Source of the DNA: a virus
IMG/VR virus record: IMGVR_UViG_3300049893_001519
Span: 1-36,961 of that record
Strand: one strand, 5' to 3'
Length of the DNA stretch: 36,961 bases
This document shows positions 1-36,961 of the stretch, in pieces. Both the position numbers and the translations under genes were made by a program. The notes beneath the pieces were generated by a model. The model was not told the DNA's origin and did not search any database. It saw only the letters and a list, made by a program, of their open reading frames with translations. How positions within the stretch are numbered: the first letter of the stretch is position 1; each line of letters starts with the position of its first letter.

Positions 1-230
1 TTGCATCACTACTTGCACAATAAGGCGATGACATCGCCGTCGTAAGAACGGTATACGCTGCCGATTGCGGCCATAGGGGCTCAAAGGTAGTAGTTATCGC
101 GTTATTAAATCCGCTCAAGAACACGCCCGCGAATTGGCTCACGTTGCCGTATGCGGCGCGCTCCCATATATGGCTCGCGCTTGGATCGTTAGAGTCTGCC
201 TTTGCAACTGCAACAATAAGAAAGAAACTA
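1..230. repeat. Left copy of the 230-bp end overlap (circular closure)
   Basis: Bases 1-230 match bases 36732-36961 except at 102-103 (TT here, CC at 36833-36834). An overlap of this size with an open reading frame running through it is best read as the closure of a circularly permuted or circular assembly. The unique genome is then about 36,731 bp. The dinucleotide difference changes one codon of the gene that crosses the junction. Confidence 0.93.
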
Positions 231-253
231 ACGATCCATTTGAGCAATTTCAT
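1..253 (-). CDS. N-terminal part of an exported virion-like protein that crosses the circle junction
   Basis: This is the 5' part of a gene that continues leftward from base 1 into base 36731; the joined product is 282 residues. The ATG at 251-253 overlaps the stop of the upstream lipoprotein gene as ATGA. The first 19 residues form a classical Sec signal peptide: lysines at 2 and 5, a hydrophobic core, and an A-K-A cleavage site at 17-19. The mature part begins D-S-N-D-P. At residues 50-51 this copy reads Asn-Ala where the other copy reads Gly-Ala. A GTG-started frame beginning at 36873 is internal to this gene and is not its true start. The family role is discussed at the 36136 entry. Confidence 0.85.
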   Translation of the reverse strand, partial: MKLLKWIVSFFLIVAVAKADSNDPSASHIWERAAYGNVSQFAGVFLSGFNNAITTTFEPLWPQSAAYTVLTTAMSSPYCASSDA

Positions 254-438
254 TTCTTCTTCGACGCCTCACCGAGCTTTTTAATATCCTCATCGTGTTT
301 CGATACAGCCTTTCCCAATGTCTGTATGTTTTGAGCATGCGCATTGATAACCTTTGCAAGCTCTTCGGTATCAATACGGCGATCCACGATGTTTAAGGTA
401 CAACCGGACAACAACAGCACAATCAATAAATATCGCAT
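250..438 (-). CDS. Small lipoprotein with coiled-coil tail
   Basis: This 62-residue protein starts with a short basic n-region, a run of Leu/Ile/Val and the lipobox L-S-G-C with Cys13, so it is probably lipidated and membrane-anchored. The remainder (about 20-62) is charged, has heptad-like hydrophobic spacing and ends in three lysines, which suggests a helical coiled coil in the periplasm. A very strong Shine-Dalgarno (AAGGAGGG, 5 bases before the ATG) supports the start. It sits between two exported fibre-like genes in the late operon and overlaps the next gene by ATGA. An outer-membrane spanin or a fibre-export partner are both possible, but it lies far from the lysis cassette. The function is unknown. 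Confidence 0.8.
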   Translation of the reverse strand: MRYLLIVLLLSGCTLNIVDRRIDTEELAKVINAHAQNIQTLGKAVSKHDEDIKKLGEASKKK

Positions 439-460
439 GGCTTCCCTCCTTGCGATTACG

Positions 461-1408
461 TTACATATTCACAATAAGCGCCCAAGTATTAGTTGATTTA
501 CAGCTACAAAGCGCGCCGTCACCGCCGCCAGTGTCTACACAGTCGTTAGAATTCAGATCGTGATAAATTTCCCCTTGTGTGCAGGTTGCAGGAATTGTGT
601 TTCCTTTCGGGATTGTTAGCAGCCCCGATGACACATCAAGCCGCTTGCCGCCCGCAATCTGTACGGTTTGCGCGTTCGTTATGCGCATTGCCTCCGTAAG
701 CGTTGAGGAGCCATCGCTCGCCGTGGAAAAGAGCAAACGCCCGGGCGTGTCACCGGAGCCGGGTGTCGTATCGATCTCTGCTCGCATCGAAGCAACCGCG
801 CCGAAAACGGTTCCGTCTGCCGCATAAAACTGAAAGTTCCCAACTTGATCCCCTGACTGCACGACCGTATCGGCGCTGCCATCGGTTGCACGTGATTTAT
901 ACAATCGAATCACTGATCCAACAGCATGATTGCCGATGCCAATGAGTGCGACGTTATCCGCGTCAGCGGATGTATCTTTAATAGAAACGAGCGTCGGTCC
1001 TGTTCCGGCGGTTGTAAGTACATCCGCTGGAAATGAACTTGCTCCCTCTAAAATGCCGCCTCCTGAATGTGTAATATATATTAATCCATCCGCATTAAGC
1101 GCATCGGTTATTATCGTGCCGTCAACATACACATCCTTAAATTCCTTTGAGGAACTACCTAGGTCGATATCATTGTCCGTCGTAGGAGCAAGCACACCAT
1201 CGGTAAGTGTCACCTGTGAGGTGCCGTTTATTTTGAGCAGAACACTTGTAGTACCGTCTAAATATGGGTTAGCGCCCGTATGAATCTTCGTTACCTCTGC
1301 CGCGAGCAAGCCCGGCATTCCAAGCCCCATTAGATCGGCTGTAGTAGTCTGCGCATGCGCGGAGAATCCGCAAAGCAGCGAAACAATAAACGCTAAAATT
1401 TTCTTCAT
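461..1408 (-). CDS. Tail-fibre-like protein carrying a Sec signal peptide
   Basis: The product is 315 residues. I chose the ATG at 1408 because AGGTGA lies 5 bases upstream; a GTG 9 bases earlier is less well placed. Residues 1-19 form a signal peptide ending A-H-A. The mature chain is low in charge and rich in Gly, Ser, Thr and Asp. Around residues 75-100 it contains a fibre-type beta repeat (D-I-D-L-G-S-S-S-K-E-F-K-D-V-Y-V-D-G-T), a motif common in phage tail fibres and adhesins before trimeric beta-structure. The C-terminus has four Cys (near C-T-Q-G-E-I and C-S-C-K), consistent with disulfides formed outside the cytoplasm. Its position in the late operon fits a virion role, but the signal peptide is odd for a part assembled in the cytoplasm. 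Confidence 0.78.
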   Translation of the reverse strand: MKKILAFIVSLLCGFSAHAQTTTADLMGLGMPGLLAAEVTKIHTGANPYLDGTTSVLLKINGTSQVTLTDGVLAPTTDNDIDLGSSSKEFKDVYVDGTIITDALNADGLIYITHSGGGILEGASSFPADVLTTAGTGPTLVSIKDTSADADNVALIGIGNHAVGSVIRLYKSRATDGSADTVVQSGDQVGNFQFYAADGTVFGAVASMRAEIDTTPGSGDTPGRLLFSTASDGSSTLTEAMRITNAQTVQIAGGKRLDVSSGLLTIPKGNTIPATCTQGEIYHDLNSNDCVDTGGGDGALCSCKSTNTWALIVNM

Positions 1409-1425
1409 GTGCTTCACCTATATAT

Positions 1426-1453
1426 GAGAAGGGGCGCAACGCGCCCCGTTCTC
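1426..1453 (-). terminator. Strong hairpin after the head genes (partial terminator or RNA-stability element)
   Basis: GGGGCGC (1431-1437) pairs perfectly with GCGCCCC (1441-1447) across an AAC loop. GAGAA (1426-1430) extends the stem with TTCTC (1449-1453) around a single bulged G. It starts 7 bases past the stop of the upstream late gene. Neither strand has a U-run after the stem. It is therefore more likely an attenuating or mRNA-protecting hairpin at the end of the capsid segment than a full intrinsic terminator. Confidence 0.6.
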
Positions 1454-1459
1454 CAAGTG

Positions 1460-1927
1460 TTAGTTCACGTACAACAAAGTCGAGGCAACCAACTCAGTCG
1501 GGCCCTCTGTGCCGCCTACCGTGTCGAGGCCGACCACGCCGCGAACAAGCGTAGTTGCAGCATCGTCACACGTTCCGGCCGTTGCAGTGGTGTTAATATT
1601 ATTAAGGGCCGTGTAGTTAATTACCTGCCCGTAAATCGCACCGCCATCCCATCCGCCGTCCCCGCGCCATACCCAACCATATGCATTGTCGGCAAACGCT
1701 ACTTGCGCAACGCCTACCTTCATGTTGTTCGATGTCGCATTCGTGGTAGTAAGCGCCGCAGCTTCGCCATCTTTGTCAACCACGACAAAGTCGTATTGAC
1801 TGATAGCCCCGTTTGCATGCACATATTCCCACTGCCCATAAATATTACGGGTACGCTCCCCCACCTTATGACGAGGCGAGGTGTGAGTGAGATCCGTTGC
1901 AATTCCTGAAGTTCCGATCGATGTCAT
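1460..1927 (-). CDS. Small virion protein, probable head decoration protein
   Basis: The product is 155 residues with no signal peptide. It starts with a GTS-rich stretch and contains many aromatic and Gly residues (for example G-Y-V-W-R-G-D-G-G-W-D-G around 80-95), giving the composition of a compact beta-rich structural protein. It lies directly downstream of the major capsid gene in the same late operon, which is the usual place of a decoration or head-stabilising protein. AGAAG lies 4 bases before the ATG. The role is inferred from position, size and composition; I recognise no family-specific motif. Confidence 0.6.
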   Translation of the reverse strand: MTSIGTSGIATDLTHTSPRHKVGERTRNIYGQWEYVHANGAISQYDFVVVDKDGEAAALTTTNATSNNMKVGVAQVAFADNAYGWVWRGDGGWDGGAIYGQVINYTALNNINTTATAGTCDDAATTLVRGVVGLDTVGGTEGPTELVASTLLYVN

Positions 1928-1946
1928 TTTCTTCTAGCCTCCGTTA

Positions 1947-2903
1947 TTAGCTTAGGTACATCTGAAGAGCCGGAGCGCTGCAGCATAGGTTTCCTTCGCA
2001 AAGGATAACCGTGAAGAACGCATCCTGATCCACGGGCCGAGTCATCTTCGCCTCAACCGGCTTAAAGTACGTCTGCCGATCGACATCAAATGACCAGTAA
2101 TCCGTATTAAGAAGCCGCACCGAATTGCTCTCCACCGTCGCGCCGCCATAGCCGCCATCGAATACAAAGTCAACCTGATCATAGTTGAGCGCTTTGAATC
2201 CGCCCAACGCCTTATTCTGAGAACCATTGATTCTCTGAATGGCGGTAAGCGAGCTATGTAGATGTTTCCAAGCAGTTGAGTGAGCGAACCCGAGATCCGG
2301 GCCGTCCTGGTCGCGGCTTATCGCAATAATTCCTGCGGTAAGTGCCGCCTGAATGTTTGACGCCGTAAACGTCGTGCCGGTGCTGGTCGCGTTCTGCGCG
2401 AAGCTATAGACCGAGCGATCGATGTTTCCGTAAGTGCCGCTAGTCGGCGAACTCGCGACCGCAAGCTTCAAGCCCTCGAATTCAGTGCCCGAATACGCGG
2501 TTCCATCGCCCTTAAGCGAAGCGGATACCGTATTTTTAAGGCGCTTAATCGCTGCCTGAATCTTGTTCTCCACAAAATCAAGGAGCTGTTCCTCACCGGA
2601 GTTTGCGCGCTTATCGCGCCCCGCAATCGCAACAGGCTCATATACCTGCCGGACCTGGAATTGGAACGCCGTCCAGTCAACAATCGAATCAAGGTTGAAG
2701 CTCTGGAAGTGACTATAAAAGCCACCCTCGGCAGTTTGATTGTACATGATGGGCTTTCTAATTTCATAGCCGCCCGTGAATTTGCGAATGTTTCCCTTGT
2801 CCTCAAGCACCCGCAAAAACGGATTATGCTTAAGAACCTGATCAGCAATCATCTCACTCTGATTGAACAGAGTCGCTACGACCGCTTCCTCTAGATTTGC
2901 CAT
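1947..2903 (-). CDS. Major capsid protein
   Basis: The product is 318 residues and forms the shell of the head. The start at 2903 (M-A-N-L-E-E-A-V) has GGAGG 5 bases upstream; an in-frame ATG 12 bases earlier lies within that Shine-Dalgarno and is rejected. The layout is typical of HK97-fold capsids of podo- and siphophages. There is an N-terminal helical segment, then the G-G-Y-E-I-R-K-P-I and Y-S-H-F-Q-S-F region. A long E-loop/spine-helix stretch follows (around 95-135, E-E-Q-L-L-D-F-V-E-N-K-I), and then a beta-rich C-terminal half ending F-F-T-V-I-L-C-E-G-N-L. The neighbours (scaffold upstream, small decoration-like protein downstream) agree. The ribosome site lies in a hairpin (separate entry). 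Confidence 0.85.
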   Translation of the reverse strand: MANLEEAVVATLFNQSEMIADQVLKHNPFLRVLEDKGNIRKFTGGYEIRKPIMYNQTAEGGFYSHFQSFNLDSIVDWTAFQFQVRQVYEPVAIAGRDKRANSGEEQLLDFVENKIQAAIKRLKNTVSASLKGDGTAYSGTEFEGLKLAVASSPTSGTYGNIDRSVYSFAQNATSTGTTFTASNIQAALTAGIIAISRDQDGPDLGFAHSTAWKHLHSSLTAIQRINGSQNKALGGFKALNYDQVDFVFDGGYGGATVESNSVRLLNTDYWSFDVDRQTYFKPVEAKMTRPVDQDAFFTVILCEGNLCCSAPALQMYLS

Positions 2904-2908
2904 TTGTC

Positions 2909-2932
2909 CCTCCATAGCTATGGCTATGGAGG
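2909..2932 (-). promoter_or_regulatory. Hairpin burying the ribosome site of the major capsid gene
   Basis: CCTCCATAGC (2909-2918) and GCTATGGAGG (2923-2932) form a perfect 10-bp inverted repeat with a 4-base loop. In the leftward late mRNA the 3' arm ends in GGAGG, 5 bases before the capsid ATG, so the ribosome site is paired when the hairpin forms. The preceding gene stops at 2947, close enough for a terminating ribosome to melt the stem. Read rightward, the same stem is followed by AACCTTTTT and could also stop antisense transcription. Confidence 0.7.
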
Positions 2933-2946
2933 AACCTTTTTAGTTC

Positions 2947-3999
2947 CTACGCATCGCCATAGAAATTAGCGCGTAAAGAATCTCGTAATGAATTTGCTTT
3001 TTTGGCGGGACTACCTGTGCCGGGGCCGCCTGATATAGTTCGGCTGGCTCGCTTTGCTTTCTCGGCTTCGGCTTTCGCCTTTGATGCGTCGCCCTGCTGT
3101 TTCTTCGCTGCTAACATCGCGGCGACAGAAGGCGAAGCTTCAAATCTGCGGTACGATTCCTCTAGTACATCCTGGACGGGCGCTAGTGGATATTGTGCTC
3201 GTACCGCCTGTGTAATCTCACCCAACTGATCCGCTAATTCTTGCGGCAGGGCAGGGTCAGATAGCAACGGTTTAGTTGCTGCGAATGATTTTATCACATT
3301 TGTTGTTGTCTCCGCTACTCGCGCCTGCGCTTCCATCTCTTTTTGTTTTTCGTACTCGGCGATCTTCGCTTCCATCTGCGAAACGCGATCGAGGTACTCG
3401 CGCGGGATGGCAGCGCCGTTCTGGCTCTGCGCCTGCGTTAGCTCTGCAGGGTCTACCCCGTACGCTTCAAGGTATTGCCGCGCTGCGGAAACGGGATCGG
3501 TTCTAAAGAATTTATCCCAAGCAATCGAGCGCTTAACAATGTCGGCAGGATTAATGCCCTGGCGGGCGTACTCTTCGCGCACATCTTTAAGCGCATCAAG
3601 CTCAGGGTAAAGGGCTTCCTTATCCCTCATTTCCTGAATAAATCTGCTGCGTTCCTTCTCTATTTCCTGATGCCTGCGCGCAAGATACTGTTTTGTTTCG
3701 TTAGGTAGGGTGTCCCAGAAAGCCCGCTCTTGTGCATTCATATCACGAGGCGGCGGTAGCGTGTGGGCGCTCGGCTCTACCTTCTTTTCGGGGGCTAGCG
3801 TCTCAATTGACGGCTTTTCGCTTGGCTTCTCTTCCTTCGGTGCGGAGTCGCGCAGATGCGCCCGCAGCGCACCCCGGATAGTCTTATGCTCTACTTCTTT
3901 CTGCGGCTCTTTAGTGCCTGATTCTTCCGGCAAGCTCTCTTGCGGCTCGGATTGCGTCGGCACTGACTCCGTTGTTGATGTGTTCTCTGAATCGTTCAT
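2947..3999 (-). CDS. Scaffolding protein
   Basis: The product is 350 residues, very rich in Glu, Lys, Ala and Pro. A disordered acidic N-terminus (about 1-85) is followed by a segment resembling podovirus scaffolds (M-N-A-Q-E-R-A-F-W-D-T-L-P near 88-100, then Y-L-A-R-R-H-Q-E). Long helical stretches come next, and a basic, helix-turn-helix-like C-terminus (K-K-A-N-S-L-R-D-S-L-R-A) that could touch the capsid. The role would be to guide procapsid assembly. AAGGGAGG lies 6 bases before the ATG, so the start is secure even though it creates an 89-base overlap with the gene upstream. Position immediately before the capsid gene fits. Confidence 0.75.
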   Translation of the reverse strand: MNDSENTSTTESVPTQSEPQESLPEESGTKEPQKEVEHKTIRGALRAHLRDSAPKEEKPSEKPSIETLAPEKKVEPSAHTLPPPRDMNAQERAFWDTLPNETKQYLARRHQEIEKERSRFIQEMRDKEALYPELDALKDVREEYARQGINPADIVKRSIAWDKFFRTDPVSAARQYLEAYGVDPAELTQAQSQNGAAIPREYLDRVSQMEAKIAEYEKQKEMEAQARVAETTTNVIKSFAATKPLLSDPALPQELADQLGEITQAVRAQYPLAPVQDVLEESYRRFEASPSVAAMLAAKKQQGDASKAKAEAEKAKRASRTISGGPGTGSPAKKANSLRDSLRANFYGDA

Positions 4000-4291
4000 G
4001 TATTGCCTCCCTTAGTGTTTTATTCGCTTCCCGTTCTTGCTCTTTCTCAGGATCGTAGCCGTTCTCATATGCGGTGCCGACCTCAACGCCGCCCAAGGCT
4101 TTTGTTGCCGCGCGGAATTTAGCCTTTGATGTGTAGTATTTGCCATCAAGCGGATGCTTAGTTGCGGGCATCTCATCTTGAATAAAGCCGTGATTCACGG
4201 CTGCGAGCTGCGCATCTGCGGCGCGCGCTTCCTCGATCGGCACAACCCTCTTTAATGCCTTACTATACTTGTACCAGCCGAATTTAGTCAT
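3911..4291 (-). CDS. Small late protein of unknown function, overlapping the scaffold start
   Basis: The product is 126 residues, basic at the N-terminus (M-T-K-F-G-W-Y-K-Y-S-K) and predicted helical in the second half (E-K-E-Q-E-R-E-A-N-K-T-L-R-E-A). Its last 30 codons overlap the scaffold gene in another frame, and its start overlaps the preceding gene by 8 bases, so translation of the three is likely coupled. It lies between portal-side proteins and the scaffold, so it may act in assembly. I recognise no family. Confidence 0.6.
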   Translation of the reverse strand: MTKFGWYKYSKALKRVVPIEEARAADAQLAAVNHGFIQDEMPATKHPLDGKYYTSKAKFRAATKALGGVEVGTAYENGYDPEKEQEREANKTLREAIHERFREHINNGVSADAIRAARELAGRIRH

Positions 4292-4748
4292 AAAAGTGCT
4301 CCATCAAAAACATGATAAGCGCGTCCTCTTCCTCTGCTAGTTTCCGTTGTCTTCGCTCGAAATTCTCTTTTTGAATTTGCGATACTAACGCCCGCATAAA
4401 CGTGCGGTATGCTTCGATTGATTTTTTTATCGGTAGCAATCTAATGCTATCGGCTATTAGTTTCTTTTCTGCGTCTTCGGTTTTGGGTCCGAGAATCTCA
4501 AAGAGTGTCTGATACGCACTCACGCGGCCCTGTGCTACCGCCGCTTCCGGCTCTGTAATTACACCCTCTTCCTGCAGGTCGTGGAGCCTTCGATAGAGAA
4601 GCGTCTTAAAATCGATCCGTTTCTTCTTAGGGCTAGGATTCCTCTTTAGTTTCTTGAGCAATTCATCAGACACAACGAAGTGCCCGCCGCCAAGCGGTAG
4701 ATCATGCGTGTCTACAAACTTAGGATTGTAATAATAGTAGTAGGTCAT
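4284..4748 (-). CDS. Late protein of unknown function with helical C-terminus
   Basis: The product is 154 residues. It opens with five consecutive tyrosines after M-T, an unusual N-terminus. It then has a basic segment (N-P-S-P-K-K-K-R, about 37-44) and a mostly helical remainder rich in Lys, Glu and Arg. Start and stop are coupled to both neighbours, by ATGA to the upstream gene and by an 8-base overlap downstream. No membrane segment or enzyme motif is visible. The position among assembly genes suggests a minor head or assembly role. Confidence 0.6.
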   Translation of the reverse strand: MTYYYYYNPKFVDTHDLPLGGGHFVVSDELLKKLKRNPSPKKKRIDFKTLLYRRLHDLQEEGVITEPEAAVAQGRVSAYQTLFEILGPKTEDAEKKLIADSIRLLPIKKSIEAYRTFMRALVSQIQKENFERRQRKLAEEEDALIMFLMEHFYD

Positions 4749-5614
4749 ATGCCGTAAAAGCCCATAATGCCGAAGGGATCTATAATATCTTCAGCCGGTG
4801 CCGCCACCGGCACCATTCCAGGGGTATAATCTGCTTTATGCAAAGGAGTTGCGCCCTGATAGATCTCATAAATTTCACGGTTACGAAGAACTCGATTGTA
4901 CACACGAAAGTCAGAGAATGCGCAGTTTGCGCGCTCATCGAGGCCGCCATTAATTCCGATATACAAATCAGTGCTAAAATTCTGGACTGCTGCAGTATTC
5001 GCGACCGATCCTACATTCTTACCATTAAGATAAATTATCATGTTCGCACCGTCATAGGTGCCGACTACATGATACCAATTTCCGTTAGTCGTATTAGTAC
5101 TTGAACTGATTGACGTTGATGCTGCGCCACTAGTGGCGAGCCACCAGCGCGGCGTCATCGTAGTGCCAGAGGCGCGGAGTAAATGAATTGAATAAGCAAA
5201 GTAGGGGGCATCGTGCGAACCGTCGGTTTTGGGTTTACAGAATAAGATCTGAGCATTACCCGTATCGCCTAAGCAATTAAACCAAATAGAGCATGAGATT
5301 TGAGTACTAGTAATAGCGAGCGCGGAATGGGGATCATTTACTCGCGCATAGTCTGAAATGCCGTCAAAGCGATACGACCAACCGCGCTCAGAGAACCACC
5401 AGCCGTCTGCCTGCTGAACTCCGCCCTCGAAGTTAGAGACCATATCAGCCCGACTACCGCGCCCAGTAAGATCGTATAGATACCGCCCTGTCGGACCGAC
5501 GCTCGGGTCCCAATACCCTACAAGTCCCTCCCAGTGACTAGGGAAAGCAGCTTCGGTTTTGTTCCTCGCAATCCCCGATCTATAGTCTGCAATCGGAAAT
5601 GTTGTGCGCGGCAT
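4745..5614 (-). CDS. LamG/concanavalin-A-like lectin-fold virion protein
   Basis: The product is 289 residues. Residues about 30-255 read as a LamG-type jelly roll: G-L-V-G-Y-W-D near the start, S-Y-R-F-D-G-I-S-D-Y-A-R-V, then S-C-S-I-W-F-N. Further on are N-W-Y-H-V-V-G-T-Y-D-G, M-I-I-Y-L-N-G-K-N-V-G-S, Y-I-G-I-N-G and F-S-D-F-R-V-Y-N-R-V-L. This order of motifs is the hallmark of the LamG_3 family, which commonly binds glycans. In a virion it would decorate the surface or help bind host polysaccharide. It is coupled to its upstream neighbour by TAATG and to the downstream gene by ATGA. There is no signal peptide. Confidence 0.8.
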   Translation of the reverse strand: MPRTTFPIADYRSGIARNKTEAAFPSHWEGLVGYWDPSVGPTGRYLYDLTGRGSRADMVSNFEGGVQQADGWWFSERGWSYRFDGISDYARVNDPHSALAITSTQISCSIWFNCLGDTGNAQILFCKPKTDGSHDAPYFAYSIHLLRASGTTMTPRWWLATSGAASTSISSSTNTTNGNWYHVVGTYDGANMIIYLNGKNVGSVANTAAVQNFSTDLYIGINGGLDERANCAFSDFRVYNRVLRNREIYEIYQGATPLHKADYTPGMVPVAAPAEDIIDPFGIMGFYGI

Positions 5615-6087
5615 TACTGGATCTCGTCAACGATACCGATGAAGCTTACGACATGATTGCCGCCAGTTGAGTCCAAGTTTACGCCGGTATCATGATTTAT
5701 GCTCACACCCCATTTTGGACCCGGATTCTCGATAATAAAATTTCCGGCTAATACATCTCCGGTTGCAGGAGACGTTTTAGTCATAAGTACCCCGACGAGC
5801 GGTGCGTTTAAAACGGTATGCGCCGCGTCAGATGCGCCAGCAGCATCATCAAGAATGGGCGTTCCGTCATTATTACTTCGGATCAGATGAATATAGACGC
5901 CGCGCGGACCAGTAGGAGATGTGCCGAGCTTGGTAGAGATCGATAATTGAATGCGTTTATAGCGGTTTGTACTGTTATCTACGATCGTCGATTGGCGCCC
6001 GACACCGCTCGTACTACTCGCAAGCGAGGCCAATGTAATAGTAAGGGCCGAAACAGACGCATGTAGGGGTTTGATCGCATTTGCCAT
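5614..6087 (-). CDS. Small beta-rich virion protein
   Basis: The product is 157 residues, rich in Ser, Thr, Gly, Ala and Val and poor in charge, with no signal peptide. It looks like an all-beta structural protein (segments R-Y-K-R-I-Q-L-S-I-S and G-V-Y-I-H-L-I-R-S). It sits between a 78-residue protein and the lectin-like protein in the late operon. Its start is preceded by TAATAT, the same stop-to-start spacer as at the next gene up, so re-initiation by terminating ribosomes is likely. No specific family is recognised. Confidence 0.6.
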   Translation of the reverse strand: MANAIKPLHASVSALTITLASLASSTSGVGRQSTIVDNSTNRYKRIQLSISTKLGTSPTGPRGVYIHLIRSNNDGTPILDDAAGASDAAHTVLNAPLVGVLMTKTSPATGDVLAGNFIIENPGPKWGVSINHDTGVNLDSTGGNHVVSFIGIVDEIQ

Positions 6088-6090
6088 ATA

Positions 6091-6327
6091 TTAGCTGTTC
6101 AAAAACGTCAGTAAATTTGTTTCGGCTGTTTCCTTGTTTGCTTTCGTTGTGCTCCATGCGTTTTTCGCTGCTATTGCAGCCGCTTTAAAGGTAGCCGCGC
6201 CGCCCGGTCGTGTAACGCGCGCACTAAACGTAAAAATCTCCCCGTCAGTATCGGTAAACTGAGCTTCCACCGTTCCAGTATTCGGATCGTCGGTGTCAAA
6301 TCTTATTAATACTTTCGTCCATGCCAT
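6091..6327 (-). CDS. Small virion-associated protein of unknown function
   Basis: The product is 78 residues. The first half is a beta-rich segment with many Asp and Thr (F-D-T-D-D-P-N-T-G-T-V-E-A-Q-F-T-D), and the second half is an Ala/Lys/Thr-rich helix. It has little Shine-Dalgarno of its own. The stop of the repeat-rich gene upstream is only 3 bases away (TAATATATG), which implies translational coupling. It is probably a small structural or chaperone-like partner of its large neighbour. Confidence 0.55.
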   Translation of the reverse strand: MAWTKVLIRFDTDDPNTGTVEAQFTDTDGEIFTFSARVTRPGGAATFKAAAIAAKNAWSTTKANKETAETNLLTFLNS

Positions 6328-6330
6328 ATA

Positions 6331-8772
6331 TTACCATTCGTAACCATACACTGCGATATCAACACTTAATGCCGCATCGGTCGTGATATGAAGCTCGTGA
6401 TCTGCGGTCGTACAAAAAATCGGAGTAGGAGGACATACGACCGCGCCGCTTTTTACCGTCGTCGATGGCGCAAAAGATCCGGCAAAAACTAGTTGATCGG
6501 TTCCAGCGCTATAGGTGGCATCAGCATTCGCCCCGAGCCATAAAATAAGGCGTCCTGCGGTTGTACCATAGGCGCCCACCGTAAAATGCGTGATCGCTAT
6601 CTTTTTGCCCGCAGTAGGGTCCCAGATCACAGCGCCCGTTTGCTGCGTGGTATAGTTCGCCGACTTCCACACCTGCATCGCGGGATCGACATGTCCCACG
6701 AGTTGACGACCAAAAAGGTCAGTAAGAAAATTTGTGCGATCATTGTTCGCAACAGCCGTAGGTAGCGCATTTGCTGCTTTGCCGCCGACTTTAATCGGGT
6801 TTCCTGCGTCCGCAGCATCATGTGCAACATCGCCGTTTACTGATGCTGCCCCATTAGCGTCAATATTTAACCCACGCTCATTTCCCGCATTGTCTCGTAT
6901 TCTGACGTACAAATTCCGATTCGCCGACATGCGTACCGCACCCGCATCTCCCTCATCAACTGAGTCCGTGCCGGTATCGTCCACCTCGGCGCCGATCATG
7001 GCTATTTTACTAGTGGCAGGAGTAAAGGCGGCATCATCAGTGAATACGACATCATCGATCAACTGTAGCGCGGTGAGCGCGCCGCCTGATTCCTGTACCG
7101 CAAAGGTGCCCGCGTTTGTAACCGCGTGACTTCCTACCGTGACGGTATTATCGACCGACACCGAAAGTTGATTCGAAGCATTTACGTTCGCGCCACGATT
7201 GTTGCCTGCACTATCGCGAATCGACATGTGCATAGCGCGATCTGCCGTCATCCTTACCGCACCACCGTCACCCTCGTTCACTGTATCCGGTGTAGTATCA
7301 TCAAGTGTTGCACCAATCATGAGCACGCGGCCTGTGGCTGGTGTAAAGGCAGCATCATCTACTTGAGTGGCGGTGTCCGACGTTGTAAACGTTCCCGAAC
7401 CGGCATTGGCAGTTATTGTGCCTGTGACCGTAGTTGTAGGCATCGTAAGAACATCCACTTGGAGTTCTCCCGATGCATCGGTTTTTAAAATCCTCGCATT
7501 GGTACCATCCGTACCGACCGCAGCAAGCCCCTTTGTGGTAATCGCGCTACCAGTGGTTGCAACAGAATCGTCAATGAGTTGAAGTGCCGTAAGCGCAGCT
7601 CCAGACTCTTGGACCGCGAACGTTCCTGCGTTAGTTACCGCATGCGATCCAACGGTAACGGTATTACCTACATTAACATGCAGCCTTCCAGAACCATCGG
7701 TTATAAGTGGCTGATAATCGGCATCAGTTCCCGAAAGCGCGGCGGCGGTATCCTGACGTACCGACATCGCCATCACACCTACATCGCCAGTGGTATGCGC
7801 CGCATCTTCAGCTTTTCCGAGATTCGTTGCGCCGGTGCCAGGAATTATACTTGTAACATCCACGTCCCCGATATCGACGCCAGAGTTTGCGGCAAGTTTT
7901 CCAATAGCGTTTGTCCCGGCCGGTAATGCGTTAGTAATGGAAGTTACTGCCCCTACCGTTGCGATTACGCCTGTCCCGTTTGTCGGCAACTCAACACGCA
8001 GCGCACCCGTTGCGGTACCGGAGCCCGTAGTTGCGTAATCCACCGTGAGAGATCCGGCATTGTCCGTTACCGGTATTGCATCAACATGCTTTACGTAAAG
8101 CTCACCCTTGCCCGTGGAGTTAATAGCTGTATTGTCGCCGTCAGTGGTCGTTTCAGTCGCAAGGCTATCTCTACGCCGAGCGATAAGTTGGTTACCGACC
8201 GGATCTCCAGCGCTCGCAGCATCCTCGGTGTACTGAGTGCCGCCCCCAAAACTATCAACATAGGAGCCTGTCGAGGTTACGATCTGACAATACGCCGCGC
8301 CGTAATTAGTGCCACGCTGCGCTACGTTATCGCCATCCGTAGTTACCTGTGTCGCCGGCGTATCGGTGCGCACTAGGATAACCGCCGGTCCTGCCGGATT
8401 AGCGGCCGCTGCAGCATCTTCGGTATACTCAGTGCCGGAGGAACTGCCCGCAACTATATTCACAGGTAACGGTTTCGTGCTCGATACAGGGGCCAATGTA
8501 TCAGCCGCGTCCTCCCATAGTACGGCAGTCCCAGTTATCGAGGCATCCGTATCGCCTTCTGTGTACTGAGTGCCCGAACTGGAGCCAGCAATGATGTTGA
8601 CAGGTAATCCGGTTGTCCCGTCTACCTGGCTTTCAGTAGAGCCGGTGCCGATATCAAGGCGCACATGCTGAACCACGGTCCCACTATTCGCGCCTGTCAG
8701 CTCAGTGCCGCGCGGCGTAAAATCCGCATTATTCGCAAATTGAGAATTAGAAACGATCGGATTGTTCGCCAT
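6331..8772 (-). CDS. Large repeat-built virion protein
   Basis: The product is 813 residues, low in charge, dominated by Thr, Ala, Gly, Asp and Val, without a signal peptide. It is built from repeated modules. The Y-T-E-(D/G)-(A/D) motif recurs near 70, 116 and 181. A T-T-D-G-D-N motif recurs near 144 and 209. H-A-V-T-N-A-G-T-F-A-V-Q-E-S-G occurs at about 377 and 548. A ~70-residue unit opening D-D-A-A-F-T-P-A-T occurs at about 472 and 579. The last ~130 residues form a different globular domain. Such proteins occur next to portal genes in environmental phages and are thought to be virion surface or neck-fibre components. It follows the portal gene with a 1-base gap. Confidence 0.65.
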   Translation of the reverse strand: MANNPIVSNSQFANNADFTPRGTELTGANSGTVVQHVRLDIGTGSTESQVDGTTGLPVNIIAGSSSGTQYTEGDTDASITGTAVLWEDAADTLAPVSSTKPLPVNIVAGSSSGTEYTEDAAAAANPAGPAVILVRTDTPATQVTTDGDNVAQRGTNYGAAYCQIVTSTGSYVDSFGGGTQYTEDAASAGDPVGNQLIARRRDSLATETTTDGDNTAINSTGKGELYVKHVDAIPVTDNAGSLTVDYATTGSGTATGALRVELPTNGTGVIATVGAVTSITNALPAGTNAIGKLAANSGVDIGDVDVTSIIPGTGATNLGKAEDAAHTTGDVGVMAMSVRQDTAAALSGTDADYQPLITDGSGRLHVNVGNTVTVGSHAVTNAGTFAVQESGAALTALQLIDDSVATTGSAITTKGLAAVGTDGTNARILKTDASGELQVDVLTMPTTTVTGTITANAGSGTFTTSDTATQVDDAAFTPATGRVLMIGATLDDTTPDTVNEGDGGAVRMTADRAMHMSIRDSAGNNRGANVNASNQLSVSVDNTVTVGSHAVTNAGTFAVQESGGALTALQLIDDVVFTDDAAFTPATSKIAMIGAEVDDTGTDSVDEGDAGAVRMSANRNLYVRIRDNAGNERGLNIDANGAASVNGDVAHDAADAGNPIKVGGKAANALPTAVANNDRTNFLTDLFGRQLVGHVDPAMQVWKSANYTTQQTGAVIWDPTAGKKIAITHFTVGAYGTTAGRLILWLGANADATYSAGTDQLVFAGSFAPSTTVKSGAVVCPPTPIFCTTADHELHITTDAALSVDIAVYGYEW

Positions 8773-8773
8773 C

Positions 8774-11053
8774 TTACATTAACTCTTCCATCTCAAATAA
8801 GGCGTTCCCGCTCTCATCGCGCTTAATGGCACCACCGAGCTTTTTACCTTTTGGTTTCGGCTCGTCATCGATCTCTTCCACTTCAATCACCGCATTGCCC
8901 GAACTGTCGCGTGTGATCTTACCGCGGCGCCGTCGCGGCTTAGGTAGTAAAGATTTTGCCTGCTCGCTTTTTATGGCTTCTCTCGCAAGATCGGATGCGA
9001 TTTTACCAGCCGCCTTAATCTTTTCCTGCTCTGTGTCGATAAGCTCTTTCTGTAGGTCGGCTCTTATCTTCTTATCCTCTTGCTCTACCTTTATGAGATC
9101 AAGTGCACGCTCGCCTTGAATCTTCGCAACCTCAACACGCAGCCGATCGCGCTCTACGTTTAGAGTCTCAAGCTTAACAAGCAGCTCTTGCCGCTTTGTC
9201 TCATTCTCAATCATCTGCTTCTCGCGCTCGCCCTGCAACTCAGCGCCCTTGATCTGCATCTCAGCCTGTATCTGCATCTGCTTCTGTTGCGCCTCAATCT
9301 GCGCAACCTGCATCTTTACCGCCGCATCGTTAGGCGCTTGCGCCGCTTGCGCCTGTTGGCTCTGCTTCATTTGCGCTTCCTGCGCGATAGCTTTTAACGA
9401 ATCTTGGAATGTCTGCTGCATTTCCTTGCCGGTCTTATACGAGCCGACAACGTACTCCATCATCTTTAGTGCAAGCGGCACCATTGAAGGATAGTTTTCT
9501 ACAACCGGCTGCATCTGAGAAAAGAACCCGCCCGCTGAACTCATGAGCATAGTGCGGTCTTCGCGCTCTTTTGCCTCATCAAGCGCAACCATAGAATCCG
9601 ATGCAATCTCGATCTTAAATCGCCGCCTTTCATCCGAGCGCAACAACCCTAAAACTGTCTGCCACACCTGCGGCCCATTAGGACCATACGGCGCTAACAA
9701 CTCTGCAGCATTTGAAATCTCGAAAAGCTTTTCATCACTATAATGCTCGCATACGACTTCACTAGTCTTAGTAATCGCGTCACTTAGCATTTTATGGCAC
9801 TGCTTCTGCCGAAGCCGAAAGCGAAGCCCGTAGTAATTGCTTTCAAGCTTGTTAGCCGTTGCCGTCTTTTCAGCATCCGAGAATCCGCGCACAAGATCGC
9901 TCATGCCGATCTGCTCGTAAATCTTATTAAGCGCCTCATTCCGCGCCTCGATAAGCACTTGAAGCGCTTGCACCTGTGGGGCAATGTCGGTTGCTTGCAC
10001 AATCGCTGAAAGCGAGCCGCCTTTCTCTCTTAGCTCCTGCGGCCAATGCTGAATGGGTGTGAACTTAAGATCGCCCCGCATGAGCTCTTCTACTTTCGTG
10101 CCGACCGCTGCGTTATACGCAAAGTTTACGCGGATACCTTCAGCCATCGCGTGTATGCGGTGCGTTAGGCGCTCGCACTCAAGAAGCTGGTCCCGGATTA
10201 GGAAGTGATCGGAGATCGGCACCACTGAATTGGGTGTGTAGTTAAGCTTCCATTCGCTACAGGGGTAGAAGGTATCGAACCGAAGCGGAGGATCGGCTGA
10301 CTCAAATAGTTCCTTATCGCCCTTACCGCTCTGCCAATAAACTTTGCTCGATTCTTCACACCAGATTTCCCAGAATTCGGCTTTGCCGTCCATAAACGCC
10401 GATTCGCCTCGGCGCATGTCCTTCAAGTCTTCCGGCACTACATTGAATTCAACGGATTTTAGTGCTTTAGATCCGAAGCGCGCCTTGACATCGTCTTTAC
10501 TTAAGAACGCGCGTCTAGCTTTCCAACAAATCTCTTGTTCATTTCTCGCGCATGACACAAGAAAATCACGCCAGTGTACCGAGTCTAGTATTGCTTGCTC
10601 GGATAGCTTACGAACTGGCTCGCCCTCTTCGGTTTCCTCTACATCGGACTCATAGCGCACCCACAGAACGCCCTGGCCGGTGAGTAGTCCCTGATGAATT
10701 GCGGAGTACGCCGCGTTATCAAAATCAACCTCTTCGGAGATTACATACTGTGATGCGCGCTCATTCACTTGGAGCGCTAGGTTACTAAGTGAATCAGCGC
10801 CGCGCGATCGCAACTGCCCCTCAACACGCGGCGTTTCAAAGTAGTAGGCCGGAACAAACGTCTGAACTATCGACCACCAGAGATTAATGCGCCTGGTGCG
10901 GGTGCTCGTGTGCGAGTCGATACCCTCTATCGACTTTGTACCCTCGTAATTCTTTATCGAGTTTTCTGCGTTCTTCTCAAAGCCCTTAGCATCCCGGTCT
11001 GTATCAGCGCGCCGTATCTCATCAGCCCAGTATTTATTTGAGTATTTTGCCAT
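8774..11053 (-). CDS. Portal protein with long coiled-coil C-terminal barrel
   Basis: The product is 759 residues and would form the dodecameric DNA gateway of the head. The N-terminal two thirds carry portal-like features: R-R-I-N-L-W-W-S-I-V-Q-T near 55, W-V-R-Y-E-S-D near 130, the D-F-L-V-S-C-A-R-N segment, and a long helical stem region. Residues about 540-700 are almost pure Gln/Glu/Lys/Ala helix, as in the extended barrel of P22-type portals. The last 60 residues are basic, then acidic, and contain two related copies of K/R-R-D-x-S-G-N-A-x-x-E-x-E-E. It lies directly after the large terminase with an adjoining stop and start. Confidence 0.8.
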   Translation of the reverse strand: MAKYSNKYWADEIRRADTDRDAKGFEKNAENSIKNYEGTKSIEGIDSHTSTRTRRINLWWSIVQTFVPAYYFETPRVEGQLRSRGADSLSNLALQVNERASQYVISEEVDFDNAAYSAIHQGLLTGQGVLWVRYESDVEETEEGEPVRKLSEQAILDSVHWRDFLVSCARNEQEICWKARRAFLSKDDVKARFGSKALKSVEFNVVPEDLKDMRRGESAFMDGKAEFWEIWCEESSKVYWQSGKGDKELFESADPPLRFDTFYPCSEWKLNYTPNSVVPISDHFLIRDQLLECERLTHRIHAMAEGIRVNFAYNAAVGTKVEELMRGDLKFTPIQHWPQELREKGGSLSAIVQATDIAPQVQALQVLIEARNEALNKIYEQIGMSDLVRGFSDAEKTATANKLESNYYGLRFRLRQKQCHKMLSDAITKTSEVVCEHYSDEKLFEISNAAELLAPYGPNGPQVWQTVLGLLRSDERRRFKIEIASDSMVALDEAKEREDRTMLMSSAGGFFSQMQPVVENYPSMVPLALKMMEYVVGSYKTGKEMQQTFQDSLKAIAQEAQMKQSQQAQAAQAPNDAAVKMQVAQIEAQQKQMQIQAEMQIKGAELQGEREKQMIENETKRQELLVKLETLNVERDRLRVEVAKIQGERALDLIKVEQEDKKIRADLQKELIDTEQEKIKAAGKIASDLAREAIKSEQAKSLLPKPRRRRGKITRDSSGNAVIEVEEIDDEPKPKGKKLGGAIKRDESGNALFEMEELM

Positions 11054-12421
11054 TTATATGCGTGACTCGTTTGCGCGCGCTCGCTTCGCGTCGTCAATAT
11101 ACGTATGAAGATTAATTCTACCATGCCGCGCGACTTCCTGTCTGTTCGCTGCCTCCACCTGTGCGTATGGGCGGCCCATGCATAGATATCGCAGCGCATC
11201 GACCGCATGATCTTCCATCTCAGTATCCAAGTCCTCGGGGCGTTTCCTGTCGTGCTGCATAAGCGGAATCGTGCGCAGAAGATTGCGGGCTGTCTCAAAG
11301 ATATAGATCATTGGCGGGTCCGCCTGCAGTCTATTGCGGAGCTCTTGCCACCCTGCGATTCGTGCGTTATCGCCAGGGTAGAAGTGTACACCGATCTGCT
11401 CTGCTATCGAGGGACCGCCATCGTGCTTAAATATCGATGGGTCTGCAAAGCGCTGCTGCACTTCCTCTATCTCTATCGAGCGCAGAATATCGCCTATTTC
11501 ATCGTTATTACGGCCCTTTTCGTATGCTTCGCGGTAGATAACGAGCGCACCCTTTGAGTAGCTTACCTCTTGCCCTTCGTCGTTCTTGCCGGTCGAGACC
11601 GCACCCCAAACGGCACAGAAGGGTGAGTGAGAGCCCCAGTCAAAGCCGCAGTATTTGTGCCAATGGCGCGGTATCTTAAACGGCCGCACGATATGGGCAT
11701 CCGAGAACTCCGGAAAGTACCCGCCGATGACTACCGTCCAATCGCCTTCGAGCCAGGCGCGCACGAGCTCAGGGCTACCAACACCGCGAAGCCGTTGCAC
11801 ATATTCAGGATCACGCTGCAGAAGGATCTTGTTGTCATAAACACGGCTCGGGATATACATGCGCGCCATGTTCGTCACTGGATCGTCGTAAGGCACATAG
11901 CCTTTCGGATGATGGTCGATGAAATATTCTTTCACCGCTGTATGTCCCGGCCCGCCCGGATTGCCAGAGCTTCGCATGCGCTTTGTAGGTATTTCCGCGC
12001 CGCCGCTACGAAGGCAGCCTTTCATCGCAAAGTAATGCTGCAGGTCCGGCCATTGCGTTAGCTCATCATAGCCTTGCCACGGGTACGCATGGCCCTGATA
12101 CATCATGTAGTCATCAAGCCGCTCAAGGTAGCGGAACTTAAGCACCGCGCCATTTGCAAAGCGCTGCTCTTTTGCTTGCTCGTGCCATTGCGCCGCAGTG
12201 CCATAAATCTCTTTCGAACGCTTGATTAGTTCCTGCAGCTCTACATATGAGCGCCTGAATAGAATCCCTTGCCAGTGCTTGCCATAGGTGTTTACGTCCT
12301 GTGCGTAGTCAGCAAGCAGGTAATCAGATTTGCCGCCGCCGCGAGCGCCGCCGAAGAATAACTCCGGGCACCACGTTGCTGACATCGCATTAGCTTGCGG
12401 CCCTGGCTGCGCGCGCCACAT
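11054..12421 (-). CDS. terL: Terminase large subunit (packaging ATPase/nuclease)
   Basis: The product is 455 residues. The ATPase half has a Walker A loop G-A-R-G-G-G-K-S (25-32), an acidic Walker B pair D119-E120 in W-Q-G-Y-D-E-L, and the coupling motif S-G-N-P-G-G (152-157). The nuclease half has the expected acidic metal ligands: C-G-F-D-W-G (D261), A-D-P-S (D327) and E-D-H-A-V-D-A-L-R-Y (D404, D408). It pumps DNA into the procapsid through the portal and cuts it. The start codon overlaps the stop of the small-subunit gene by one base (TAATG). The length is at the short end for the family but both catalytic halves are intact. Confidence 0.95.
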   Translation of the reverse strand: MWRAQPGPQANAMSATWCPELFFGGARGGGKSDYLLADYAQDVNTYGKHWQGILFRRSYVELQELIKRSKEIYGTAAQWHEQAKEQRFANGAVLKFRYLERLDDYMMYQGHAYPWQGYDELTQWPDLQHYFAMKGCLRSGGAEIPTKRMRSSGNPGGPGHTAVKEYFIDHHPKGYVPYDDPVTNMARMYIPSRVYDNKILLQRDPEYVQRLRGVGSPELVRAWLEGDWTVVIGGYFPEFSDAHIVRPFKIPRHWHKYCGFDWGSHSPFCAVWGAVSTGKNDEGQEVSYSKGALVIYREAYEKGRNNDEIGDILRSIEIEEVQQRFADPSIFKHDGGPSIAEQIGVHFYPGDNARIAGWQELRNRLQADPPMIYIFETARNLLRTIPLMQHDRKRPEDLDTEMEDHAVDALRYLCMGRPYAQVEAANRQEVARHGRINLHTYIDDAKRARANESRI

Positions 12422-12924
12422 TAATTTACTAAACTCTCAAGCTCTTTCTTAATGCGCTCATTCCATTGCTCGCGTGTTTCTTTCGGGGGCGCATCGATAT
12501 GGATCTGTGTGAGTGAGCCGCTTACTTCGGTTTCTACACGCTCACCGTATTTCTTCGGGAACAGTTTCGACATCGTCCATTTGCGCGTGTCGATGCGCAG
12601 GCGATCACGGTTTACGGCAGTGTTGTCTGAGTGCTGAATACCTTTGTGGTCAACGTAATAATCCCGTGATTCGTTGTCGGAAATCTCAAGAATTTTGTGT
12701 TCCCATACCTCAAGCCCGTCCTCACGTGCCTGTGTGTATTTATGCAGAAACTCTACGTTTTTAGGGTTCCGCTTATAAGCACATAATGAGGTCCACCCTG
12801 GTAAATGCTTGTGCTTACTAATGCTGTATCCCGATTCGCCGCGCGCTAACCGTCTTAGTATTTCTTCAATAACTTCAGGCGTGAATTTTGTCGGTCGCCC
12901 TATTTTCTTTTTTTTCTCTTCCAT
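12421..12924 (-). CDS. terS: Terminase small subunit (Sf6-type DNA recognition)
   Basis: The product is 167 residues. It begins with a lysine run and G-R-P-T-K-F-T-P-E, followed by a helix-turn-helix (about 12-60). Next is the conserved I-L-E-I-S-D-N block, then the R-D-R-L-R-I-D-T-R-K-W-x-x-S-K-L-x-P-K-K-Y-G signature seen in Sf6-like small terminases. It recognises packaging sites and stimulates the large subunit. It is the first gene of the leftward late operon, preceded by a ~450-base gap that should hold the late promoter and possibly the packaging site. Confidence 0.9.
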   Translation of the reverse strand: MEEKKKKIGRPTKFTPEVIEEILRRLARGESGYSISKHKHLPGWTSLCAYKRNPKNVEFLHKYTQAREDGLEVWEHKILEISDNESRDYYVDHKGIQHSDNTAVNRDRLRIDTRKWTMSKLFPKKYGERVETEVSGSLTQIHIDAPPKETREQWNERIKKELESLVN

Positions 12925-13082
12925 CTAGAAAAACAGCCCGGCACCGAACCGTGACGCGATGCCGAGCTGCCGAAATATGCTATGCAACTATAAAACTATT
13001 ATTCATCTGTGGTTTTAGCTATTTGCCGCCATCCCACCCAGGGTATCATATTTAGCATCTAATCATTTATATCGTACTTGAG

Positions 13083-13112
13083 AGTATATCAGGAACGTAG
13101 GGCTGCTGTCCC
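13083..13112 (-). promoter_or_regulatory. Weak candidate leftward late promoter
   Basis: Read leftward, GGGACA (13107-13112) and TATACT (13083-13088) are separated by 18 bases, giving a good -10 and a partial -35. It would produce a leader of about 150 bases before the small terminase gene. Late promoters often need an activator, so a poor -35 is not disqualifying. The call rests only on hexamer similarity. Confidence 0.3.
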
Positions 13113-13221
13113 TTCCGTGTTGCGTTTTTGTTGCCGGTTGGGGGTCTAGGGTAGCGATAAGGATTTGCTGCGCGTATAGGTCAAATGCTGCCGCTACTAT
13201 ATGGAATTACACTCGAAATCT

Positions 13222-13263
13222 AGAAGGATTAATTAGTTGCTTGTAACACCAAATAATCCTTCT
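13222..13263. promoter_or_regulatory. 10-bp inverted repeat in the divergent region (possible operator)
   Basis: AGAAGGATTA (13222-13231) is the exact reverse complement of TAATCCTTCT (13254-13263). Two more pairs continue after a single mismatch, and GTT/AAC pair inside the 22-base spacer. No U-run follows on either strand, so a protein-binding dyad is likelier than a terminator. It lies about 115 bases upstream of the ribbon-helix-helix-like gene. Confidence 0.5.
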
Positions 13264-13335
13264 GATTTTCTCAAACCCCAATATATTTTATAATCTCAAA
13301 TATAATGTACCCTGAGTGCATTATTTAGTTGCATC

Positions 13336-13354
13336 TGTGTCACGGTTGTGTCAC
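13336..13354. repeat. Tandem TGTGTCAC pair, 11-bp spacing
   Basis: TGTGTCAC occurs at 13336-13343 and 13347-13354, one helical turn apart, 23 bases before the GTG start of the ribbon-helix-helix-like gene and downstream of two TATAAT hexamers. Ribbon-helix-helix regulators typically bind short tandem boxes at this spacing, so autoregulation is a reasonable inference. Confidence 0.45.
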
Positions 13355-13376
13355 TCTAATAATAGAAGTTAACAAC

Positions 13377-13550
13377 GTGCCAGAACCCGAATCATGGATA
13401 ACGATACGCTCAAGCCGTATCGTCATTGCGCAGCTTCAAACGCTGGTTAAGCTATTAGGCGAGAACAAAAGCCAGGTACTCAAACGCGCCATAGCCGAAA
13501 TGTATGAACGCTATGTGAAGCCCCAGGGCACGCCAGGCGGCCCCAGTTAG
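13377..13550 (+). CDS. Small ribbon-helix-helix-like DNA-binding protein
   Basis: From the GTG at 13377 the product is 57 residues. It has a short N-terminal strand (S-W-I-T-I-R-S-S-R), a first helix (I-A-Q-L-Q-T-L-V-K-L-L-G-E), the turn N-K-S, and a second helix (Q-V-L-K-R-A-I-A-E-M-Y-E-R-Y). That is the order and length of an Arc/MetJ-type ribbon-helix-helix domain, which binds DNA as a dimer through the strand. AGAAG lies 8 bases upstream. A TTG 48 bases earlier would add 16 residues and is less likely. It stands alone, facing rightward away from the late operon, so it may regulate either side of the divergent region. Confidence 0.6.
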   Translation: MPEPESWITIRSSRIVIAQLQTLVKLLGENKSQVLKRAIAEMYERYVKPQGTPGGPS

Positions 13551-13612
13551 ACATTGCCGCATGGTAGGGTAGGGGTAGCCTATAAAACGCGGCTTAACGC
13601 AGCCAGGCGGCT

Positions 13613-13831
13613 CTAATATTGATAGCAGCGTGTACTAGTTACACCCGTGCCTGGGTCGTATGTCTGACAATGTACCTGCGGCGGCATGTATACCGTCGGT
13701 ATCGGGCGCGGATATCCTGCCTGTACAGCAGCGCCGTAGGTTCGGCCCACGTCCTGCCAGAAGCCGGGCGGGGGCTTTAAGGCTTCGCAGCCAATCAGCA
13801 TCAACAGCAAGAAAAGTGCGTATTTTTTCAT
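13613..13831 (-). CDS. Small lipoprotein in the leftward regulator operon
   Basis: The product is 72 residues. AGGAGGG lies 5 bases before the ATG at 13831, which fixes the start. The N-terminus is a lipoprotein signal (K-K at 2-3, hydrophobic run, lipobox L-I-G-C with Cys15). The short mature part is Pro/Tyr-rich and ends H-C-Q-T-Y-D-P-G-T-G-V-T-S-T-R-C-Y-Q-Y. A similar Cys-Thr-Tyr ending is seen in other small phage lipoproteins, and its two Cys could form a disulfide. It is the last gene of the operon headed by the HNH/XRE regulator, overlapping its neighbour as ATGA. Surface lipoproteins in such positions often block superinfection, which is an inference here. Confidence 0.75.
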   Translation of the reverse strand: MKKYALFLLLMLIGCEALKPPPGFWQDVGRTYGAAVQAGYPRPIPTVYMPPQVHCQTYDPGTGVTSTRCYQY

Positions 13832-14070
13832 TTTGCCCTCCTGCGCTTCGCTGCTTTGAGATGTGTCCTGACCCACTCAGACCTTTTTAAAATTCGCAAG
13901 TTTTTACCCGTGAGCCTATACGCTAATAGCCGCTTCTGCTGCTCTTTCGCCTCTTCTAACAGGAACCCAGCGCACTTTCTTGCTTTTTGCTCGCTCTCCG
14001 CTTCTACGTGCACGAAATAACCCCAAACATACGGCTGGCAGACTGCGTATATGTGCAACCGTTTTTTCAT
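13828..14070 (-). CDS. Small basic protein in the regulator operon
   Basis: The product is 80 residues, strongly basic, especially at the C-terminus (H-L-K-A-A-K-R-R-R-A-K). The N-terminus is a mixed strand segment (L-H-I-Y-A-V-C-Q-P-Y-V-W-G-Y-F-V-H-V) followed by a Glu/Lys/Ala helix. Both ends overlap neighbours by ATGA, so the three leftward genes are translated as a coupled set. A nucleic-acid-binding role is possible from the charge alone; no family is recognised. Confidence 0.6.
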   Translation of the reverse strand: MKKRLHIYAVCQPYVWGYFVHVEAESEQKARKCAGFLLEEAKEQQKRLLAYRLTGKNLRILKRSEWVRTHLKAAKRRRAK

Positions 14071-14756
14071 TTTTCGGCCTTCGCATTATGCTTTACTTCG
14101 TTGTCTACCAACCGTCCCAATTCATCCCAAGATAGCCCCATTTTTTCACGAATCAAACAAAGAATTTCAAATGAGCACCCGCGCGCTTTATCCTCTAAGT
14201 AATAATAAGTCTGCGGAAGAATGCCGAGAAATCGCGCAAACTCATATTTGGTCAAACCCTTCTTAGCGCGCAGTTTCTCAAAAAATCTCATAGTTAATAA
14301 TCGCGCAGCAATAGCCGGTCCCGATCCTTTTGATGCATTCTCACCCCTTGGCAATATCTGCATGTTGTCTAATCTATAGTCGAGCCAACTGTTTATTCGG
14401 TCAATAGATAATCGTGCCATCGTATTACTACAATCTTTCGGTGGCACTGCTTTAAGCATCGTCTCAAATCCTGATTTTAACAGCCATTCCCAAAACTCAA
14501 AGAAACTAAAAGCTAAGTCTGTGCCGTAATTACGCTTCTGGGTAGCCTTAATAGAGGCATAAAGCTTCTCCGCTACCCGCTCCGGCAATAGCGGATTATC
14601 GCATCTCGAACAGATCCAAAAATTCTTTTTTGCCTTTCCCGCCTCCCGGCGTTCGACAATTCCGCTCTTCGTCATCCATTTTCGCGCACGAATGCCGCCC
14701 TTAAACGCCTCTAAGTCCTTCATTTCTTTACATTTAACGCACCGTTGTTTTTCCAT
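14067..14756 (-). CDS. Zinc-ribbon/HNH-like/XRE fusion, candidate repressor-type regulator
   Basis: The product is 229 residues with three visible parts. Cys6, Cys9, Cys49 and Cys52 make a likely zinc ribbon. Residues 117-144 (S-I-D-R-I-N-S-W-L-D-Y-R-L-D-N then G-E-N-A-S-K-G) match the D-R-I-x-x-x-x-x-Y-x-x-x-N segment of phage HNH proteins, but I see no catalytic His pair before it. Residues about 153-215 form an XRE-type helix-turn-helix (R-A-K-K-G-L-T-K-Y-E-F-A-R-F-L-G-I-L). It heads a leftward operon facing the early genes, with paired palindromes in between, the classic place of a phage repressor. It may be a nuclease-derived domain reused for DNA binding. The exact function is unproven. 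Confidence 0.7.
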   Translation of the reverse strand: MEKQRCVKCKEMKDLEAFKGGIRARKWMTKSGIVERREAGKAKKNFWICSRCDNPLLPERVAEKLYASIKATQKRNYGTDLAFSFFEFWEWLLKSGFETMLKAVPPKDCSNTMARLSIDRINSWLDYRLDNMQILPRGENASKGSGPAIAARLLTMRFFEKLRAKKGLTKYEFARFLGILPQTYYYLEDKARGCSFEILCLIREKMGLSWDELGRLVDNEVKHNAKAEK

Positions 14757-14767
14757 TTATCTTTTTC

Positions 14768-14820
14768 TTCAGTATACCGAATATTTTACTTGCCTTCGGG
14801 CATCTGAATCAGTATACTGA
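14768..14820. promoter_or_regulatory. Paired palindromic operators between regulator and early operon
   Basis: TTCAGTATACCGAA (14768-14781) and TCAGTATACTGA (14809-14820) share a GTATAC centre, and the two centres are exactly 40 bp apart, close to four helical turns. The right one is a perfect 12-bp palindrome. It is flanked by a direct repeat CTGAATCAGTA (14804-14814 and 14817-14827). The left one contains TATACT read leftward and the right one contains TATACT read rightward, so each palindrome covers a potential -10 of one divergent promoter. This is the expected geometry for cooperative repression by the XRE protein encoded next to it. Confidence 0.7.
14790..14818 (+). promoter_or_regulatory. 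Candidate early promoter for the rightward operon
   Basis: TTGCCT (14790-14795) and TATACT (14813-14818) are separated by the optimal 17 bases, and the -10 lies inside the right-hand palindrome. Transcription would start near 14825, about 40 bases before the first early gene. A repressor bound to the palindrome would block it. Confidence 0.65.
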
Positions 14821-14862
14821 ATCAGTAAGTAGAAGTCAAAGAGAAAGATTAGAGCAGCTAAA

Positions 14863-15102
14863 ATGAAAACCGAACTAGACCAACTAAAGGAAGACCTCCA
14901 AAGCGCATGGGAAAAAATCGAGCTCTACGAATCGGAGCTGCTGTATTCCGGCATCGCGGTGAAATGTGCGCGCTGCGGCGATGTGGTGCTCCAAGATAGA
15001 GCGCATGTTTTTAAGGGTGCGCTCGCACATCATAAGTGCTGCTCTGAGGATTGCGCACACTATATGCAGATCGATGAAGAGAGGAACGGCCCATGGTACT
15101 AG
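14863..15102 (+). CDS. Small zinc-finger-like early protein
   Basis: The product is 79 residues. An N-terminal coiled-coil helix (1-28) precedes a Cys/His-rich part: C35-A-R-C38, then H56-H57-K-C59-C60-S-E-D-C64 and H66. This suggests a single zinc site, probably C35, C38, C60 and C64. It is the first gene of the rightward operon after the repressible promoter, a usual place for small host-takeover or regulatory proteins. The Shine-Dalgarno is weak. No named family is recognised. Confidence 0.6.
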   Translation: MKTELDQLKEDLQSAWEKIELYESELLYSGIAVKCARCGDVVLQDRAHVFKGALAHHKCCSEDCAHYMQIDEERNGPWY

Positions 15103-15164
15103 GTTTTTTGAGTGTGGTTTTTTTAATTAGCGCGAGCATTTATTTGAGCGGGGGTAAGCTATGA
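15093..15164 (+). CDS. 23-residue single-membrane-span microprotein
   Basis: The frame reads M-V-L-G-F-L-S-V-V-F-L-I-S-A-S-I-Y-L-S-G-G-K-L, almost entirely one hydrophobic helix. AGAGGA lies 7 bases before the ATG. The start overlaps the end of the upstream gene, and its TGA overlaps the next ATG as ATGA, the junction type used throughout this operon. That double fit argues it is a real gene although it is too short for normal callers. It probably sits in the inner membrane, role unknown. Confidence 0.6.
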   Translation: MVLGFLSVVFLISASIYLSGGKL

Positions 15165-15349
15165 AACATAAACAGCAATTTAGGGTCGTTTGGTACGAGG
15201 AGCAAAGCCGTTACTTTACCTCAAAGCAAAAGGCATTAACGCACATTCAAAAGCTTTCTAACACCAAGGGCGTGCATGGTATCGCGCTGGAAACGCCCAA
15301 CACCGATCCAAATGTTTCGGGTCATACTATCAGGAAGGTGTTCGTATGA
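15161..15349 (+). CDS. Small early protein of unknown function
   Basis: The product is 62 residues. Strand-like segments (Q-F-R-V-V-W-Y-E) and a Lys-rich helix (S-K-Q-K-A-L-T-H-I-Q-K-L) suggest a small alpha/beta fold. A run of five G at good distance serves as ribosome site, and both ends are ATGA-coupled to the microprotein upstream and the Gp157 gene downstream. No family is recognised. Confidence 0.6.
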   Translation: MKHKQQFRVVWYEEQSRYFTSKQKALTHIQKLSNTKGVHGIALETPNTDPNVSGHTIRKVFV

Positions 15350-15825
15350 AACTCTACGAAATCTCAGAGCGCCTGCGCGCACTAATCGACTCGATCGACA
15401 GCGCCGAGACGCCCGAGGCATATGAAGCGGCGCAAGCTGAAATCGAGCGGACGCTATTAACACGCGATGAGAAACTCGAAGCATGCTGCGCATACGACCG
15501 TGAGCTACGCGCCGAGATCGAGGTCCTAGAAGGGGAGATAGGGCGGCTCAAAGACCTTAAGACCGCAGCCGAGAAAAAGCTTACCGCATGGCGCGAGTAC
15601 ATGGCGCGCTGTGTTGGTGTAGGGGAGAAGTGGAAATCCGCGAAATTCTCGATCGGCTGGCGGAAGAGTAGGGGGGTGATAGTGACAGACGGCACGCAGA
15701 TACCTAGCATTTACTTACGAGAAAAAATCGAGATCGACCGCGAGACGTTAAAGAAAGATTTAGAATGTGGCGCGACGATTCCCGGCGCGCTGCTAGAGGA
15801 ACGCAATAACATTCAAATTAGATGA
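15346..15825 (+). CDS. Siphovirus Gp157 family protein
   Basis: The product is 159 residues. The M-K-L-Y-E-I-S-E-R-L-R-A-L-I-D start, the long Glu/Lys coiled coil (about 25-85) and the C-terminal beta part match the Gp157 family (Pfam Sipho_Gp157). The C-terminal signature includes I-P-S-I-Y-L-R-E-K-I-E-I-D-R-E-T-L-K-K-D-L and I-P-G-A-L-L-E-E. Members were linked to phage resistance in Streptococcus thermophilus and are regularly found next to single-strand annealing proteins. Here the RecT/Bet gene follows at once. The family length agrees. A role in recombination or replication is inferred from context. Confidence 0.85.
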   Translation: MKLYEISERLRALIDSIDSAETPEAYEAAQAEIERTLLTRDEKLEACCAYDRELRAEIEVLEGEIGRLKDLKTAAEKKLTAWREYMARCVGVGEKWKSAKFSIGWRKSRGVIVTDGTQIPSIYLREKIEIDRETLKKDLECGATIPGALLEERNNIQIR

Positions 15826-15833
15826 GGCATAAA

Positions 15834-16616
15834 ATGGAAGAAAAGGGGCTTGTTAATTATACTGATCCGAGCGTGATCGAAACGCTAAAGAAAACCGTTG
15901 CGGCTGGCGCGAGCGCTGAAGAATTTGCGATGTTTACGCAGTTCTGCAAATCAACGGGGCTAAATCCTTTCAAAAAAGAAATTTGGTTTATCAAAACTCA
16001 GAACCGGGTACAGCTCATGACCGGCATCAACGGCTATTGGGCTATCGCAAACAAGCACCCGCAGTTTGATGGCACCGAGCAAGAAATTGCGACAACGCCG
16101 CAAGGCGATATCGTGAGCGCTACATGCAAAGTCTATCGCAAAGACAGGCGCTTTCCTTCGGTGGGCATCGCGCTCATGAAGGAGTATAAAAAAAGTACGC
16201 CTATTTGGTCGCAGATGCCAAGTGTTATGTTGATGAAGTGCGCCGAATCAATCGCGCTGCGGAAAGCCTTCCCGCAGGAACTAAACGGGCTTTACACAGA
16301 AGAAGAGATGCCGCGTGAGTATGCAGCCGCGCCAGCAGTCGCGGAACCGAAAGCGCCTGCGGTTCTGCCCGCTGATGACATTATCGAGCAAGGGCCGTTT
16401 TATTATGATATTTCTACCATGCCGCCCGCCGCGAAGAAAAAAGCGCTTGCTTATCTTGGGAAGCAAGAGGGGATCGAGGAATGGCTTGTCGATAGCGTCT
16501 ATATCTCTGATGTGCCGCTCAAGAAGCTCATTAACTATCGGATCGATAAGCTACCGGCGCGCCCGAACGATCCGCTCGATGAGCAGCTGCAGCAGTTTTT
16601 AGAGCAACCCGTGTAA
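15834..16616 (+). CDS. bet: RecT/Bet family single-strand annealing protein
   Basis: From the ATG at 15834 the product is 260 residues. I prefer this start because GAGG lies 6 bases before it, though an ATG at 15822 overlaps the upstream stop as ATGA. The core resembles lambda Bet and related proteins: F-C-K-S-T-G-L-N-P-F-K-K-E-I-W, M-T-G-I-N-G-Y-W-A-I-A, A-T-C-K-V-Y-R-K-D-R-R and M-L-M-K-C-A-E-S-I-A-L-R-K-A-F-P. It coats single strands and anneals complementary DNA during recombination-dependent replication. The last ~90 residues form a less conserved tail, often used for SSB contacts. No lambda-type exonuclease is obvious; the DUF1064 protein might serve. Confidence 0.9.
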   Translation: MEEKGLVNYTDPSVIETLKKTVAAGASAEEFAMFTQFCKSTGLNPFKKEIWFIKTQNRVQLMTGINGYWAIANKHPQFDGTEQEIATTPQGDIVSATCKVYRKDRRFPSVGIALMKEYKKSTPIWSQMPSVMLMKCAESIALRKAFPQELNGLYTEEEMPREYAAAPAVAEPKAPAVLPADDIIEQGPFYYDISTMPPAAKKKALAYLGKQEGIEEWLVDSVYISDVPLKKLINYRIDKLPARPNDPLDEQLQQFLEQPV

Positions 16617-16640
16617 CGTAACGGATTAATAGGTTCAATC

Positions 16641-16865
16641 ATGAGATATCTGCATAAAACTATGAGCTTTTCTGAGGATGAATTGCTTGACTACCTCAGA
16701 AGAGAAATCAAATTTGGTACTAACGTCTCTGACTTAGCCAAGCAGTTAAATGTATCACGCTCATATATGAGTGAGGTACTTAACAAAAAGCGCGGCATCG
16801 GAGACGCAATTATCGCAGCACTGGGCATGGAAAAATGCTTCAGAAAAATTAAGAAATTGGTTTAA
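16641..16865 (+). CDS. Small XRE-type helix-turn-helix regulator
   Basis: The product is 74 residues. Residues about 25-60 form a helix-turn-helix: V-S-D-L-A-K-Q-L-N-V-S-R-S-Y-M-S-E-V-L-N-K-K-R-G-I-G-D. It would bind DNA as a Cro-like dimer. It lies after the recombination genes and before a terminator-like hairpin, so it could control the early promoter or feed back on the regulator operon. TAGG lies 7 bases before the ATG. Confidence 0.75.
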   Translation: MRYLHKTMSFSEDELLDYLRREIKFGTNVSDLAKQLNVSRSYMSEVLNKKRGIGDAIIAALGMEKCFRKIKKLV

Positions 16866-16866
16866 C

Positions 16867-16887
16867 GGGCACTAATGCCCATTTTTT
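16867..16887 (+). terminator. Intrinsic terminator or attenuator after the HTH gene
   Basis: GGGCA (16867-16871) and TGCCC (16876-16880) form a stem with a 4-base loop, followed by six T (16882-16887). The stem is short, so readthrough is likely. The strong ribosome site of the next gene (AAGGAGG) begins right after the T-run, so this element may tune expression of everything downstream. Confidence 0.6.
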
Positions 16888-16899
16888 AAGGAGGTTGTT

Positions 16900-17085
16900 A
16901 TGGAAACGAATCGAGAGGCGCAGCTAGTGAGAATGAGCGCAGCAGTGATCGCGGCCGTGTTAGTGATGGAGTTTTTAACCGCCTGTAGCTCGGGCGGCTA
17001 TGTACAGCTAGGCTGGATTCCAGTCACGCAAGTTGATGACCACCACGGGCACGACGCGAACAAACCGGAGACTAAGCGATATTAA
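16900..17085 (+). CDS. Small putative lipoprotein
   Basis: The product is 61 residues. A hydrophobic segment (13-28) ends in the lipobox-like L-T-A-C with Cys29, followed by S-S-G-G, typical of lipoprotein junctions. The n-region is unusually long and a Glu (residue 24) interrupts the hydrophobic core, so processing may be poor. The mature part has a His-rich patch (D-D-H-H-G-H-D). The Shine-Dalgarno AAGGAGG is excellent. The function is unknown. Confidence 0.6.
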   Translation: METNREAQLVRMSAAVIAAVLVMEFLTACSSGGYVQLGWIPVTQVDDHHGHDANKPETKRY

Positions 17086-17160
17086 CCCCTTGGAGCGACA
17101 GCGACAGTGAAGCTGCGAGGGATGCCGCGCTTGTACAGGCGGCTTTTTATGGAGAAGGTT

Positions 17161-17517
17161 ATGGAAGAACGACGAAACGCAGGAGTATTCGAGTTAAGAC
17201 CGCACATGCGGCTATTTAGAATTCCCGGCTGGCTGCGCATGGCGACACTACTTACGATTGCGGTAGCCTTTTTAGTCTCAGGCAAATACACCTGCGATTG
17301 GGTGATGTCAGAATGGCAGCGTGTAAAGCAAGCGCAGATTGAGCGGTGGATTGAGGAAGACTTGCAGCGCCGTGAGGTAACGGTGAGCGGCCGAGATGTG
17401 AAGCTAACAGAGGTTCAGAGTAAGGATCTCGTACATGTCGCCGAAAGGCTTGCCCTGCAGCACGAGGCATGCCGCCGCGACATTGAAGAGCTTAAGAATT
17501 ATATCTCTGCGTTCTGA
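17161..17517 (+). CDS. Single-span membrane protein with coiled-coil domain
   Basis: From the ATG at 17161, where GGAG lies 6 bases upstream, the product is 118 residues; ATG 17149 and GTG 17107 are alternatives. A basic N-terminal part (about 1-30) precedes one membrane helix (M-A-T-L-L-T-I-A-V-A-F-L-V-S-G), then a charged, helical domain of about 65 residues with several Arg/Glu pairs. The topology is N-in by the positive-inside rule. No family is recognised; a membrane-anchored scaffold or spanin-like role are both open. Confidence 0.6.
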   Translation: MEERRNAGVFELRPHMRLFRIPGWLRMATLLTIAVAFLVSGKYTCDWVMSEWQRVKQAQIERWIEEDLQRREVTVSGRDVKLTEVQSKDLVHVAERLALQHEACRRDIEELKNYISAF

Positions 17518-17635
17518 TCTGTCGGCACGAGTAGATACGGGGCGGCACGTGTCCCGTGGTTGCGCGTATTTTTTGGAATAATGTTCTTTTTTGGAGTTAG
17601 TATGCATTTTTTATGCTACAACACGCGAGGCTCAT

Positions 17636-18028
17636 ATGAGACACGCATACGCCGGGCTTTCTGGCCCCGACCTTGAAAAAATGGGTATCGTTTTAGACCA
17701 AGGGATCAAATTCCTTGAGTCGCTGCAGACCGCCGCCGCAGCCTTCCGGGCGGGAATACACGAGCTTGAGCGCTATCGAGAGTCGATAGCCAGTGGAACA
17801 ATCAATCTAGACTGGAATGAAGCCTTGAAAAAACTCGCGGAAACAGACCCGGCCGTATACACCGCTTGCCAAGGGGCCGAGCTAGTCAAATTCGACATGG
17901 GACGGCTGGATCTTAGAGCAAGCGGTCAGCAGTACAGCACGCTCTCAATCTTTCGCTCGCGGCTTGAGGCGTTTCTTCGCGAACAATTCGGCGCATCCTT
18001 CAAAGTTCGTATAAAAACACAAAATTAG
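17636..18028 (+). CDS. Early protein of unknown function
   Basis: From the ATG at 17636, 5 bases after GAGG, the product is 130 residues; a TTG 45 bases earlier is weaker. It is mostly helical (E-K-M-G-I-V-L-D-Q-G-I-K-F-L-E-S-L-Q and the L-E-R-Y-R-E-S-I region), with a short beta part near the end. It precedes the replication gene by 174 bases. The 118 bases before it contain only T-rich sequence and a small ATGCAT/ATGC dyad. Confidence 0.55.
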   Translation: MRHAYAGLSGPDLEKMGIVLDQGIKFLESLQTAAAAFRAGIHELERYRESIASGTINLDWNEALKKLAETDPAVYTACQGAELVKFDMGRLDLRASGQQYSTLSIFRSRLEAFLREQFGASFKVRIKTQN

Positions 18029-18031
18029 TTA

Positions 18032-18061
18032 TTGCAGAAAAGTAGGCAAATGGTTTATAAG
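18032..18061 (+). promoter_or_regulatory. Candidate promoter for the replication gene
   Basis: TTGCAG (18032-18037) and TATAAG (18056-18061) lie 18 bases apart, directly after the stop of the preceding gene. This would give a leader of about 135 bases before the replication gene, containing the GGGGCTTA hairpin. The -35 is only a partial match. Confidence 0.4.
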
Positions 18062-18141
18062 GTTTTTACGTCATTTTAAGTTCATCAGTTTTCTAGCGAC
18101 TGCGAACCTAAAATTGATCTGAAACCGACAGCCTGGCGCAT

Positions 18142-18212
18142 AAAAAAAGGGGCTTATTTCTAAGCCCCAAAGTGCGCAGGCTCGCTGAATGAGTGACCAT
18201 TCATGAGTGCAC
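18142..18212 (-). ncRNA. Candidate antisense RNA over the replication gene's start
   Basis: Leftward, TTGTAA (18243-18248) and TATTAT (18219-18224) lie 18 bases apart and would start RNA near 18212. About 45-70 bases on is a model intrinsic terminator: GGGGCTTA and TAAGCCCC (18149-18168) pair perfectly around a GAAA tetraloop in the RNA, followed by seven U (18142-18148). No leftward gene exists here for this terminator to serve. The ~70-nt transcript would be complementary to the start codon (18203) and leader of the replication gene. A complementary hairpin pair (TGAATG/CATTCA, 18186-18203) lies within it. This resembles lambda OOP in size and place, and plasmid CopA in target. Confidence 0.55.
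18189..18206 (+). CDS. Five-codon leader ORF coupled to the replication gene
   Basis: ATG-AGT-GAC-CAT-TCA-TGA encodes M-S-D-H-S, and its stop overlaps the replication gene's start (TCATGA). A modest GCAGG lies 8 bases upstream of it, while the replication gene itself has no clear Shine-Dalgarno. Ribosomes finishing this ORF could re-initiate on the gene, as the tap leader does for repA in plasmid R1. It is very short and so could be accidental. Confidence 0.35.
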   Translation: MSDHS

Positions 18213-19078
18213 AAGAAGATAATACACCAAAAAACACACCGCTTACAACTGTTTTACTGCCCGCAAGCCTTTTTTCGTGGCCTGAAGTTCAGGCAGTTGT
18301 AACGGAACATAAAGCACTTGCATACGCCCTTCTTTCTCCTTTACTGCTTTTAATCGGTGAGCGAGGCGGAGAGGCTTCAGCGCTAACCATTAGCGCACTT
18401 GGGAAGGTTCTCGGAATCCCGAACGTTTTAGAAATCGTCGACGCATTTATCGAGACCGGGATTCTCTATAGACACAACGATCAAATCCGCTCTCGGATTA
18501 TCGATGACAATATCCGGCAGATCCTAGCTAAACGGAATGACTGGGCTGAACAAAAACGGGTAGTTAGGTCAAATGTCCATACGGACTCCGTGAGTATCTG
18601 TGCGGAGTCCAACGGACTCCGCGAGATTCTACCTGTGTCTAGAACCAGAACCAGAACCAGAACCAGAAATATAGAACCAGAACCAGAACCAGAACTAGAA
18701 CCAGAACTAGAACCAAAACCAGAACCAGAACCAAAACCAGAACCGGAAGGGGGGGGATGCAATGCGCAGGAAACCTTACCGCACGCCAAAATACCAAAAC
18801 CGCCACCGGGTTTCCGCGAAGGCTGCAAGCCTTGGGGACACTACCAACACGTATGGCTTACCGACGCTGAACGCGCCGAATTAATTGAGAAATTTGGGCT
18901 ATCCTCATACCAGAGTTGCGTTATCGGTCTCGATACCGGCATCGAAAATAAACAAAAAAAATACTTAGGCTACGTGAACCATTGCGCATGCATACGCAAC
19001 TGGTGCGTGAAAGATCAGAAGCAATTTAACAGCAGCGCTGAGCTGACACGGATTCGAGCGGATATCATGCGGAGATAG
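18203..19078 (+). CDS. Replisome-organizer-like replication initiation protein
   Basis: The product is 291 residues. The N-terminal ~115 residues look like a winged-helix replication domain (L-F-S-W-P-E-V-Q then A-L-T-I-S-A-L-G-K-V-L-G-I-P). A hinge of R-T and then E-P repeats (about 147-187) follows. The C-terminal ~85 residues have the pattern of phage helicase-loader/replisome-organizer tails (W-x-H-Y-Q-H-V-W-L-T-D-A-E-R-A-E-L-I-E-K-F-G, then K-Y-L-G-Y-V-N-H-C-A-C-I-R-N-W). It probably binds the origin and recruits the host helicase, since the phage encodes none. The hinge DNA carries the candidate origin repeats. Start-region control by antisense RNA is likely (separate entries). Confidence 0.75.
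   Translation: MSAQEDNTPKNTPLTTVLLPASLFSWPEVQAVVTEHKALAYALLSPLLLLIGERGGEASALTISALGKVLGIPNVLEIVDAFIETGILYRHNDQIRSRIIDDNIRQILAKRNDWAEQKRVVRSNVHTDSVSICAESNGLREILPVSRTRTRTRTRNIEPEPEPELEPELEPKPEPEPKPEPEGGGCNAQETLPHAKIPKPPPGFREGCKPWGHYQHVWLTDAERAELIEKFGLSSYQSCVIGLDTGIENKQKKYLGYVNHCACIRNWCVKDQKQFNSSAELTRIRADIMRR
18581..18622. repeat. GGACTCCG boxes and 9-bp hairpin inside the replication gene
   Basis: GCGGAGTCC (18602-18610) and GGACTCCGC (18614-18622) are exact reverse complements with a 3-base loop. A third copy, ACGGACTCCG, stands at 18581-18590. Directly repeated and inverted boxes next to a hexanucleotide array, inside an initiator gene, are typical of phage origins. The array starts 19 bases further on. 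Confidence 0.6.
18641..18746. repeat. AGAACC hexanucleotide array, candidate origin iterons
   Basis: About 17 copies of a 6-base unit (AGAACC and one-base variants) fill this stretch, broken near 18669-18673 by an ATAT insertion. The same unit is read in two frames: before the break as Arg-Thr, after it as Glu-Pro (with some Glu-Leu and Lys-Pro). The array falls in the hinge between the two domains of the initiator, where lambda O and many lactococcal and staphylococcal phages keep their origin. It is followed by a run of eight G (18749-18756) that keeps the downstream frame. Confidence 0.6.
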
Positions 19079-19084
19079 TTAAAA

Positions 19085-19372
19085 ATGGAAGATCGAAAAA
19101 GACCAACGAAGGATGAAAGAGAGCGATTTTTAAAGGGAGTGCGCCCTGACTTAGTGAATATCGCGGAAGCACAGGAAATGCCCGCTCACCTTCAGCCGCG
19201 CGTCGTTAAGGCGCAAGATCTCGATGGTGATGTTTTCTTAATCGCAAATCCGCTTCATTGGGCGTACTACGAGGACGTTTCGGGCGAGCGATTTTACAAG
19301 GTTCCAAGATCGAAGATGATCGCGCCATACAGCCGCAGTGCCGCAGTTCAAATTTATTCAGAATTAATTTAA
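19085..19372 (+). CDS. Early protein of unknown function
   Basis: The product is 95 residues, charged at the N-terminus (M-E-D-R-K-R-P-T-K-D-E-R-E-R-F), then a beta-rich half with several aromatic residues (W-A-Y-Y-E-D-V-S-G-E-R-F-Y-K-V-P). It follows the replication gene by 6 bases and precedes the SSB-tailed protein, so it may belong to the replication set. No family is recognised. Confidence 0.55.
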   Translation: MEDRKRPTKDERERFLKGVRPDLVNIAEAQEMPAHLQPRVVKAQDLDGDVFLIANPLHWAYYEDVSGERFYKVPRSKMIAPYSRSAAVQIYSELI

Positions 19373-19382
19373 TGAGGATTTT

Positions 19383-19673
19383 ATGGGCGCGCCTATAAAG
19401 AAATTTTGGGAGAAGGGAAATGAAATCGCAATTTGGAAAGACGAAAAATACGGCTATACGGCAAGTTATCGAAAAACATACAAAGATAAAAATACCGGCG
19501 AATACAAAACAAGCGCTAAATTATTTAGATCCGATTTAGAGAATCTACGCACTTGTATTAATAAGGCGCTCGCGTGGTGGGAATCTGAACCGAAAGACGA
19601 TGCGGAAAGAAAATCAGCGCCGGAGCCGAAGCACGAGCCACAGGCGTTTGATGACTCGGACATTCCATTTTAA
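19383..19673 (+). CDS. Single-stranded-DNA-binding-like protein with an SSB-type tail
   Basis: The product is 96 residues. Residues 1-67 form a small beta-sheet plus helix: W-E-K-G-N-E-I-A-I-W-K-D-E, T-A-S-Y-R-K-T-Y-K-D-K-N-T-G-E-Y-K-T-S, then L-E-N-L-R-T-C-I-N-K-A-L. This recalls small phage and archaeal proteins with PC4/YdbC-like DNA-binding folds. A disordered Pro/Glu/Lys linker leads to the terminus D-D-S-D-I-P-F. That acidic tail ending in I-P-F is the signature by which bacterial SSB recruits partner enzymes. GAGG lies 5 bases before the ATG. It likely takes the role of SSB in phage replication or recombination. Confidence 0.65.
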   Translation: MGAPIKKFWEKGNEIAIWKDEKYGYTASYRKTYKDKNTGEYKTSAKLFRSDLENLRTCINKALAWWESEPKDDAERKSAPEPKHEPQAFDDSDIPF

Positions 19674-19678
19674 CCATC

Positions 19679-19987
19679 ATGAACTTAATTGACTGCCTCC
19701 ACGATGTGCCAGCGGCGACGAAAGCCGCGTTTCTCGCATATCACAAGTCTAATCCCGAAGTGTGGCGCGAGTTCGAGCGCTTTGCATTGGAAGCTGCGAA
19801 CAAGCGCAAACACTATGGAGCGAAGTCGATCATGGAGCGCGTCAGATGGGAGAGCGAGATCGCGTACGGCAAAGATTTTAAAGCGAATAATAATTTTACA
19901 GCATATTACAGTCGCATATTCGCCGCGAAATATCCTTTATTCGATCTATTTGAATTCCGAAAGCTAAAAGGACTTAAGGCAGCATGA
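19679..19987 (+). CDS. Conserved phage protein of unknown function
   Basis: The product is 102 residues. The layout (F-L-A-Y-H-K-S-N-P-E-V-W-R-E-F-E-R-F-A-L-E-A, then R-K-H-Y-G-A-K-S-I-M-E-R-V-R-W-E, then N-N-N-F-T-A-Y-Y-S-R-I-F) matches a small protein found in many tailed phages beside replication and nuclease genes. To my knowledge it has no established function. Helical content and surface Arg/Lys suggest DNA or protein contact. It is ATGA-coupled to the next gene. Confidence 0.7.
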   Translation: MNLIDCLHDVPAATKAAFLAYHKSNPEVWREFERFALEAANKRKHYGAKSIMERVRWESEIAYGKDFKANNNFTAYYSRIFAAKYPLFDLFEFRKLKGLKAA

Positions 19988-20214
19988 CACGCGAAGCGTT
20001 AATAGAAATCATCGCCGACTGCCGCGCTCGCTTACTGCGCGGGTATTCGGGCGCACCGATGCGGTATTTGCCTGAGCATGAGGATCTCTGGGCGCAGGAC
20101 ATTAGAGATTTTATAGATTTTTGTTTGCGGTGTTTACCTTTAGCGGCAGAGGGCTATGTAAATGGACGAGCTGGATCAGATTCTCTTGGAAATGATCGAG
20201 GAAGAGAAGCGTAG
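19984..20214 (+). CDS. Small early protein of unknown function
   Basis: The product is 76 residues, mostly helical (M-T-R-E-A-L-I-E-I-I-A-D-C-R-A-R-L-L), with three Cys. Its last 17 codons overlap the start of the membrane microprotein at 20162 in another frame. The start is coupled to the gene before it by ATGA. No family is recognised. Confidence 0.5.
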   Translation: MTREALIEIIADCRARLLRGYSGAPMRYLPEHEDLWAQDIRDFIDFCLRCLPLAAEGYVNGRAGSDSLGNDRGREA

Positions 20215-20296
20215 TGTGCAAATGATAGGTTTTTGCTTTGTGCTGTTATCACTTTTAATTTTGGGGGTGACTATATGGATCTTTCTTCTGCAGTAA
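20162..20296 (+). CDS. 44-residue single-span membrane protein, overlapping both neighbours
   Basis: The frame begins M-D-E-L-D-Q-I-L-L-E-M-I-E-E-E-K-R and ends in one membrane helix (M-I-G-F-C-F-V-L-L-S-L-L-I-L-G-V-T-I-W). GAGGG lies 8 bases before the ATG. It overlaps the gene upstream by 53 bases and the next by 22, each in a different frame. The acidic cytosolic-type head plus a membrane tail is a plausible bitopic membrane protein. The function is unknown. Confidence 0.6.
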   Translation: MDELDQILLEMIEEEKRSVQMIGFCFVLLSLLILGVTIWIFLLQ

Positions 20297-20472
20297 TTTT
20301 CGGCGCGCTGATTGTGTCAGCGCCATCAGCAGTAGCGGTTATTGTCTCTATTCTCGCAGCGCGCCGTGAGCGCATAAAAGCAAAGTACTTAAAGGAACGG
20401 CTTGATAGCGCGATCCTCAGTATGCGGAGCGAGTCGGACATGCAGCGCGAATTTAACGAGAAGGTACAATGA
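20275..20472 (+). CDS. Small membrane protein with charged tail
   Basis: From the ATG at 20275, with GGGGGTGA 4 bases upstream, the product is 65 residues. Residues about 5-27 form a membrane helix (A-V-I-F-G-A-L-I-V-S-A-P-S-A-V-A-V-I-V-S-I-L). A basic, then mixed-charge helix follows (R-R-E-R-I-K-A-K-Y-L-K-E-R-L). The tail should stay in the cytoplasm. The start lies inside the end of the preceding membrane ORF, suggesting the two are made together. Confidence 0.6.
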   Translation: MDLSSAVIFGALIVSAPSAVAVIVSILAARRERIKAKYLKERLDSAILSMRSESDMQREFNEKVQ

Positions 20473-20711
20473 TGAAACATAACTTTGAACCACATAACGC
20501 CGGGCGCAGGATTCTGCCGCTAGAATCATCATTAGAGCTAATCAAAAAAGAGCAGTTTTGTGAGGGCTTCGCGCTTGCATTTACCATGTGCGAACAGCCG
20601 CATATGTTAATGGATGCGAAACTCGAAGCTGCACTGAAAGAGCAACCGAGCGACCGCGCCAAGCGCTTAGCTGAAGTTGCGTATCGAATCGCGCAGGGGC
20701 GGCTGAAATGA
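20469..20711 (+). CDS. Small early protein of unknown function
   Basis: The product is 80 residues, with GAGAAGG a few bases before tandem ATG codons that overlap the upstream stop. It is helical, with a C-terminal basic segment (S-D-R-A-K-R-L-A-E-V-A-Y-R-I-A-Q-G-R-L-K). There are no Cys pairs or membrane segments. It is ATGA-coupled at both ends. Confidence 0.55.
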   Translation: MMKHNFEPHNAGRRILPLESSLELIKKEQFCEGFALAFTMCEQPHMLMDAKLEAALKEQPSDRAKRLAEVAYRIAQGRLK

Positions 20712-20986
20712 GCGTCAAAAAACGACTGGCATTAAAACGCGTGACAATCTCTCGCGGGTCAGACGCCGGATTATACTTAGATGCCGATGGGAATTTTTTT
20801 ATCGCCGACCCCGGGCAAACTGTTTTCCATGCCGAACGCTCCATGATTACCGATAGCCTTGAAAGTTTTTGCTCCGCAGCCATTGCGCTGAAAATCAACT
20901 GTAAATATCTGCTCAATATACTTCTTATTTATTCACACGATCGAGAATTTTGCTTTCCTATCATGCGCAATCGTTTACGAATGTGA
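20708..20986 (+). CDS. Small early protein of unknown function
   Basis: The product is 92 residues. The first half is basic and then beta-like (L-K-R-V-T-I-S-R-G-S-D-A-G-L-Y-L-D-A-D-G-N-F-F-I-A-D). The second half is moderately hydrophobic (L-L-N-I-L-L-I-Y-S) but too polar for a sure membrane helix. The stop overlaps the next start as TGATG. No family is recognised. Confidence 0.5.
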   Translation: MSVKKRLALKRVTISRGSDAGLYLDADGNFFIADPGQTVFHAERSMITDSLESFCSAAIALKINCKYLLNILLIYSHDREFCFPIMRNRLRM

Positions 20987-21567
20987 TGACTAGCTTCGTA
21001 CAAGGCTTCTGGTGCGGCTTCGTCTCGGTGCTCTTGATGTGCATCGGGCTTGCGCTGTTTGCGTTTGCGCAGGTGACGTTTGTGCACGCACGAGGGCACG
21101 ACGGTTTTACTCGTGCGGGGGCTAAAAAGCTAGTCGCGGACATTGAGGCTAGATTCGATACTTTCGGTATGCCGCTCGGGCCGACAAAGCTAATTAGCGT
21201 TCATAATCCGTTTAGACGCTATCAAAATCTATCGCAGCGTCAGCCGCTTGCATTTCATTGGCGCGCATGGTTTGCGAGACGCCACATAAGAAGCGCCGGC
21301 ATGGCAATCGTCCCCGCGCTCGATGGCTATATGGCGGGCTTTTCATTTCGCGGCTGTCGCGGCAAAGGCTATGCAGCTGTGCATCCTAAAAACGATTTAG
21401 GGCAGGATCGATATGAGCATTCGATTATAGCAATTATGCATGAATTGGGTCGGGCGCGGTTTGGACTACGGACCGACGACTCGGAGCCTAACATCATGAT
21501 GAGCGCGCCACTTCCGCTGGTGGGGGTGGAGGAGCTTTTGTTTTTGAAGGGAGGGGGGTGCAGATGA
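20986..21567 (+). CDS. Membrane-anchored metzincin-like protein with altered zinc site
   Basis: From the ATG at 20986 the product is 193 residues. One N-terminal membrane helix (about 8-30) anchors an external domain. Residues 152-162 read H-E-L-G-R-A-R-F-G-L-R, followed by N-I-M-M at 169-172. This has the spacing of a metzincin zinc site (H-E-x-x-H-x-x-G-x-x-H plus Met-turn), but the second and third His are Arg. Upstream sequence (G-Y-A-A-V near 129, Y-E-H-S-I-I-A-I-M) also resembles strands and the active-site helix of such peptidases. If the match is real the protein is probably a non-catalytic relative. The family call is tentative. Confidence 0.5.
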   Translation: MTSFVQGFWCGFVSVLLMCIGLALFAFAQVTFVHARGHDGFTRAGAKKLVADIEARFDTFGMPLGPTKLISVHNPFRRYQNLSQRQPLAFHWRAWFARRHIRSAGMAIVPALDGYMAGFSFRGCRGKGYAAVHPKNDLGQDRYEHSIIAIMHELGRARFGLRTDDSEPNIMMSAPLPLVGVEELLFLKGGGCR

Positions 21568-21797
21568 CACACAAAGAGCTGTTCGAGGCGCTGCTGGCGG
21601 GGAAGAAGGTTACGGGCATTGACTGGATTAAATACTATATAATGCTAAACGATTGTGGAAGTCTCGTAGATGCTGATGGGGTACGGCTGAAAGGCATTTA
21701 TGTAGAAGATGTTAGCGACTTTAAGATCTACCAAGAGCCGGAAAAGTGTTTTGAGTGGATGATCAAGAGGGGGAAGCGTGAAGAAAGTAAAAAGTAG
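21564..21797 (+). CDS. Small early protein with a Tad2/DUF2829-like N-terminus
   Basis: From the ATG at 21564, with GGAGGGGGG just upstream, the product is 77 residues. The opening (F-E-A-L-L-A-G-K-K-V-T-G-I-D-W then Y-Y-I-M-L-N-D) and the D-F-K-I-Y-Q-E-P segment follow the pattern of short SH3-like phage proteins that include DUF2829. Members of DUF2829 such as Tad2 sequester Thoeris signalling molecules. The match is only at pattern level and many phage proteins share this shape, so anti-defence activity is a guess. It is ATGA-coupled to the metzincin-like gene. Confidence 0.4.
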   Translation: MTHKELFEALLAGKKVTGIDWIKYYIMLNDCGSLVDADGVRLKGIYVEDVSDFKIYQEPEKCFEWMIKRGKREESKK

Positions 21798-21846
21798 CTT
21801 TGTTGGAATCTACGATCTGGGATTTTCAAAAAGATAGGATTATAAA

Positions 21847-23727
21847 ATGAAAATATTGATCGCGCTTTTTCTTTTCGCAGCGACAGCATTTGCGGCGGAT
21901 CGTCCGATTTTTCCAGGCGCGGAGGGGTACGGGAGCAGAACCGTCGGGGGGAGCGGTCGTCACTTGTCCCCGCCAAATACTAAAATATTCGTAGTTAACA
22001 ATCTAGAGAATAATGGTCCCGGCTCCCTCCGTGAATGCGCCGAGGCTTCGATGCCGAGGACGTGCGTTTTTGAAGTGGGCGGTGTTATTTGGAGTCAACT
22101 ACCGATTAAAATTACGAAACCCTATTTAAGTATTTGGGGCGAAACAGCACCAGAACCGGGCATAATCATCAGAGGTAGCGGCATATCTATAGAGGCTTCT
22201 CATATCCTTTTGCGGCATTTGAAAATAAGGCCGGGCGACGATCCGCGTTCCGTTTGTTGTAAGGCGGGAACATGTACGCCGGATGTCCAACAGAGCTGCA
22301 CATCTGATCCGGGGTCGAGAGACGGTACAAACATATGGGCAACAAACAATGGAATCGAAAATGTGGTTGAGGATCACTTAAGTATTGAATGGGCGCTGGA
22401 TGAAGGCTTGTCAATTGCCCCTGATTCGTATGAGGTGCGTAATGTTACAATATCTAATTCTATTATTGCTTCTGGCCTTGACTTGTCTATACATCCGGAA
22501 GCTTCATCATCAACTGATCCAGGTCACTCAAAAGGTACGCTTATCAACGGCAGAAAAAGTGTGCAGGGCCTTTCTTATATTAGAAATGTTCTTGCTCATA
22601 ATGCTGATCGTAATATTCGTATCAGCGTTCCCGTTAGAATGGAGTACATAAATAATGTTGTTTATAATTGGGCGCGCGGTAAAGGCGTAGGCCGCACAAT
22701 TGAGGCGCATAACAGTTCAAGTAATACGCAGTTTATTGATCTCATCGGCAACACTTATATTCCTGGCCCTGATACGTTCTGTCCTGAAACAATGAACAGG
22801 CCGGACCTTTGCAATCCGCTACCTAACCGCACTGATACACCGGAAGCTCGAAAGAAAATGCATTACATTATCCGGCCGGGTAATGGCGGTACGTCTGCGA
22901 ATTCGCCCAATAGCCGTTACTTTTTTGCGAACAACTTGGGGCCGACCTCCGCTGGCGATGATTGGGATATCGCGGATAACGGATTCTTTAAATCTAGTGC
23001 ACGTGCCGAGCTTTTATATCCGCAGAACCGCGCCAGCGCCCCCGTTGCGGAATCGGGCTTAGTGATCTTTGCAGGCGATCCCTTAAAGACTTCCGGCGCG
23101 CGCACCTTCGAGTCGCGTGATTCCGTTGATGCCAAAATTATAGAAGATATCAAGACTGGCACCGGCAGAATAATTAACTGCGTGGCTGATGATGGCACTT
23201 CGCGTTGTGTTCTTAACGCCGGGGGGTGGCCGATCTCCGGAGTCTCGCATAGACCCCTTAATATTCCCGCAAACCCGATGGGGGATGACGACGGAGACGG
23301 TTATACAAACCTAGAAAATTGGGCGTTCACTTTCTCCGAAGGTGGCTCAACGCCTACGCCAACGATCCCAACTACTACCACCACTAGTACTGTAACAACG
23401 ACAACCTTTAGCTGTGATCTAGCTGACCTCTGCAAAGAGACTTGCCGTAACTGCTACGTCACTACCACAACGCGCACAACGACGACGCGGACGACGACAA
23501 CAAAAACTAGTACTACGAAGACATCGACCACGAGCACCAGCACTGTAACAACCACAACGCTTCCAGTGAGTGAATGTCAAACAGCATTAAATACTTGCGC
23601 GGGTAAGTGCGAAGATTGTTTGCGACTTACGAAAGGTTTGATCTCTGCTTATCCCGGCTCGCAGTTGTGGCCGTGTGAGCAGCAGCTTCAGGTATGCAAA
23701 ATGAAACTTTGTGAAAATTGTAGGTGA
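21847..23727 (+). CDS. Secreted pectate-lyase-like parallel beta-helix protein
   Basis: The product is 626 residues. Residues 1-16 are a Sec signal peptide (cleavage after A-F-A). Residues about 20-440 resemble polysaccharide lyase family 1: F-P-G-A-E-G-Y-G, N-N-G-P-G-S-L-R-E, the I-W-G-E-T-A-P rung, L-L-R-H-L-K-I-R-P-G-D, and V-V-E-D-H-L-S-I-E-W. The A-H-N-A-D-R-N-I-R-I segment has R255 as a candidate catalytic Arg. A calcium-loop-like D-D-D-G-D-G-Y-T-N-L-E follows (480-490). Thr-rich linkers (about 502-520 and 539-572) then alternate with three small Cys modules (523-536, 578-591, 610-625). It likely cleaves acidic polysaccharide outside the cell. Its place in the early operon, with its own signal peptide, sets it apart from virion depolymerases. 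Confidence 0.8.
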   Translation: MKILIALFLFAATAFAADRPIFPGAEGYGSRTVGGSGRHLSPPNTKIFVVNNLENNGPGSLRECAEASMPRTCVFEVGGVIWSQLPIKITKPYLSIWGETAPEPGIIIRGSGISIEASHILLRHLKIRPGDDPRSVCCKAGTCTPDVQQSCTSDPGSRDGTNIWATNNGIENVVEDHLSIEWALDEGLSIAPDSYEVRNVTISNSIIASGLDLSIHPEASSSTDPGHSKGTLINGRKSVQGLSYIRNVLAHNADRNIRISVPVRMEYINNVVYNWARGKGVGRTIEAHNSSSNTQFIDLIGNTYIPGPDTFCPETMNRPDLCNPLPNRTDTPEARKKMHYIIRPGNGGTSANSPNSRYFFANNLGPTSAGDDWDIADNGFFKSSARAELLYPQNRASAPVAESGLVIFAGDPLKTSGARTFESRDSVDAKIIEDIKTGTGRIINCVADDGTSRCVLNAGGWPISGVSHRPLNIPANPMGDDDGDGYTNLENWAFTFSEGGSTPTPTIPTTTTTSTVTTTTFSCDLADLCKETCRNCYVTTTTRTTTTRTTTTKTSTTKTSTTSTSTVTTTTLPVSECQTALNTCAGKCEDCLRLTKGLISAYPGSQLWPCEQQLQVCKMKLCENCR

Positions 23728-23805
23728 AAGAGGGCAAAGTAACGGAAATTGTGCAATGTGTTGTGGTAAAATCAGTTTAGGGAGAGTAGGCAGGAAGGAA
23801 TTTAT

Positions 23806-24041
23806 ACCGATGGTGCTGAAAGTCGGAGTCTAACAAATAAATTGTGCCTTGACCTTCAATACGAGTACGCACCATCGGTCACGGTTTGCGCGAATGAATA
23901 GCGGAATGCCAACGGCTTGGTAACCCGGTTCGCTATTTAAGAGCGCTAAGGAGGTTGTTGCAGCATGGACATATCCTCATATGTTCCGCGCTCGACATAA
24001 TAGGTTGTTGCCACCTGCTTCAACCTCCCGCCTTAGCGTTT
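23806..24041 (+). ncRNA. Candidate structured RNA or 5' leader with three stem systems
   Basis: System 1: ACCGATGGTGC (23806-23816) pairs perfectly with GCACCATCGGT (23869-23879). System 2: AATAGCG (23897-23903) pairs with CGCTATT (23931-23937) and encloses TGCCAA-CGGC-TTGGTA (23907-23922). System 3: CGCTAAGG-AGGTTG (23944-23957) pairs with CAACCT (24021-24026) and CCTTAGCG (24031-24038). Inside it, GCAG/CTGC and a perfect ACATAT-CCTC-ATATGT hairpin (23969-23984) continue the stem. System 3 buries AAGGAGG, the ribosome site of an 11-codon ORF. No known riboswitch, intron, tRNA or tmRNA signature is recognised. It may be an independent RNA or a leader controlling the gene at 24054. Confidence 0.55.
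23965..24000 (+). CDS. 11-codon leader ORF with sequestered ribosome site
   Basis: ATG to TAA encodes M-D-I-S-S-Y-V-P-R-S-T. AAGGAGG (23948-23954) lies 10 bases before the ATG, a slightly long spacing. The same AAGGAGGTTGTT sequence serves the lipoprotein gene at 16900. The ribosome site is paired in stem system 3 and the ORF spans the internal hairpin, so translation would reshape the RNA. It could be a regulatory leader peptide or an accidental frame. Confidence 0.35.
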   Translation: MDISSYVPRST

Positions 24042-24053
24042 TGAGAGGATGAG

Positions 24054-24287
24054 ATGGTAGCCCACGATCCACGAAACAATCGCCCCGCATTCCGCGATGC
24101 CTCTATACAAGAGAAAGAGTACACGCAGATGCAGCTAAAGACAGCGTTTAAGATTGCGTTCAAATTTGGCCGACTCACCGGAGATGGCGGTCCGTGGGAA
24201 GATGCGCTCTTGAAACAGCACAATAGCGCAGCGCTTGATGCGGAGGCTGAGAGAGCGTTTACATACATTACGAATGGGGGGAAATGA
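24054..24287 (+). CDS. Small early protein of unknown function
   Basis: The product is 77 residues, soluble and helical (M-Q-L-K-T-A-F-K-I-A-F-K-F-G-R-L). GAGAGGA lies 5 bases before the ATG. It is the first gene after the structured gap and is ATGA-coupled to the next, so the RNA element would control at least this pair. No family is recognised. Confidence 0.55.
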   Translation: MVAHDPRNNRPAFRDASIQEKEYTQMQLKTAFKIAFKFGRLTGDGGPWEDALLKQHNSAALDAEAERAFTYITNGGK

Positions 24288-25261
24288 TATACGCATTTGA
24301 TTATTTAGGCGGCGCGATGTTTGGCCGCGAGATCCTAAAGGCTCATCCTTCAAATTATGGTGCTGGCTTCTTCGCGGATACTTTCGGTGACTGCTTCCCA
24401 GTAGCAAAACGCTTAGCAGCATCGAGAAAATGCCCGCTAATTCGGATTCATGGGCCGTGGACAAATCATCTCTATAGCCCGAGCCGTCACGATGCCGCGA
24501 TCTTCAAAGCGTTTAACCGTACAAAGAAATTAGCGGCACTCTTTCCTTCGGTGCGCTTTCAATTCTCGCCCGTCTGCGAGTCGAGTGCTCGCGGCACCAA
24601 TTGGCAGCAGCTATTTAAGCGCTTAATACGAGACGCGGGGCCGGTTGAGATTATTTGCTCTATCTGGCGCGGTGAAGCGGTAAGTGGCGTAAAATTAGAG
24701 GTGCATGGCAAGGAGCGCGCACCCGGCAAGCCGTATCAATATAGCTACGACGGCACAAGCGCCGTGGATTCCGATATTGAAAGCGATAAGCGTAAGCACT
24801 CACGCGCTGATGTGTTTTTTTTCTGGCATCCATCCTTTAATCTTAAATATAAGACTGAGCTATCAGGCGATGAAGCGGCGCACATAAAGCGGAACGATAC
24901 GGCAGCACCTACGCGCCGAAACTGTAAGCCGACGCCCGAGCTAATAAAGAGCCTTGCGGCGCTTGCGGATGATAAGGGCAACACCTCGCTTAAAGCTCGC
25001 AATCTCTACAAGTCACATAGTGATAGGCATCAAACGCCACCCGAGAAGCGCGCTTATAAGCCTGTGCTCATCTCACCTATCAAAGCCGAGTGCGCCACAC
25101 TCGGGAATACTCGAAGCGAAAAGCGCGAGCCGTATAAAGACGGGCGCTATCGCTATTATTTTTCTAAGTACGGCTATCAACTCGGGCGCGGCGCGCTGCG
25201 TGTCGGAAGCACCGAGGTCGGATTTGTAAACGGGGCGTTTAGAGAGGGCGATTTTCGGTGA
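24284..25261 (+). CDS. Possible TIM-barrel-like enzyme of unknown function
   Basis: The product is 325 residues. The first ~170 residues alternate strand and helix with buried hydrophobic strands (P-L-I-R-I-H-G-P-W, V-R-F-Q-F-S-P-V-C-E, V-E-I-I-C-S-I-W) and acidic residues at strand ends, as in glycosidase-type TIM barrels. The C-terminal third is basic and contains K-P-T-P-E-L-I-K-S-L-A-A-L and K-S-H-S-D-R-H. It ends with a beta-rich Y-R-Y-Y-F-S-K-Y-G-Y-Q-L segment resembling a binding domain. I recall similar unnamed phage proteins but no function. A cell-wall or polysaccharide hydrolase is possible; no signal peptide is seen. Confidence 0.55.
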   Translation: MIYAFDYLGGAMFGREILKAHPSNYGAGFFADTFGDCFPVAKRLAASRKCPLIRIHGPWTNHLYSPSRHDAAIFKAFNRTKKLAALFPSVRFQFSPVCESSARGTNWQQLFKRLIRDAGPVEIICSIWRGEAVSGVKLEVHGKERAPGKPYQYSYDGTSAVDSDIESDKRKHSRADVFFFWHPSFNLKYKTELSGDEAAHIKRNDTAAPTRRNCKPTPELIKSLAALADDKGNTSLKARNLYKSHSDRHQTPPEKRAYKPVLISPIKAECATLGNTRSEKREPYKDGRYRYYFSKYGYQLGRGALRVGSTEVGFVNGAFREGDFR

Positions 25262-25575
25262 GCTTCTCCAAGTACCGCGCAAAGCGCACCGAGATAGACG
25301 GTAAAGTGTTCCATTCGGGGAAAGAAGCCCGCCGCTATGCTGAGCTTAAAACGCTTGAACGCGCCGGATATATTTCCGGCTTAGAGCTGCAGCCGAAGCT
25401 ACCTATCGAAATCTGCGGCGAGCATCTCTGCAACTACATCGCAGATTTTAAGTACTGGGAAGATGGAACGCTTGTCATCGAAGACGTGAAAGGCGTTCGC
25501 ACTCCGACGTTCAATCTCAAATGGAAGGCTGTACAAATTCAGTATAGAGGGAAAGCAGAATTTAGGATCACATGA
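25258..25575 (+). CDS. DUF1064 family, endonuclease-like protein
   Basis: The product is 105 residues from a GTG that overlaps the upstream stop (GTGA). It carries the family pattern: S-K-Y-R-A-K-R-T-E-I-D-G-K-V-F-H-S-G-K-E-A-R-R-Y-A-E-L, then L-E-L-Q-P-K, then Y-I-A-D-F-K-Y-W-E-D-G and V-I-E-D-V-K-G. The E..D-F..E-D-V-K-G set is the arrangement of a PD-(D/E)XK nuclease core, and DUF1064 has been linked to phage Holliday-junction or single-strand nucleases. With no other recombination nuclease visible, it is the best partner for the RecT/Bet protein. Confidence 0.85.
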   Translation: MSFSKYRAKRTEIDGKVFHSGKEARRYAELKTLERAGYISGLELQPKLPIEICGEHLCNYIADFKYWEDGTLVIEDVKGVRTPTFNLKWKAVQIQYRGKAEFRIT

Positions 25576-26129
25576 CAGCAAAAGGGCAGCGCCGTTACGG
25601 TTATCTTGCGCCTCGGCCGAATAAGCATTTGGTCGGTAAGGTTCGCTGCTTAGAAGATATCTGCAGCGTTATTGAATGGAATGAAAAAAATGACCGGTGG
25701 GAACCGGAGCAGAATTTGTTAGCGCATGTACTATGGCGCGCAATTAAAGATATCACAGAACCTTATACCGAGCGCTGGAAAATACGAGAACGCGATGCGG
25801 AAATCTGGTTTCCAATTCTTGAGCGCTGGAAGGCGTCAGGATTAAGTAAAAAGCGCTTCTGCCTTGAAAACAAAATATGCGACAAATCATTCTACCTATG
25901 GGCCTACCGTCTAGGCATGGAGGGTAAGCGCAAATTCACATCCTCGCCGCTCTATAATGACTGGGTGTCAGATGCCTACGAGTGGATCTTTAGTGAATCG
26001 GAGGAACCCTGGTCGATTCGCTGGTTGTGCGAGCAGCTTAGTGAATCGCCGGATTCGCTACTTCGTAAAATCCGCGAAGAGGTACCCGACGATATCCTAA
26101 GCGATGAGCCTAGGCTCGATATCACCTAG
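25572..26129 (+). CDS. HTH protein with IS66 TnpA-like segment, possible late regulator
   Basis: The product is 185 residues. Residues about 75-115 (W-F-P-I-L-E-R-W-K-A-S-G-L-S-K-K-R-F-C then S-F-Y-L-W-A-Y-R-L-G) follow the helix-turn-helix found in IS66 accessory proteins. The C-terminal part (D-A-Y-E-W-I-F-S-E-S, then S-I-R-W-L-C-E-Q-L-S-E-S-P-D-S-L-L-R-K-I-R) matches a short motif common in phage proteins at the end of early operons. It is the last early gene, converging on the lysis cassette, the position where late activators or antiterminators are often encoded. No transposon ends are visible. Regulation of late genes is inference. Confidence 0.55.
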   Translation: MTAKGQRRYGYLAPRPNKHLVGKVRCLEDICSVIEWNEKNDRWEPEQNLLAHVLWRAIKDITEPYTERWKIRERDAEIWFPILERWKASGLSKKRFCLENKICDKSFYLWAYRLGMEGKRKFTSSPLYNDWVSDAYEWIFSESEEPWSIRWLCEQLSESPDSLLRKIREEVPDDILSDEPRLDIT

Positions 26130-26313
26130 AGCCTAGCGGCTGGCTCCTAGCAAGCACATAAGTGCCGAGCGCTTGCGAGCCGAGATCCACGCCTAACGGT
26201 ATCGGCAGATCCGGCAGTGGCACCCCGAACAGCGCAAGCACCGTGCGCGCTATGGGCCATAAAATAAGGAAAACCCCGATCCAGCTCTTCACCTTGTCTG
26301 CATCATTTCCCAT
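26122..26313 (-). CDS. Small membrane protein, candidate holin
   Basis: From the ATG at 26313, 6 bases after AGGAGG, the product is 63 residues; an upstream frame extension is rejected on this basis. Residues about 9-24 form a membrane helix (W-I-G-V-F-L-I-L-W-P-I-A-R-T-V-L), then a Pro-rich turn (G-V-P-L-P-D-L-P-I-P-L). A weaker hydrophobic segment follows (G-V-D-L-G-S-Q-A-L-G-T-Y-V-L) and then a basic end. Size, topology and place at the end of the late operon fit a small holin. Its last 8 bases overlap the end of the convergent early gene. Confidence 0.6.
   Translation of the reverse strand: MGNDADKVKSWIGVFLILWPIARTVLALFGVPLPDLPIPLGVDLGSQALGTYVLARSQPLGSR
26126..26150. terminator. Stem-loop between convergent early and late operons
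   Basis: CTAGAGCC (26126-26133) pairs with GGCTC-C-TAG (26142-26150) around an 8-base loop with one bulged C. A perfect 12-bp palindrome, GAGCCTAGGCTC, lies just before it (26106-26117). The element covers both stop codons of the converging genes. There is no long U-run, so it may act as a weak or bidirectional terminator, or as a barrier to read-through. Confidence 0.5.
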
Positions 26314-26323
26314 CTTATCCCTC

Positions 26324-26662
26324 CTATAAATTCTGGAATACGTGCGGCGCAAACGCTTTTAAGCCCGTAAGCCATAGAGTAATGACGCCGAATACCGCGC
26401 TCATCACATAAACTACCCGCGTGTAGGCGCGCCCTATAGAGTCGAGCGCTTCGGTCGGGACGCGCTTATCACTTAGTGCGGCGCTTAGAAGATTTTCCCT
26501 CAATAGCTTCACTTCAGTTGCGATCGAATACAGTTCCCTTAACCCGCGTGCTGATTCCGCGATCTCTGTTAAGATGCGCTCTAACTCCGTTAGCTTCGCA
26601 CCGTGACGCGCTAGTTCCGCCGAGAAAATCTCATAACCGTTACCGTTTACTTTTTCCATCAT
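26324..26662 (-). CDS. Coiled-coil protein with C-terminal membrane helix (XhlA/holin-accessory-like)
   Basis: From the ATG at 26662 the product is 112 residues; a start 15 bases earlier overlaps the upstream gene and lies directly against the GAGG. Residues about 15-80 are a charged helical region (E-L-E-R-I-L-T-E-I-A-E-S-A-R-G-L-R-E-L-Y), followed by one membrane helix (V-V-Y-V-M-S-A-V-F-G-V-I-T-L-W-L). Long coiled coil then terminal membrane helix is the layout of XhlA-type lysis accessory proteins. It sits between the DUF5675 gene and the holin candidate. Confidence 0.55.
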   Translation of the reverse strand: MMEKVNGNGYEIFSAELARHGAKLTELERILTEIAESARGLRELYSIATEVKLLRENLLSAALSDKRVPTEALDSIGRAYTRVVYVMSAVFGVITLWLTGLKAFAPHVFQNL

Positions 26663-26666
26663 TACA

Positions 26667-27062
26667 TTATAGCACATCCTCGATTGTTAGTTTTACTTCG
26701 AGCACGTCGCGGAATAGTCGCCGCAGCGATGTCATCGCCTTGCGACTTTTCAGCACCGCCTTCTTTCCGTTCAGTATCCCCACACAGATCCCCAACAGAA
26801 TACAGCCGCGAGTATCACGATGAGTATTACCAGCGTGAATAATAATACCCGACCGCCCCGGAACATCTTGTAGCCGCCAAGTGAGCCCATGGCGCTTCGA
26901 AGTAAACCGCTTACAAGTGTAAGTGCCGACCGGGATACAGGATTTATTCTTTTGGTTTTCTCTGTAGGACAATTCGAGTGTATAGAATTCGACGTTATTG
27001 CCGCAGTAGAGCCGCCCGAGGGTTTCCGTTTCGGTTTCTTCATAACGAATTAGCCTCCACAC
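26667..27062 (-). CDS. DUF5675 family protein in the lysis cassette
   Basis: The product is 131 residues from a GTG at 27062, with GAGG 7 bases upstream. The family pattern is clear: T-L-G-R-L-Y, F-Y-T-L-E, S-C-I-P-V-G-T-Y-T-C, D-V-P-G-R-S-G-I-I-I-H-A-G-N-T and D-T-R-G-C-I-L-L-G, with H76, N79, D83 and C87 at the usual conserved sites. DUF5675 proteins are frequent beside holins and are suspected of cell-wall activity, which to my knowledge is not proven. No other endolysin is visible in this cassette, so it is the leading candidate for the wall-degrading enzyme. A second frame inside it is listed separately. Confidence 0.8.
   Translation of the reverse strand: MWRLIRYEETETETLGRLYCGNNVEFYTLELSYRENQKNKSCIPVGTYTCKRFTSKRHGLTWRLQDVPGRSGIIIHAGNTHRDTRGCILLGICVGILNGKKAVLKSRKAMTSLRRLFRDVLEVKLTIEDVL
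26771..27043 (-). CDS. Frame nested in the DUF5675 gene encoding a basic, membrane-tailed protein
   Basis: This alternative frame would give 90 residues: a very basic start (M-K-K-P-K-R-K-P), a polar middle and a clear terminal membrane helix (V-L-L-F-T-L-V-I-L-I-V-I-L-A-A-V-F-C-W). GGAGG lies 10 bases before its ATG. Nested genes occur in phage lysis cassettes (Rz/Rz1, embedded holins). The hydrophobic run could also be a by-product of the conserved Ile/His/Gly codons in the main frame. It is therefore a candidate only. Confidence 0.35.
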   Translation of the reverse strand: MKKPKRKPSGGSTAAITSNSIHSNCPTEKTKRINPVSRSALTLVSGLLRSAMGSLGGYKMFRGGRVLLFTLVILIVILAAVFCWGSVWGY

Positions 27063-27892
27063 TAGGCCGCCTCATACCACCCGGCCACTTTAAAGCTGCG
27101 CGATGCTCCCGCACTCCAGTTAGCGCCATCGTAGCGATATACGTCTACGGTCGTAGTCGATGACGCAACACCGAGCGCGCCAATAATACCCGCGCCATCT
27201 ACTGCGCTACCTGCAAAAGTGTAGTTGGTATCAACAGCCGTCACTGGTAGCGTAAACGTGAGACGCGGATCGACAACGCCCCCGACGGTGCCCGATGCTG
27301 CGCAAGTGAAATAGACAAGCTTTCCCGAACGCACGAATTTAGAGTATGCGATCGAGGTGCTTGTATACGTCTGCGCCGCACCGCCCCCTAATGTCGGGGT
27401 CCATGATACCGGCTTATTCGCCTGATTGAGCAACAGAAACTGCGTGCCATCATAGATAACATCATAGACGCCGTTTGCTACGATCTCACCACCCGACATA
27501 GCGATCGAATTGTCATACGTGCGAATATTTTTAGCGCCTAAGCTGTTCGCATTGATGGTAGTTGCGCCCGTGTTAGTGTTACCGGCGATAAAGCGGATCA
27601 TCATTCCTGCAGCGTAAGCCGTAGGCGCTGGCGAAAGCGTTACGGTTTGCGCGTTCGCTGTGCCGCCTGAGGTGCTGCCCCAGTAGGTAGACTTCCACCA
27701 TGTAAGATGAGCGCTCGGGGTATTTGTGGAATCTTTAGTTAAGCAGGTATTGATACCTGTAGCGATATCCTGATCGTGCGTATCCATGCGCGTCGGATCG
27801 ATGTCAACGCCCGCGCCGTAATCCTGCGCCCAAACGGTCGCGCCGGTGTATACTCCGTTTGTCCTTGTAAATGTTCCACCTGACCAAGCCAT
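27062..27892 (-). CDS. Tail-fibre or receptor-binding-type virion protein
   Basis: The product is 276 residues. The opening (W-S-G-G-T-F-T-R-T-N-G, then V-W-A-Q-D-Y and H-D-Q-D-I-A-T-G-I-N-T-C-L) is the form often seen at the N-terminus of podovirus fibre or tail-attached proteins. The middle (A-Y-A-A-G-M-M-I-R-F-I-A-G-N-T-N-T-G-A-T-T-I-N-A) is a common fibre beta segment, and the C-terminal ~90 residues form a separate beta domain. AGGAG lies 6 bases before the ATG. It stands between ejection proteins and the lysis cassette, the usual place for a fibre. Its stop overlaps the DUF5675 start. Confidence 0.7.
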   Translation of the reverse strand: MAWSGGTFTRTNGVYTGATVWAQDYGAGVDIDPTRMDTHDQDIATGINTCLTKDSTNTPSAHLTWWKSTYWGSTSGGTANAQTVTLSPAPTAYAAGMMIRFIAGNTNTGATTINANSLGAKNIRTYDNSIAMSGGEIVANGVYDVIYDGTQFLLLNQANKPVSWTPTLGGGAAQTYTSTSIAYSKFVRSGKLVYFTCAASGTVGGVVDPRLTFTLPVTAVDTNYTFAGSAVDGAGIIGALGVASSTTTVDVYRYDGANWSAGASRSFKVAGWYEAA

Positions 27893-27893
27893 T

Positions 27894-29933
27894 TTATTCT
27901 CCTAACCCGCCACTAACCGCCGCACCCTGCGCACTCGTGAGCGCGCTTTGTAAAAACTTTTTATCGGACAGAGCAACGCCCAAATCCTCTATAAGCGTGA
28001 TGATATCGCCCTGATTCGCCCGCCGAAGGAGTCGTGCCGCGTATTTGGGGTCCATAGCAACCTTCAAAATCGCCTCATTCATAATCAACTCGGCTTGCTT
28101 CGGATTGGTAACGTGATTGCGGAGCGTCCTTAGCACGCCGCCGACACCTGGCACATTATCGAGCGCGCCTTCAAGCGCGAATTTCTTTAGGGCGTCGATA
28201 TTGGTTAGCGACTGCGCCGTAATTGAATTCCCTCGTGACGCTGCGCCGCCTAGCTCTTTAATCGTCGCTTCTCTTGTCAGCACTGATTCTATGCGATTAA
28301 GATCGCGTAAATGCTTAGGCTCAAAGAAGGTTTTAATAACTCTATTGTTTTTTGATAGCGCGCTTTGAGTCGCCGCTAGTGTAGGCCGCCCCGTGGCGCT
28401 CGTCATATCCCATCTGATTTTATCGAATAAATTTGCGCGCAGTTCCTTTATCTCAGTTGGAGAAAGAGATTTGCGGATAGTTTTCAGTGTATCGGTCGAA
28501 GCGCTCATCAGCTTTTTAGGCAAAAACTCTGCTTCTGTGCGCCCCTGTATAATAGAGCCGCCAATAACCGGCGATTCCTCTAAGGCTACTACCTCTTTTT
28601 TCCAAAAGTTATTCGCTTTTTTCCATCGCGCGGCTTGCTCCTCTGTGAATCCGATACCTTTTTTCGCTGCGCTTGCGACAGTGGAATCAATCGACTGAAC
28701 AAATTGCTTCAATACGCGCGCATCCCTCTTGCGCCCTGCCGCCTGTAATTCTTCGGCTAGTTCCTGCGCATCGCTTCGTGCCCTTCTGAGCTTCTCAAAG
28801 GTAAACTTGGTCGCGCCTTGCCCTTTCGGCTTAGCGTCAGTTAAAAAGTTGCGAATAAATTCACGCGCCTTGCTATTAGCTGAGAGATACGATCCAACCT
28901 CGGGATTACCTAGCTGACTTGCTTCTGCCTTTAGCCGCCTTGCTATTCCCTGAACGGGGATCGCCGTAGTGCCCTCGGGATCGATGGCGTCAAATAATTT
29001 ACCGCCCGCATCACGAGCGCTGAAATATTTATCACTTACCTTGCTTGCGACTTTTTCGCCTAGCTGCTGCTCTGGGATGGTTGGTCGTTCAGTAATATTA
29101 TCAAGCGTTTGAGTAAAAGCGCCGCGCTTCTGCGCCTCAAGCGCCGCAGCTTCTCCAGGATTTGCGCGCATTGCTGTACTTTCCAAGCTACTTAAACGCG
29201 GATTCGCTGTTAGCTCTGCAGTAGTAGATGCACGATCGAATAGATCGCCCGATGTCTTAACAGCCGCCGCGCGCTCTAACTCGGGAAGCGTTACGCCCGT
29301 GCCCTTAACTACTTGCCCGACTTTACCTTCTATTTGCGAGGGTAGAACATTAAGCGCGCCTTTGATTGAATTGAATCCACCCTTTACAATTTGTGGCAAA
29401 GAGGGAGCGCCGACGCTTGCGACTAGATCGAGTGTATCGCTTTCCGGCGCAACCTCGCGCGCAAGCGTATGCCCACCTGCTCCGAGTAATGCGGCACCTA
29501 ATTTAGTGGCAAGCGTTCCCGGCCCGCCGAGCGCCGCCGGTGCGAATTCGCCAACACTTCTTAGAAAATGCTCGCCCATTCCCTGCGGCTTATCAGCTAA
29601 TAATTCAGGAACCGCCGTACCAACAGCATCGGGATTATTAACCAGCTCTTGCATCGACTTCGTGTAGTATCCGAACGGCTTATTGAGATCGAGATCCTGC
29701 AGCTGCTTCTCTGCGAGATCGCCAACCATAGGCAGATACTTTGTGCCTTTCATCGCGGCGGTTACGGCATCAGTCACCAGACCGCCAAGCCCTGCACTGC
29801 CTTCGATAGTTCCGGCAAGCGCTTGCTTTAGGCCGGATACGATCGGACTATCGGCGCTCTGTGTTTTCCGGGCGAGGTATCCTTGAATCTCTTCATCAGA
29901 AAACCCCGCCTGTTTTAGTTCGTCGGGTGTCAT
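27894..29933 (-). CDS. Large internal virion / DNA-ejection-type protein
   Basis: The product is 679 residues, helical and Ala/Leu/Lys/Glu-rich. It opens with a short helical motif (D-E-L-K-Q-A-G-F-S-D-E-E-I-Q-G-Y-L), has a Gly/Ala-rich segment (about 120-170, A-A-L-G-G-P-G-T-L-A-T-K-L-G-A-A-L-L-G-A-G-G) that could insert in a membrane, and then long coiled coils. This fits proteins packed in the head and released into the cell envelope to make a DNA channel. It is one of a block of four such genes. It is ATGA-coupled to the gene before it. Confidence 0.6.
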   Translation of the reverse strand: MTPDELKQAGFSDEEIQGYLARKTQSADSPIVSGLKQALAGTIEGSAGLGGLVTDAVTAAMKGTKYLPMVGDLAEKQLQDLDLNKPFGYYTKSMQELVNNPDAVGTAVPELLADKPQGMGEHFLRSVGEFAPAALGGPGTLATKLGAALLGAGGHTLAREVAPESDTLDLVASVGAPSLPQIVKGGFNSIKGALNVLPSQIEGKVGQVVKGTGVTLPELERAAAVKTSGDLFDRASTTAELTANPRLSSLESTAMRANPGEAAALEAQKRGAFTQTLDNITERPTIPEQQLGEKVASKVSDKYFSARDAGGKLFDAIDPEGTTAIPVQGIARRLKAEASQLGNPEVGSYLSANSKAREFIRNFLTDAKPKGQGATKFTFEKLRRARSDAQELAEELQAAGRKRDARVLKQFVQSIDSTVASAAKKGIGFTEEQAARWKKANNFWKKEVVALEESPVIGGSIIQGRTEAEFLPKKLMSASTDTLKTIRKSLSPTEIKELRANLFDKIRWDMTSATGRPTLAATQSALSKNNRVIKTFFEPKHLRDLNRIESVLTREATIKELGGAASRGNSITAQSLTNIDALKKFALEGALDNVPGVGGVLRTLRNHVTNPKQAELIMNEAILKVAMDPKYAARLLRRANQGDIITLIEDLGVALSDKKFLQSALTSAQGAAVSGGLGE

Positions 29934-30997
29934 CTTCGCACCCTCGCTTCGTATTGCTCGGGCGTTTCGCCTGGCTGGCGCGGAGGCGGGGTTATATCTT
30001 GTGCTCTTGTAATTTCCTTATCTAAATCTTCATATATACTCGCTATATTCCCTGTCTGTAGTCTCTGCCCAAACTCCATCCGACTTTTAGTTCGCCGAGC
30101 GCCCGATGCTACTAACTTATCGAGTAGTCGTGCTACTTGCTGCGGCGTTCCAGTTATGTCACCAGCTATCATATTATCATATAGCTTTATCTCACTCTCA
30201 TTTAAAGCCGCGCCGGATCTCAATCTTGCCAATAAATCTTTATTATTATTAACTAAGATTCCGATGCCCTCTTTGTCGAAGTAAGTGAAATTTTTTGCTA
30301 ACTGAAATTTACCCCACGTTTCCCACGAATCAGCGCCGCTTTCTTTCAGCTTATCCGACAAGAAGGTTAACTCACTTCTCTGAGCAGTTTCTTCGGCTGC
30401 TTTATCAAGTACCTGTTTAGTAAACATCTCATATGGATTAGTTTCGCCGGTAGTGACGCTGACCTTGGTTCCCGCAGGATTATACTTGCCGCGAATCTTG
30501 GTTTCCTCTTCAAATACCGGCAACATTCCCATACGCTTTGCGATCGCTGTTTCGATATCCATCTGCGCCTTTTGCTGCGCCTCTGCCGCCTTCGCCGCTT
30601 GCTCGCGCTGCTGCAGTTCGATAGCCATATTTGCGCTTGAAAGCCGTCGCTCTCGCGCGATAATTTCAGAGCGCGCCTCGGGCGTGCCCGCTGTCAATAA
30701 TTCCTTAGCGAGCTTATCGTATAAACTATTTGCGGAATCGGTCTGCCCCTTCGCAACGCTACCAAGTAATGCCGCCAACAAACTCGCGCCGACAGTCGAG
30801 GCAAAGTTGCGGCCGGGGCTTGAAAATGGCGAAGCGAGGGTAGGAATAGCACCCGCTAGACTCATTGCGCCGATACCGAAAGGATTCTCTTTCATACTGT
30901 AGCGGCTTGATAAGATCGCAGCGTAAGGATCGGTCTGTATCTTATCCTCGCCGCCGCCGCTTAGCACTGATTTTAGGAGTAACTCGTTAATATCCAT
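29930..30997 (-). CDS. Internal virion protein, ejection type
   Basis: The product is 355 residues. An N-terminal part with a Gly/Ala/Ser-rich segment (S-L-A-G-A-I-P-T-L-A-S-P-F, then V-G-A-S-L-L-A-A-L-L-G-S-V-A) precedes Glu/Ala/Gln-rich helices, and the C-terminus is Pro/Arg-rich with P-G-E-T-P-E-Q-Y-E-A-R-V-R-R. That final motif is shared by many podovirus internal proteins. Start and stop couple tightly to both neighbours. The function is assigned by composition and position only. Confidence 0.55.
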   Translation of the reverse strand: MDINELLLKSVLSGGGEDKIQTDPYAAILSSRYSMKENPFGIGAMSLAGAIPTLASPFSSPGRNFASTVGASLLAALLGSVAKGQTDSANSLYDKLAKELLTAGTPEARSEIIARERRLSSANMAIELQQREQAAKAAEAQQKAQMDIETAIAKRMGMLPVFEEETKIRGKYNPAGTKVSVTTGETNPYEMFTKQVLDKAAEETAQRSELTFLSDKLKESGADSWETWGKFQLAKNFTYFDKEGIGILVNNNKDLLARLRSGAALNESEIKLYDNMIAGDITGTPQQVARLLDKLVASGARRTKSRMEFGQRLQTGNIASIYEDLDKEITRAQDITPPPRQPGETPEQYEARVRR

Positions 30998-32013
30998 TAT
31001 TTGCCTAATGTTGAGCCTATGATGGCAGCGCCTACACCTTGACCAATGCCAGCCGCCGCACCGCCTAGCACGCCTTGATTCGGCTGGCTCGGATAGCCGT
31101 TCAAGCCCTGAAGCGCTGCCTGGTCATAAATGCCTTGCCGCTGTAGCGCCATCTGCTGATCAAATGTTAGCCCGTGATATGGCGCGAACTTCTGATTAGC
31201 CTGCTGCTGCAGCGCATATTTCTGCTGCTGCGCCGCTAGTTGCTTCTGCCGCTCGAATGCCTTTTGCGCCTCAGTTGATTCAAAGCCCTGCTGCTGCCCG
31301 AGCATCGACTGGTGCAAGCCGCCCTGATAGTAAGGATTAAGCGCGCCCAGAGTATTAAGCATATAGTTCGAGCGATTAAGTAGATCCTGATAGCCGAACT
31401 GCCGATTAGTATCAGCTTGCCCGAACATTTGGGCTTGCTCGCCTTGCCCAAACTGGAACGCCTGATTTTGTGCGTTCTGATACGCCTGATTCTGTTGACT
31501 CTTCATCTGGTCATACTGCTGCGCATAGAGCTTTGAGCCTTCGGGGATGCCTTGCTCTGCCATACGGCTACGAAACATCTGCTCTTCCTGGCCGAACCTT
31601 TTATCTAGCTCTTGCCTTTGCGGCTCATAAACAGATTGATACGCTTTCTGCCGCATCTCTTCGTAGTTGCCGGGCATTACCGCATCATACTGCGGCATCT
31701 GTCCGTTAATATTCGGCAGCAAGTTATTAATCGCGCCGTAAGCGCCTTGCGTCACATCCTGAAAGCCCTGCGCGGTCTGATCGGGAGTGCCGCCGGAGGT
31801 GGTCGGATCGGTGCCGAGAGCTCCGAGAGCCTTTAAGCGTGCCTCGGCCTTCGGTGCGTTGCCTGCGCCCTTTTTGCTAACAATCGCCTGAAGCTTTTGG
31901 ATCTCTTGATTCTTAGCCTTTTCGCCAGTCGGCGCTTTCCAATTCGCGCCAGTATCAGGCGCGCCGTAGATCATCGGATCTGTATGTAGTGCTCCCTTCT
32001 TATTCTTGGTCAT
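30997..32013 (-). CDS. Gln-rich internal virion protein
   Basis: The product is 338 residues with an exceptional Gln, Ala, Gly and Tyr content between about 110 and 300 (for example Q-Q-Y-D-Q-M-K-S-Q-Q-N-Q-A-Y-Q-N-A-Q-N-Q). It ends in a Gly/Ala-rich hydrophobic tail (V-L-G-G-A-A-A-G-I-G-Q-G-V-G-A-A-I-I-G) that could cross a membrane. Such Gln-rich proteins are common between tail hub and ejection genes in environmental podoviruses. Start and stop abut the neighbours as TAATG-type junctions. Confidence 0.55.
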   Translation of the reverse strand: MTKNKKGALHTDPMIYGAPDTGANWKAPTGEKAKNQEIQKLQAIVSKKGAGNAPKAEARLKALGALGTDPTTSGGTPDQTAQGFQDVTQGAYGAINNLLPNINGQMPQYDAVMPGNYEEMRQKAYQSVYEPQRQELDKRFGQEEQMFRSRMAEQGIPEGSKLYAQQYDQMKSQQNQAYQNAQNQAFQFGQGEQAQMFGQADTNRQFGYQDLLNRSNYMLNTLGALNPYYQGGLHQSMLGQQQGFESTEAQKAFERQKQLAAQQQKYALQQQANQKFAPYHGLTFDQQMALQRQGIYDQAALQGLNGYPSQPNQGVLGGAAAGIGQGVGAAIIGSTLGK

Positions 32014-33515
32014 TATGTCATGCTCCCTGCTTCGTAACCGATATCGAACGCTGAAAACTCTAACGGGGCACCGCTCACAGTGCCTTCAATAACAAGCGAT
32101 CCGCTGTGCCCCTGGCCGCTTAATCCATATGTGTCATAAAGGTACTCTGCCGAGCTGCTCCAAGCAGAATACCAAGCCGAATACCACGGCGTAGAAACAC
32201 CGCCAGTTAGATTGATCGTTGACGTCTGCCCTGTGTCCCTAAAATCTGTATTCATCGCATAACTTAGCGATGTGCCGCGCTTGCCGTACATAAGCGGCCT
32301 AAATTTGTGAAAGCGCTTATAGCGATTGCGCGCGCCGAAAAATGACCAAGGCCCCTTAATCCGAAACGGGATCGGATCGCCGTTATCGTACTTGTTAGCC
32401 TCTGCCTTATAAATCTTTCCAGCCGTGCCGCCCATGTAGGGATACCCGTTAAAGATCGTGATCGAGACGGGCGAATCTGCAGCGTACTCATATGTGCACC
32501 AGCCGCCAGTATCTAGATTGCACACTAGATACATGACCGTAGAGCCTGAGGTGGGTATTGAGATATACACACGCCCGCCGCCGCCCCAATAGGTGCCGCG
32601 CCACAAGTGCGAGTATGGCGTGATTACAGCTTTTTCGGCGATGAGCGGATTGACCTTGTAGCCAACAGAATCAAGCGCCCGCTGAGTGCCGCCTGAAAAA
32701 AGGCCCGATACTGGAATAATGCCTGATTCGGTGATGATCCAGATATCATTCTCTACTCGCACGAATGAGTTGTAGCCTAGGGGCTTCGGTATTACGTACC
32801 GCGCCGCAAGCTGCCATATCGTTGACGGATCTATTCCGGCATAGAAAAGGAGCTCACCCTCTGAGCTTGCGAACATAAATAGATCGGTTGTCGTTTCGCC
32901 TAAGCGATCCGTATATGATCCGGCAAAGAGAAGAAAACCACCGAGCCGCAGATAATACGACAGGTCAAACTCAACCAGCGCGCCCGAGGTAGATTTTGCC
33001 GTTTCGTGATACCAAGCGGAGGCGGTATCAACCTCTACAAACCATAGATGCTCTTTGTAGGACGAAACATTTATAAGGTCCGACTCTGCAACGCCGGTGA
33101 AGTTGCAATCTGAGACGGTCGTTCCATTATAGATCTGTGCGGTGTCGGTTCCGTTGCACAAATATAAGTTATGTCCGAATATGTCGCCCTGCCAATCGTT
33201 TAACGTGGGAACCGTGCCGCCTGTAATATTAGACGCGGTGCCGGTGCTTACCTCCATTATTTTATTATTCACGCATGCGACTACTTTTGTAGTACCGCTT
33301 GCGAGCGGTAGGGTGAACATGCTGCGCACATTGGCCGATTGGCCGGTAGAGCAGAAGAGATCGAGGCCGCCGCGCAGCTTTGCCTTTTGCCCAGTGGGAA
33401 AAATATTCTTTAGCTCTCTTGCGTCGTTTTCGGGAAGCGCATCAATAGGATCGATTAAGTTAAGTGATCCGGATGGTGCCTGTAATGTGTAGTGCTGCGC
33501 CTCCATCAGCTCCAC
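32013..33515 (-). CDS. Propeller-like tail hub / DNA-stabilisation protein
   Basis: The product is 500 residues, almost all beta. The N-terminal D-A-L-P-E-N-D-A-R-E-L-K-N-I-F-P-T-G-Q-K-A-K-L-R-G-G-L resembles the start of many podovirus head-closure or tail-hub proteins. It is followed by repeated blade-like units with short Gly/Asp turns (W-Q-G-D-I-F-G-H-N-L-Y-L-C-N-G-T-D-T-A, then L-W-F-V-E). P22 gp10 and similar stabilisation proteins share this overall type. It probably plugs the portal channel and carries the fibres. It follows the glycine-zipper internal protein with a 10-base overlap. Confidence 0.65.
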   Translation of the reverse strand: MELMEAQHYTLQAPSGSLNLIDPIDALPENDARELKNIFPTGQKAKLRGGLDLFCSTGQSANVRSMFTLPLASGTTKVVACVNNKIMEVSTGTASNITGGTVPTLNDWQGDIFGHNLYLCNGTDTAQIYNGTTVSDCNFTGVAESDLINVSSYKEHLWFVEVDTASAWYHETAKSTSGALVEFDLSYYLRLGGFLLFAGSYTDRLGETTTDLFMFASSEGELLFYAGIDPSTIWQLAARYVIPKPLGYNSFVRVENDIWIITESGIIPVSGLFSGGTQRALDSVGYKVNPLIAEKAVITPYSHLWRGTYWGGGGRVYISIPTSGSTVMYLVCNLDTGGWCTYEYAADSPVSITIFNGYPYMGGTAGKIYKAEANKYDNGDPIPFRIKGPWSFFGARNRYKRFHKFRPLMYGKRGTSLSYAMNTDFRDTGQTSTINLTGGVSTPWYSAWYSAWSSSAEYLYDTYGLSGQGHSGSLVIEGTVSGAPLEFSAFDIGYEAGSMT

Positions 33516-34708
33516 CAGTTACCAGACTTCGGTTTATCCTTCTTAAGCGCCTGTTGTAATATCCCGGTAAGGTTAGCGCTCTGCTGCGGCGTTAGTTGAT
33601 TTTCAACGCTCGGGGCCGCTACCTGCGGCGTGACCGCTTGCGGCGGCTGCATAGGTGCTGCCGGGCTTCCTCCAACCTTTGCCCAGTCTACATCAACAGT
33701 TCCGTGATGTTCCCGCACTGCGTTTGCTGCGAGTGCTTGGCGTGCAAGCTCAAGCCGATCAGCGAGTGAAGCGCCTTGCCCTGCTTTCTCGATTACGGAT
33801 GAATAGCCTACGATATCTTCGGGCGTTAAATCGCCTTCATTGCGTGAGCGCGCAAACTGTACGTTAGAGTGCCGCCCGGCTGCTTTGTTCGCTTCTTCTA
33901 TGGCGATAAGCTCTTCCATAGAGCGGCCCTTGCTGAAATTGGACGCTTCAAGGAGCGGCTCAAGCCCCGTATAGCCCTGGTCTGCAAGATTTTGCAGCCT
34001 ATTATGTTCAGTTTTGAACATATTTTTATCGCCGAAGTTACCGAACGCGCCTAATAGACCGCCTAATCCAGCGCCTATGGCAGTTCCGACGCCCGGCAAG
34101 AAATAGGTTCCAATCCCGGCACCCCCAAGCGCGCCCTGAGCTGCGCCGCGTGTGCCGTGACGCTTTTTAAGGAGTGATTCACCGAGGATCGCAGCACCAA
34201 GGATCGGCGCAATTGCGTTGCCAGCCGAGCCGAAGCCTTCAAGGCTGAAAGCGCCAGGGGCCGCCGCTGCGCTGGATGCTTCTGTAGCTGGCGTAATTTC
34301 TGCGAGCGTCATGGGAGCGCCGCCCGCCTCCATTGCCGCTGCATTATATGCAGCATTAGCGGCTGGAGTAGTTAATACGGGCGCAAGCGCCTGAGTACCG
34401 GTTGATGTTGTTGCAGCACCTACGGCTTCACCGATCGTTTTTGCTCCCTCTTTGACAAGCGCTTTCTTGGCTTCACCGCCAAAAATAGGCGCAAGCTTTT
34501 CAATCAGATGCTTGCCGCCGATAACACCCGCCGGTAGCCCGAGAATGGCACCCCATTGCTGCTTTTCTTGGTCCTTCGCAAGATCCTTTTGGATATCGTA
34601 CTGAGAGGGCAGCCCATTAGGAAAAGCACGCTTAAACGCCTCGGGCGCTGGTACGCCCTGCGCTGTAAGCTCAAAGTACATCTGCGCCTGCTTTCTAGTA
34701 TCGATCAC
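33506..34708 (-). CDS. Internal virion protein with glycine-zipper membrane segment
   Basis: The product is 400 residues. An N-terminal helix (T-R-K-Q-A-Q-M-Y-F-E-L-T-A-Q-G-V) is followed by an Ala-rich stretch. A clear glycine zipper comes next (around 185-225, A-L-G-G-A-G-I-G-T-Y-F-L-P-G-V-G then A-I-G-A-G-L-G-G-L-L-G). The C-terminus is Gln/Pro-rich and ends S-G-N-W-W-S. Glycine zippers are typical of phage ejection proteins that form or cross membranes. It is ATGA-coupled to the adaptor gene upstream and overlaps the hub gene downstream. Confidence 0.6.
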   Translation of the reverse strand: MIDTRKQAQMYFELTAQGVPAPEAFKRAFPNGLPSQYDIQKDLAKDQEKQQWGAILGLPAGVIGGKHLIEKLAPIFGGEAKKALVKEGAKTIGEAVGAATTSTGTQALAPVLTTPAANAAYNAAAMEAGGAPMTLAEITPATEASSAAAAPGAFSLEGFGSAGNAIAPILGAAILGESLLKKRHGTRGAAQGALGGAGIGTYFLPGVGTAIGAGLGGLLGAFGNFGDKNMFKTEHNRLQNLADQGYTGLEPLLEASNFSKGRSMEELIAIEEANKAAGRHSNVQFARSRNEGDLTPEDIVGYSSVIEKAGQGASLADRLELARQALAANAVREHHGTVDVDWAKVGGSPAAPMQPPQAVTPQVAAPSVENQLTPQQSANLTGILQQALKKDKPKSGNWWS

Positions 34709-35556
34709 CTAAAGCCCCCAAAAATAACGCGCCCCGCCTCTGCAGCCATAAAAGGGCCGCCATCCTCAACTAGTGAAAAGCTGCGCCCCGGTCGAGCCTT
34801 GCAGAATTCAGCCTCCAACTGATCATCAAAGAGCGCATCAACATTAAGGCTCTTGATTGTGGCAAAGCGTTCAAGCATGCCCTGCTCTAGGATGCGGCTT
34901 GAAAATATTGGCTCGTCGGTATCAGCCAAAAACGTCAGATACGTGCCGCTATAATATTGCCAGGTAACAGTTCCATCGCTTGCGGTGCTTGAGGTATGCG
35001 TCGGACTCGTAGCGCCCGTTACGCCGCTTGTAGTAGCAAGGTAGTAGTTGCCGTTATAGAAAATATAATCGCCGGCAGTGATAGAGATTCCCGATGCATG
35101 CGTCTGCGGTCTTACATACCGCGCCGATACATACTCGAATTGGATTGTGGTCGTTGCGGAAGGCGTAGGATATATGAGTACAGTCTGATCAGTAACACCA
35201 TTGATAGTGAAACGATCGTAGGGCGTGGCTGTGATTCCATACCCTCTAATAGCGGCATACTCAATCTCTGACATCGGCCCCATAAAAGGCCAACGTCTGC
35301 CGCCATTCCACCAAGTATCGAAATGATAGCGCGAGAAATCGCCCGGCAATGCAAAGCGATTATCACTTGCCGAGAGTGATTCAGTGTGACTTTTCCATAG
35401 CGCGGGCCACGGATAGCGATCACCCATTTCTCCAATAATGCGATTAGCAATAGCTAAAAGCTGCTTCGAGGTGATGTCAGAACTCCCGACAACAGTCGAT
35501 CCGACATTATAGCCCGCCTCATCTGCTACGTTAGTTACTGATTCAAGTAGAGACAC
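34705..35556 (-). CDS. Head-tail adaptor (gp4/gp11-type connector)
   Basis: The product is 283 residues. The helical N-terminus, then the pattern Q-L-L-A-I-A-N-R-I-I-G-E-M-G-D-R-Y-P-W-P-A-L, L-P-G-D-F-S-R-Y, R-R-W-P-F-M-G-P-M-S-E-I-E-Y and T-V-L-I-Y-P-T-P-S-A, are characteristic of podovirus adaptor or tubular-A proteins attached below the portal. A beta insertion (about 155-205) carries a T-S-P-T-H-T-S-S motif found in fibre-type domains. The C-terminal helix region resumes the connector fold. Its ends overlap both neighbours. Confidence 0.7.
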   Translation of the reverse strand: MSLLESVTNVADEAGYNVGSTVVGSSDITSKQLLAIANRIIGEMGDRYPWPALWKSHTESLSASDNRFALPGDFSRYHFDTWWNGGRRWPFMGPMSEIEYAAIRGYGITATPYDRFTINGVTDQTVLIYPTPSATTTIQFEYVSARYVRPQTHASGISITAGDYIFYNGNYYLATTSGVTGATSPTHTSSTASDGTVTWQYYSGTYLTFLADTDEPIFSSRILEQGMLERFATIKSLNVDALFDDQLEAEFCKARPGRSFSLVEDGGPFMAAEAGRVIFGGFR

Positions 35557-36109
35557 TTGCTAACTCACCCCCTGTGGAGCTTTGAATACGTTGAATTAGC
35601 AGGTTGTTCTGATCCTCAAGGCTCGCAATTTTCTTCGTGAGCTGGTCGAGCGTCTTACGTAGTTTAGTGACTTCGGTTTGCGTGCTGTTCTTTGAATCAA
35701 GAAAAGTTTGCGCATCCTTTATGTATTTTGCGTGAATATTAAGCTTGCGCTTTGCATCTTCGGTCGCAGTAGCGAGCTGCTCTACTGTGCGAAAGCCCAG
35801 ACGCTTAAGCTCGTTTACCACGGGCTTTGACAACAAAGCCCAATGCTCAAGTGGGAAGCCGTCCGTTGCCGGTTCTTGATTGAGCTTAAACGCCTGGTAC
35901 TCGGCAGCGTATTCGGTCTTATGCCATTCCTCGGCAGCGAGCACTCGCGGCAATTGTCCGGGAAAATGGATCTTGATATTTTCCACCGCCTTACATTCGC
36001 CGGTCAAAGCGTCTGTAACTTCCCCAATTTCAAACTCTATGCGAGCGTGCCCGTATTTCCTGCTGCCCTTTTGCTGCGCCTCGTAATAATCATCTAAAAT
36101 TACAGTCAT
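35543..36109 (-). CDS. Late protein with coiled-coil C-terminus
   Basis: The product is 188 residues. Residues 1-110 form a globular part with a helix-hairpin-helix-like segment (V-N-E-L-K-R-L-G-F-R-T-V-E-Q-L-A-T-A). A long coiled coil follows (about 130-180, K-L-R-K-T-L-D-Q-L-T-K-K-I-A-S-L-E-D-Q-N). Similar small proteins occur directly before the head-tail adaptor in other podoviruses, where an assembly or scaffold-like role is suspected. No enzyme motif is seen. Confidence 0.6.
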   Translation of the reverse strand: MTVILDDYYEAQQKGSRKYGHARIEFEIGEVTDALTGECKAVENIKIHFPGQLPRVLAAEEWHKTEYAAEYQAFKLNQEPATDGFPLEHWALLSKPVVNELKRLGFRTVEQLATATEDAKRKLNIHAKYIKDAQTFLDSKNSTQTEVTKLRKTLDQLTKKIASLEDQNNLLIQRIQSSTGGELASVST

Positions 36110-36135
36110 AATAGCTTCCCCCCATAATATGACTA

Positions 36136-36961
36136 CTAAAACAGATTCTCGTTACTAGCTAACCACGTGTCATTAAGTAAGATACACTCCGCGCTCAGAT
36201 AGACTGGACCCGTTGAGGCCGCTGATAAACTCTGCGCAATAAGAATTGTTTTCTCGGGGAATGCGATCGTTCCCCCGTAGCTTGTCGCACTTGCGCCTGC
36301 TTGGTTGAGCGCAGGAATATGCGTCCGCATGCGCAGCCCGTTATTAGTATACGTGTCGATCACAGTCTGAATAGTCTGCGCCGCCGTAACACCATAAGAT
36401 GACACCGCAAAATTACGGCATAAGAGCGTAGAATCGTCCGGCACCGCATACATGAAGCCGGTTGATTGATTATAACCTATCGCCGCATGGGCATGTACCA
36501 CCGCGGGAACGCCTGCTGTGTTAGTTCCGGTACCACATCGAATTACGCCTGCATTTGAACCGCCAGAGCCGGCGGTGAGCACAGTAATAGAATTAATAAA
36601 CTGCGCCGTCGTATTTGCCATGTTTACCGATGTTTGCCCGTTCATCGTTAGATCTTCGCTGAACGCTACAAAAGCCGAGGTGATTCCCTTCACTCGAATC
36701 GTGCGAGCCCCCGTACCCGCCGAGGTGTCGTTTGCATCACTACTTGCACAATAAGGCGATGACATCGCCGTCGTAAGAACGGTATACGCTGCCGATTGCG
36801 GCCATAGGGGCTCAAAGGTAGTAGTTATCGCGCCATTAAATCCGCTCAAGAACACGCCCGCGAATTGGCTCACGTTGCCGTATGCGGCGCGCTCCCATAT
36901 ATGGCTCGCGCTTGGATCGTTAGAGTCTGCCTTTGCAACTGCAACAATAAGAAAGAAACTA
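36136..36961 (-). CDS. Exported virion-like protein, main part (5' end continues at 253 to 1)
   Basis: Joined with 1-253 across the junction, this encodes a 282-residue protein with a Sec signal peptide. The mature part includes G-T-G-A-R-T-I-R-V-K-G-I, M-N-G-Q-T-S-V-N-M, F-I-N-S-I-T-V-L-T-A-G-S-G-G-S-N-A-G-V-I. This is a pattern I recognise from structural proteins of marine and soil podoviruses, where G-A-R-x-V-x-V-x-G-L and a G-S-x-G-x-N-x-G segment recur. Those relatives normally lack a signal peptide. The codon at 36833-36834 reads Gly here and Asn in the left copy. It is the gene after the fibre-like protein and lipoprotein, forming a cluster of three exported products in the late operon. 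Confidence 0.75.
   Translation of the reverse strand, partial: SFFLIVAVAKADSNDPSASHIWERAAYGNVSQFAGVFLSGFNGAITTTFEPLWPQSAAYTVLTTAMSSPYCASSDANDTSAGTGARTIRVKGITSAFVAFSEDLTMNGQTSVNMANTTAQFINSITVLTAGSGGSNAGVIRCGTGTNTAGVPAVVHAHAAIGYNQSTGFMYAVPDDSTLLCRNFAVSSYGVTAAQTIQTVIDTYTNNGLRMRTHIPALNQAGASATSYGGTIAFPEKTILIAQSLSAASTGPVYLSAECILLNDTWLASNENLF
36732..36961. repeat. Right copy of the 230-bp end overlap
   Basis: Identical to bases 1-230 apart from CC at 36833-36834. The reading frame of the junction-crossing gene is open through both copies, which fixes how the ends join. Confidence 0.93.

Follow-up and report, generated by a model that had tools for sequence, protein, structure and literature searches.

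A nested hairpin in front of a phage replication initiator gene: a probable OOP-like control element with a possible role on both DNA strands

In a phage genome of 36,961 bp, the intergenic leader of a putative replication initiator gene contains a strong hairpin. Because its design recurs, in other letters, before the unlike replication genes of two further phages, it probably represents a true control element of the phage lambda OOP kind. Our preferred reading, to which we give slightly less than an even chance, is that the hairpin would act on both DNA strands, as an OOP-like terminator unit on one and as a fold switch in the leader on the other. The features of the locus are as follows.

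18130–18141, + strand: left arm of the outer stem, AGCCTGGCGCAT (outer stem p = 0.0075 to 0.012 against shuffled flanks)
18142–18212, − strand: predicted 71-nt leftward RNA, inferred from promoter and terminator
18149–18168, − strand: inner hairpin, a leftward intrinsic terminator stem-loop of 8 bp with a GAAA loop, the best terminator of the genome
18172–18182, + strand: right arm of the outer stem, GTGCGCAGGCT, ending 20 nt before the ATG
18186–18203, + strand: TGAATG/CATTCA hairpin over the start codon, read from the sequence
18189–18206, + strand: five-codon leader ORF (MSDHS*) with its stop overlapping the initiator ATG, judged to be background
18203–19078, + strand: replication initiator or replisome-organizer-like gene (weak profile matches and gene position)
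18207–18212, + strand: GTGCAC, codons 2–4 of the initiator, alternative partner of the right arm (pairing p = 0.019)
18219–18248, − strand: candidate leftward promoter TTGTAA-18-TATTAT (position weight matrix score about 11, genome rank about 10)
18581–18748, + strand: candidate origin inside the initiator gene (repeats, compare the lambda iterons inside O)

The DNA analyzed here (the window) is the whole of IMG/VR virus record IMGVR_UViG_3300049893_001519. A 230-bp terminal direct repeat (1–230 and 36732–36961; 99.1% identical, two mismatches) indicates that the record probably represents a complete genome, opened at an arbitrary position. Early genes, including RecT at 15822, run rightward from 14863 to 26129, and TerL and portal are among the leftward genes. 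No close relatives of the window were found, and portal matches among named phages were below 30% identity. The upstream neighbor of the initiator gene ends at 18028, to the left of the predicted RNA, whose end at 18142 is 114 nt away, and had no family match in our searches; an Rfam search of the window returned no family at the gathering score. Several other loci were recorded along the genome. The gene at 14067–14756, in the position of a repressor, combines an N-terminal endonuclease VII/HNH-like part (phrog_1035, E = 2e-7) with a C-terminal helix-turn-helix (HTH_3, E = 1.5e-4), and its relatives match the HTH part alone. The gene at 21847–23727, in the rightward early operon, matches the pectate-lyase-like phrog_27797 (E = 5.8e-27) and has a signal-peptide-like start, Thr-rich linkers and a Cys-rich end; its product may be an exported host-conversion enzyme. 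Beside TerL, a leftward terminator-like hairpin, GCAGCTCGG...CCGGGCTGT-TTTTCTA (12933–12970), precedes the start of the leftward gene 12924–12421 by 9 nt, and is possibly a late-operon attenuator needing antitermination.

Profile matches and gene position were concordant in weakly suggesting that the gene at 18203–19078 encodes an initiator. It matched phrog_13246, a replisome organizer, at E = 4.8e-4, and its C-terminal part gave a hit at E = 0.01 to a phage replisome organizer in Monoglobus. The gene adjoins homologues of the genes at 19085 and 19679, and a related phage, G001, carries a Lin1244-type initiator at that place. When the window initiator was compared by profile with the G001-type family, the probability was 8% and the E-value 0.004. 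No plasmid-type or RepA-family initiator match was obtained, the replisome-organizer signals being weak. Searches of phages, viral contigs and genome contigs gave no homologue of the gene, the one weak hit, to its C-terminal part, being on a plasmid. Within the gene, three iteron-like GGACTCCG repeats (two direct, one inverted) at 18581–18625 are followed by an (AGAACC)n array of about 18 copies at 18641–18748, so that the candidate origin would be placed like the lambda ori inside O.

Read leftward, the inner hairpin is GGGGCTTA-GAAA-TAAGCCCC-TTTTTTT (18168–18142, with U7 at 18148–18142). It is the sole stem of at least 8 bp followed by T7 in the window genome, and none of 20 whole-genome shuffles contained an equivalent. 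It opposes the direction of the early operon, and there is no leftward gene whose transcription it could end. An earlier reading of the window, made without database searches (the sequence-only reading), had pointed to a leftward terminator with an 8-bp stem, a GAAA loop and U7 at a place where no leftward gene exists, and both observations hold: no terminator in the genome is stronger, and the rightward early operon contains no plausible leftward gene. We consider it very likely that this terminator is functional. A search of viral contigs for its exact sequence returned no match.

On the sense RNA a second stem encloses the terminator hairpin, giving a nested hairpin; this outer stem was absent from the sequence-only reading. 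The order of elements is AGCCTGGCGCAT-A7-(inner stem)-AAA-GTGCGCAGGCT; together the two stems have about 19–22 bp, with an A-rich internal loop between them. This 53-nt hairpin has a folding z of −4.6, no shuffle folded equally well, and it ranked second of 14,764 overlapping 55-nt segments taken in 5-nt steps on both strands. The nested leader hairpin is probably functional. Its right arm has an alternative partner, because its GTGCGC can pair instead with the GTGCAC at 18207–18212. When the left arm was blocked in folding, the unpaired probability of the window ATG dropped from about 0.3 to about 0.04. That the leader is bistable is a hypothesis, tested post hoc on three phages.

The candidate leftward promoter falls within codons 6–15, approximately, of the initiator, with a predicted transcription start site near 18212. 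It scored about 11 with a sigma-70 matrix, versus 9.0 for lambda pO, and a local shuffle covering the 190 nt to the right of the terminator site gave p = 0.03. Genome-wide, promoter matches occurred at chance frequency, both for the consensus (4 found versus 4.1 expected) and for matrix scores of at least 11 (9 found versus 9.7 expected). A promoter and a terminator no more than 250 nt apart on the same strand were found at this site alone, and 100 shuffles gave no such pair; the pairing thresholds were chosen after the site was seen. The leftward promoter sequence proposed earlier is present at 18248–18219 and its pairing with the terminator is unique, but consensus matches overall are at chance and the excess is modest; we regard a real promoter here as plausible. 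The predicted 71-nt RNA is strongly structured (folding z −4.96) and complementary to the initiator start codon, the leader and the inner hairpin. On the sequence evidence, we lean slightly toward the existence of an RNA of about this length.

The resemblance to lambda pO-oop-tO rests on the candidate leftward promoter, the predicted RNA of about 71 nt and the upstream terminator, which match the lambda layout: a short leftward unit, predicted in the window, with its promoter at the initiator start and its terminator just upstream, in a rightward early operon. The OOP-like part of the sequence-only reading, with a candidate convergent promoter at the initiator start, a predicted RNA of about 71 nt and an intrinsic terminator 5′ of the gene, stands as a layout. 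The 5′ end of OOP is at 38,675 (PMC5869508), i.e. pO starts 11 nt upstream of gene O, whose start is at 38,686, and OOP is a self-terminating RNA of 77 nt (PMC3349717). In the window the predicted start site is instead 9 nt inside the gene, so that the predicted RNA, unlike OOP, spans the initiator start codon. Moreover, no cII-like gene overlaps the predicted RNA, whereas OOP is antisense to the 3′ end of cII and acts on cII mRNA (PMC3985674), and the outer stem that wraps the window terminator has no counterpart at lambda tO (p = 0.88). A DNA search of phages gave no match, neither to the 33-bp oop/pO sequence shared by lambdoid phages nor through any other similarity to lambda.

Relatives of the locus were sought by scanning 18 RecT relatives and 78 relatives of the downstream gene at 19679. 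G001 (L019/L025, 36,665 bp) and G002 (L026, 36,044 bp), two phages recovered from a single metagenome sample and with portal and TerL distantly related to those of the window, carry a leftward terminator directly before the initiator, in each case the top one of the record. The distance from terminator to start codon is 34 nt in G001, 28 nt in G002 and 34 nt in the window. The initiators differ, being Lin1244-type in G001 and, by eye, DUF1376-like in G002; both matched a primosomal-protein phrog. An outer stem with different letters wraps the terminator in both phages (p = 0.0025 in G001 and 0.05 in G002, compared with 0.0075 in the window), and the nested hairpins have z values of −5.2, −4.6 and −4.6, respectively. 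When the A-run hairpins within each of the three records were compared, the nested one either was alone in having an outer stem or ranked first; in the pooled set of 166, the window and G001 tied for the highest outer-stem score (24), and G002 was in the top ten. The outer right arm ends 20 nt before the ATG in the window, 16 nt in G001 and 15 nt in G002, and pairing of this arm with the first codons gave p = 0.019, 0.08 and 0.006; in G002 the left arm TCACTGG recurs immediately after the ATG. The outer-stem and alternative-pairing tests were devised after the pattern was seen, on these three phages. In neither G001 nor G002 did folding with the left arm blocked give a clear-cut result or point cleanly to a state in which the start is open, and a MAFFT alignment of the three leaders was sequence-driven and misaligned the stems. 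At the matching place, no leftward promoter was detectable in G001 (p = 0.74) or G002 (p = 0.37), indicating that the common part is the hairpin with its terminator and not the antisense RNA. The antisense RNA is likely to be confined to the window phage, as an addition there.

The element is missing from the majority of family members that have a RecT or portal relative, and 21 other DUF1376-like loci showed nothing comparable. A general rule of antisense terminators at phage initiators was considered and found unsupported (none of the 21 DUF1376-like loci, and one clear case in seven Lin1244-like). No outer stem was found around the leftward terminators of L009, L012, L013 and L017, the last of which sits at the end of leftward ORFs. 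In L012 (2037–2146), a leftward terminator and a promoter TTGATT-17-TACAGT (score 10.2, p = 0.03) with a predicted RNA of about 82 nt occupy an extended non-coding interval in the early region. In L013 (5380–5468), a tRNA-like 3′ end, GGTTCAAATCCTACCGCTGGTGCCA, is directly followed by a strong leftward terminator in the rightward early region. In Vibrio phage douglas 12A4 (HQ316580), a Lin1244-type initiator is preceded at 136 nt by a leftward terminator, GCCTCTG..CAGAGGC-T8; a strong leftward promoter, TTGAAA-17-TAATAT, would give an RNA of about 50 nt. Compared with the window, this phage has no outer stem and its promoter is upstream of the gene, not inside. In the corresponding record (L150:1888–2017) the leftward A-run hairpins are at 1896–1916 (strong) and 1991–2017 (weaker), the promoter is at 1973–1945 and the initiator is at 2052. 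The annotation of this phage does not describe the promoter-terminator unit as such.

Several other explanations were weighed against the two-strand reading. Early genes of T7 are separated by RNase III sites, which share with the window hairpin two stems, an asymmetric internal loop and about 20 bp in all. The hairpin may be a structure of the sense strand only, serving mRNA processing (e.g. as an RNase III site) or translation control, with its terminator appearance a by-product of the A-rich loop. This explanation accords with the recurrence of the two-stem geometry in three phages with different letters, whereas the leftward promoter does not recur, and with the A's on both sides of the loop. 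However, the terminator U-tract on the opposite strand sets the hairpin apart from the T7 sites, the A-tract is pure and long on the terminator-giving side alone (A7, A6 and A5 in the three phages), and by stem and T-tract the hairpin is the top intrinsic terminator in all three records; we consider a sense-strand role alone unlikely, though not negligible. Convergent firing from the leftward promoter alone might matter, tuning rightward transcription into the gene and its origin, with RNA pairing and the outer stem irrelevant. In lambda, pO is required for full replication and reduces the rightward transcription that enters the origin region; rightward transcription rises and replication falls when pO is inactive, and pO was argued to work by transcription interference, the OOP RNA itself not destabilizing O-P mRNA (PMC3985674). 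The promoter-terminator unit, unique in its genome, suits plain interference, but the promoter is undetectable in G001 and G002, both of which retain the hairpin, and the outer stem is left unexplained, which makes this account improbable.

A terminator without a local promoter, as in G001 and G002, would be accounted for if it were an insulator that halts stray leftward transcription, such as late read-through past 26324, and so spares the upstream early genes an antisense run. In the window, the leftward late operon converges on the early operon with no evident terminator at 26129–26324, and none that was significant for the late operon was found at 26.1–26.3 kb. Insulation is nevertheless improbable as well, since the hairpin is 8 kb from the convergence point yet stands 28–34 nt before the initiator start in three phages, and the outer stem is not needed for it. 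Antisense copy-number control of the R1 type, with a translated leader resembling tap, was part of the sequence-only reading. As in R1 copA/copT-tap-repA, the predicted antisense RNA would cover the initiator leader and start, and a short ORF (ATG AGT GAC CAT TCA TGA) overlaps the ATG at 18203 as ATGA. Although this ORF is present as described, short upstream ORFs of 20 codons or fewer with a stop overlapping the start precede 11 of 39 window genes, four of them being of five codons or fewer, and G001 and G002 have no counterpart; we thus rejected it as a tap analogue. The start-codon hairpin named with it does exist (TGAATG at 18186–18191, CATTCA at 18198–18203), but is weak by itself beside the strongly folding 71-nt leftward RNA. 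With an initiator that is not plasmid-type and belongs to another family, and a 71-nt RNA whose terminator is inside the leader, the R1 layout was not borne out, and control of this type is very improbable. A similarly slight probability is given to a DNA-level role, in which the hairpin would be a single-strand initiation or primosome site at the replication origin: a strong hairpin adjoins a replication gene in three phages, but its T-tract is typical of a terminator and the candidate iterons are 400 bp off, inside the gene.

In the two-strand reading, the inner stem would, on the leftward strand, terminate the RNA of about 71 nt from the convergent promoter, as lambda tO ends OOP from pO. 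If the promoter fires, it would hold down initiator expression in two ways: rightward early transcription heading to the gene and its internal origin would run into leftward transcription, and the leftward RNA would cover the initiator start codon. On the rightward mRNA, the inner and outer stems would form the nested hairpin; pairing of the right arm with the left arm would leave the start freer, and its pairing with the first initiator codons would close it. Leader folding would in this way set the level of initiator translation. The sequences themselves show the terminator, the nested stem, the alternative pairing and their recurrence in two other phages; we infer the firing of the promoter, the leftward RNA, the relevance of either conformer in the cell and the direction of these effects. 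Counting against this reading are the undetectable promoter in G001 and G002, the absence of the element from most relatives and, in lambda, an OOP RNA that does not itself destabilize O-P mRNA (PMC3985674).

RNA-based replication in prophages is already known from mycobacterial prophages (PMC7157519). A wider proposition, which we hold to be doubtful, is that these phages share a previously undescribed two-strand regulatory hairpin, kept by structure and not by sequence across the initiators of phages of about 36–37 kb, that is at once a leftward terminator and a bistable translational gate, with an antisense RNA added in one phage. The reason for the convergent promoter and terminator beside the lambda initiator gene is still disputed, and in these compact leaders the roles of promoter, terminator and leader fold would be separable by mutation. 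The occurrence of the lambda layout together with a nested leader hairpin, at different initiators and without detectable similarity to the lambda replication region, suggests convergent or shared replication control.
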